64,000 nt of DNA, taken from assembly GCF_964204645.1 (NCBI RefSeq), contig NC_134028.1:26944153-27008152 (forward strand), given 5' to 3'. The notes below the pieces were generated by a model. The model was not told the DNA's origin. It worked only from the letters and a program-made list of their open reading frames with translations, and did no database searches. The DNA is from Tubulanus polymorphus (lineage: Eukaryota; Nemertea; Palaeonemertea; Tubulaniformes; Tubulanidae). Position numbers and translations under genes: made by a program. Positions 1-64,000 of this stretch are shown here, one piece after another (the stretch's first letter is position 1; each line of letters opens with the position of its first letter).

Positions 1-1121
1 TTGATGATGATGATGAGATTCGTGTCTGGAATATAGCAATTTATATCATATCATATCATATCATATCATATCATATAATATCATATCATATCATGTCATA
101 TCATATCATAATTTAACATCAAATAGGGCTATAGGCCTATATACAAACTGATAGCCTCTTGGTTTTGATATTTAATGTTCCTCTCGTGAAGTAGGTACTC
201 GATTTACACTGCGATCTCATAAATTGTACTTCCTTAGGTTCCTGCCAAGAAAGGTCCTATTTTTGTCTCCTGTACGTGGTTTTTTAAAAATGATTTTATA
301 AAATCAGTTTTTCTCTTATTGCAAGAAAAACATCAAAGATGTCTTTATCCGTTTTTGTGGTGTGGATTTATGATTCAAGTTCACATTTACCCAACAAATT
401 TCAGCTACTAAAATTTCGGGATATTTTAGGTCGAACTACATTTCTTTTCATCCATAGTTTGCTTATTGTAATTGTTTTTTCGGTAACAAAACCGATAGAA
501 AACTTGAGTGTATCGGCTTTAGTTAGAAACTCACGAGCTTCCTTACCTAGACTTTATTGACTAGAAAACGATTTCGAAATAAGCAAAAATGTTTAGAAAA
601 TATTTTATAGTTTTTATATATATATTTTATGGTAGAATATATTGACGCTCCTGTCTTAAGAACGTATTATATAACTGAATATAAATCTAGAAATTGTCGC
701 CAACAGAAAAACCTTCCTCGCGATTCAACATGATTTATGTCAAATTTCAAAGAAGTGCTTGGGAATTCTTTTGCTATTGTGCTTTGTGCCGTTATATAGC
801 CTTTTGACTAGTTTCATATTGAGATTACGCTTTAAAAACCAATTTGAAAAACATTAAATTCAAGACGCGCTTATGATTTTTATATTCATTTCAAATAAAA
901 CTCGACGAACGCGTGTGTATGACGTCACACACACGCGTTGCCACGTCACACACACGCGTTTTCAAACTGACCACGTTTTTATCCTATATGAACATATAAC
1001 CAAATGACGTCAGACTGTATTTGAATATGCGTATGTATTTTAGGTAGATTGAGAACGGTTAGAATACATCATCAGAATACTGCGACAGATTCGGCAGACA
1101 TTGTTTGAGTCGAGACCGAGA
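1..1121. other. Upstream non-coding region with TATCA microsatellite
   Basis: No gene is recognised here. Positions about 45-111 are a (TATCA)n pentanucleotide array with a few variants. The only sizeable reading frame (339-560) has no domain and no splice-site support, so I leave it out. Around 905-960 there are two copies of a motif with ACACACACGCG, the first next to TGACGTCA (a CRE-like palindrome). This could belong to the promoter region of the gene starting at 1122, but that is inference. Confidence 0.6.
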
Positions 1122-4100
1122 ATGCATTTATTTTCAATCTGCGCAATAATTACTGTTATATCATCTAGTCACTGGATCACACTAACTACGACGAGTAAGT
1201 TACCGATATTTAGTCATGAGTTGCTGTTATGTGTTTGATCTTGACAACTCTGAGCCTGGTTTCCCATTTTGTGAGTTTGATGTAGCTCACAGCTCCACGG
1301 AAGTTTGTATAACTCGTTGTAACTTTGATAAAACGCTGGGTTGCATTCAACTTTGAGAGTTTAATATAACTGTTTGGCTAATTCCACAGTTTAGGGCTAT
1401 GAGTCGACGGGTTGAAGGGTTAAAACATTGATTAACTTAATTAAGACTTTATTTCCAACTTATTAACTAGGACCTGTTAAACTATTGGCTCCGATTAACA
1501 GTTGGTAAACTTAGAAGTCAAATTCTGACTCAGAAAACAGTGAAACTAGGTCCTAGTTATCAGCTAACACTGTTGTAAGCGTCACCAGCCCCGGATCTAA
1601 TTGTGTGAGTAAATTTCACTGTTGTTTTGTTATGGATTTTAGCAAATACCTGCGTGGATAATGTAGCTCAGAAGTCTGATTGTCCAGAGTCGGCTGCCAG
1701 AGGTGACTGCGACACAGATACGACGCACGTACCTACTAATTGTCCACTATCCTGCGCTGAATCGTGCCGATGTCCGAGTAAGTTCTAAATCGGACATTTA
1801 TAGATGCTTCATCAATAAAAGGTTTCTCTTATGACTTTCAATGAAATCCGTTTAGGTAACGTAGTCGGAGGTCAAGCTCAAGATAATAATGACTGTAATT
1901 GTGCGCATTACATACACGATGGCAAACTAGAGAATGGAGAAAGCTGGATCAATAGTTATTGTCCATCATCAGTATATCGCAGGCTAAGTACGTAGGTCGG
2001 TTTTATATTAGCTGTTGTCACATACAACGATTCGCGTATGTTCTACTTTCTCTCTACTATTCGACAGTATTTCCCTGTCACAATCGACCTATGCTGTCTT
2101 GAAACTGACCTTTACTCGCCGTACAGCGTCCCTGACAATCGTAACCGATGTACACCTGCTTTTCTAGATTAAAATCATGACTTACATCTGAACCCATTCT
2201 AGGTTCACCTGTAATCATGATAGGGGTTGCAAAATAGGCCTACAGTCTGATGACTGAAATGCTAAAAGATATTATAACATGACAAATTCTGGTTTGCTTA
2301 AACAAGAACATTCAATTTTTCGATATACTTAATTTTCTATGTCCTATTTCTAAAAATACTCGAGAACGCAGCCGTGGTATGACGTAGATATCATATTTTG
2401 TAGATATGCCATGCCCTGATCCACCGGCAATACCGTTGACTAATTACACCACGACTTTCGGCAATAAATGGTTATCTGAAGTTATCTATAAATGTCAACC
2501 AATAGCAGAAACAAACCTTACCGCAAACGATAACGGCAGACGTATTTGTTTGCGCAATCAGACCTGGCTATTGCAGAAAGACCACGGAGAAATCAATTGT
2601 TACCGTAAGCATTCATTTGTTTGTTTGTTTGTTTGTTTGTTTGTTTGTTTGTTTGTTTGTTTGTTTGTTTGTTTGTTTGTTTGTTTGTTTGTTTGTTTGT
2701 TTGTTTGTTTGTTTGTTTGTTTGTTTGTTTGTTTGTTTGTTTGTTTGTTTGTTTGTTTGTTTGTTTGTTTGTATTGTTCTGTGTCGTTTCCCAATTTTTA
2801 AGACCTATTGGATTGTTCATCTAAACTTGGCGATTGGCTTAATTAACTACCGGGTATTTGATGATCATCTTTCTATATTCAACATATCATACATGTCTGT
2901 ATTGCACCTCGACACTGACGAGGACTGCGGCTAATGCGCGTCATCATTTTTAGTTAAAACCTGCACAGACGCTCCGGATACCATCGACAATGCCACGTGG
3001 TCTGTGAGCGTACCAATCAACGAACGTGGTTACGAACACGGGACCGTCTTAACCTACACGTGCTTACCCGGATACGAAGTCATATCCGGTGACGTCACTA
3101 GAACGTGTGAAGCTAACGCGACGACTGTGATGTGGACTGATTGGACGCCACCTGTATGCGTGAGTACGTACTAAATAGAAAGATAAGATTATAGTATTAA
3201 TCGATGAATTGTAGTCGGGAATTAGGATGATATTTTTGTACGGCGATTTAGAAAAGGATTGCGGTGCAGCCTCGAGTATAGCTCACGGTACAGTCGACTT
3301 CGATATGACCACCTACGATGAAATAGCCACATATACCTGCGACGAAGGCTACATTTTCGAAAATGAAAACGACACAAAAAGATGCGACGAAAATGGAAAA
3401 TGGATCCCGGATTTAGTTTGTCTCGGTAATTATTCACACCGGATACTGTTAAATGATTATCTTATGGCCGCGGAATGTACAAGAAATTCTAAAGAAAATA
3501 ATTGATTTTTGTCACATGATGTTCAGATCATATAACCATCATAATGATCATTAAAATGATAGATTTGTTTGTGTTCGATTATAATTTATTTCTAAATTCA
3601 ATATACAATTCATCTTTTCGATACATCGTCGATATGTAATGATCGTCCAAGCTAAAAACTGTATTTACATACGAGCTATCAGTTTACATATCAATAGAAT
3701 TATGATTTATGTCGTATCAGGTGTCGATTGTGGGGAACCGCTGTCGTTAGAGTTTGCGACGTTTACCTCGCTATCGACCAGATACCCAGCCGTGGCCACC
3801 TATACATGTCAAAGTGGTTACAAGTTGAAGAACAGCGCCAACGATAAATTATCCTGCGCCGAAAATGGCACGTGGGAAGGAGAGAAACCGGTTTGTGAAG
3901 GTGAGAGAATTAATCATTCAACGTTTTGAAAGGCGCCGGTATGTGTTACGACTAAGTAGCGATATTAAAATAACGATCACTCACCGGGTGTCGAACCCTA
4001 TATTTGTGTCATATACATTCGTGATTAAGTCGTTCGTATATGCGTAACACGATACTAGATATAGGTTTTAAAAACGGGTTGAAAAAAGAACAAAATCAAA

Positions 4101-5764
4101 GATGCAAAATGACCAATTTCATAGACATTTCACGGATAGTAGAAACAACAGCCGCTGTTTCACACTTTAATCGTAGCATCCATTATTGTATCATCTTTTC
4201 GTGATTTTATGCGACAAGCCCTTGAATCCCCCTATACAGCATATCAGCTCTCTACCGACCGCTTCTATCAGACTCTCTACCGACCGCTTCTATCAGACTC
4301 TCAACCGACCGCTTCTATCAGACTCTCAACCGGCCGCTTCTATCAGACTCTCAACCGACCGCTTCTATCAGACTCTCTACCGACCGCTTCTATCAGACTC
4401 TCAACCGACCGCTTCTATCAGACTCTCAACCGACCGCTTCTATCAGACTCTCAACCGGCCGCTCTTATCAGACTCTCAACCGGCCGCTTCTATCAGACTC
4501 TCAACCGACCGCTTCTATCAGACTCTCAACCGACCGCTTCTATCAGACTCTCAACCGACCGCTTCTATCAGACTCTCAACCGGTCGCTTCTATCAGACTC
4601 TCAACCGGTCGCTTCTATCAGACTCTCAACCGACCGATTCTATCAGACTCTCTACCGACCGCTTCTATCAGACTCTCTACCGACCGCTTCTATCAGACTC
4701 TCAACCGACCGCTTCTATCAGACTCTCAACCGGCCGCTTCTATCAGACTCTCAACCGACCGCTTCTGGTTACGCTATTTCGGAATAGTTTAAAATGTATT
4801 CTGATCGTGACGAATGCGGTGGAACAGTATTAAAAAATCGGTAAAGACGATCCATAACCTGCCTCCAGTATATGAATGAAAGTGATGCACTGTGGTTATG
4901 TATTATTTTTTCAGCGAAACCCACTTCCGAAAAAAGTCGACCGGTATTGATTTATATCGGTGTCGGTGTCGCGGTCGGTGTAGTTTTGATCATTATAATA
5001 ACAGGGGTAACAATACACTGTCGTATAAAGCAGCGCGCGAAGAATCGAATAGCAAAAATACAAGTGGCACCATCCGCCTGAATGTACGTGTGGTCTGAGG
5101 CCCCGAGCAGCCTGCGATTGGTGGAGTGAACTATCCGATCTGAACAACCGAAATAATAGATATGTATATATTTATTTTTCAGCGATCCAACCAGTGACGG
5201 AAGACAGTAATAACCAAGCTATTTATATCGGGGTTGGGGTCGGAGTTGGTGTGGTGGTGATCACAGCAGCCTCTGTCGGCGCGTATTTCGGCATCAAGCA
5301 TCTGAAAATGATAACTAAAATCCAAAAAATAAACATCGCGCCGGTGGCTTAGAATGGAAGAATAAATACCGTAGAACCGACTTCATTCAGATCCATCGAG
5401 CGATGCGGAATTCACTGATTAACGGGAAAAAATTATCTTACATACATTACGGCTTGATGGACAGTTGCAATGAACAATGAGTTTGTCGGCAGATGTAAAA
5501 ATAAGGGGTCCGGGGTCTTTACGTGGGCGCCGCGTCCCGTTGTTCTTTTGCGATACCCCGGACCCACGCCTGAGATCAAAATCCGGATTGAACTGATCTG
5601 AATCGAGCGGTGAAATTTGATCATACCTTAAAGTGATGCACTGTTTATGTATTATTTTTTCAGCGAAACCCACTTCCGAAAAAAGTCGACCGGTATTGAT
5701 TTGCGTGTCTGTACAGATGATTAACTGTTATGAATACTCGCTGTGTTATACTGACTGTAAATAA
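1122..5764 (+). CDS. ShKT + four-sushi (CCP) domain membrane protein, alternative 3' exons
   Basis: Exons, all joined in phase 1: 1122-1194, 1643-1777, 1856-1987, 2404-2604, 2954-3163, 3252-3425, 3721-3900, then one of three terminal exons (4915-5081, 5183-5352 or 5664-5764). The product is 423, 424 or 401 residues. Exon 1 encodes a signal peptide (MHLFSICAIITVISSS). Exon 2 is a ShK-like domain with six cysteines in ShKT spacing (CVD..DC..GDC..NC..SC..SC). Exon 3 is a Cys-poor linker. Exons 4-7 each encode one sushi/CCP module with four Cys, the conserved Trp and the YTC/GY core (for example TYTCDEGYIF). The terminal exon gives a Gly/Val-rich membrane helix and a short basic tail. CCP chains usually mediate adhesion or ligand recognition; the ligand here is unknown. 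Splice phases are fully consistent, so I trust the exon chain. The first exon and use of the terminal exons need transcripts. Confidence 0.85.
2615..2772. repeat. (TTTG)n microsatellite, about 39 copies
   Basis: A perfect TTTG tetranucleotide tract lies in the intron between the first and second CCP exons, 10 bp after the splice donor at 2605. The long Cys-Leu-Phe-Val or Thr-Asn-Lys-Gln reading frames over it are translation artefacts of the repeat. Confidence 0.98.
4247..4766. repeat. 25-bp minisatellite
   Basis: About 21 copies of a 25-bp unit (core CCGACCGCTTCTATCAGACT) with sporadic single-base variants. The array sits in the last intron of the sushi gene. Because 25 is not a multiple of 3, the reading frame rotates from copy to copy. 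No frame on the plus strand contains a stop, which produces apparent proteins of about 200 residues. Confidence 0.95.
4915..5081 (+). other. Terminal exon A of the sushi gene (membrane helix)
   Basis: Acceptor TTTTTTCAG, phase 1. It encodes a short linker (AKPTSEKSRP), then a hydrophobic helix with IGVGVAVGVV, then a basic tail ending KIQVAPSA and a TGA at 5079-5081. It matches terminal exon B in layout: GxGxGxG-type start of the helix and a tail with KI..(I/V)AP(S/V)A. So the two look like a duplicated, mutually exclusive pair. Confidence 0.8.
5183..5352 (+). other. Terminal exon B of the sushi gene (membrane helix)
   Basis: Acceptor TTTATTTTTCAG, phase 1, only 101 bp after the stop of exon A. 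It encodes AIQPVTEDSNNQ, a helix starting IGVGVGVGVVVI, and a basic tail ending INIAPVA, with TAG at 5350-5352. Divergence from exon A is substantial at the DNA level while the plan (linker, Gly-zipper-like helix, basic tail, APxA end) is kept. That argues for a functional alternative. Confidence 0.75.
5664..5764 (+). other. Possible terminal exon C of the sushi gene, no membrane helix
   Basis: The segment 5628-5702 is a near-identical copy of 4877-4953 (intron end, acceptor and first 12 codons of exon A). After the shared codons the frame diverges to a short Cys-containing tail (MINCYEYSLCYTDCK) and stops at 5762-5764. If spliced, it would give a form without a membrane helix. A consensus AATAAA follows at about 5791. 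It may equally be a dead partial duplication. Confidence 0.45.
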
Positions 5765-6579
5765 ACTCTAATGCTGTTTTTGATTGTATAAATAAAATAT
5801 ATTATATTTTTTACACAACAACAAATTGATGACGTAGTAATATTTTAAATGCCCGACACAAAAGTATTAAATAAGGTAAACGTTTTGTTTATACGCTTGA
5901 ATAGAAAGATGTGAATCATTTGAATAAATGTTTTTTACAAAGTTTAGTCTAAAAACAGTTCAACCGTAAGAAAAACTGTAGTAGCGGGGATTAATTCTAC
6001 ATCGTTTCATTTTACGCCTAGTGACATTTTTAATCGACGACAGTTTTGTAATGAGTAAGTCAACCTCGCTCGACAGCGTGTGTGAATACAGTTACCAGTC
6101 TCTTCAATTCATCACTTTTTAATCAACCTCTTCGAACCTGATGGCATCGAGACTACCTTGACCCGGAAACCTACCTGATTGGTCGAGTGCGCAGCTTAGA
6201 GATGATGTCATTATGAACCAATCAGAAAAGCCTTTTTATTTCAGCCTGGATTTTCCCATTTGTAATTTATCCGTGAAATCTGCTACAGCGATTATGGTTC
6301 CTTGCGCAGGTAGCCCCTGCGCACTCGGTATAATAATGGAAGGGTTTTGTGCCGTGTCTAAGTCTAGCGATGCTGCGATCAGGTTCGAACCCCTGCCGTA
6401 GGAGAATACCATTTCAATGGGGGGGGGGGGGGGGTATGTCTGAGGAGCGGTTCATTTCACAAAGTATCGACGATCAGTTTTTGTAAGGATGGCGACTAGG
6501 GGGTTGTCGAGTATAGAACAGCAGATTGAATGTGTTGAATAGTTCGGATGAAAACACTGAATCCTCCTCAGTGTTATCA
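5765..6579. other. Intergenic, poly(A) signal and MITE copy
   Basis: Between the 3' ends of two convergent genes. It holds an AATAAA motif near 5791 that fits the sushi gene, one copy of the dispersed inverted-end element (separate entry) and a run of about 17 G at 6418-6434. I see no gene. Confidence 0.7.
6134..6402. mobile_element. MITE-like element, copy 1
   Basis: The left end reads TTCGAACCTGATGGCATCG. The right end carries the reverse complement of the same motif (GATCAGGTTCGAACCCCTGC). Internal landmarks, a GAGTGCGCAGCTTA block followed by GATGATGTCATTA and a CTGCGCACTCGGT block near the other end, are shared with the copies at 19340 and 22484. There is no coding capacity. It is a non-autonomous inverted-end element; the ends also resemble a tRNA B box. 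Confidence 0.7.
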
Positions 6580-9500
6580 TTAAATAGCGATACTACTTGG
6601 AACCCGCTCTGGTAGTAAATAAACGTACGGCACTTCTCTAGTTTTATTCCGTTCGTGTATCGTGGCGCTTATTTGTTTTACGGCTTTACTGAATTTCTTC
6701 ATCAAATCCCTCGGTTCCAGATCGGTGAAATAATCATTCGGATATTCACCCAGAAATATCTGAAATAAAAAACGAATTTGAGTTATTTCTCGACTTGAGA
6801 ACAAGCTCTTTAGATAGATGATGAGACAAATTACCTCTTCCGAACTGTATTGCGATAGCGGATAAACAGCGGCTAATGCATTAGCACTGAGCAGCCAATT
6901 AGGTAGTGATTCTATAATTAGATCCATATTGACCACGCCTTTCTCTGTTGGTGGAGGTCGCAGCATGGTCAGTGGATAGTTGGGTACGAATGCCATATAG
7001 TCCATTTGATTGAAGTTGACGGCTGCGTGTTGACACGATGCTGAGAATATCAACATTGTTATCCACTCGTCTAGTAACCTCTTCGTTTCAAATCTTTCAG
7101 AAAACAAATCATTATTAAATCATAAAGCTACAAATTCATTTCATTACTCAAAAGTTCCCAATAAAGTAATTTAAGATGCGTCAGTCTATTTATTAATCGT
7201 TACTGAAAATACTTGACTGACAGTTGAGAATTCTTTAAATTCCAATCTAACAACTCAAGACATGTCGGAACTCTTCAGCTTTATCCAATCTAACAACTTA
7301 CTTAGAGGCGTTTACCAATTTTGGTTCTATATAGCCAAACAAAAAACCTAATGCCAGTGCACGATCATATTTCTATAGCGAAACTTTTAACTTAAGACCT
7401 GTCAGTCTTAGCTGATTTTGGTTCTAGAGGCAATGTAACTACCATAACCTGTCATTTAAGACCATTTCTGGACATTCTGTTGTTAGAATACAAACCGTTC
7501 TGGGATTCCATGGTCCTCATGGCCTTCGTATTGACGGAATCCATTTTCGCGAAGGTCAGCCAGCCAGGCCTGTATCTCTTCATCGGCGACTACATCATTA
7601 TCTGATTTATAAAACAATGACGTCATCTCGACGACGAATGCGTGAATGGCGTCCCAGATCAGGTAGCCATCTTCCCGGAAGTGGTAAAACGGAAGTTTCT
7701 CGGGGTCGTCGACTCCGCGATTTTTCATATCTTGTTTGAGGAAAAGTTCGCTGATGTTAAATCGTGAATACAGTTTTGATATATACTGAATGTGGCCACC
7801 TCCTATAATCAATAAATACATCTTTAATTCAATGATATGAATAAACTGAGTTTTACACAAGAATCTAATCCGAAAGTTCACCAAACAAAAACCATAACGC
7901 CAACATCTATTATCAATGAATTTCATACTTTTCGAATTATCACTACTTCTGCGGGACGTTTTACTTCCATCTAAATCACTAGTTATCTCGGACTAGAGTG
8001 TTTGATTAATTAATGCGCGATTTATAGTTCCTTGTTGCCAGTTTAAAGATGTGTTAATGGACAATACTCAAATAACAAAAAAAAATATTCTTATTTTTTC
8101 CTGATCCCTTCTGTTTTGACACGCCTTTTACCAAAAGATGCTTTTGGAAAATTTTATTCCACCCCTTCGCTCTTCTATTTTTTCTTAGAAATATCCATGC
8201 TCTAAGTAACAACAACAAAAGGCCTCAAAGAGATATTTCTAAGAGAACTCACCGCCGATCGCCATTGTATTATCGACGACCTTCCCTTCACCTGTAAGCG
8301 CAACTCGACCAATCGTATTGATAGCGATCGTGTGACGCATGTGTGGAATCAACATCTTGAATACTGGATGCGCAGACGGTAACTGTCTCATAGTCGCTAC
8401 TGCTATAGCTTCTATTATGAAATGAGTCCTGGATAAATGATAGTACATCTGATGTATCTGACTATCGGCGCATTTCACGTGTATCTTAGCCAGAGTCCAG
8501 TCATCCTGGGAATCAGAGGGAAGGAATACGGGGTTGTTCGGTCCTGGTGTTTGCTGTAGTTGTATCGCTATCGGTACTAAGTGTCCTGATTTCCTCACGT
8601 ACAGTAACGCGATAGGTTCGGCCACGTATCGAGTCTCACCGGACACGTTATAACGCGGAATACCGGTCAGATCACTGTAGTCCAGAATATACACGTGACC
8701 ATCCTGAAATTACATTCATCGTATTTACATATCATCCACGAGATTGGCGTAAACAGATTGCTCATAGCCATTATCTATTTGGCTAAGAAATTGACAGCTT
8801 GTTTGTCTTTTCTGCTAAGCTCAAAAATCGACCTGGCCAGCCACCTATTTACCCTGTATTTTATTTAAAATCATGATCAAGCTAACAATAACAAACCTGC
8901 CAGTAATAGAAATGAACTGATTTCAAATCTTAAGTGAACCGCCGATTATGAGAAAGAAAGAAAGGTATCATTTTTCCATGTATGAGGCGGCCCATATTGG
9001 ATCAAGCGAAGTTTTGATCAGATTTCTGAACAAATATTTTTAGATAGTCAAAAATGGACGCTTTAACATGAAACAGGTGACGAATCAAAAATGTCAAATA
9101 TCAAAATTTCGTCGATGACACAAAAAAAGTCATTCTCACCTTGATTTCTTCATCAAGAGATTTACCTCGATCCAGAAATGGTTTCAGCATACCATCATCT
9201 ACAGCGAGTTTATTCGGTAGTTCCGTGCATCGTCGCAGGTGATGCGGGTTCGTTCCGGTCAGAAAATGGCGTCCATATTCCGCGTCATCCCAGAAATGAT
9301 CGTAGAAATAATCGTAGACGCCTTCCGATTTTTGACAGATGTTCGCGAAATCTCGATAGTCTTTCAGCGACGTGAATCCGTGCGACATCAACGCGCCGAC
9401 CGTCCTGTATCTTAATCTTGCTTGTCCAAATAGTAGAAAGAAATCTCGTGATTTCTCGTCGTTGAATTGTACATCTCGCGGGAGTTCGTTGTGTTTGTCG

Positions 9501-12500
9501 TGGTCGATAGATGACGACAGCCCGGGTAGATGGCGCCACGGGAACTGTTCACGGCGCCATTGAACTTCAAGTTTTCGGAAATTTCGTAAATGCGCGTCTT
9601 TTTCCTGGTAGCACAGTGACGCTATTGAAAATTACAAGTTAAGAATCGTTATATTCTATACACGTGCTGGTAGCCGAAGTCTTCGTAACTGTCACGTAAC
9701 CACATCATAGCCACCCAGCTGGCTATATGCCCACATCATAGCCATATTCAGATAGCTATGTCCACTTCATAGCCACTCAGCTGGCTATGTCCACATTATA
9801 GCCATACTCAGATAGCTACGGCAAGATCATAGCCATCTAAACATACCAGATATCGAAACTATGACTTACCGTCTCCTTTCTGAAATATGGCGTTTGTTCT
9901 GAGCCAACTGTAACAGGGGAATTCAACTGACTTCTTACGGCTACAGTCGAACACTATGACGTAATCGATAGCGTGGTCATCTTGACCACGTCCTCGTAAA
10001 CTGACCTCTATAGCCCTGACTTGACCAACGTCTCGTTCATTCGACACCTTCAAGAATTAAGATTACTATTATATTTGGCGAACCTACGAAACACACATTT
10101 ATTTTCGAGCATCCATAACTTTTTATTTCTGGTCCAGGCCATCCTCCGCGTTTCGTTCGATATATTATATTCCTTACTCATACCAGGTCTACTGACTGGT
10201 TCTATCTATATCCACACCTCGTGGTCTCCTATCAGTTGCATCCCATTCCTTACATCTTTTGAGCCACAGGGAAAAATAGGTATAACTTGGGATATGAACA
10301 ATCCACGCAATATCATTGAACCGATCAATTTATATTGAAATACACTATACCGCCACGCGCGTGGCTGTTTCAGAAAAAATGAAACTGAATATCTATTTGT
10401 CGATGTCGTATGGTCGTATCGTCAGGACAGCGTCACGAAAAATCAATTTATTGCGACGAGAAAAAACCGCGGATGGTGTTTAGATCGCGTGAGAATTTCT
10501 AAACTAACAACATCTCAAGTGATATTTACCTTATAAGCATCGACTCGTCCTTTCTTGAAGTCATCGTGGAACGTATGGTCCAGTTTTATAGACTTAGTAA
10601 CAGCCTGCGTACCTAAACAGAAGAACAAGAAAACTAACTTGACAGAAGAGAAATAACGCGAGATCATTGTTAAATGGTATACTTGTATCTTGCATCTGCA
10701 GATGATAACTAATGACTGATACCAATCACATTGGACAATGATTAAGGATTTTAGAGCCCATTCCATGATACTCGAGGCTTTGAATTGATCCATTCACATT
10801 TCAAAAGGACTTCTTTTAAGGACTTCAAGAACTTCTATGAACCCAATTATTGTAATGTTTTAACGGCGTCAAAACAATAGCGTCTAGAAATATAACATGT
10901 TTTATTGATAAAAGTAGATGGTACCGTTGAGCGATATAAAGAAATCCCTATCGGTCCCCGCTGAACCCATATCAGCCGTTTTAACCAGTAAGATATAATC
11001 GGAAATATCGAAATTTCCGTCATCCGTTAAACAGATTCTGGACGTGGCTTGTCGTGATCTCTGGACAGCTGGATAGATCTAGTTTAGAAACAAAAAACAA
11101 TATACGATAAACGACATTCAATATACGACACGCAATACGTGATAATAACAACACATTTTTCAAGGTCGGTTAAAAGTTTGACTCAAGACGTAAAAGTAGT
11201 TCATTTCCAATGGCCTCAAATTTTTAGCTGAGAACAATTTCGTGCTTTTACTCTGAAACATGCGATAGTTTTGATTCAGTTTCTGTAAAGGAAAAGCTTC
11301 ATAAAAAGTAAATCGTTGAATATGATCGAAAATTAATGGTTGACTTACCTTTTCTCGAGCATAAGAAACTGACGTGAACGAAAATACAGAAGCTGGTTTA
11401 TGATAAGTGAGGATTGGCGGCCGGTTAGCCAGATCAAACGTCATCGGTTCGCTAATATCGAGCGGGAGAGGGGTAGTCAGTACGACATCCGCTAGGGGAC
11501 GCCACGGATGGAATTCGGAATTCCATTCTAAACCGACGTTGAAGTAATCATCCGCGTGACCTTCACGGATCTGAATTTGAAGGTCGAGGTCGATCGACCC
11601 GTCTGTTTCAAAGCGTTTGATGAGTTCGTTATTGAGGTAGCTTTCATCGCGGTTCTTGTGTTCATCGCGAACTTTACGATTCCTTCGAATTGAGATGAAA
11701 ATATAGATATATGAGTCGTCATGATGCTATTGTATAACTGTCATGGGAAAGCCCAGCAAGATGTACCAAATCATAGGGGCGATAAATCTTACAAAAATTA
11801 CTTTGTATCCCCGACAAGATAATATCTAGGGGGGGGGGGGCAATGCTTGAAAGGTAGGGTGAGGATAGGCGGACCTGTCCCCCTCCCTCAGCAGGGATTC
11901 GATTCAGATACCATTGCTAGGCTCAGCCACGGCACGAAACCCGACCCGACTAACCCGAACCGGTTTTATGCTACAACAATTTGTGGATTCGTTGAAAATA
12001 CTTTCTTCGAATTTTAAAGCTGAGCTTTGTTTGTTTAAAAGGTTAATACAACATGGACACCGTATTGAGGCCGGTTCACATCCACTACACATACATACCA
12101 CGGTTCTCGTTGATCTTGCTCATCAGTGAGACCCGATTCAACATCGAGATCTTTCGGCACGAATCGGAATCTGACCGTTCTTGTCATTCCATCATTAGCC
12201 TGGTAAGAGTAGGTTGTGTGACAGTGGTAGATCATCTTAGCGAATGAATCAGGAGCTCGTCTGTGACTGTCTACTATAGATCTATACCTTAAACACACAA
12301 CATCTATTCATATCAATATCTCTGACTGATATTGAGTATATCAACGCATTCTTCACAGATACGATTAACATTTTAAAGTCCATTTTCATCACAGTAATGA
12401 AATAATTCATGTACGCGAGTAGTAGAAATACTGAACAGTTATTTGTGGATGCGAGAAAAGAAAAAGAGAACTGTAGATGACGCATTCTCGAGAAAAACAA

Positions 12501-15500
12501 AACTGAACTATTTAATAATCAGGCCACTCGAATGTGATTTAAAGAAGAGAGGTTACATTAGTGGAGTCTCCATTAAAATGTTTGTTTTGCGTCACACTGC
12601 CGAGTCTTTGTTTAAATGTGAACAAATCTAAAATAAAATCCTCTTTTTTCGCAAAAGATAGCTGGAACCCTAGCTCTGGCTCGGTCGAAAGCCGAGCTCA
12701 CTCACAACCCTAACCCTAGGTGGCTCGTTTCCCTAACCCTAACCCTAGGTCACTCGTAACCCTAACCCTAGCAGGATTCGAACCCGCGAACTCCAGTATG
12801 CCAGCCGAGCATGCTAACCACTAGGCCACTGAGCTGTAGTGATTTGACCGGTTTGTAAATATGTCCAGTCCTTGTTGTGACCAGTCAAGTGTGGTCGACA
12901 CTAAAGGTACCCCTCGTATAAAATAAACAATAAACGATGCATATGTAGTGATCGTCGCGTGTGAATAAACCGCGGAAGAGACGATTCCCATCTCAAAATC
13001 TAGACGAAAAGTATCGATGAGTTTTCCACTGATCTATGGCAGGGTTCGAACTTGATCGCATTGATTCGACTGGCTTGAATCTGTATATCAGTAACAGGAT
13101 TGAGCGTCGAGTCGTTTAATCTAACATCGTATAAAGCCTATGAAACTAACGCGAACCTAGTTAACAATTCGCTTTTTCAAATGACCATTATATTATCGAT
13201 ATTTGTATTCTTTTCAAAACACGATTTATGATTAAACGATTTAAGATTAATGAGATGCTATCCATATACGTTTCAGTATAAACACGGGTATGGATTATAT
13301 CGTTAATTACGTATGCGCACCAGACAGACAGACAGACAGTGGTTTTATCTATTTTAGGTTCATGTGGCAAGCTGTCACCGTATATAATCAAGAGTAGATG
13401 GCGAACTATTTACGAGTCGAAATATAGAAATAAATATCTACATATAACAAATCTCTTTTTATTGTATAATCGATGAATTTTCTAACCGAGTTTGAACTGA
13501 AGTCGTTTACTGTGCGACTGACATTTTTGTTCACAATATTAACAAGTTACAGTTCTCTCTCCGTGGAATCTTATGAATCGGTCGTGTTCAGGTCATAATA
13601 CGGAAATAGTCATATATTTTCAGTAGCAACGCATTAGAAATGTATGATTTTTACCTGAATGGATATGCAAGGCAATAGTTCTTCATTTCTTCTTCATTTT
13701 CGACCGGAAATGCATCGGCAAAATCACCGAACTCGCGCAGACAGATGAGTGAGTTAGTGGAACCAGTAGAACAGATCAGATCAAAAGAGCTGACGTCATC
13801 ACTGACACCATCAGTGAACCTGATCGTAAATCCGCGCGAGCATTTAACAGCATCGTGTTCAGGACTATCCGACGAGAAACGACCTCTTAATTGAAATATC
13901 TTACCCTATAAACATCAAACAATACAATATTCATTTACATTCATTATTCATCTTGATAAAAATGTCTAAAGGTTTCCTTTTACTGATCGAGATGGCGGGA
14001 ACCCGGGGGTTACTGATCGAGATGGCGGGAACCCGGGGGTTACTGATCGAGATGGCGGGAACCCGGGGGTTACTGATCGAGATGGCGGGAACCCGGGGGT
14101 TACTGATCGAGATGGCGGGAACCCGGGGGTTACTGATCGAGATGGCGGGAACCCGGGGGTTACTGATCGAGATGGCGGGAACCCGGGGGTTACTGATCGA
14201 GATGGCGGGAACCCGGGGGTTACTGATCGAGATGGCGGGAACCCGGGGGTTACTGATCGAGATGGCGGGAACCCGGGGGTTACTGATCGAGATGGCGGGA
14301 ACCCGGGGGGTTACTGATCGAGATGGCGGGAACCCGGGGGTTACTGATCGAGATGGCGGGAACCCGGGGGTTACTGATCGAGATGGCGGGAACCCGGGGG
14401 TTACTGATCGAGATGGCGGGAACCCGGGGGTTACTGATCGAGATGGCGGGAACCCGGGGGTTACTGATCGAGATGGCGGGAACCCCAGGGGTTACTGATC
14501 GAGATGGCGGGAACCCGGGGGTTACTGATCGAGATGGCGGGAACCCGGGGGTTACTGATCGAGATGGCGGGAACCGGGGGGTTACTGATCGAGATGGCGG
14601 GAACCCGGGGGTTACTGATCGAGATGGCGGGAACCCGGGGGTTACTGATCGAGATGGCGGGAACCCGGGGGTTACTGATCGAGATGGCGGGAACCCGGGG
14701 GTTACTGATCGAGATGGCGGGAACCCGGGGGTTACTGATAGAGATGGTGATTTGAATGAAACAGATAAATTCGCGTATTCGGAATATGAAAGCCGGTGAT
14801 TGTTAATATAACATTATACTATTTCCTTTATTGATAGATATCGATATTGTTTTGTAAAGACGGCGGTGACACGTGTTTATAAGCCGCAACACGACCTCGA
14901 TCAATTCTTGTCACTTTACATTTCTACAAGTGACAAGAAAAAAACGTATTTCTATAGTTTGATTTATTAAATCAATCACAATCAGAATTCAGAGAAATCT
15001 ACACAAACATGACGTGAAAAATACGACACAAAATCACATTAAAATATTGAAATGGAATGGAATTTTTGCTAAAGTAGTTAATGCATTTCTGTCTAAACCC
15101 GATGCACTCGGCAAAACGGTTGTTTCATCAAAACACAAAACACGTTTTTTCATAAAACGTTTTGAGTAAAAGTTTTACTCGCAAACGATGAAAACGTTCA
15201 GCGCACGAGGCATAAAAACGATCTTTCTTTACCGTGTGCGTAAGGGCTAAACCACTGTCCTGTAGTGATGTCAGAATTGATTGACGAGTTATAGGAAGCT
15301 ACAAGTTTATTGCATACATTTACTCCGCTAAAATTGTGTTTAAAAGTGATGCTAGAATACTATTATGATATACATGTATTTTATATTTCCGTGCCTTGTT
15401 AGCTGTCACCCTGATTTGACTGAAGTCCAATGCATCAACTCCATAAACATAGGACTAGTTTTCTAAGCCTTAGCTCGAATATATAAATGAGCGCTCATCG

Positions 15501-17162
15501 AAACCTACCTCCGTGAAAAAATCGTCTTCAGGAAGTTCTGGATGTTTTCGAATCGTCACGAATCCAGAAACGCCGATTCCTGATCGATGAACGGGTCGCC
15601 GACCCGAGGCAGCTATTGCCGAAAATGCGACCTTCCATTTATAGGATTCGAACCATAAATTCAAACCACTTCCGAAACCGGGTTTTTGAAACTGAAATAT
15701 TATCATAAATCAACGATAAAGGATCAAATTTGGACGCGAAGAAAAAATCGATGCACTTCAGTTTTGATGGGTAAAACGTGAAAGATGAATATCGTATATT
15801 TGAGAGTTCCCTGTTTCTGAAGCATCCTACTTTACGTGCTTCGCTATTGTTTGCGTAAAACTAATTTCTACTCGACTAAACGCACAGAAAATATGTGACA
15901 ACTATTTTTTAGATTGCGAAAAATATTCTAAAAAAAAAATCGATTTGTTCGCCGTTAAAAAGTACCATGTGTTACAATGATAAACAATAGTCGTCAGTTT
16001 GGGTTCGGTTTTTTTTAATATAGTATTTAATTAAGTGAAATGTATACGGAAATCATCATTAAAAACGAGCGAACTGTAGCTTTTTGTGAATTTCAACCGG
16101 TAGCTCGACTTAAGGACAATACTGAGGCGTTTCATGCAGAAGAAAGGTTTCCTCCTTGGAGCTCCAGTTAAAATAATGATTATTATCATACTATAATCAT
16201 TATTTATTATTATTACAGTTGTATCAAATAATCATGAATACACGATAGGAAGAACACAGCATAGACTCGGCCTATAGCAGTCCGTGTGTATTCGGTAAAC
16301 CGTTGAAGGCGGTCGAATAATAAAAAAAGATTTTCTTCTGAAAAGCAAAGCATTTTATAATGTGTAAACAATCTGATTCTGCAGGTCTGGACGCTGCCGC
16401 TATAAGTAGAGTGTCAACTGTATCAAAATGTTCTGATTCAATCGATTTCGAATAAACTCCTTAAAAAGCTCTTCGGTATGTACGTAAGTTTGCAAGCATT
16501 TGGCTGAACAAACAACCTGTCGTTATTTCTATCATAAAGTCTAAACAAAACCCTATATACTATGTATATATATATGCACGTAACAGTAGGTTTTTGTTCA
16601 ATCCTGGAAAGAGATGCGAAAAAATCGATCGAATTATTTTGGTAGATTTAATCCGATCAAAATGACCTTTTGAATAATTGCGTTTTCGCTATTGCGGATA
16701 CTCGGGTCATGAACTTTATCATTATGACTAATGGAAGTCGTTCTGTCAAATGAATCCCAGTTGATTCAAAATAAACGAGTTGATTGTTAATTGTAACTCA
16801 TATATTGGGAAGTGTACCCGAGTGTATCCCCGAACAACAAGACTCTCTCCAAAATAAATCAAAGCTAGGGAAAACATGGAAACACGGAATGAAACATATT
16901 TGACTTGGAAACAAATCCCAAAACCATTTTTTCTAATAAACGCCCACGATACGGAGAAATTCTCGGAAACATGTTTCTGTTTCTTCCTGTTTCCCTACGT
17001 CATGTGTGTTTGACATGTTTCCGTGTTTCGTGTGCGTTTGACATAAACTCGTACCTTAAACTGTGTTTCAGATTTCAGTTTGAAATCCTCGTCGCCATTG
17101 ATTTCTCTATAAAACTCGTCAGCTCTGTTGATCCACGACGAATCGCTGCCATTCGATGACAT
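6580..17162 (-). CDS. Catalase-related allene oxide synthase-type / lipoxygenase fusion enzyme
   Basis: Exons in coding order: 17162-17055, 15691-15509, 13905-13655, 12281-12095, 11726-11349, 11078-10925, 10612-10530, 10047-9870, 9621-9140, 8703-8253, 7802-7496, 7078-6835, 6759-6580. All phases join, giving 1061 residues. There is no signal peptide, so it is probably cytosolic. Residues 1 to about 375 are a catalase-related haem domain: distal His71 in RRPVHRSGIG, proximal Tyr371 in REKIYPAVQR. Residues about 390-505 are a PLAT domain (ILLVKTADMGSAGTDRDFF; IKLDHTFHDDF). Residues about 510-1061 are a lipoxygenase with iron ligands His752, His757, His938, Asn942 and the C-terminal Ile1061. Gly800 (NTIGR) sits at the position linked to R-stereospecificity. 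Expected role by homology with the coral fusion: the C-terminal half makes a fatty-acid hydroperoxide and the N-terminal half converts it (allene oxide or lyase products). Ser143 and Val70 replace distal-pocket Asn and Thr of the coral enzyme. The exact substrate is inferred, not shown. Confidence 0.93.
9687..9840. repeat. Short intronic tandem duplication
   Basis: A unit of about 60 bp containing CATAGCCAC/TCAGCTGGCTATG and CATATTCAGATAGCTA is repeated about two and a half times in the intron between exons 8 and 9 of the fusion gene. Confidence 0.7.
11878..11965. mobile_element. MITE-like element, end fragment
   Basis: The segment has CAGCAGGGATTCGA followed by CCACGGCACGAAACCC, the end signature of the element copies at 19340 and 22484, but I do not see the other end. 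It is a truncated copy inside an intron of the fusion gene, next to a poly(G) run at 11831. Confidence 0.5.
12705..12770. repeat. Interstitial telomere-type repeats
   Basis: Three short clusters of CCCTAACCCTA, separated by GGTGGCTCGTTT- and GGTCACTCGTAA-like spacers, lie in the intron between exons 3 and 4 of the fusion gene. The motif matches the common animal telomere repeat. Confidence 0.75.
12771..12838 (-). mobile_element. tRNA-derived SINE head
   Basis: On the minus strand this reads with an A-box-like TGGCCTAGTGGTTAGCATG and a B box GGTTCGAATCC at tRNA-like spacing. It abuts the telomere-type repeats. The acceptor stem does not pair well and there is no clear tRNA cloverleaf, so I call it a SINE remnant rather than a functional tRNA. 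Confidence 0.6.
13974..14748. repeat. 30-bp minisatellite, about 26 copies
   Basis: An almost perfect array of a GC-rich 30-bp unit (TTACTGATCGAGATGGCGGG plus AACCCGGGGG) in the 1.6-kb intron between exons 2 and 3 of the fusion gene. A few one-base indels in the G run shift frame between blocks. The near identity of copies indicates recent expansion. The open frames over it are artefacts. Confidence 0.97.
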
Positions 17163-17700
17163 TGCGTGTTATTGATATAGCAGTATCCAGTAATTCGTCG
17201 GCAACTGTTGAACTCTGTAGCGTGTGTGGTGCGTAGATGGTTTAACTTGATTCTACAGCGCGGGAACCAAGGTTTTCCTCGTCACAGCTGCGTCGATATC
17301 TGTTCGCAGAAAATGTTATATTCCTAACATTATTTGCATTTTCCATACATCTTTATTGCATAGTTTTCAATGGCGTAATTAAACGGTAATCATGTATATG
17401 TAAACATGTTTATGATTTATATCAACTATTGATATTTTATTTTGAATTCGTAAAAGAATTACACCTATACTTAGAAATATGCATTACACGTTAATTCATT
17501 AATGATATCACAAAATATACTAAGAATTATATTCGATGTGTTTTAAAATGAAGTTTTGAAATACGAATGATATAAATATATAACGTTAACATGCTACATA
17601 ATGTAGGTCATGATTTTGCAGCAGATAATACGTGGTCACAATACATTGTAAAAAAACAATTCGTAGGATTCCGTAGCTGACGTCACAACTCCAAAAAGAA

Positions 17701-17790
17701 AAAGTAGTTTCAGAGCGAGTGTGCGCCTGAGTGTATTTCAGAACGAGTGTGCGCCTGAGTGCATTGCAGAACGAGTGTGCGCCTAAGTGT
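17701..17790. repeat. Three 32-bp direct repeats
   Basis: Three copies of a unit containing CAGAACGAGTGTGCGCCTGA lie about 540 bp upstream of the fusion gene start codon. Spacing is regular and sequence nearly identical. A regulatory role is possible but not shown. Confidence 0.8.
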
Positions 17791-18051
17791 ATATCGAGTA
17801 TCGTTTAAGTGCTGTTTGTATCTGCGAAAGGAATTGGTGAATTTATTTTTTGAAATATCTAATCGTTGTATTGAAGTGTCATTAGCTCCAGCTGTTGTTT
17901 GTTCACCGCTTTAAGAATAACCACAACCAAACATTGTTTTTAATTAAGCAGTATTATTGATTGAAGGGTTCTACAAGTGTTTATTTGGACGAGATATCAA
18001 TCTCAATACATTTCCATACATATTTTAGGTTTATCGATTTGCTGAACAACG

Positions 18052-18156
18052 ATGGAAGTTGATTTGGACGATTGGTCAAACTACGCCGACTCGTTTCTGG
18101 CACAGGCTATGAATGAGGTTTGGAGGCTGTTTGAATCATCGGATGATTCCTCTTAA
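18052..18156 (+). CDS. Possible 34-residue acidic small ORF
   Basis: ATG at 18052 with TAA at 18154. The product is strongly acidic, with an amphipathic stretch rich in Trp, Phe and Leu (DDWSNYADSFLAQAMNEVW). A good 3' splice-site-like sequence (CATATTTTAG) lies 22 bp upstream. I recognise no family. It could be a first coding exon, a microprotein, an upstream ORF or chance. Confidence 0.25.
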   Translation: MEVDLDDWSNYADSFLAQAMNEVWRLFESSDDSS

Positions 18157-19339
18157 GAATCCATGGTCAATACATGGTTGCGCAGAGTATAGACAAACAC
18201 GTAGTGTACCAAATCACCTCTAAGAACGGAGGTCTGACAGCAAACAAACCTCTTCACACGTTAACATTGTTTTTTTTGCAGTAATCGGCAAATCTATTAT
18301 ATAAAAGTATGATCTTTCTTTTTTTCTATGAAATAGGAAAATTCATGTCCCAATAATCGTTTTACTTCGATTGAAGAGTTTTTTCTTTACTTAGAATGTT
18401 AGACCGACCCTAACCCACACGTTTCCGTAATGTTGGAACGTCGCGAGAGAAGATATCGTGTTTCACATGAGACTCCTTATAAAGCTGATTTCCGGTTCAT
18501 AAAGTCCCTCAGTATTTACCTGAATATGTCAGTAGTTATACCGCGGGATTAAAATGCTTCAGCTGTCAGTCAGAACTGACAGGGTAATGATTAAAAAACT
18601 TATCGAGTAAATTGATGAATTTCAAAGACCCAGGGTTTACTCTGTCCACAGATCCCATTAAACTACCTACTGTTTGTAAGTTGTCTAAAACAAAATACTT
18701 AATGATTTCAAATGGAGCTATCTATAAACTTACCTCCGGGTAGGTTATAGTTTGATGTTAGTCGGTGTTGTCGGTGATGATGTGACATGTAACGACTGCG
18801 CGCGTGTTTTACGCACAACTGAATTCGTTTAAGTAGCATAAACACACAGATGTATCCGATTAAATCAATGAACACCGATTATCGACCTAAAAATCTCGGC
18901 AATATTCACAGCTGCGGTAGGAGGATAGGATTATATCAAGAGAGGAAAGAGAAAGGCCCGATATTTGCCGAGCCGCAGCTTGAGCGTTTTTTTGACGAAA
19001 TCCTCGCGTTTGAAAAATTTAAAACTAGTTTTCTTACACGATGTCCAAGTTTTCTTATTATTGCGAGAACTGTTACAGTGACGGCGGTCTGTCAACAACG
19101 TGACTCACTGGAAATCGTAGGAGGGCGTTATCTTGTTGTATCTTCGAGTTGAGATCGTTGTTCGTAGGTTGTTTATCTTTGAACAGGTCGATTTGGCCTC
19201 CGTATAGGCGGAGTCCAGCCAGCCTTGGGAGAATAATCTCTCCGGCAAATATATCTACCCCCGGTAGAAATCCTACAAAGTAAAATGTCCCCGGTAAATA
19301 TCCCCCGTGAATTGTGCCATACTAAGACACAATATAAGC

Positions 19340-19727
19340 CATCCTCCCCCGGCAGGGATTCGAACCTGATGGCATCGAGACTCGCCACGGTACGAAACCC
19401 TGCTACACTAGACCGAGTGCGCAGATACATGAGCAGCTTAGATGATGTCATTATTGACCAATCAAATATCCTGGTGTTTTCTATTCATATTTTATCGGTA
19501 AAATCTGTCTCAGCGATTACACAACTAGCAATTGATTGGTGTCGCACGAAAACCTTGCTTGCCAGGGGTCCGGTATTGCTCCCCTAACACGCTTGCACCA
19601 GCCCCCTGGCCTCACGACGCGTGATTTATTAACTGGCGCATTTGCGCATGACATCATAATATTAACTTGCGGTGGGTTTCGTGCCATTAGGTTTGAATCC
19701 TTGTGGGGGAGGGTTGATTATAGGTTA
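19340..19727. mobile_element. MITE-like element, copy 2
   Basis: Left end GGCAGGGATTCGAACCTGAT followed by CCACGGTACGAAACCC. Right end GGGTTTCGTGCCATTAGGTT followed by TGAATCC is its inverted counterpart. The CCGAGTGCGCAG and AGATGATGTCATTA blocks are shared with copies 1 and 3. There is no coding capacity. Confidence 0.75.
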
Positions 19728-20204
19728 ATACCACTGGAAGACCAAAGACCCATTAAAAGAAAACGAACTATTTATGATAAATATAGAGATATACATTTTA
19801 TTTACATAATGTTTCCATAAAACCATGAAAGACGTGGAGGATTTATTCATTTTTACGCAATAATTGACTGACTAAATCACAGTAAATGCTCTCGTGCCCA
19901 ATAAGGCTAAAAATAATTGATACCTTGTTTCTCTCTTCTGGTGAGCTTGTAAAATGACCCGGTCGGCCGCCTAATGTACCCTGTGCGTCACCATGTGAAG
20001 CACTGCATTACTTTTTTATAATCAAGATCAAGTTAACGTGAATAGACCCGACAGCTGAAGATCTAAACTGATTACAAATTTAATTGCAATTTACAGAAGT
20101 GACGCGACCGATTAGGAGAAACAAGGTCTCATTTGTTAGCCTAAAACCTGCCTGGAGTTAGCAGCAGCCCACTGGATATGAGCTGTTAATACCAGCCTAG
20201 AATA

Positions 20205-20310
20205 TTAGTTACCAGCCTAAGATATCGGCGACCAGTCCAGGATATCGGCTACGAGTCCAGGATATCGGTGACCAGTCCAGGATATCGGCGACCAGTCCAG
20301 GATGTCAATA
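20205..20310. repeat. 20-bp tandem repeat
   Basis: About five copies of a 20-bp unit (GATATCGGCGACCAGTCCAG and variants), just past the 3' end of the SLC49-type gene. Confidence 0.85.
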
Positions 20311-20432
20311 CCCGTGACACAGAAATAAATCTCGCCACTTACAACTAAATCTAGTACGAAATACGACTATGAGCATTTGAAGATTATGATGTAGTCACGT
20401 AGATGACGTCACAAACGATGTCACGTTGTAAC

Positions 20433-23400
20433 TCATTGTAATTTGTTCGAAGAAACGTCAAGTTGAAGACGATTGTAACTGTCTTTATAGAATATCATGA
20501 TACATATAGCCAATATCAGACTGACAGGTATGGACCAGGTTAACCAATGTACACCTACAATAAATAATATACATGAAGAAACTTATAGAGTAACTTAAGA
20601 TATGCGTCATTACTTTATTTGCATTGCAGTGAAATGGCAACCTAGTAGGATCCAGTTCTCTAGGTGGAAACAGAGGAAATGAACTGAATAAACTAAGAAC
20701 TGGTGGAACTCGGATTTCTTCTAACGTTACCAGTTTCATAGTTCCAATCTCAACACGCTGTGGAACTTGTTCAACAAGAACATTAGTGTCTGATGTACCA
20801 CAGTGGGTTACACTAGGATCGTAGAGCAAAGGAGATCACTGTGGATACAACCACTGCCAGGACTTAACTGGGTGAATGGAACTTGGTGCAGCATGTTTAT
20901 CACTAATACCTTGATTATTATCGAACTTACCTATACTGGGTATCCATAATAGGAATAGTATTATCGAAGCGAGGAAATTGACGAGCAGAACTAAAAGACC
21001 CGTAGCGACACTTTCAGCTACCGGATAAACGGTTTCACAGGTCATGTCTAGAAACAACGGGATACAACCGTTCTGTAAAGCTGTGCCCATAATCACTGAT
21101 ATGAATAGTAAAACTGAAAAATATAGATTTGAATTAATTGCTTACATTCATGCGGGTATTAATCTGATATCCATCCGCACGCAGACACAAACTGCAACCT
21201 AGACCCTGCACCCCTTCAGACATTAAATCTGTTGTCTAAACCTTGCAACCCTTTAGACTATATCCGCCGACAGTATCAAATATTACAGAATCTGATCGAA
21301 AACCGATCGTCTGTCTGGACCAAAGATGTCCTCACTTAATAAATCGTTGCTTTTTGTCATAGGTTAGACACGATCGACCGTCGCACGAACACTCTGAGGT
21401 TAACAGATGGGAGATTGCAGTACCCTAAAACGATCACCAGTTATCCCAATGAACGATGATAATTAAACTCTAATTGAACACTTACCGACACTAGGTTCAA
21501 CAACTGAAGACGCCATTAAAGCGTAATGAGTAAAGAATATAGACGCCGCACCGTAGACTGTTATAATCATTATCTTCATGTGTCCCAGAAACCGATCACT
21601 AACTCTATAGCAAAAAAACATGATGAACGTTATTTTTAGATTTTCCCCGATCTCTACTGTGAGCGAGGTCTTACTTACAATCCAGCTATAATTCCAAATA
21701 CGCAACCGGCTTGTATTGCACCGAAGCCCAACCAACCCGCTTCAATCTATAAGAAAATAAGGTTGTAGAACGTGAATCTCGATAAAACTTATCATCACAA
21801 AAATGAACGTTCCATCCACAGGAGGCCATCGGTATAATACTATATCCGCGAGATGTCGCACACGCCACATGCTTCCATCGTACCTGACTAATCGCAAATG
21901 GTTCAAGAGTCAGCTCTAAAACGTTTCCCCAAGCCAGGTTTACCGCATTAGTAAATGCAAATGGTAATACCACCAACCACATGTTATAATTACTGGAAAA
22001 AAATAATTAAAACGATTTGAATTGTAATTTCTCTAGAAATCTCTGAAGGCAAATCATTTGGTGGTGGTAATTATCCCAGGTAAAAGACTTTGAGGTGCTA
22101 AGTTTAGCCAATAATTACTTACGTTAATATATCTTTGACACCCTGAGTGAAGCTTTCGCGTTCCTTTGACGCTGAGACACTCGGAGGATGAGACGGTTTC
22201 GACGGAAAGTGAAATAAAGTCATCATAAATATCACACAAGACAAAGAGAATGCTGAAACAGAAACACAAGTATTGCTAGTTCATTGACGTGTGGAAAAGT
22301 GGGCTTTGACGGGGAGAGATATCTCGCGACCGCAACCTACACGGAAATTTTGAGTGTTACAATTTGTGAAAGTGCTATTTCGTAATTTCTTCAGCACCGT
22401 GGAAAAGGCGACTTTTCAGATGAGTAGAAAATAATATATCACAGATCAGAGCCCAGTTCTCCACATCTGACCTCTGCGGGAAATCAAACCTGATCGCATC
22501 GAGACAGCAACGGCCCTAAGCCCCAGTACGCAACTACATGCGCAGCTTATAGATGATATCGTAATTAGCCAATGAGAAATCCTGTTTTATTTTAGCCGGG
22601 GCAAATTGCCTCGAGCGATTATACAACATACAATCTGATTGGGGCCGCGAGTCTTCTTGCGGCAAACCTGCGCATATAACTGCGCACTCGGTCTATTGCG
22701 GTAGGGTTTCGTGCCGTGGCTGAGTGTAGCGATAACATCAGGTTCGAATTCCAGCCGAGAGAGGATGAATTCCACGAGTCAGGAAGTGATCAACTACTGA
22801 ATACTTACTGACATACATCAGATTCATGATACCATATTTCTGATCTTCATATATCGACGCGAATACTGAACAGAATGATAAAAGTGTGAAACGAGTATTC
22901 ATCAACAGCTTTTAAACGAAAAAGATCATCGTATGCGAAATGTTTCAGTTGAGACTTACCTTCCTTTTGACTCCCAGAAGAGATGTTCACAAGGCTTTAA
23001 CGAGAACGAGAAAATTGCGATAAAACATTTGATAAAATCTGGATCCAGTTCCACAGTTGTCACTTCAGATTGTCTCAAAACTTTTATATCTATCAGCCAG
23101 AAAGGAATATAAACCTGGTCACCCGCAGTAGATGTTTCTTAAGTGTCCCCGGGCAAGATACTTATCCTCGTTGCCTCTTTCCACCCACGAGTGAATGAGT
23201 ATCTGCTCGGTCGGGGGTTACTTCTCTCCACGGTGAGATGACTGATAAATGGTTAGAGTTACAGGTGGGGGGGGGGGGGGTTATGATTGGAAAGCGCCGT
23301 TGAACATTGTAGCACATTGTAACACAGAGAAAAGGGTGCAAAAGAAATCAGAATACTATTTTTATATTATTACGCGTAGATTCATTTGGTTGAAGTGTTA

Positions 23401-26400
23401 AATCAATCCATGCATACCCGTCTATTCTTTCACTGGATCTTTTATCCAAACCAACTATCAACGGTCCTGTAAAATAGTTAAACATCGATCTAATTTGTTT
23501 GACGTCATCGATGGAATTCTAATTTAAGCATTTATTGTACCTTATTTTCATAAAAATAAAATGTTCATCCAGGGCGTCATAAAAGCTAACAAGCATAAAT
23601 ACATCGCGTGCGGGTAATAATAGTATAAAATACTGAATCTATTATGTTTGTCTTTTTGGAATTAATTGCAACAGGTTGACTTAATTGCGCGCCGTCAACA
23701 GCGAGTCAAATTAATCTAAATATATAAATTTTGATACGGGCGACTGCTATATACAGTTGCAGTCGTTTGACCTTGGCGAATTGGAAGGAATTAGGTTTTA
23801 ACAGCCTGACGGTTGTTCTGCTGGTGCTCTGTACTTCCATACATTTATAAGTATCGATTTGTAGACTAGACAATCCACGTCCTCCATACATTTAAACTCT
23901 ATCCAATTTTTGAGTGTTCACACTTCACACATATGTTCAGTATTCGCCTGAGGGGACATGACATTTCTTACAACTGACAAACACCAAACATCAGGTATTT
24001 AAAGGTAGAATAGAATATTCCCTTCTTTTCTTACTTCTTCATGCCTAACTGACCGATAATCTACTCACTCAGTGAGTAGATTATTAGTAGCCCCCCCCCC
24101 CTACCTCAAACCTGAGTTCAAAACGTCGTGCATTTCTATTTCAATTCTTGATGAAATTCGATTTAAATCTTTCAATGAATTTTGTATATAGTGGGGTTTT
24201 AAATCTATTATTAGGCATTTAAAATGACCTTGGAGTAATTTTAAAGGAGTACTCCAAAAATCGAGAGACTTCCAAAGAATTATCAGCTGAAGGGGTGGCT
24301 CCGAGATGATACCACGCTATACGTACCGAGGAGAAATCCTAGTCCTAGCCCGACGTAAAGTACGACGGATGATATAGCTGTGGCAGTCGTCCGTTCATCA
24401 GGTGGAAACCAAGTGCTCGATAACACAGTAGGTCCTATCATCACAGCAGGCCCGGCTAGACCGTTTAATACACCACAAACATGTATCAAACTACCGGAAA
24501 TATATCATCAAATGAATAAATTACAAAGAATATATGGAGTTGATTTCCAGACTAATGATTCCGTTAATACTACTCACCATGTGGCGATTTTCGGATCGGA
24601 ACTGATGCAACGAATTCCAGTTCCGGCCATAATGAGGAAATTTGCTAAAAGCATCGAAATTCTTAAACCTGTATTTGAAATAAAATAGCATCATCATAAC
24701 CGTGGTTTAACTAGAAACATGTAGTCGAAAACTGCAGGATCCAGTTCAACAGTTGTGGATTCAGTTCATTTCCAATGCTGTGATCAAGATGGCCACATTT
24801 CGGCTTATCTACAATTCCCCGATTTGACCACGTTACAGCAAAAAAATTCCTTTGAGAGAATCAGAGGACGATTAGAGAAATGTCTTGGTTTTGGAATGAC
24901 ACAATCTATTTATCATTCACGAATCACGTATTGATAAAGAAACGTGTTGTCAATTATAACACATCCGAAGATTCCCCCTTTTCGTTAATAATTAGTACAT
25001 TTATAAAGTGCTGTAATTCCATGTCCAGACGAAGTTCATAATCACTCCTCTGTCAAACTAAAGCACGGAAAAGTACTTTTTGAGGTAAGACTTGAATTGG
25101 ACAAGCGACAACATATCCGGATCCGTTTGATGCGATTCAATGAATTTATTCCAAATATTAACAGTTTACTTTGCAAAATTTGTTCAATTCCCTGATTTGT
25201 TCCCGATTTGTCTTATTCCCTTAATTGTCCATGTTCTCCACGACAGTGGCGCCACCCTGTTAACCGATGGAACTGGATCCAACTAACTAACGTGCGTATT
25301 TACAAACCTTTTACTTCAAGCAGCCACGAGAAAGGCACTGTTGCGATTACAGCCATTATACAGGGCCAGTTCGACAACAGCGCGATGTCCCAGGATTTAA
25401 ACTCGAAAACGATATCAGCCGTTTTAGCTATCGGGGCCCAGGTATTCCAGACATTTCCCTGCATGATAGCTGACAGAGAGAATACTAATAGAATATACCA
25501 TCGTTCTCTACTAGTCCGTACACTGTCCTCCTAAAACGAGAAAACTAACGATTACAGCAATATTAACACATGGTATTTCTGTGATATTATTCGCCATTCT
25601 CGTGAGAGATTATCAACAACCCGGGGATACCCCCTGTGATAGGTATATCATGATATGATTGAGATTAAAACATGTTTGGATTATATGATAATCTCTACAA
25701 TCCTGCAGGGAAATATCTGCGTGTGTCTCAATGATGTATATGATAATACGTCGAAAAATAACTTAGATATATATGAGTCTTGATTTTTAACGATACGACA
25801 AAACAATGTTCAACTTGAAATCCGCACGAAATCGAAAGTTCAAGTCGTTCTTTTAATCCAATTCGAAATTAGGTTCCTACCGTAAAAATCAAGCTATAGC
25901 CATTATAATCCGGCTGTATATCTACACCTGTGGAAAAACTCATATCTCCTCATATAATCAGCAGGCGAGTTATGTCTATAGCGCACTACTATTTGGTAAT
26001 ATCGAGTAACGTGTATATACATGTGTACAGTGAACGTCCTATAACTACGTGTATTTCAATGTCATTGTGAGCCATTGATTTGTCATAAAACCTGTTTTCG
26101 TGTCTTGGACGCTTTCCTTATGCGGTTTAGATGCTTTAGAGGCTTTTCAGAAAAAATGTGTCATATAGTTATAATACACTGGGTCGACTCGATCGTCTCT
26201 CGCCGGACTTATCGCGAGCCCCGGTCGTAACTGATTTTCTTACTCCAAATTATCATGAATCTATACAGATGCCATTTTCATTTCTTGGCGCTCTTGTCGA
26301 AGTTTGGCCCAGATTCGCCCCTGGTATATGAGTGATCCGATTGGGAAATCGAGCTGCATATTCTTAAGAACGACTTCTTCACAAAATAAATTCTCAAAAG

Positions 26401-26911
26401 ACTTTTTTAAATAAACACTGGTTGTTCTTTGTTTCTAGCGTTGTGTCAGAAGTGACGCGTAAAAAACTTACCATTTTAGTAAAGGGTAGATTTACAGCTC
26501 GTTTGAATATCCCTCGAAACATTTCTATTTTCAATTTTAGATCTATTTACTATTTTGGTAAATTTTGCTCGATATCAACAGGTCTCCAGTATTTCACTAA
26601 TGAAACCGGAGTCAACTGGTTGTAGATTAATAATTCAGGTATCGTAATTAAAGTTCGATTGTATATTTTACCCGCATTTAAAAGCCATTAATGACATTTA
26701 TAGGTAACCAGCATTCACCGTCCCCTGTAACCACACCGACCAGATGGAGGCCCGTCGTATAGGCCTACTATAACTAACTATTATACGTATAGTAATTACC
26801 AACCTGTTTATTTTCGATGGTTCCGAAGACTCGATTAGCTCCGTTACTCGATTGACGTAACAATTCCCTCGAATCATCCGTATATTCCACTTCATGATCC
26901 GATCCTTCCAT
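20433..26911 (-). CDS. SLC49A4 (DIRC2)-like major facilitator transporter
   Basis: Exons in coding order: 26911-26804, 25530-25308, 24668-24578, 24490-24327, 22865-22809, 22252-22123, 21992-21884, 21746-21679, 21604-21486, 21113-20931, 20554-20433. Phases agree throughout, giving 457 residues, close to the vertebrate family length. A polar N-terminus of about 40 residues precedes about 12 membrane helices. Recognisable blocks are RERWYILLVFSLSAIMQG..WNTWAPI in helix 1, LNGLAGPAVM..STWFPPDERTTATAI (helix 4 to 5), HFPSKPSHPPSVSAS in the central loop, and CETVYPVAESVATG near helix 11. SLC49A4 proteins are lysosomal and have been linked to pyridoxine export. The substrate in this animal is inferred only. 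The helix 5 to 6 loop is shorter than in vertebrates. The frame that runs past 20931 into PSSIHPVKSW is intronic; the true last exon restores the family end (FYKDSYNRLQLDV). Confidence 0.9.
22484..22762. mobile_element. MITE-like element, copy 3
   Basis: Left end AAACCTGATCGCATCGAGAC; the right end has GATAACATCAGGTTCGAATT, the inverse of the same motif. It shares ATGCGCAGCTTA, GATGATATCGTAATTA and TGCGCACTCGGT landmarks with copies 1 and 2. It lies within the intron between 22252 and 22809 of the SLC49-type gene. Confidence 0.75.
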
Positions 26912-28987
26912 GGTTTTTACGACCAGTCGTATTACAATCAGTTCATAATCCGAGGATGATTTCAAATCAATTAATCCGTATCACAAATACTTGACTGATG
27001 TGACATCGATGTCCGAAATCCGTTGATTATTTGTCCGCCTATGAATTGTCTTTAGAGCGACCTGCAATCCAGTTCATAGCGTATATAGCCTGTGCTATGC
27101 ATATATATAGGCCTAATTGAATTTGTCGTCGTGCGCGTGTATACAAGAACAAACAACAGCTGTTCCGACCGCTTCTCACCACTGAGTCCCGGTCTATTGA
27201 TTATGAAAGGAAAACAAACGTAATTGAAAAAAAAAACACGATTCTTGTGAATATTAAACTCAACAATTTCATTTGAATAATTACATACATATAATAGGTC
27301 TACATCGATACTTACTTAAATTTCATTGTCAGTTAATAAACCTTTGACGAATAACATACATATTGATATATTCATAAAGATGGTAGCAACACTTCACCGT
27401 CCGAGAAATCAGACCAAGGTAAAAATGCCACAGATAAAAAAGTTATTGGTAAAATGCCAGAAGGAAATGTCGGACGTTTAAGTTTAATGCGTAAGTCGAA
27501 AGCGTTTCGAATTCTTTGAAATCGACTAATAACAAAATATCATCCGTGAAAAACAATTTAAAAAATCCCACAATCACAGGATGCAATAGAACAGAATATA
27601 ATTCAATATATGGAAATTGGAAATACTTCTGTTATTTTCTGCTGTCCTACCTTGGTCGAGAGACTGCCCAAAATAGCATATATACAGAATAGCTTATATG
27701 TGTATTAAATTATTTTGTTAAGATTTGTAATTTTGATTAACTGTCATACAAGTGTAGTACACACTTTGATAAGGAATAAACTACCAGACTATATATTTGG
27801 TTTTTGAGTGACTGTCCATGACTCAATTGAAGAAAATAGCGACAATTATGAAAGAAGATAATTGAGGCGTTTTGATCGAATTCTATGAGTTTTAAAAATG
27901 GCGAAACGCAATAAACATAGAGTTTCTTAGACTTTTCTTCACGTGAGATATTTTCTTCAACCTCCGCACTTCTTGAATTGAAAATAGTCTATCTTTAGTA
28001 ATATCTTAAACAGATTCACAAAGCAATATGTATCTATATCCTAGCAAAATCAGAATAAGCGTCATTGAATATTGAAGTGACATACCTGTAGTAGCCAATT
28101 AGACTTTCTTGAGCTAAATGGTTAGTTACACGTATGTGTACGTATAGGTTCGGCAGGCGAGTGTCGACCGGTCAGACGCGTACATACTTGATACTAATTA
28201 CACATACCTTATTAGCCTGATTACAATAAACCTCACAAAAGTCAATTCATATGGAAAATAAAGTGCAATACGAAAAACGGACGAAATAGTCGGTAATTGT
28301 TAGTCGATCAAAAGTACTGTAAAAGTGGAAATAATTCTGTCCTCTATTCCTGTATTCAGACAGACACCTCATTTAGAATTCCGTTAATCTTTATCGTGTC
28401 ACAAATTGCATAATAATGGGATTGACTAAAATGTATATATCGACTGTACTTATACAGCTAATTATTGAGTTGTTAGAATATAGTATAAATATAATATTTC
28501 ATGCGATGCCTCTAACTCATAATTTCAATATTGCTAAACGTGAAACATTTGGCACGTGATTTTGATATCGTTTCGACTTTATCACATATACCAGTCTTCA
28601 TCAGAAATACTGAAGTAAGAATGAGAATATAATTTGTAAAACGCTTTTTTGCCAGGGTGGCCTACGCTACAGTGTCGGCGCAACCAGGATTATGAGGCAG
28701 TTAAGACATAAAGTTGCTTTTTACAATTTACAGTCGGTACTCACTTTCAACATCACACCAAATCACACATAAATCTAGTATCACGATGTTCAAACGCACA
28801 CTCGTTACATTACAAACGTTACGTAGAAAAAACAACGTTGTTTTTAACAAATTGGGGGGTTTTCAAAAAAAATCAAAGCGGATTTGTTTGAAGGATAATA
28901 TTAGTAGGCCTATAAGGTTTGTATAGAGTTTAAAAATCAACCATCTGTCGTTCTGAAGCTAATATACAAAGCGTGAAACCCCTCGAT

Positions 28988-29206
28988 ATGAATAGACATC
29001 TATGGCAACACATGTTCAAAATTAAACCTGGATATATCAATTATATCTCTGTCAGCCATCAGAAAATCAGAAAGATATTCGAGCCGATCTGGTTGTATGT
29101 TTTCCGTACGATCAGGCTCGTGTTCGACGTTAAGAACACTATTCCTAAAGAAAATGATCGGGGCTATTTCTATAAATATATAGATGATTCGGTCACACTT
29201 CTAAAC
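28988..29206 (+). pseudogene. Unrecognised ORF, possible gene relic
   Basis: An open frame from ATG 28988 of about 73 codons with balanced composition (MNRHLWQHMFKIKPGY, then IFEPIWLYVFRTIRLVFDVK) runs into a SINE at about 29207, where it loses sense. An upstream basic ORF at 28786-28926 (MFKRTLVTLQTLRRKN) is in another frame. I do not recognise either. They may be pieces of one decayed gene or chance frames. Confidence 0.2.
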
Positions 29207-29224
29207 CAGGCCTGTCACACTTCA

Positions 29225-29290
29225 ACCCGACGGTCTAGTGATTATCACGTTAGGCTCACGTGCCAGGTACTGAGTTCAAATCCTGCTAGG
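29225..29290 (+). mobile_element. tRNA-derived SINE head
   Basis: It contains an A-box-like GGTCTAGTGATTATCACG and a B-box-like GAGTTCAAATCCT at tRNA-like distance, followed by unrelated sequence. The stems are imperfect, so it is a remnant rather than a tRNA gene. Confidence 0.55.
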
Positions 29291-29952
29291 TTAGGTTTGC
29301 GTATTGAGTCATGCCTGGAAGTCGTCCTTTTAAGAGAAAACGCTAGCCCTTTTCGAGTAACCCTTTTTTCACCGCCCTTGCTGTCGTGTCTATGCGATGA
29401 AATATCTACAACCACCGAATGTAAAGTATCTAATAGTATTTGAGCTGAATGAATAAATTAATGATTTATTGCATAATTCTCGTATTATTATGTAAATCAT
29501 AACTGGCGGAATCCGGGATAAGGTGATAGAATCGGTTCAACGCGTGACTCATGAATCCTCGCTTCGATCTCTACGGTGATTTCTATCCAGTGGTACCAAC
29601 ACATTCAGCCATAAGTTAAATATTAACCGTTGTCATCGACGTGGTATCATCTAGGTATCAATGATAGAAATCTCTCTTTTAGAAATGATAAGTAATCCTA
29701 ACACATTCTAGACAGGAAAATCCTGTTTGACTGGTCGGTCCTTTTTTCTGTAGGCCTATTGGTTGCTGATTATATTTCACTATACATCCTTAAGGAATCG
29801 ATTTGAGGCACCTGTCGAATATAGACGTAATTTTGACTTTGAAAAAAGTCTCCCACACCTAGAAAACTAAGCAAGTAATTTCCGGCGAAAGATGACAGAC
29901 CCCCCCATCTGGCCTCGAGTCTTAGAGGGCGCTCGGGGGTTTTACTATCCAC

Positions 29953-30737
29953 ATCGACAAATTCAAGTTCTTGAATTACTCGTGTGGTGGCGCTAGTCAG
30001 AACCGGAAATTGGAACCTAAATCCGCCATGTTCTAGTTCATTTGCAATGAAAATCTCTCGCTTCAAGTTTTTGGTTAGCGATATTTTACTTACTATACAT
30101 AGGCACGCATAATCCTTTAAGTAGAATTCGATATAACCTCACTTTGAACGCTAAAGATCACTAGAAATGTGAAAAAACTACCAAAAATCACAAATTTAGC
30201 GATGACGCTCGAAGCAGCTAACGGAAGTAATGACTGGTGCCGGGTGTCATCACTTGGTTGTTGAGTTCAAGACTCTAAGGTGAATTCATTGCAGGCTACA
30301 CTGATAAATATGAAATAATATTACGAAATGAAATTGATGTTAGAAGGACTACACTCGTAGATTCATAATAAAAATATGATAAGTACCAGGACTCGAACCA
30401 ACAATCGAAATTGGGTCGTCAAGTGCTGCCACCATGTGATACCTGGCAACCAGTCTTTACATCTTCAGCTGTTGCAAAATGTTTTTTGATAATTTTAGGA
30501 CACTTATAGTTATTTGTAGCATTTGCAGTGAGGTTTTATCATATCCAACGTAGCGGTTGGATAACATACTTAAAGGATTATGCGTAACGATGTATAGTAA
30601 GTAAAATATCGCTCATTGAAAACTTGAAGCGAGAGATTTTAATTGCAAATGAACTAGAGCATGAAGGATTTAGGTTTCAATTTCCGGTTCTGACTAGCGC
30701 CATCAAACGAGTAATTCAAGAACTTGAATTTGTCGAT
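29953..30737. mobile_element. Foldback element with 170-bp inverted arms
   Basis: Arm 29953-30122 is the reverse complement of arm 30568-30737 at roughly 90 percent identity; both end in AATCCTTTAAGT or its complement. The 445-bp centre has no gene but contains a tRNA-like stretch (about 30388-30450, minus strand). The reading frames seen on both arms (both starting with variants of KREI.IANELEH) are mirror images of the same repeat. Confidence 0.8.
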
Positions 30738-30892
30738 ATCCCGTATACAAGTGTGACACTCTCCGAGTCCCTTCCCTCTAATCCGGATCCGCCCCTAATA
30801 AATACAATATTGATTTGGAATAGGATCGACACGAGGGACCCATTGCAAGCCACCACAAGGGTAATGATGATAACCGATGATAGTAGTATCCA

Positions 30893-31336
30893 CTTAGTGA
30901 CACCGTGTCACTGTACACCGAGCGTGCAGGGCCGGCCGGTGACTCTGTGACACCGTGTCACTGTTCACCGAGCGTGCAGGGCCGGCCGGTGACTCTGTGA
31001 CACCGTGTCACTGTTCACCGAGCGTGCAGGGCCGGCCGGTATAGTGACACCGTGTCACTGTACACCGAGCGTGCAGGGCCGGCCGGTATCTTAGTGACAC
31101 CGTGTCACTATACACCGAGCGAGCAGGGCCGGCCGGTATCTTAGTGACACCGTGTCACTGTACACCGAGCGTGCAGGGCCGGCCGGTATCTTAGTGACAC
31201 CGTGTCACTATACACCGAGCGAGCAGGGCCGGCCGGTATCTTAGTGACACCGTGTCACTGTACACCGAGCGTGCAGGGCCGGCCGGTATCTTAGTGACAC
31301 CGTGTCACTATACACCGAGCGTGCAGGGCCGGTGTC
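30893..31336. repeat. 47-51-bp satellite with internal palindromes
   Basis: Nine copies of a unit containing AGTGACACCGTGTCACT (a 17-bp dyad) and GGCCGGCC. The first three are spaced 50 bp; later copies alternate between CTGTACACC and CTATACACC forms, suggesting a higher-order dimer. Confidence 0.92.
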
Positions 31337-31815
31337 TTTCAGTAAAGCCTGATTCATGTAAAACATGGCTTCTTACGATGACAATTACAAACGTTACTTA
31401 CGTTTGAATTCTTACGATCGTTAATGATTTGTGAATCAAATTACATCGACCAAGAAGAGCTCTTGTACGCAATGTATAGATCTGATCGTTGAGTATTTGA
31501 TTTCATCCTAACATCCAGAATATCGAGAAATACGCGATAAATTACGATGATGGCTTTGTTTGTGGGTCGCTTCAGTCCAATCAATTCTAAGTATAGCGTG
31601 GTTTTGTTGAAGTTATTATTGTATTGTCTGACGCTCAGATGACTGTTCGTGATGATACGCGCTGTGTGTAAATATCTGTTTCGGGGTGCATGGTTTGTTT
31701 GTGCCGTATAATCATGTTGTCTATTATTTCCCGTAATTCGCGCTATAAAAATAGGCCAACATTTCAACTAAACAGTAAGCAAATCACACAGTTAACCAGT
31801 TTGAGGGCTACTAGT

Positions 31816-34800
31816 ATGATACAAATGATGGGTGTTTCTTGGCTTCGTTTTCTGATATATTTGACTGTATATGGTCGAATTCGAGGTGAGTTTGTGAACA
31901 CTTTTGCCCCGAATACCCGTGTTTTCTGTAAAAAAGTTCCTTTTTCATGAACTAATACATGTATTTGAACATCTATATGTATCGTGATGATAGGTGAAAT
32001 CGAATCCTGGGAATCGGAAAGTAAACTACTGAAAAAGTTGTTTCCTGCTGACAGTATGATGCCGTTTATTCGCCCACATGTTAACCCTGATGAACCGGTT
32101 GAAGTGCGACTATCTGCCACACTACAGAACATCGTTGAAGTGGTAAGCATTATTATTCATGTACTTGAGGATATTTTGCGAATAAACAGCGTGAAAAATC
32201 ACGAACAGACACGAAGCCTACCAAACACGCTTTTTTCATCTCCTAACTGTAGCTTTGAGTCGGTTGCTTTACTCGATTTTAGTGGAAAGAGCTGTCAGAG
32301 AAAACCTCGTTTGTCGCAACCGACACTAGTAGGAATCGTGGCTGATTCTGGTCGAATGAAGAAACAAAATCTGACACTCAATCGCCACCACGCGACCACG
32401 TTTCGTTATAACCCGGTTATTTTCGTTTTAGCTTCGCATCAGGGGTGGCTTGAAGGGGTGGCTACTAAGAGAGTCCTTGAACCTGAGTGCCTTCGTGTCA
32501 AGAAAAATTTGTCATGATTTCATTTCATTTTTGACCTTTACCACTCGGCATCTGCACCTCCTTAATCCATAAACGTCGGAGCTGCACAGGCAGGTCCGAT
32601 ATCACGCACATCTTCAACAAAGAAAATCAGTATTTCTTATAAAATTTAAGAAACGAAAGTGATAAGGAATTATACTTTCTTTTCAAGAATGTTTGGAAGT
32701 ATCTTTTTGAGCTCAAATATTTCTGGATAAACGTTGATTTCATTTTTTTTGTAATGACAGGATGAAACTGAATCTGTTTTAGGAGCCAATTTGTGGATGG
32801 CTTTAGTAAGTAGAGTATATTACAGAATTTGTTTTTTCCCTATATCACGTATATTCATTATTTGTTCTTTGATTACCGCAGAGATGGAAGGATCATCGTT
32901 TAACATGGGACCCGGAACTGTTTTCCGGTATTGACAAACTAATGTTACCGGCAACACAGATCTGGTTACCAGATATAAGCCTTTATAACAGGTAATAGCA
33001 TGTCTCCTTCACCCTGTAACCCTCACCCTCTCCACCCTCTACTCTCTCCCCTGTCCCCTCCCCGTCCTCCCCTCTCCCCTCTACTCTCTCCCCTGTCCCC
33101 TCCCCGTCCTCCCCTCTCCCCTCTACTCTCTCCCCTGTCCCCTCCCCGTCCCCTCCCCACTCTCCGCCCTCTTCTCTCTCCCCTGTCCCTCCCCGTCCTC
33201 CCCTCTCCCCTCTACTCTCTCCCCTGTCCCCTCCCCCTCCCCACTCCCCGTCCTCCCCTCTACTCTCTCCCCTGTCCCCTCCCCGTCCTCCCCTCTCCCC
33301 TCTACTCTCTCCCCTGTCCCCTCCCCGTCCCCTCCCCACTCTCCGCCCTCTTCTCTCTCCCCTGTCCCTCCCCGTCCTCCCCTCTCCCCTCTACTCTCTC
33401 CCCTGTCCCCTCCCCCTCCCCACTCCCCGTCCTCCCCTCTACTCTCTCCCCTGTCCCCTCCCCGTCCTCCCCTCTCCCCTCTACTCTCTCCCCTGTCCCC
33501 TCCCCGTCCTCCCCTCTACTCTCTCCCCTGTCCCCTCCCCCTCCCCTCCCCACTCTCCGTCCTCTTCTCTCTCCTCTCTCCGGCCTCTACTCTTCCCACT
33601 CACCCTCTCCCTGTTACAATCTCGGCCTCTCCCTCTTTTACTCGTGGTATACATGCATGCTTGTCTCGATTATTTCAGCGCTTTTGAATTGGACTATGTT
33701 CCGCATGGTAAAACACACCTCGTTATCTCGTCGACTGGTGACATTAGTTGGATTCCTCCAATACATGTACGAGCTCTCTGCGTGTTCAATGTGAAATCTT
33801 TTCCCTACGACACAAATACTTGCAACCTGAAGTTTGGTAGTTGGACACATTCTGGGCAAATGGTAAATAACAATATTATAGATAACAGTAAAAAATCTCC
33901 TATTGCGTCAATAAGAGATGACGTCACATATTGAGGCCAACGTGACGTCATCGTTAGTTACACTTAATTTTATTGCTTAATACATCAGAAACAATTTCAT
34001 CATGAGTTCCGGGTTATAGTTTTACGGTAAGCCGAGGAGCCCGAGGGGGCAAGGATCTACTGTTCTTCAGCTATAGTGTCAAACTTTAATCTGATATAGA
34101 ACTTGGACCCGGGACTAAATAATCTATTCCGTGTTTAGATCAATCTGACTTTAGCAAATGAAGTCGTCGACACATCAACTTTCGCGCGACATCCGGTGTT
34201 TGATCTCAAAGAGGCTAAGGCTAAACGTAATGCTGTTCGGTACGAATGCTGTCCAGAAGAGTATATTGATATCGTGTTGAGTCTAACTCTAAGCCGTAGA
34301 TCGTCGATACTGTCTCTGATCTATGTCGCACCTGCTGTATGTTTGGGTTTACTGGTGCCGTTCATATTCCTCATCCAGAGGAAATCGTATATTTTTGGTA
34401 AGTTTTAAAATCGCTGAGGGAAAGCAACAGGACGGCGTGGCTAAAGTGGTACCGGGTCCAGCTTGACGGGCTACAAGTCCAGGCTGAAGAATGATATCTG
34501 AATCTCAGTGAATGCTGTTTTATGTTTACAGGTATCGGTTTGCAGGCATGCCTGCTGATACTACTGTCAATGATTGAAGATGTTTTTCCAGCTTCAGATG
34601 CCCACAGTACACCAATGATAGGTAAGAGCGAGCTGACCTACCATTGAGTAGACGCTTTCTTACTCGGTACCTGAGAAACCACTCGAGTTGGTCCATTGCA
34701 ATAAGATAATCTTCATTTGATCATAAACATTATATCATGAACATAAAAATATAGTTGCATAATACTATACGCAGGCCGATCGAAGCCCGAAGGCAGGTCA

Positions 34801-35840
34801 TGTAGAACTGACAGCTTATAGAAAAAAGATGCAAAAGATAATTGCACTCTTGATAACAATGAATGAGAATAGAGAATTATAGTATCACGGATATGTAGGT
34901 GTAGATCTAAGACGGGGTTCAGAAGAAAGGAAAGACATTTCCCGGATAAAGTAACCACGTCAAAGGCATAGTGGTGTCCCATCCTCGGTGTTAGATACTA
35001 TAGATGCAAATTCCGAAAGGATAAGTTTCCTGCAGGTTTAAACTATCGCTGTCTTGACGAAAAGGGTAACCAAAGTGGGAAGGCAGTGGCCCAGACTCCG
35101 GTGACCAAAATCCGCCCTGCTATGGTGAATTTGACAAATGGAACCTCTACTGTTTCCCTGATTCTACACTGCGATGTACTATAGTCATACTCACAATTCG
35201 TCTCAACTTGTTTATTATTATGTTTCAGCGATTTATTACGCATCTTGTTTTATTGTGGCATCGATTTGTTTGATACTGAAATTCTTGCTCGGCGTTCTAA
35301 GCGACTCACCGATAAGTCCTCCTCCTGGCCTGGCGCGGGTACGTATTATCATTACATTTCACATCAGAGCCAAGACGTCTATGTCCAATCGATTACAGCC
35401 TTAAGGTTCCTCTGCGTGGTCTCCTCAACGATTCTGTAAAAAAGATTTATTCAGTGTCATATTGAATCAAGAAGAAATCAATATCAAATCATATCATATT
35501 GTGTGTATAAGACAAAATAATCTATATGATCTCGCGGTGCACGTAATAAAATGTCCCTTTTCGTTTAATTCATTTGTTTGCATCCAATCTTTGATATGAT
35601 CTATTTTGTATTTTACAGTGTTTCGCAACTTTAGGAAAGCCTTTATGCGTTAATCCGGAAATTCAATACGCAGATGAACAGCCGATCATGGACGAGGGGT
35701 CTTCCCCCAATGACGTGGAGGTCACAAGTCCACCGAAACCAAGCACCACCTGGCGGCCTATCGCTACAATAATGGAACGGATACTGTTTTTGGTATTCCT
35801 CGTGTTGATATTGATTATTACAGTTGGTTACATCCCTTAG
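31816..35840 (+). CDS. Nicotinic acetylcholine receptor-like subunit, alpha type
   Basis: Exons: 31816-31885, 31994-32142, 32761-32805, 32882-32991, 33679-33862, 34139-34397, 34532-34621, 35229-35338, 35619-35840; 412 residues. Signal peptide in exon 1. The ligand domain has loop A WLPDISLYN, a Cys loop of exact canonical spacing (Cys159-Cys173 with FPYD inside), loop B GSWTHSG and the vicinal pair Cys223-Cys224 in YECCPEEYIDI, which defines alpha-type, agonist-binding subunits. M1 is APAVCLGLLVPFIF, M2 begins FGIGLQACLLILLS, M3 is YYASCFIVASICLILKF, and M4 is at the C-terminus, with an M3-M4 loop of only about 60 residues. The 45-bp third exon is a hallmark of the family. M2 lacks the usual GEK at its cytoplasmic end. 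The ligand is inferred from motifs. Confidence 0.92.
32998..33590. repeat. Pyrimidine-rich minisatellite
   Basis: An almost pure C/T array built on CTCTCCCCTGTCCCCTCCCC and related blocks, with a longer period of about 180 bp repeated. It fills the intron between exons 4 and 5 of the first receptor gene. Strand asymmetry is near total (purines on one strand), so triplex or R-loop formation is possible. The open frames across it are artefacts. Confidence 0.95.
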
Positions 35841-36532
35841 AATGTTATAGGGAGATATATATATGTATATGTCGTATGCCTGGTGTATTCAGTATAGGCA
35901 ATGTAACGGAAATTCAAACCGGAATGACAAATCCCTCGCAATGTAGAATAACATAAGAGTGACATGATTACGAATATAATCATATAATTACAAAATAACA
36001 CGACATAAAAATCTCGGGAAAAAAGTATTTTTACAGCATATTCGTTACCACTAACCTAGTTAGGTTCGATGACATTCATGACATCGCCTACTTATTCAAT
36101 GTTATTCTATAATCATATGTAATTTGTTATTCTATATGAAACACTATCATCATCATCAAATATATATATATATATATTACAAATGTATTACATTTAAAAA
36201 CTTAGCGTTTTTTTCTCAGAAAATTCCGTTCGATGGATCTTTGTAAATTAGATTTTGCATTCAATGCCATCGTATGGTATAATCTAACAAGCACTTGGAA
36301 ACAGACTGTTGAAGATGGTGAATTTGCCTGCTGCGAATTTTAGACTCTTGCACCATTTCCACTTATCGATATCTAGTTTCCATATCTAAAAATCACTGTA
36401 AAGTATTAAGTGCTATGTAATTATGATATTTGGAACGTGGCCTAAATTATTGTGAATGGATACTGAAGATTGCGATGCGGTGCGTGTAGCACCTCTTGAA
36501 AAACCTGCTCATTCGTGATTAAATCTTGAACG
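35841..36532. other. Intergenic between the two receptor genes
   Basis: About 0.7 kb of AT-rich sequence with a TA microsatellite at about 36159-36178. I see no gene, and no clear promoter motif for the downstream gene. Confidence 0.6.
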
Positions 36533-39500
36533 ATGGCGGCGAGGATGGTGTTTTACACGATGCTTATTATTCTAATGCTGGCGATATCAAAAGTTGCTGG
36601 TCAAAGTAAGTTATCAAACGCAGTTCTGGGTTCGGTTCCGCAGTTCTGAGTTAGACTTAAGAGTTAAGACAGATGGAAAATGAACTGATTGATTCAGAAT
36701 TATAACTTGGGAGTTTAACTCTAACTCACAACTCGTGAAATCAGATCCTGCAGTTGTTCAGTTCCTAACGATACGATTGTGAAGTTTTATCACTGGAAAT
36801 GGACTAACTTGATCACAAATCTTGTTGTCAAATTGGGTCGGTTTCAAAACCCAGTAGCTCGAGCCTCTGATCTAGTGAGACCAATGTGTTTACTCTGCAG
36901 TATTTGAATTCTGGGACAGTTGTAGCAATGTTGGATCGTCATTACATGAATCGCAATTGAAACTTGTTCACATATATTACAATATTCCGATGATGCAGTC
37001 TGCGTCGTGGCAAACGGAGTCAACTACATTTACTGCATCATAGAAATAATGGCTTTGATTTTGTCATAATTGTTTTTGTGGTACAGGTGAGACTGGCTGG
37101 CAGACAGAACAGAAACTTGTTTCGAGAATATTTTCCAACGACGCTAAGAATGCGCTACTCTTTCGACCATACACGAAATATAACGTCCCAGTAGAAGTAA
37201 AAATTAATATGATGCTGCAGAACATTGTCGACGTGGTAAGTGATTGAAATTCCTGGGAAATATGTTTGGGTCCAATCTTGCTAATACGGTACCTAACTAC
37301 CAGCATAAATAACTTAAGACTTGGGACATCTATTCATAAACCATAAAAAGTTTCCGTCCAATGAGGGATACGTGTCTCATAACGAAACAACATTGTAACC
37401 ATCGATAAAACACTCCGAGTCCGTGTTGTGATAAAATCCGAATGAAAAAAAGAATACGAAATGTTTCCTTGAGCTGGTGTAGTTAGTTCAACGTCTTGAC
37501 TATATCCGAATAGGAATAGACCAATTCACGAACACATTACCGGACTCAACATTATGATCTTTAAAATGTGAGATTTTATATTAACAAGTTGCACTTTATT
37601 GATTGTTTAGGATGAAGCGAAGTCAGCTATTACAGTCCACGCTTGGTTACAAATGGTAAGTAATTAATCAAAGATCGATGATGTTTTGTGACATAAATCG
37701 AGTTGATATATCGCGTTACTGTGTGTTTATAGTCGTGGAACGATTCTCGATTGATGTGGAATAAAGATGAATATTCGGATATGCAAGAAATTGCGATCCC
37801 GGCTTCAATGATTTGGACTCCAGACATCACGCATTACAACAGGTCTGTGATTTGTTAACTTTACAATTGAGAAAAAGAAGAATATCAAAATATTTAAGAT
37901 AATTTATTCGAGAACTCTGATAATCCGCGACGAGCACAGTTTTATTTTGCTCGGATATGATTACAGCCTACAGCCCGTTCCGACGAGTTTGGTCGGTGAA
38001 TCTCAACTAACCGTGTTTTCTGATGGAGGTGTTAAATGGACTCCTTCTCTACACATGCAGTCGTCGTGTTTATTTCACATCTCATCATTTCCGTTCGATC
38101 AAACGAAATGCTCGTTTCAAGTTGGTAGTTGGGTTCATCACGGTCTCGCGGTAAGATACACTCGACTCCATACAATCATATATTCAACATTGTAAATACA
38201 CTCCAAATTCAACACAGTTCAGAATATTTCAGAAACGACTATAAGACTTACATTTTAAATCCATCATTATCATCAATAAACTTATTCTCGTGTTGAATAA
38301 ACCTCACCTTTTCAGCTAAGATATTTGTGTCATCGAAAATCTGGCCATTTTATAAACAAGTGTTCGCTGCACTACCTGGTATTTCAATGACCGATTCCTC
38401 TCTTCATTAAATGTTTCAGATAAATCTGACGACCACTTCACACGAAGTTGATACTTCCGACTTTAAAAGTCAACGGGAGTTCCAGATAACGAGCACGGCT
38501 GCCAATCGTAGACAATACGGCTTCGAGTTATCTACCGAAACTTATATCGACATCGATTTTAGCATCGTATTAAAGCGACGATCGTCGATACTTGGTCTGA
38601 TTTATGTGGCCCCCGCTGTATGTCTGGGGTTTCTTATTCCTTTCATATTCCTCGCGAACAGGAAATCACAAACTTTCGGTAGGGAAATCACTAGAAACCT
38701 CTACACTATAAAATATACATGTAAATCACGTGAAAACATAAAATAATGGTGAAATGCCTTAGATGCCTTAGATTGTGTTAAATGACCACACTAACATTCA
38801 GTTTTCTTTTGCTTGGTGTAAACATTCTGACAGAATGATTACTCCAAGTTCATTGTAAGTACATATAAGTACACCAGACTTCAACAGATTTGTTCATAAA
38901 GTAACGATTTAAAATTCTAATTGCGCAATGATATGAATTAATGAATAAAGTAAACTTTGCTTGAGTCGGATCCGATCGATCATATCGAATAACCGTTCAA
39001 CTCGAATAACCGTTCAACTCGGATGCTTTTTAAAACATTTTTGAGATACTTTAGACGTTTATTAGCCAATCAGATATCTCTCAAGTCGGACACATTTTAC
39101 GGTCCGAGAAGATCCGACCTGAGCGGAAGCTTTTGTATATTCAAAGGAATATTCATTGAATAAGTCGTTAATTCACATTGTGTTTATTATTATAAACTGA
39201 TTTCAGGTGTTGGTTTACAAATCTGTATTTTGTTACTTCTATCAACATTGGTCGGTGTATTCCCGCCTTCAAACATCACTGAATCACCAGCAATAGGTAT
39301 CAAATACGAGCTTCTGAAAACGTAGTCATTTCAAGAAACCCATTATCTTGTGGCAACTGATATATTTTCAGAATAGTAAATTGAATCTATTGGACAGTTG
39401 CTACTACAATCAGTTCTCAATTAATTGAGATTTCCTGTTTTATCTTGAACTCTGTATAAATGTTCTCAATGTTTCAGTTGTTTACTACGCATCGTGTTTT

Positions 39501-39882
39501 ATCGTGGGGTCAGTTTGTTTGATATTGAAGTTTCTGTTGAGTATTCTATGCGACTCGGCGCTGCCTCTTCCACCGCCTTCTCTTATCGAGGTAAAATCAT
39601 CGTTTTACAAAACTGCTGCGTTTATTTTCGATAACGATTTTGAAAATTCTTTTTTTCGCGCAGTGTTTCGGGAAATTGGGAAAATGCCTTTGCGTTAATC
39701 CGGAAGTCCAACGTAATGACGAACAGCCAATCATCGACAACCCAGGCGATGATGTCACGCCATCACGGACTGCTGGCGCCACCTGGTTCCCGCTAGTTGA
39801 AGTAATGGAGCGTATTTGTTTTATTCTGACCCTGACGCTGATGATAGTGTTGATGGTTGCTTACATTCCTGTTCCGAAATGA
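36533..39882 (+). CDS. Nicotinic acetylcholine receptor-like subunit, non-alpha type
   Basis: Exons: 36533-36605, 37087-37235, 37611-37655, 37733-37842, 37967-38150, 38420-38678, 39207-39296, 39478-39590, 39664-39882; 413 residues. Intron positions and phases equal those of the neighbouring subunit, so the pair arose by tandem duplication. Signal peptide in exon 1; Cys loop Cys160-Cys174 (FPFD inside); loop B GSWVHHG; M1 to M4 present. The loop C region reads YGFELSTETYIDI, with no vicinal cysteines, so it is predicted to act as a complementary (non-alpha) partner, perhaps of the adjacent alpha-type subunit. The M2 start (GVGLQICILLLLS) also lacks GEK, and the M3-M4 loop is short, as in its neighbour. 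Co-assembly of the two is inference from adjacency and shared features. Confidence 0.92.
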
Positions 39883-41589
39883 AACGAATTAAATACACGA
39901 TCATTAACTACATCTAAGCACAGCTGAATACTTGAGTAAACTAAATATTAACTCATTTCATTGTAAGCAAGGTTTTATTAATCGTATCAATAAATTCAGT
40001 TCAACCGGTCTGAGTTTATCTAAACTTCTGTAAAGTGGACCTGGATCCATCCAGAAAGTCAGTCCCGTTTAAGATAGCACTAACTGTGGAATTGTACTAC
40101 AAACAATAATCGTAAAATTGTGTTTATCTTTTCTCAGATGAATATATTACTATCCATAATCAAGTACAAATAAATGGTTTATTGTATATTCTATTCTAAG
40201 TGTTTCCCATCAGTGTGTTTCCAAGGTTCCTGTAACTCTCTGAAGTTCGCACTGTTCCTTTCCTCCACCGCAGTTGTAGCATCTACAGTGATTTATGATT
40301 GTACCAATTGCACTAAAGTAATTGTAAATTAAGGCATTCTTTCCGTGTTCTCTCCGATCGTCAATCTTTTCAACCATTACCCGCAGCCAGTTTCTGCTGC
40401 ACTTACTATCATTTGCCCTAAATATTGAGCATCTGAAACCGGTCAACATCACCACAACTGACTGGTCATCATCAACACAACTGACTGGTCAACATCACCA
40501 CAACTGACTGGTCAACATCACCACAACTGACTGGTCAACATCACCACAACTGACTGGTCATCATCAACACAACTGACTGGTCAACATCACCACAACTGAC
40601 CGTTCAATATCACCACAACTGACTGGTCAATATCACCACAACTGACTGGTCAATATCACCACAACTGACTGGTCAACATCACCACAACTGACTGGTCAGC
40701 ATCACCACAACTGACTGGTCATCATCAACACAACTGACTGGTCAACATCACCACAACTGACCGTTCAATATCAACACAACTGACTGGTCAATATCACCAC
40801 AACTGACTGGTAAACATCACCACAACTGACTGGTCAACATCACCACTGGTCAACATCACCACAACTGACTGGTCAACATCACCACAACTGACTGGTCAAT
40901 ATCACCACAACTGACTGGTCAACATCACAACTGACTGGTCAATATCACCACAACTGACTGCTCAACATCACCACAACACTGACTAGTCATCATTACCACA
41001 ACTGAGGTTGTGGTCACCACAGCTAAACGGTCACCACACTGACCAAATAATCACACAAACTTCATCAGCCACAACAGTTCAGTGGTGCTCCTAGGTTTTT
41101 GTCATCTAGAACTTCTAGAATAAATAGAAATGCCCTTCGAGTCGCGAGGCTGCGCACGGGTATCGAAGTATCGAAATCTCGTGCTTTCATATAAAACCAT
41201 TAACCTACATGTAACTACCCCACACAAATAGTAATCTATTCCCGTATAAGACACTAAGAATTTCTCATACAATATTTACGAAAATCTACGTGCGACCTTG
41301 AATAAAATTCACCGGGTTGAACTTTCAATCACAGGCCATTAAGAATAGATAGATTTTTTACCTCGACTCTACACATAGTATTGTGCGTTTTAGGGAATTT
41401 TTATACACATTTCTTGTGCTTTCGAGCTATTTTTATAACCACGTTATCTATATCTGCCTATTTAGACTGGTTATTTATGACCTCACAATCCCAGGCCACT
41501 GTTTGCCCGGTTTAGAACGCGCACTTATTTTCTCTTTGCTACCATATTTTTTACTCATACACATCTGTTGGTAGTTCACGGTGATTGAA
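39883..41589. other. Intergenic with minisatellite
   Basis: Downstream of the second receptor gene: an ATCAATAAATTC poly(A)-signal candidate near 39988 and a 23-bp minisatellite (separate entry). Nothing coding is seen before the first alcohol dehydrogenase exon. Confidence 0.6.
40443..40995. repeat. 23-bp minisatellite
   Basis: About 24 copies of a 23-bp unit (CACCACAACTGACTGGTCAA plus CAT) with substitutions and partial units. Confidence 0.95.
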
Positions 41590-44500
41590 ATGGCGGATAC
41601 TACGGGAAAGGTACGTTTTACATTCAACGAAAATCTTCTTTTTTTTTAAATTAGTCACGGCACAGTTACAGCTGTCCGCTGTCTTGTATTCGTGCATTTA
41701 GGGGGTTCGCATTTGGAACAGAAAATTGTTCACACCCTCTTGAAACGTTTCGCCGCTTCTTTTAGACGAGGATTTGTACAAAAGAGTAATATATAAAAGA
41801 GTGCTTGACGAAAACTAAGGCGCTCCCCCCTCCGAATGTGTCCCTGATAATACAATAATTTCTGATAAAACTGAACCGGTTATTTATATTACAGCTGAAT
41901 CGTTATCATGAAGAAATTAGTCACAAATTCCCAGGTTATTGGATATAAAAAAACTACTTGTAAAATGCAGTAAAACGCATCTAAAACTATTTTTCAAAAT
42001 TTTCCCTGTATTAGTGACGAGGCATAATCCCACATGCTGTCGAGCGCCTGTGGTGCGAGGGGTATTCTTGAGGGGGTTTCCCAAACAATTTGAAAAAGAC
42101 TCTGCTGTCTTCAGATTGGTCCAGTGTATCGCTTTATGTATCGATAGACAACCGGAGGAGATTTCAGGGAATTCATCGTTTGAAATTCGTCTCAGAATCG
42201 AGTGAAATATTGATATGTGCCATAAAGTTCATGTTTTACAAATTATAAAGTCTTATTCTTGTCTGTAAAACATTTGTTGATTTCACAAACACACGAAAGA
42301 TGATTTGAATTCTAACGTAACGGTCTTGTCCCCTATGCGTCCATGCATTTTATGAAATCTACATGAATACAGGCTTTGTTATAGTCAGATAACCTAGAAT
42401 TAAAAGTGATATCATTCAATAGTTAGTTTTATCTATGAATCAGAATCGTTTCTATGCGATAAATACTAAATGTAGAAAAAGTAATCTGGTTTTTTTTTCG
42501 CTGCAGACTATTGAATGTAAGGCAGCCGTTCTGTGGGACTATAATCAACCATACAGTATCGAAACAGTACAGGTTGCTCCACCTAAAGCCGGTGAAGCGC
42601 GGGTCAAGGTAATTAAACATACCATTAACCTAATTAACGTTAGTTGCAGCTGATTTATATTTTTAAGATGTCCTATATGCGGATGAATAATTTCGCCAAG
42701 ATACGTAACTACTGGTGATGTTTGCTTAAACACGCGTCGTGCTATTCACAATTTAAACACTCGATAGCTCTCCAACATTTTTGGAAAGCTGATTTTAGAT
42801 ACAGTCATAACATGTTCAAGGCGCTATACGTGGTTCTTGTTTTGGTTTGGTTTGATTTTAAAGTTGAATGTGAATCACCACTTGCTACGAGAACTAGTGC
42901 AAGAACAATCAGATTCTTTTCTAATTTCGCGTAAAAAGCTACTAATTTACCTTTTAGATTAAACGGAGCTTAGTCAGTTACTATAGTAATTGTATTTCCT
43001 AGCTAAAGATCGACCTGGTAGCCATAATGGCCTCGCACACGCCTAGGAAAACTGTAGGACTAGTAATTATTGAAAGAACCCGAACTTATAGTTCTTAGTT
43101 TCAAGTTAGGTTTTCTTTGCTTTTTTTTCATGCCTTTTTCTAGCTTATCGCGAGTGGTGTTTGCCATTCTGATGCTAGTGTACAGAACGGCACTTGGTCG
43201 TCTATCGGTCCAGCTCCGATAATTCTCGGACACGAAGGCGCGGGTGTCGTTGAAAGTGTCGGGGAAGGCGTCACGTCTCTTGTCCCAGGTAAAAAACTAT
43301 ATGTTGAATTTTGTTAAATAAATTCAAGCGATGAACTAATATATAATTACAATCTTTCTAACCCAGAGAAGTTAATATTTTTCAAAAAACAAATGATCAG
43401 TGTCTTGATTTTCAGGTGACCACGTGTTAACCTCATTCCTCGCTGAATGTAACCAATGCCCAGTTTGTGAAAATCCAAACGCGAATTTTGTCTGTCAAAA
43501 AATACAGTGAGTAAAATCTATCTATATATAATAGTAAATCTCTGAGCCACCACACAGATTAGCGGTCGATGTCTCCGCTATTCGTTTCAAGGGGTTCGAA
43601 AATTAATTTGTAAATCTTGAAATAACAACTACTTGATTATTTGGAAACGGGTCGCAAGCATAGTTTGCAAGAAATGAATTTTAAGCGCACATGACTAGGG
43701 CTACACGAGGCGATTGTAAGACTGACGCAGCTAACTGTGTATGTGTTACAGCGCAGTTTGTAAACATTATATCAGTACTGCCAAGGTTACCAGAAGAACT
43801 AGAGTAAGGCTGGAAATGGGTTGTAACTTAAGAGATTATGTTTGAAGTTGTCTTTCAGACCAATTCCGATCAATTCGTTTACGGAAATAGATCAGTCATA
43901 AACGAATGAACGAATAGTAGAGAATTAAATAGAGGCAACTTTGATGCTGGTATCAATCTGCGTAACTTGCACCCATGAGGTTCAAATGGTACATGCTTGA
44001 TAATGTTGATACATTGCAGGACAACGTTTAACCAAGCTGTCCTCGTAGACGGAACAACAAGAATCAAATGTAAAGGCAAAGACATCCGTTCGTTCACTGG
44101 AACTAGTACATTCAGTGAATATGCCGTCGTTCCCGAAATCAAACTCGCAAAGGTCTTTACAATAAATTACCTGTCAGCGAAATAAATGAAATATATATCG
44201 ATAAGAATAAGGAAAAGAATTCAGTACTTCCGAAGATAACTATTAGAATATAGTCGAAACCTCGAATGAATATATTTATTAGCTCGGGCACGGAAGTACA
44301 TCCCTGGCTCGAGGGCGCATTTTGGACTCTTTAAGACAACATGTCATTGAGAAGGCTCTTCATTGTAAAAATTTCAGATAAACCCCGAGGCTCCACTGGA
44401 TAAAGTGGTTTTGTTAAGTTGTGGAGTCGGTACTGGTTACGGCGCTGCCCGTAAAACCGCCAACGTTCAAGCAGGTTCTACATGTGCTGTGTGGGGTTTA

Positions 44501-46008
44501 GGAGCTATCGGTATGGCCTGTGTACTAGGCTGTAAACACGCCGGAGCTGCCAAGATTTACGCCGTTGACATCAATCCGGATAAGGAAAAGAAAGGTATAA
44601 ACACAAACGTGACGCCTTTAGAGGCATACAGAGTAACCTGCAACCGCACGGGAACGATTTGGTACAGATCAGGCCCGAGTCAAATTTGACCCGTTCCTTA
44701 TTGGAGAACGCGTTCATGCGTAAACCACTAGACAAAATGAAATAAGTAACTTCCGGAACCAGTTGCAATTCGCACGCAATAATTTGACCCGTTCAAGAAA
44801 TTTGGCTCAGGCCAGATTTAACCCGGGTCAAACATACATGGGCCAAATTGGCACCCAAATCTGGCTCTGACCAAAACGCTTGTGAGATCGGGGCTATAGT
44901 TCTCAGTACTGGAGACTTGCTGCTGCCACAACAACAAAAGGAAATCGAGGGAATTATAAACTTCAAGGGTCCTTCAATGTATGTAAATCACTTATTGAGT
45001 TTGTAGCGATGCCATGTCGAAAAAGCACGATGCTGCCAATGCCTTTATATTTACAATTATTGTTGTGTTTCGTTTTAGACTAATATTTTACTATAAACAG
45101 CAGTATATAATTGTATTTCTCAGCGCGCGCAGTCGGTGCTACTGACTTCATCAATCCTAAAGATCACGAGAAACCGATACAAGAGGTTCTGCAGGGATTA
45201 ACAAACGGCGGATGTCACTATACATTCGAGTGCGCAGGCGCCGTTGTCACTGCCGTAAGATACGTGGAATTAATATGTTCAATTTATCGCAAAAAAGAAA
45301 TTAATATAATCTTAAGTTGTTGATCGAATTTTATTTTCAGCAAGCAGCTTTAGAAGCGAGTCATCCTAGTTGGGGTAAATCTGTTTTGGTCGGTATGGCT
45401 CCTCAGGATAAGACTCTATCGGTCAGTCCGTTTACCTTACTGAGCGGCCGAACCTGGATGGGAAGTTTTTATGGAAGTAAGCCAACAAAATATTCAAATA
45501 CCGTTCGGCAATTCATTTGAATGTTGAATTATTTTCATAATCAAGACTTCTATTAGTTTAGCATAAGTTCGGAATTGTTATAACTGAAATATCAAAATGA
45601 GAATCTGATATCTGTCTATCGCAGGCTACAAACCTAGAACTGATATTCCTAAACTGGTGGATGAATACATGAAAGGCGATTTTCCACTGGACGAGTTCAT
45701 CACACATAGAATGCCTCTAGATAAAATCAACGAAGCTTTCGATTTTCTCATGACCGGTAAAAGGTACTGAACTATTCAATCCGACGTATGTGAAAATAAA
45801 TAGTTATTTGATAGAAGTTCTAGACGCACCGCGATGTACTAACCTTAACCGTTCTGTACGATAGTAAACAATGTTTTTAACATTTACCCTTTGTTCTATT
45901 TCTTGGAGGTTGAATTACCGTCTTATATGAAACCCTGGAGATGTATCTATTGTTATTCTGTTGTTTTGTTTCAGTATTCGAACTGTGCTCGAGATCGGAA
46001 AACTGTGA
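41590..46008 (+). CDS. Zinc-dependent alcohol dehydrogenase, copy A
   Basis: Exons: 41590-41610, 42507-42608, 43144-43288, 43416-43506, 44020-44152, 44378-44594, 45124-45254, 45341-45476, 45625-45763, 45975-46008; 382 residues. Medium-chain dehydrogenase of the class I/III type: NAD-dependent oxidation of alcohols (or S-hydroxymethylglutathione in class III). Catalytic zinc site Cys48 (GVCHSD), His71-Glu72 (GHEGAG) and Cys in [12 protein letters not shown]. Structural zinc lobe CNQCPVC then Cys, with eight residues before the last Cys instead of the usual seven. Coenzyme fold GLGAIG, followed by VDIN, where Asp indicates NAD preference. Residue 50 (class position 48) is Ser. The C-terminus [11 protein letters not shown] matches the family end. 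First of three tandem copies; exact substrate not deducible. Confidence 0.94.
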
Positions 46009-46365
46009 AAGTGTTGAATATCGATCACAACCATTGCAAAGTGTTTGTTTGTCAATTTCGACTGATACAACACAAATCACGAAACGTTTCATCTGGTTTT
46101 ACACACTGCATACTGATGGATTCGAAAGATCCGTTTGATATTGGGAAAATAAAGTACATCAATGATTTAATACACGCGATTAATAGCATTTTTGTATCTG
46201 AATAGTTTGATTTTATTTCCTCTTGAGAAATCTTCTTGAAAAATACAGAAACCAGGAATGTATTGAAAGCAAGTAGTTCTCATTCCCAGGGTAAAATTGA
46301 TAGCAAAAATGCCCGACTTAATTTTTTCCAAAATACCTGTTGAATTGATGTATGATTTCCCTGGC

Positions 46366-46373
46366 TATAAATA
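46366..46373 (+). promoter_or_regulatory. TATA box of alcohol dehydrogenase copy B
   Basis: TATAAATA lies 70 bp upstream of the copy B start codon, within the short 434-bp spacer after copy A. Position and sequence fit a core promoter. No equally clear box is visible before copies A or C. Confidence 0.5.
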
Positions 46374-46442
46374 AGATACTGGTAAGTTCAACAACGCGCA
46401 TTTTCCACCTAGACATCTTCGGATACTTCCTACATCACCGGC

Positions 46443-48852
<2,410 letters not shown>

Positions 48853-50427
48853 AACCTACCGGTCCCAGACGGCGTCGAATTCATCTCTGTCCATAACAGA
48901 TGATCTACACAAGAGCTTTTTTCTCTACTTCATTTTGTTAGAATGGTTATTGTAGAACAGAATAGTTATCAAACTTGAGTTCAGTTGATTTCACTGATGT
49001 CAGGTATAGACTGTATTGCATATAGTTCTTAGATATCTAAACCAATAAAGTTTAAAAGTAGATTAAGTTCAGTAAAGTTTTTGACACTTAGATTTATACA
49101 GGACATCGTGGATTCCAATCAGTCTCGCGTCAGTGACTGCCAGGTGGTCCCGCTTTTTGCGTCTCTCCTCAGTCTCTGAATAAATGAATGCTTGAGATGC
49201 AGCAGGTTGGTGCAGTGACGGTGAATTGAACTGTAGCTCGATACCGTTAAATAAGTTAAAAGATTGTTTGGTGATTTTATCGATTATCACATCCTGCAAT
49301 GGACCTGTCAATTTCAACATTGTAAAACTCATTGGAATGACTGGGATATTCGGTTCCGCTGCAAATAAAGTTCGCCCATGTGTTTGAAATTTACCATTAG
49401 CTGTTTCATGGAGGAGGATGTTGTAAGTGGTTTATTTTATTACTTCAAATCGTGAATTACATTCAGTGACAATAGGGGACATGAATAATTTATAATTCAC
49501 GCGTGAAATTCATGAAAATTGTTATTTTAAACCTGATAAAATCATGCATCAACCAAACAATGACAGTCGAGTGTGTATGAACCTAACTCGCCAGATGACA
49601 ATAAACCATGATTCGATCTAATCAAATGACATCCGATTCCTGTCGTCCCGTTCGATCAGTTGTTCGCTGGCAAATTCATGATTCTCCGACAATTTATCAA
49701 GAGATTCACGAAATCACGCTGATTTCTTGTCAAACACAAAATTACGCGTGAAATTCGTCGAATTAACGGTTCACAAAAAGTCTATTGTCCCCGTGGTCCC
49801 GGTTACTTAGTGATGAACTATGAGTTTTCAATGTTTTGTCTCTTGAGTCAAATTTAAGTGAGAATTGTCGAACTGGATCCTGTATTTTGTTAAGTTGCAG
49901 CAGATCTGACAGGTGAATGTCCTAATTTAATACAAACGACGTCGTGGTAACTATACCGATGTTTGTCTGTTTTCGTTCCAGTATTCGAATTTAGGATGAG
50001 AAAACTGAAAACTAGAATTGTTTATCTTCGATATTTTACTTCCCGTCCTGGAGTCATTTGACACACAGGAAACCAATATATCTGATACAAATATAATAAA
50101 CTATATTCAATAATTGGATAATAAATGTTTTATTTATGATATTGTTTTATCTCGTATGATGGTACCCGCTTCCAGGGCACCCCCACCCCTATTTGTCCTA
50201 ACAAGTAATTCGATTTATTCATGATTGAGGATATTGAACGCGAACCAGCAGATAGATTGAAAGACGATGTGACCGATATATTTTTTATTCCGAGCACTAA
50301 TGATTATTTTTAGTTTGATTTATGGTTTACCGGCAAACTATTAATAAGCTTGATAAGTCTCGCAACAAACATTTCTAGCCCTGACATCGACGATTGTTGT
50401 GCATGCTTTAATACACCAAACACCAGG
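48853..50427. other. Intergenic between alcohol dehydrogenases B and C
   Basis: It contains ACCAATAAAG near 49040, a plausible poly(A) signal for copy B. A minus-strand ORF (49069-49332) has no recognisable domain and I do not call it. The rest shows no supported feature. Confidence 0.6.
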
Positions 50428-53937
<3,510 letters not shown>

Positions 53938-54280
53938 AACACAACGAACAACACGAGGCGAAATCCAGCTCTGATTCTGATTATAAAGACGTGCTTCACA
54001 TATTCGAGAAATTCATTTATATTTCAAACAAAGAAACGTTTTCAAAGCCGTAATTTTGTGATATTTAATTAATGTCGTGTTAAACTTACCGTAACCTCTA
54101 TTTCAACATATCTGAACCGATTCATTTACACAAAATACATTTATCTAGTATCATGATATACGCATTGTATATTTACAATTCCTCATCAATAAAAAGTAAG
54201 TTATTACACAGATTAATATTTTTATTCAAATCTTGGTGTCTTGGAACATTTTGGGCTTTACTGTCTACACTTCAATAGCG

Positions 54281-54352
54281 GCCACTACCAACAATAGTGC
54301 TGGGCCAGTTGTTCATCAGTCGGAAAGCGGCCCAGCGTCATTGTTGGTAGTT
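54281..54352. repeat. Short imperfect hairpin
   Basis: The arm ACTACCAACAATAGTGCTGG pairs with the downstream GGCCCAGCGTCATTGTTGGTAGT with about three mismatches around a loop of about 24 bp. Located after the 3' end of alcohol dehydrogenase C. Confidence 0.6.
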
Positions 54353-54562
54353 TTGAGACTGGTTTTACTATATCAATCCATGTAGGTCCTAAACTCAGAG
54401 ATACTATCAAGACTTCTTAAAGAAGTGGTCAACCGACCGATCAGGGATGTTCTTGGAGATTCATGATCTATCTAATTAAAACTAGTCTCAAGATGTTCAT
54501 TAGATTTTATCACTGGATTGGTGTGGCATCTGATGCACCTGCCTTGGCTGCAGGCCTGTGTT

Positions 54563-54822
54563 ATATGATGATCATGTATTGATTGGCCTTGTGCTTTTGT
54601 ACAATAACAACCGCTTAAAAATTCTCCTTCAGTCATCGACAAATCTATATCTTCACCGTACATAACTTCAACGAAAACGTTCCTCGACACGTACAAGCGA
54701 CCTCTATCGGAATTCCAGCGCGTAAAGGGATTATTACGGATGTCAATTTTGACGAGAGCAGCCGAACATAAACGATCGTTTTCGCTTCCAGCTTTAGTCA
54801 GAACGAGCGTCACCCTAGCTAC
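54563..54822 (-). CDS. Unknown ORF, paralogue of the one at 63.7 kb
   Basis: On the minus strand a frame of about 85 codons (VTLVLTKAGSENDRLC to KAQGQSIHDHH) is shared with 63631-63887 at about 90 percent DNA identity. The two frames are both open, and several changes alter residues. I recognise no family. Homology begins at VTLVLTK, directly after a CTAG in this copy, which could be a splice acceptor, so it may be an internal or terminal exon. It may also be part of a repeat. Upstream exons were not found. Confidence 0.4.
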
Positions 54823-55166
54823 GTGCGATTGGATACTCTACTGAGGGAAGCGAGGATTCAGCGATAATCCACCAGGATCGCTAGTGGCACTGGGTAACCG
54901 TACTTCAACTTCTAAAATCAAAATAACTTGAGGCCTTCAAGAATACGATTTCATTAGTCAAGAATATCTAACTAAACACATATGGCACGTGATCATCGCC
55001 GTTCATATTTATTCAATTTCGTCATATTTTTGTTTACAGTAAATCATTGATGGAAAACGTTTGTTTAATAACTTTGTCAAATTGTGCGTTGAATTATTAA
55101 CGAAAACTTTAAAGATGTTTCTCAAATTGTGACGATATCGTTTCTGTATACGGATTGTTATAGACA

Positions 55167-56051
55167 TTATCCTGTCATAGTTATTATCCTATATGGTGGA
55201 GGCGTGGCCGTCGGGTCACACGTAGCTGCTTCGGCAAAATGCGTTTCATTGAAACTAGCGAAATCCGCGCTGTTAAACACGGACGTGTAATTACCAGATG
55301 ATTCGCAGATTGATCTGAACGTGTTGCAACAATCGGGATACAGAGTAGATGACATACCGAAATAACAGGTGTCGTTCAACATGTTTTTGTACTCACACGG
55401 GAATACCGTCATTCTCATTGTGCCACACCTGCAAAAAATGAGTAAATTCGAGACATCTATATAGACACACCGGACAAAACACTTTGATTGAAAATGAACT
55501 ATTAAACAATTACAGCCATTGAATATTTTGCCAACGCACTTCTAAACTTAAAAACTTATCGTCCACCGGGATTCCATGTTATACATTCAACTAATTAACC
55601 TACAAACGCCGGATATCTTATCGACGAATTCATATCCTACACTTCACGAAACATCGGCGGAGGCATTTTTAGTTAAAATGCGACTATTAAAATTGAAAAT
55701 GAACTACAAACACCATCAGCACACTGTTTCAAATAGTTATCCCGGTCCATCCATACAATGGAAGTTATATAGATTTGTAGAGGAGTATACGCAAGGTTAG
55801 CTGGTTGTTACTCGAATCAAACTGTTCGTTTCAGTAAATCGATTTATGGGTCAAAATGAAAACGACACAAAAATATGCTTCAAAAGTAAATTTTGTCGTG
55901 GTTTGACTAATATTGATATTTTTAGGTTCACGCGTATGAATCAAGTTCCAAGCTGATCGAAATGGACTCCTTAAAACTTGTTTGACAATTAATCACACCA
56001 TCTGGTAGCTGAAAGCTGCAATAACATCTCCTCCTCAGCAGCAGCAGCAGC

Positions 56052-56082
<31 letters not shown>

Positions 56083-56588
56083 AGAATCTCTTCCAATTCA
56101 TTTCGAATTGAGGACTTACGTTTCACACGTGACGTTCGCGTTACGGTTTTCACAATAGCACAGTCTACAATCTCCCTGCTCCTCGTAACGATTTGCAGCG
56201 CTGACAAAACTAGAGGCGGGAAATCTCTCAACAGTACAACCACCTGAAATCAGAAGCGATCATGTTTTTTTTTAAGATGCCAAATCAATGGCTGGTGAAA
56301 TGTAAAGTATATAAGGCTACTTTCTCAAGAAATCCAAAATTGAGCTTCCCGAATTGTGCATGTTTTAAAAATACAAGAAATATCTTTGCTATTTTGAATA
56401 GAATACTTTGCTTTGTTCGTACAGAGTTCTGTTGTACGTAAATACCTGCAGTCGGTTTATCTATTTCTAGACGGAGAGCAGACTCTGAGGTTGGGACTGA
56501 TATGAATCAAAGTCTTACCTAATCGAAAGCTGAGCGCCGCCTCCGAAACACCAGCAAATGCCACACAAACGAATACAGCGAAATACAT
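55167..56588 (-). CDS. Secreted cysteine-rich protein, VWC-like
   Basis: Exons in coding order: 56588-56519, 56243-56120, 55428-55167; 151 residues, phases agree. Exon 1 is a signal peptide (MYFAVFVCVAFAGVSEA). The mature part has the order Cys...EEQGDCRLCYCENRN..VTC..C...PC...TC...YPDCCNTFRSIC, the layout of von Willebrand factor C modules (CxxCxC in the first half, a CC pair in the second). A Thr/Pro-rich tail follows. Such proteins bind growth factors (BMP type) or, in arthropod single-domain forms, act in immunity. I cannot say which applies here. A stop in the first frame past each donor supports the junctions. Confidence 0.8.
56036..56083. repeat. CAG trinucleotide repeat
   Basis: About 15 CAG triplets with one TAG interruption, in the intron between exons 2 and 3 of the VWC-like gene. 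The poly-Ala frame across it is not part of the spliced gene. Confidence 0.95.
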
Positions 56589-56775
56589 GATGAAATTCTG
56601 TCTACACGTTTGAGTTGACTGACAAAAACACGTGAAAACTGGCTGTTTTTATCGTATACTGCGGTTTTTGAAGTGTTTGAATTTAATGTGAAATATGTTC
56701 CATAGAATAAATACTCAAATTTAACAATTTCCAATAAAGTAAAATGTTATTTTTATCGAATAGTTTTCCGAGGAA

Positions 56776-57566
56776 TAGGGTTCAGACTCAAATTAAACTT
56801 ACACAACTGTGGAAGTGGCTCAAGAGTCAAATTAAACTTACACAACTGTGGAACTGGGTTCAGAGTCAAATTAAACCTACACAACTGTGGAACTGGATTC
56901 AGAGTCAAATTAAACCTATACAACTGTGGAACTGGGTTCAGAGTCAAATTAAACCTATACAACCTTGGAACTGAGTCCGGAGTCAAATTAAACTTACACA
57001 ACTGTGGAACTGGGTTCAGAGTCAAATTAAACCTACACAACTGTGGAACTGGATTCAGAGTCAAATTAAACCTATACAACTGTGGAACTGGGTTCAGAGT
57101 CAAATTAAACCTATACAACCTTGGAACTGAGTCCGGAGTCAAATTAAACTTACACAACTGTGGAACTGGATTCAGAGTCAAATTAAACCTACACAACTGT
57201 GGAACTGGGTTCAGAGTCAAATTAAACTTACACAACTGTGGAACTGGGTTCAGAGTCAAATTAAACCTACACAACTGTGGAACTGGGTTCAGAGTCAAAT
57301 TAAACCCACACAAATGTGGAACTGGGTTCAGAGTCAAATTAAACCCACACAACTGTGGAACTGGGTTCAGAGTCAAATTAAACGCACACAACTGTGGAAC
57401 TGGGTTCAGAGTCAAATTAAACTTACACAACTGTGGAACTGGGTTCAGAGTCAAATTAAACGCACACAACTGTGGAACTGGATTCAGAGTCAAATTAAAC
57501 GCACACAACTGTGGAACTGGATTCAGAGTCAAATTAAACGCACACAACTGTGGAACTGGATTCAAA
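56776..57566. repeat. 39-bp minisatellite, open on both strands
   Basis: About 20 copies of a 39-bp unit (core GAACTGGGTTCAGAGTCAAA). Since 39 is 13 codons, the minus strand carries a 270-codon open frame of a 13-residue repeat (NPVPQLCxFNLTL) and the plus strand carries shorter open frames. Blocks of five units recur, showing higher-order duplication. No promoter, splice or domain evidence makes it a gene, so I list it as a repeat. Confidence 0.9.
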
Positions 57567-59075
57567 GTCTACACCTATGTTCATTATATCACATCCCAGT
57601 TGAGTCGAAACTAAAAAAAAAACCACCGTTGACTAAAACCAGACAAATTTGATTCGATATTTCCACTTTACATATTGAGTGAAATAATGATAGAGTCCCT
57701 CAATATTTGCCATTCTAAAGCGCTTTAATTTAGAGTCGGTTATATTAATTACGCTATTTAAAATAGAACCGCGTTACATATGTATAAACAAACCGTTTAA
57801 TCACGTGTCACTCAGTTCAAACATCTACTCTACAGTGGAAAGCGCATGACAGCAATATCGATTTGATTTTTCCAACAGTTCGATAGCCATGTTATAATGT
57901 TGAAACGAGTCAGCAGAAATAACGAAAACGATGGTAGAAAAAGCAATCGCAACACACGCTTTAAACTACGTGCATTTGATATGTTGGTTTCGATCGAACT
58001 TTTTCCATTTTGGCTTCATAAAACACTAAGACCACAAACGCGAGCACATAAAAGCGATAGATAGGTAAAGAGAAAGAAGATGGAAGAACTTTGTAAGAGA
58101 AGTAAATCGGAATCAGAACTATTTGACGCGATCAAGTGCTGCAATGGAGTACCGGTAACGGCGAGGATTCCACCAGGTGTCGCTAGTGGTACCGGGTAAC
58201 CGCGCATCGAATCAATATTTTAGATTAGTAAATCAATTTTCAGTGAAATCAATACCAAACACTGCGTTAGAAAGGGAATCTTATATCTAACCGTTCACTC
58301 TTTCGGGATAATTTTCGGATTTGGAAGCCTAAAAATCAAGTTCAAATTTCGATTTTCACTGTGAAATGACTCAGTGTTTTGTTTCATTGTCTGGTGGGTA
58401 CCGGTATCCCATTAACATATTGGCATTTATTGAACAAGGTATATTTCTAAAAGGAAATATACTGCGACAGTTGTTTTGCAAAGTCATTAAAAATCAAGAT
58501 CCTATTGTATCTAAGGATACAATTATTCCGATTTTGGAGAGAGAGAAGTCATGAATAAATTAATGAAGATTAAAAAATCGGAAGTAACAAACGAACAGGC
58601 TTGAAATAAAGAAACTGCTTAAAATGAATAAACTCGAATGCAAGATCTTTGCTTTCGAATAATTTGTTAATTACAAGGGTAGACCTAAGGTTCATATAAA
58701 TCTATATTTTTGAATTTTGAAATCAGGGGATCTAAAAATAGTATTCATCATTACGGGACGTCGATTCAGAAATTAATTTTTCAGGGAAGAGCCGATCAGC
58801 CTTCCAGAAAGGGAATGCACATCATCCGTGAGTGTCGCAAAAAATTATCTCATTGCTAATAAAGTTGAAAAATAACAGGTACGTTGTTTTCTGAATACTA
58901 AAAGATTCTTAATTTTATTTGTGTTCTGTCTACTTAATTGCGGAAATCCGATGTATTTGCAGTACTGGGAACAATAAAGGATTGAATAAAGTGACAATCA
59001 AGTATATTTGATGAGTATCAATAAAGTATATTTGAACTTGAATTTGAGCCCACTAGGTGGTGGTATTGGAAGACA

Positions 59076-59176
59076 TTCATTCGGAAAAATCAGACAGTAA
59101 AATCAAAACACATTCAGAAAGGTTTTAGTTGAACGTTTATTTTGTACCATTTATCATCAATAACCTCAAATGTTGT
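59076..59176. repeat. 101-bp direct repeat, copy 1
   Basis: Identical to 59640-59740 (starts TTCATTCGGAAAAATCAGAC, ends CAAATGTTGT). The two copies are 564 bp apart. Confidence 0.9.
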
Positions 59177-59179
59177 CTT

Positions 59180-59396
59180 TATTTCTTCATTTCCCTTTCG
59201 TTTTTTTTCCCTGGGTGCTTGCGACAGCGGCCTAAAGGCTTTGCTTGGCCCACACTGAAAGCTACTGTTCTCTCTCTCTTTTTATAATTGTGCTTTGTTT
59301 AAAAAAATTGTAAATTTTATTGTTTGTTTTCTCTCAACCTGTGTACATAGCCTGTCATGCTTTCTGTGAAATAAATTTGAACTTGAACTTGAACCA
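59180..59396 (+). mobile_element. Probable non-LTR retrotransposon 3' tail
   Basis: Contains GCCTAAAGGCTTTGCTTGGC, a T-rich stretch and a 3' end GAAATAAATTTGAACTTGAAC followed by one more TTGAA unit. Short tandem repeats of this type after an AATAAA are typical of LINE 3' ends. A similar TTTGAACTTGAATTTGA lies at about 59030. No reverse transcriptase remains. Confidence 0.5.
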
Positions 59397-59639
59397 GGTG
59401 GTTCGATCAACTTAATATGCTCCAACGCCGTGGCGCTGTCGCAAAAAGAAAATACCTACTTTTCAAATCAAGTCATGTGTCGGGGATTCCCCGATACTTT
59501 GAACTATGATTTCGATCGCGACATCATACGGCGGAAGTTGGATGCTACGGATGAAAATCAATGAAAATATTAGAGGTGCTTCGAAACCAGTAGAATTCAG
59601 TGACTTAATGAATGAAGTTTTCATCAAGTGGATTTCAAT

Positions 59640-59740
59640 TTCATTCGGAAAAATCAGACAGTAAAATCAAAACACATTCAGAAAGGTTTTAGTTGAACGT
59701 TTATTTTGTACCATTTATCATCAATAACCTCAAATGTTGT
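59640..59740. repeat. 101-bp direct repeat, copy 2
   Basis: Second copy of the sequence at 59076-59176, identical as far as I can see. The insert between them includes the probable LINE tail. Confidence 0.9.
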
Positions 59741-59946
59741 TAGGTGGTTTAAGAATCCGCGCTCAAAATGAATAATGTAACAGCCGGAGACGACATTATT
59801 TAAACACAATACGACGACATGAACAGCTTGTAGATATTGTACTTGAACTTTAGACCCGTCATGTGTAAATATATGAAATCATATCGATCGCGTATACACA
59901 TAGCATAGGCCTAAAAATATATGCGATTTCTAACTGTGATTGAAAC

Positions 59947-60288
59947 CACTGGGCGAGGTAATCACTGGACGAGGTAATCACTGGACGGGGTAATCACTGG
60001 ACGAGGTAAGCACTGGGCGAGGTAAGCACTGGACGAGGTAAGCACTGGGCGAGGTAAGCACTGGGCGAGGTAATCACTGGGCGAGGTAAGCACTGGGCGA
60101 GGTAATCACTGGACGAGGTAAGCACTGGGCGAGGTAAGCACTGGACGAGGTAAGCACTGGGCGAGGTAAGCACTGGGCGAGGTAATCACTGGACGAGGTA
60201 AGCACTGGGCGAGGTAATCACTGGACGAGGTAAGCACTGGGCGAGGTAAGCACTGGACGAGGTAAGCACTGGGCGAGGTAAGCACTGA
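59947..60288. repeat. 16-bp minisatellite
   Basis: About 21 copies of CACTGGGCGAGGTAAG with A/G and G/T variants, ending about 135 bp before the nucleoside hydrolase start codon. Confidence 0.95.
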
Positions 60289-60423
60289 CCTCCTTGACAA
60301 CATCCTTGACCTTGCCCTTATGCCCTGATGCAATTCTTAGCGCCGAATTTGACCTCTATCTTGATATCGATGAGGAAATATGAAATGAATTGTTTTTTCT
60401 AATTCTTAATTAGTAGCAGCGAG

Positions 60424-62774
60424 ATGACTACGATGAAACTGATAATAGATGTCGACACCGGTGTCGATGACGCTCACGCATTAATGATGGCTTTAGCACA
60501 TCCTAACGCGCAGGTGCTGGCGATCACGTGCGTCAATGGTAATACAACGTTAGATAATGTGTGCACGAACACGATCAAATTGCTGCAAGTTTGCGGTCGA
60601 AATGACGTGAGTTTGAATCGATGAGTTTTGTACGGTAGGCCTGACTACGGGTGCATTTCGATCAAGGGCGAAATGCAGGATTTTTGTAAGGGTCCACATA
60701 AAAGGGTACAATTTATCCGTAGCACGCGAGTGCTCGGCCGCTGGACAACGACCGATTTGCGAGCTCTACTTAGGAGTTTCGGTTCCATTGGGGGTCGGGC
60801 ATGTGAAATAGTGCCTGAAAATTCATAAGCTTTCATTGGTTCAGTTTACCGGATGACAATAGGGAAGGCAGGGTAAAATAATTGTAACTCCTCCATATCT
60901 TATAGTAATGAACTGCCCCTTGTAACTGAGTTAGTATAATTACTGATATTTTGTTCTGCCATTAGGTACCTGTCTATCGCGGCGCCGAGTCCTCACTACT
61001 CGGTACGCAATGTCTGTCGACTTATCACGGTCAGGGCGGTCTCGGTGACGTCCTACTACAGGCTGATGATTGGTCGGAATATTTAAAGAAACAGCATGCT
61101 GTCCACGCATTGATTGAATTAGTGAATAAATATCCAGGCAAGATTAGTAATTGAAACCAACGAGAAAAGATCAAACGAGTTTTAATTGACGTTTGTTTTT
61201 CTTTTTGTCCCTTTTTAGGAGAGATAACTTTAGTGACACTGGCGCCACTGACAAACATCGCACTTGCTTTGAAACTGGATCCACAATTTGGAAAGAAATT
61301 GAAACAAGTGGTGATGATGGGAGGTAACATTCACGGTACGCATCGAACATCGAAGCTTTTTATTCTGTTTGAACGTTAGGTCAGCCTTGCGGCTGGCAGG
61401 GAGGACTTGTCAACCTACATACACACCCTTGAATGAATGAATGAATTTATTTTCTTAAATACATGAACATGAGTATAAAAACTTTGATTACTAAAAATTA
61501 ATTGAACATTTACATATTTGTGACTACTAGCGATGTGTAGACAAAGATGGCGTCGCAGTCGACCTACACCTGCAGTCATATTTCATATATTTCGTTGCTA
61601 GGTGTGGGGAACATCACCGTATCGGGAGAATTCAACTTTTTCGTGGATCCCGAGGCGGCATTTGTTGTACTGAATGAAATCGGTAGTCTCATTAAACTCG
61701 TCTCATGGGAAACTTGTAACGAAAACATCACTGATTGGGTAAGAAAGAGACTGCAGTATCTTTCAATATAAGACTATCTTGAAAAGATGTAGAATTTTAC
61801 CTTGTGTCGTTTAATAAGATAAAATCCCACTATTTACAGATTAAAAGAATTTAAAAACAAGAATTTATTTATTAAATCTAAAATATTTAAATATAAATAT
61901 TTTAGATTTAATAAATAAATAAATATTTTAGATTTAATAAATAAATTCTTGTTTTTAAATTCTTTTAATCTGTAAATAGTGGGATTTTATCTTATTATCC
62001 GTTCACCACGTTTGAGTGTGTTTATCGTTCTCTTGTGTCGTTTGTTCAACGATGAGATTAATTCTACTTTATTTGATAATGATTAATGTCGCGGGTGCAA
62101 GTTCATGTACAGCGCAGTCGAGACTGGACTTCAATTATTAGACCGGCTTTGTCCGATGCTTTCAGTAAGCAACTGGATCCAGTTGCCAAATAGTTGGTTG
62201 AAGTAAACCTTTGGACAAATGACATAGTGACAATTGAAAATACATTGTTATAATGTTATCTGATGGTTAACTTTTACCAACCTTTGAGCAACAGAGTTTC
62301 GTTTCGCGAGAAACGTTTAAAGTAGTTTTACCCATTGCTAAGATTAAGTTACCGATAGGTTTTACAAAAAATTGGGATTTTCGTCGAAAAATATTTCATG
62401 AAAATTGACAGTGAACCCCTGTATTTTAGGCTTGGGCTGATCAATGGATGAACACCAACACTGATGTAGGAAGATTTAATAAAGCCATATCTACAAAAGG
62501 ATTCAGACATTTGAAGAATATAAACAGCGCCGGATTCCGTTCCTGCGACTCGATGGCGATGGCCACAGTTCTGGAACCTACATCGGTAAGGTCGAGTGAA
62601 CGTCATTTCTGTACGGTGGAACTGAAAGGCGATCACACTCGCGGACAAATGATCGTAGATCGTCATAAACTGATCGCTGGTGGCGAGAACAATGAGAAAA
62701 ATGTGGAAATAGTTACGAAAATCGACACCGAAATCGTACAGAAGCTGTTAACAGCGGCCGTTAATATGAAATAA
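60424..62774 (+). CDS. Inosine-uridine preferring nucleoside hydrolase
   Basis: Exons: 60424-60606, 60966-61137, 61219-61335, 61602-61738, 62430-62774; 317 residues, the usual family length. Hydrolyses the N-glycosidic bond of ribonucleosides in purine or pyrimidine salvage. The N-terminal calcium and ribose site is clear (DVDTGVDDAHAL), as are VNGNTTL, TLAPLTNIALAL, VVMMGGNIHG and the GEFNF..VDPEAA block. The last calcium-binding Asp is in RSCDSMAMATVL; the residue before it, His in protozoal enzymes, is Cys here, as described for the group III nucleoside hydrolases. Intron 2 has a GC donor (CCAG|GCAAGA), forced by frame and by the conserved sequence on both sides. There is no signal peptide, so it is probably cytosolic. 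AATAAA near 62885 may be its poly(A) signal. Confidence 0.93.
61812..61997. repeat. AT-rich hairpin (inverted repeat), 186 bp
   Basis: The left arm starts TAATAAGATAAAATCCCACT and the right arm is its reverse complement ending at 61997. Arms are about 75 bp and look perfect, with a partly duplicated centre (TAAATATTTTAGATTTAATA occurs twice). It lies in intron 4 of the nucleoside hydrolase gene. Confidence 0.9.
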
Positions 62775-63630
62775 TACGATATCAACAAGTGTCGAGTTTT
62801 TCCCAACGAGGATAGAAATATATAATTATACCAATAATCAAATTATGATTCTTATATGTGAAACAAATGCAAGTAAATAGATCTAAATAAACGTGTTGGA
62901 TCGAGTTGTAAAACTGTCATATAGGTTTGAATGTATAGTTATAGTTATAGTTTATTTCAAATGATTTAGTTCTCAAATTCTAACCATGAAAAGTGGCACT
63001 GGGTCATAACGGGTGATTCTATATCAGAGTTGTCCTTCCCCCAGCCCGTCAGCGTGAGAGGCCAAAGTACTCGACGATGTCGCCAATCACAACGTTACAT
63101 TGTGGATACGGTTTTTGTTGTCACTGACACTTATCATTGATACCTGTATCATTGATACAACGCTTTCATAATTTGCCAAATATGGAAAACAATGACCGCT
63201 GGATGACCTTATATCAGATGTATAGTGTACGTCATAAACCGTGAGGGAAGTCCTCGCATGCTGAAAGTGCTCGAAACCTCTTGGTAAATTGCCAGTCAGA
63301 CAAAATGCCCCTGGATGGAAACTAAAGTATCAAAACATTTCTGGTTCGCAAATAAACTTTATTAAACATAAATACGGCAAACGCATCGCCTATTTCGGAC
63401 GGAATCATTTAATTATCAAACAATTATATTCGCCAATGAGAGGCCGAGTGACTCAGTTTCCCATAGCTGTGTGTCAGTCATATTTACTGCACAGTTTTCT
63501 ACAGCTGCACGTGTGACTAAATCTATTACACAGTGACGGATTCTGTAAAAAGCTCAGCTGTATCTAAATGCGAACACTACGATCACTTGTATAGTCGTAG
63601 ATATTGCAAATTTTACAGTCACGTGACTTT
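62775..63630. other. Intergenic downstream of the nucleoside hydrolase
   Basis: It contains an AATAAA at about 62885 and otherwise no feature I can support. The ORF 63289-63516 has no recognisable domain. Confidence 0.55.
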
Positions 63631-63887
63631 ATATGATGATCGTGTGTTGATTGGCCTTGTGCTTTTGTACAACGACAACCCCTAAAAAATACTCCTTCAG
63701 TCATCGACAAATTTATATCTTCACCGTACATAACTTCAACGAAAACGTTCCTCGACACGTACAAGCGACCTCTAGCGAAATCCCAGCGCGTAAAGGGATT
63801 ATTGCGGATGTCAATTTTGACGAGAGCAACCGAACATAAACGATCGTTTTCGCTTCCAGCTTTAGTCAGAACGAGCGTCACCCAGTG
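63631..63887 (-). CDS. Unknown ORF, paralogue of the one at 54.6 kb
   Basis: Minus-strand frame with VTLVLTKAGSENDRLC and RGRLYVSRNVFVEVMYG in common with the copy at 54563-54822. A start codon (MNRHW) lies just upstream of the shared part, but the homology starts only at VTLVL, so the start is doubtful. The frame stays open past the shared part to 63564. Function unknown; it may continue outside the window. Confidence 0.4.
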
Positions 63888-64000
63888 ACGATTCATGCAA
63901 TAGAAATCAGCAAAATATAAATTGCACTTATTTACATCATAAAGTCTCGCGGCTGGAATGTATAATCTCGTGTTACCGAACGGAGACGTTGGTGGAGGTC

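Follow-up and report, generated by a model that had tools for sequence, protein, structure and literature searches.

A haem–PLAT–lipoxygenase fusion in the window

Does the stretch of 64,000 nucleotides analysed here (the window) encode an intact fusion of a haem domain, a PLAT domain and a lipoxygenase (LOX), as in the coral allene oxide synthase-lipoxygenase (AOS-LOX), and which reactions would such a protein carry out? A reading from sequence only had placed such a gene at 6580..17162, with 13 exons joining in phase, and this was borne out on the minus strand, where the reading frame extends from a start ATG at 17162 to a stop codon at 6582–6580. The joined coding sequence of 3159 nt encodes 1052 residues plus stop, slightly fewer than the 1061 residues predicted before. 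All 12 introns are bounded by GT–AG. Read in its non-coding frames, the joined sequence contains 51 and 81 stops; the coding frame has only the terminal one. A spliced alignment with the coral protein as sole guide likewise gave 13 exons, and the boundaries agreed except where the guide begins and ends and between exons 4 and 5, where 12091/11671 instead of 12099/11682 is also in phase and yields 1051 residues.

The haem domain starts in exon 1 (17055..17162; N-terminal part, start ATG at 17162–17160) and continues in exon 2 (15509..15691), which encodes Arg68 (15598–15596) and the distal pair Val70–His71 (15592–15587; Thr66–His67 in coral), in exon 3 (13655..13905), with Arg106, Ser143 and Phe156 (coral R102, N137 and L150), in exon 4 (12099..12287; in-phase alternative end at 12091) and in exon 5 (11349..11682; in-phase alternative start at 11671), with Arg353 (coral R349). 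Exon 6 (10925..11078) is a bridging exon that holds the proximal haem ligand Tyr357, Arg364, the linker and the first PLAT strand; the PLAT domain continues in exon 7 (10530..10612), and its remainder is encoded by exon 8 (9870..10047). The lipoxygenase domain occupies exon 9 (9140..9621), exon 10 (8253..8703; iron ligands His743 and His748, and Gly786 at the R/S stereo-control site), exon 11 (7496..7802), exon 12 (6835..7093; iron ligands His929 and Asn933) and exon 13 (6580..6759), which encodes the C-terminus and the stop, the last residue, Ile1052, being itself an iron ligand. Two repeats, given without strand, lie within introns: intron 2, which separates exons 2 and 3, has a 30-bp tandem repeat of 25.5 copies (13980..14747), and intron 3 a tRNA-like interspersed repeat (12640..12900) that recurs on other contigs.

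In a phmmer search against the PDB, residues 9–1052 matched residues 2–1066 of the Plexaura homomalla AOS-LOX 3DY5 in one stretch (E 5e-219), which, together with the bridging exon, confirms the earlier claim of one intact fused gene with the coral domain order. The lengths are similar as well (1052 vs 1066 residues). Pfam placed PLAT at residues 383–485 and Lipoxygenase at 603–1035, both above the cut-offs. The haem domain alone matched coral AOS (1U5U) at 7e-53 and 3E4W weakly (E 0.0027); with the Pfam catalase model there was no match for this domain up to E 10, a range in which the HMMER filters drop most matches above 0.1. The moderate similarity to the coral enzyme that had been proposed was found from end to end: in Biopython global alignments identity was 398/1031 (38.6%) for the whole protein, 126/362 for the haem part, 37/113 for PLAT and 235/556 for LOX.

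One gene in a lophotrochozoan host

That two adjacent separate genes had been wrongly joined is very improbable. In this gene model, predicted from the sequence, one AATAAA occurs in intron 6, which would suit separate genes. However, a single exon (11078–10925) codes for the haem-ligating tyrosine as well as the first PLAT strand, and the haem domain and PLAT-LOX are therefore not two genes. One exon also spans the haem/PLAT junction in the models of the two paralogues described below, and intron 5, in front of exon 6, has no AATAAA.

Contamination of the assembly by coral or other DNA, named earlier as one of two findings that would refute the proposal, can be rejected with still greater confidence. 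The gene and its paralogues reside on the long contigs C4, C5 and C6, of which C6 also carries the Hox cluster; the intron 3 repeat is found on C1, C4, C5, C7, C9, C10, C54 and C56 too, and 38.6% identity to the coral protein likewise speaks against it. The ordered Hox cluster of the same assembly was interpreted as including Lox5, Lox4 and Lox2, among 24 homeodomain loci in 9 of which the reading pattern found no homeodomain. Read in this way, the cluster identifies the host as a lophotrochozoan and hence a bilaterian, the case that the earlier reading had considered. A search for COX1 gave no match, and annelid linker and mollusc haemocyanin models were silent, as were their controls, so that these models carry no weight.

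The lipoxygenase half appears active and R-specific

All five iron ligands of the lipoxygenase (H743, H748, H929, N933 and I1052) are kept, as in the Plexaura enzyme. Gly786, located by motif within INTIGR, occupies the Coffa site, where coral 8R-LOX also has glycine. According to the rule reported by Coffa and Brash (2004), glycine at this site specifies an R-lipoxygenase. These residues suggest a lipoxygenase half that is active and R-specific. PMC5793058 describes most coral fusions as having glycine at the Coffa determinant and also warns that LOX specificity is poorly predicted by sequence. Compared with the coral protein, the lipoxygenase of the window lacks a 17-residue loop. A non-fused lipoxygenase of the host (C10:5572500–5580400) shares, as judged by eye, the LOX C-terminal half with the iron ligands; by motif it has alanine at the stereo-control site, and the haem-domain searches gave no haem match there.

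The haem half keeps its ligands but carries Val–His

A distal Thr–His pair has been published as the hallmark of catalase-related allene oxide synthases. The window protein has Val70–His71 instead, and Ser143 in place of the distal Asn137. The residues R68, H71, R106, R353, Y357 and R364 (coral R64, H67, R102, R349, Y353 and R360) are all kept, so that the distal histidine, the proximal tyrosine and the haem arginines are shared with the Plexaura enzyme (3DY5, 1U5U, 2FNQ). Further differences from the latter are Ala65 to Pro and Leu150 to Phe, and both lysines proposed as carboxylate anchors for the substrate (coral K60 and K107) are gone. With valine, serine and the loss of both lysines, the earlier proposal of allene oxide or short-chain aldehydes as products finds no support in the form in which it was made.

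Proline at position 65 and phenylalanine at 150 are states of the Capnella imbricata hydroperoxide lyase fusion cHPL-LOX, as given in the available portion of PMC5617202, a published description on which our comparison with cHPL is based. Unlike cHPL, the window protein has valine at the place of Thr66. For the pair printed there as 176–177, in a numbering that is one off from ours, which we placed by its Asn–Leu motif in cAOS, the window protein has Ser–Ile, cAOS Asn–Leu and cHPL Tyr–Ser. N137 is also reported there not to matter for catalysis in itself, and no choice is made between K60 and K107 as the residue that holds the carboxylate; this softens the objections from the Asn137 to Ser exchange and from the lost lysines. 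Altered or missing T66, R349, H67 or Y353 are described in PMC5793058 for three AOS-LOX of stony corals that form their own clade; activity of these predicted isoforms is not established there.

Three fusions with complementary losses

In addition to the window gene, near 26.95 Mb of C4, the genome contains two further haem–PLAT–LOX fusions, at 24.9 Mb of C5 and 23.0 Mb of C6. Four intron positions and phases are common to the three (coral coordinates 172, 239, 400 and 651). Both active sites are kept in the window copy; in the C6 copy the haem site is kept and lipoxygenase ligands have been lost, and in the C5 copy the lipoxygenase ligands are kept and haem-site residues are lost. Compared with a lone copy located elsewhere, haem exon 2 of the C6 paralogue, the one with the damaged LOX, gave a dN of 0.049 and a dS of 0.413.

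Further haem-domain genes were searched for in the host genome by tblastn with the haem domains of the window gene (11 matches, E up to 10) and of the C6 copy (11 matches, E up to 0.1), and only the three fusions and a lone exon at C6:11537034–11537217 were found. Since the C5 copy was detected by single weak exons only, strongly diverged copies could be missed by this search. Full models forced at the lone exon consisted of 37–44 tiny exons strung together by chance and were discarded. The viral contigs that were scanned contained no relative.

Predicted function

We consider it probable that the gene encodes a working lophotrochozoan haem–PLAT–lipoxygenase enzyme, homologous throughout to coral AOS-LOX, the two halves of which act in sequence, and, as part of the same explanation, that all three fusions go back to a single fused ancestor, with active-site residues of one half lost in each of the two paralogues. 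Judged from its residues, the protein is most likely a self-contained oxylipin synthase. By analogy with the coral enzyme, the PLAT domain would bring it to membranes. The lipoxygenase half would add oxygen to a C20 polyunsaturated fatty acid, giving an R-hydroperoxide that is probably 8R- or close to this, and the hydroperoxide would pass to the tethered haem half, where, as the kept haem ligands suggest, the O–O bond may be broken. Because of the distal Val–His and the Asn to Ser exchange, a product spectrum unlike that of a pure coral AOS is expected. Epoxy alcohol formation, reduction or catalase-like peroxide breakdown would be our first expectation, at less than even confidence; allene oxide is a possible product, and chain-cleaved aldehydes are a rather doubtful one.

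Alternatively, the protein could function as a lipoxygenase only, with a haem half that, having Val–His, has become catalase-like or idle by drift and leaves the LOX product unprocessed. It is in favour of this that a single active-site mutation (Tosha 2006, T66V) reportedly induces catalase activity in coral cAOS, and that haem-site residues are missing from the C5 paralogue, whose LOX ligands are kept. T66V is named as a P. homomalla mutant in the accessible part of PMC5617202. Yet the window copy has kept every haem-ligating residue that was checked (R64, R102, R349, Y353 and R360 in coral numbering) and the distal histidine, which is not as neutral decay would predict, and no Pfam catalase match was among those listed. 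We thus regard a lipoxygenase-only protein as unlikely and the two-step enzyme as the better account of the gene.

Origin of the fusion

In the LOX trees, one branch separated the three host fusions and coral AOS-LOX from human 5-LOX and 15-LOX-2, the non-fused host LOX and Thiohalocapsa, with support of 87/89 and 84/88. These trees did not include coral 11R-LOX; L027 entered with its 146-residue end only, one tree was built without it, and neither L027 nor L028 gave a complete host lipoxygenase. The idea of an old gene shared with corals is moderately supported by this branch (84–89); against it, coral AOS-LOX is nearer to the non-fused 11R-LOX of coral (651 bits) than to the LOX of the window (550 bits).

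The latter scores would fit a fusion that arose twice, with corals and the lineage of the window gene each joining a haem domain to a PLAT-lipoxygenase. Bacteria join a haem domain N-terminally to LOX in one protein as well, as seen for Acaryochloris in the available part of PMC8124189 and for Thiohalocapsa halophila here, so that such a joining is not unique. In the Thiohalocapsa protein, of about 896 aa, no PLAT-like stretch is seen by eye; it has a distal Ser–His, no tyrosine at the place of Tyr353 and alanine at the stereo-control site. Two bacterial haem domains (38.3% and 36.5%) resemble the coral one as much as that of the window does (35.8%), the C6 copy being slightly closer (39.4%). 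On the other hand, the animal fusions lie on one side of a branch in the LOX tree and share the same domain order with a short linker, as well as about 40 N-terminal columns in which hardly any residue of these two bacterial domains is aligned. A double origin is therefore, in our view, rather improbable. It concerns the history of the gene and is compatible with the function proposed above.

In the accessible parts of PMC5793058, PMC8124189 and PMC10813956, catalase-related haem–LOX fusions are placed in anthozoans and cyanobacteria, and in the portions of the open-licence full-text literature that were consulted we found no report of a haem–PLAT–LOX fusion outside these groups. A wider scenario, offered tentatively and with somewhat less than even confidence, would be that a haem–PLAT–LOX oxylipin synthase was already present in the cnidarian–bilaterian ancestor and that a lophotrochozoan lineage kept and multiplied it, splitting both jobs among a copy with both sites, a catalase-type Val–His haem pocket and new hydroperoxide chemistry, a haem-only copy and an R-LOX-only copy. 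If true, this would be subfunctionalisation through loss of one half of a two-enzyme fusion.

An intact two-enzyme fusion of the kind best known from corals hints, in a bilaterian, at an old, overlooked lipid-signal pathway. With an intact bilaterian family, the question is less one of coral chemistry than of an older oxylipin route of animals that was lost or overlooked elsewhere, and it may be asked whether a haem half is also present in those transcripts of molluscs and mites that bear the label allene oxide synthase-lipoxygenase. The published Thr–His rule can be tested directly with a natural Val–His fusion, and the complementary losses of the three copies make the role of each half testable within one animal.

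Structure of the fusion gene

The fusion gene runs on the minus strand from an ATG at 17162 to a stop at 6582–6580, with 13 exons joined in phase into 1052 residues; all 12 introns start with GT and end with AG. A purpose-written spliced aligner, guided solely by the coral allene oxide synthase–8R-lipoxygenase of Plexaura homomalla (AOS-LOX, PDB 3DY5), gave the same 13 exons except for the two outer ends and the exon 4/5 boundary, where an alternative in-phase position yields 1051 residues. When PDB sequences were searched, residues 9–1052 matched 3DY5 2–1066 in a single stretch (E 5e-219), and 398 of 1031 aligned residues were identical (38.6%; haem domain 126/362, PLAT 37/113, lipoxygenase 235/556), in line with the moderate similarity described in the sequence-only reading. 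Pfam matches were PLAT and Lipoxygenase. The haem domain was detected only via similarity to coral AOS (7e-53) and, weakly, to 3E4W (E 0.0027); the latter entry names an uncharacterised protein, which we take to be a mycobacterial catalase-related peroxidase.

Exon 6 (11078–10925, minus strand) encodes Tyr357, the proximal haem ligand, together with the linker and the opening strand of PLAT, so a transcript ending between the halves would have to cut this exon. As had been proposed from the sequence, the haem and lipoxygenase (LOX) halves are one gene and not two. Intron 2 also holds a 30-bp tandem repeat (13980-14747; 25.5 copies, 98% matches).

Around the fusion gene, a plus-strand gene adjoining its 3' end carries two Sushi repeats above cut-off (3215-3926), and multi-pass transporter-like pieces lie at 20839-25530 on the minus strand (MFS_1 at 24286-24504, 32 bits, just below cut-off). 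On the plus strand, two tandem Cys-loop receptor genes (32873-39879) were recognised by eye, with the ligand-binding domain above cut-off only at 33629-33931 and the vicinal Cys-Cys only in the first gene, as were three tandem zinc-dependent alcohol dehydrogenase genes (42423-53700), two of them near-identical in the coenzyme-binding exon; ADH_N was above cut-off at 43144-43314 and ADH_zinc_N pieces were below it. Two copies of the PHYHIP C-terminal domain were found on the minus strand at 54475-54837 (26.9 bits, just below the cut-off of 27) and 63567-63998 (71.4 bits). A 39-bp repeat array (56756-57611) is open in frames of both strands (271 and 302 residues), which are probably not genes.

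The gene belongs to the host genome

The window lies on contig C4 of a 267.8-Mb assembly of 77 contigs. A tRNA-like interspersed repeat in intron 3 (12640-12900) recurs on C1, C4, C5, C7, C9, C10, C54 and C56, with at least 41 matches including the query's own place (40 of 279 candidates scored). This recurrence ties the fusion gene to its own genome and speaks against the coral contamination that the earlier reading had considered. The repeat has CCCTAA-like units, and among the matches listed many copies were clustered, several at ~11 kb steps, with clusters on C4 near 27.2-27.3 Mb, C7 at 10-46 kb and C10 (14.3 Mb) near 14 Mb; it is perhaps a subtelomeric family.

Searching for homeodomains yielded 24 matches (E <= 1e-8), ten of them on C6:5318228–5634747. 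From high to low coordinate we take these to be Hox1, Hox2, Hox3, Hox4, Hox5, Lox5, Antp, Lox4, Lox2 and Post2, with homeodomains and flanks read against known signatures rather than placed in a tree. Lox5, Lox4 and Lox2 are counted as lophotrochozoan genes in passages of a review, which also report Lox2 absent from the nemerteans and flatworms examined (PMC5831810). Given these three readings, the genome carrying the fusion is most likely lophotrochozoan, possibly that of a mollusc, annelid or brachiopod.

Three fusions with complementary losses

The haem domain gave 11 matches in its own genome. Five are window exons, and four are haem exons at C6:949534–953217, followed by LOX exons. A single, weakly matching haem exon at C5:24167002 (E 6.5e-4) is likewise followed by LOX, and a lone exon lies at C6:11537023. 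A second query added no further haem-domain loci in this genome. Spliced models placed the C6 fusion at C6:949093 to about 957245, its far end and part of the middle being poorly modelled so that an exon may have been missed, and the C5 fusion at C5:24165073–24171877 (13 exons); in both, the haem/PLAT junction lies within one exon. Same-phase introns at coral coordinates 172, 239, 400 and 651 are common to all three fusions. Beyond these, the window copy has one further intron in common with C6 and a further two with C5, of which one is offset by two residues. At least four shared positions arose in about 0.03% of simulation trials (12 versus 12 introns placed at random, tolerance 3 columns). 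Thus, the three fusions descend from one fused, intron-bearing ancestor.

In the window copy, haem residues R64, H67, R102, R349, Y353 and R360 (numbered as in coral) are retained, as is every one of the five iron ligands of the LOX. The same six haem positions are intact in the C6 copy, where residue 66 is Ser and residue 137 is Asn; in its LOX, Lys replaces the ligand Asn947 and a Gly-rich stretch is missing. Among open frames in 3.2 kb downstream of this incomplete model, inspection by eye showed no terminal exon carrying the C-terminal Ile. Unless an exon was missed, the C6 LOX half appears to have decayed. Despite this, C6 haem exon 2 and the lone copy at 11.5 Mb are separated by 20 differences in 180 bases, 14 of them at third positions (dN 0.049, dS 0.413), so this stretch is held by selection in at least one of the two. 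The C5 copy has all LOX ligands and is without H67, R64 and R349; a tyrosine might still align with Y353.

Origin of the fusion

Trees of about 300 LOX residues, with coral non-fused 11R-LOX left out, placed coral AOS-LOX with the three host fusions, apart from human 5-LOX, 15-LOX-2, the host non-fused LOX and a bacterial LOX (support 87/89 with 9 rows, 84/88 with 8); the C6 row is long and unsurely placed, and the bacterial row is of odd composition. This split argues against the fusion having arisen more than once in animals, a history for which the scores speak: coral AOS-LOX is closer to 11R-LOX (651 bits) than the window LOX is to coral AOS-LOX (550 bits; 517 to human 5-LOX, 456 to 11R-LOX). 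The haem tree paired the window and C6 copies (94/95) without the C5 row and had weak inner forks among animal rows with it (42/24). On balance we favour a single animal fusion event with fair confidence, and consider repeated fusion rather unlikely.

Bacterial relatives were confirmed in two of 104 pattern matches among GTDB contigs. Thiohalocapsa halophila has a catalase-related haem–LOX fusion in a single frame of about 896 residues (L055:3863-6589) with no PLAT visible; it differs in its distal Ser–His and in lacking Tyr at the haem-ligating place (Asp aligned, Trp nearby). Among 369 searched genomes of its class, only Thiohalocapsa itself matched at E <= 1e-10. The second, from a metagenome bin, is a catalase-related haem domain alone (L054:3932-5062, about 371 aa). 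It carries Ser–His, and has Trp where the Tyr would stand; no LOX frame was seen within 4 kb on either side in this 8.9-kb locus.

Predicted chemistry and distribution

All three fusions, like coral 8R-LOX, have Gly as the stereo-control residue; in the host non-fused LOX on C10 it is Ala by motif. With Gly at this site, an R-hydroperoxide would be the expected LOX product; LOX specificity is poorly predicted from sequence, according to a stony-coral study (PMC5793058).

For the haem half the residues point in mixed directions. Relative to coral, Thr66 is Val, Asn137 Ser, Ala65 Pro and Leu150 Phe, and both Lys60 and Lys107 are lost. Catalases have Val at the position matching Thr66, and a single mutation reportedly induces catalase activity, going by the title of the paper cited for T66V. 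At odds with the former, a passage of PMC5617202 calls T66 identical to the matching catalase residue. The same source has T66, H67 and N137 contacting the hydroperoxide and N137 unimportant for catalysis as such; F150L and YS176-177NL move the coral catalase-related hydroperoxide lyase towards AOS, and the reverse change L150F leaves the products of catalase-related AOS (cAOS) unaltered. Its catalase-activity comparison names the P. homomalla T66V mutant, which wild-type C. imbricata cAOS, with Thr, exceeds about 30-fold (PMC5617202), so the level of catalase activity is not set by the choice of Thr or Val alone.

With Val for Thr66, the window protein should not, by the Thr–His hallmark, be classed as an allene oxide synthase. 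By architecture it still belongs with the haem–PLAT–LOX proteins, and it could yet function as an allene oxide synthase does. Open-licence texts, in the portions consulted, place catalase-related haem–LOX fusions in anthozoans and cyanobacteria (PMC5793058, PMC8124189, PMC10813956), and others, likewise in part, attach the label "allene oxide synthase-lipoxygenase" to mollusc and mite transcripts (PMC7098371, PMC12205514, PMC8028124). This label may be merely a best-hit name, and predicted proteins of the haem–PLAT–LOX kind may well already sit unremarked in databases.
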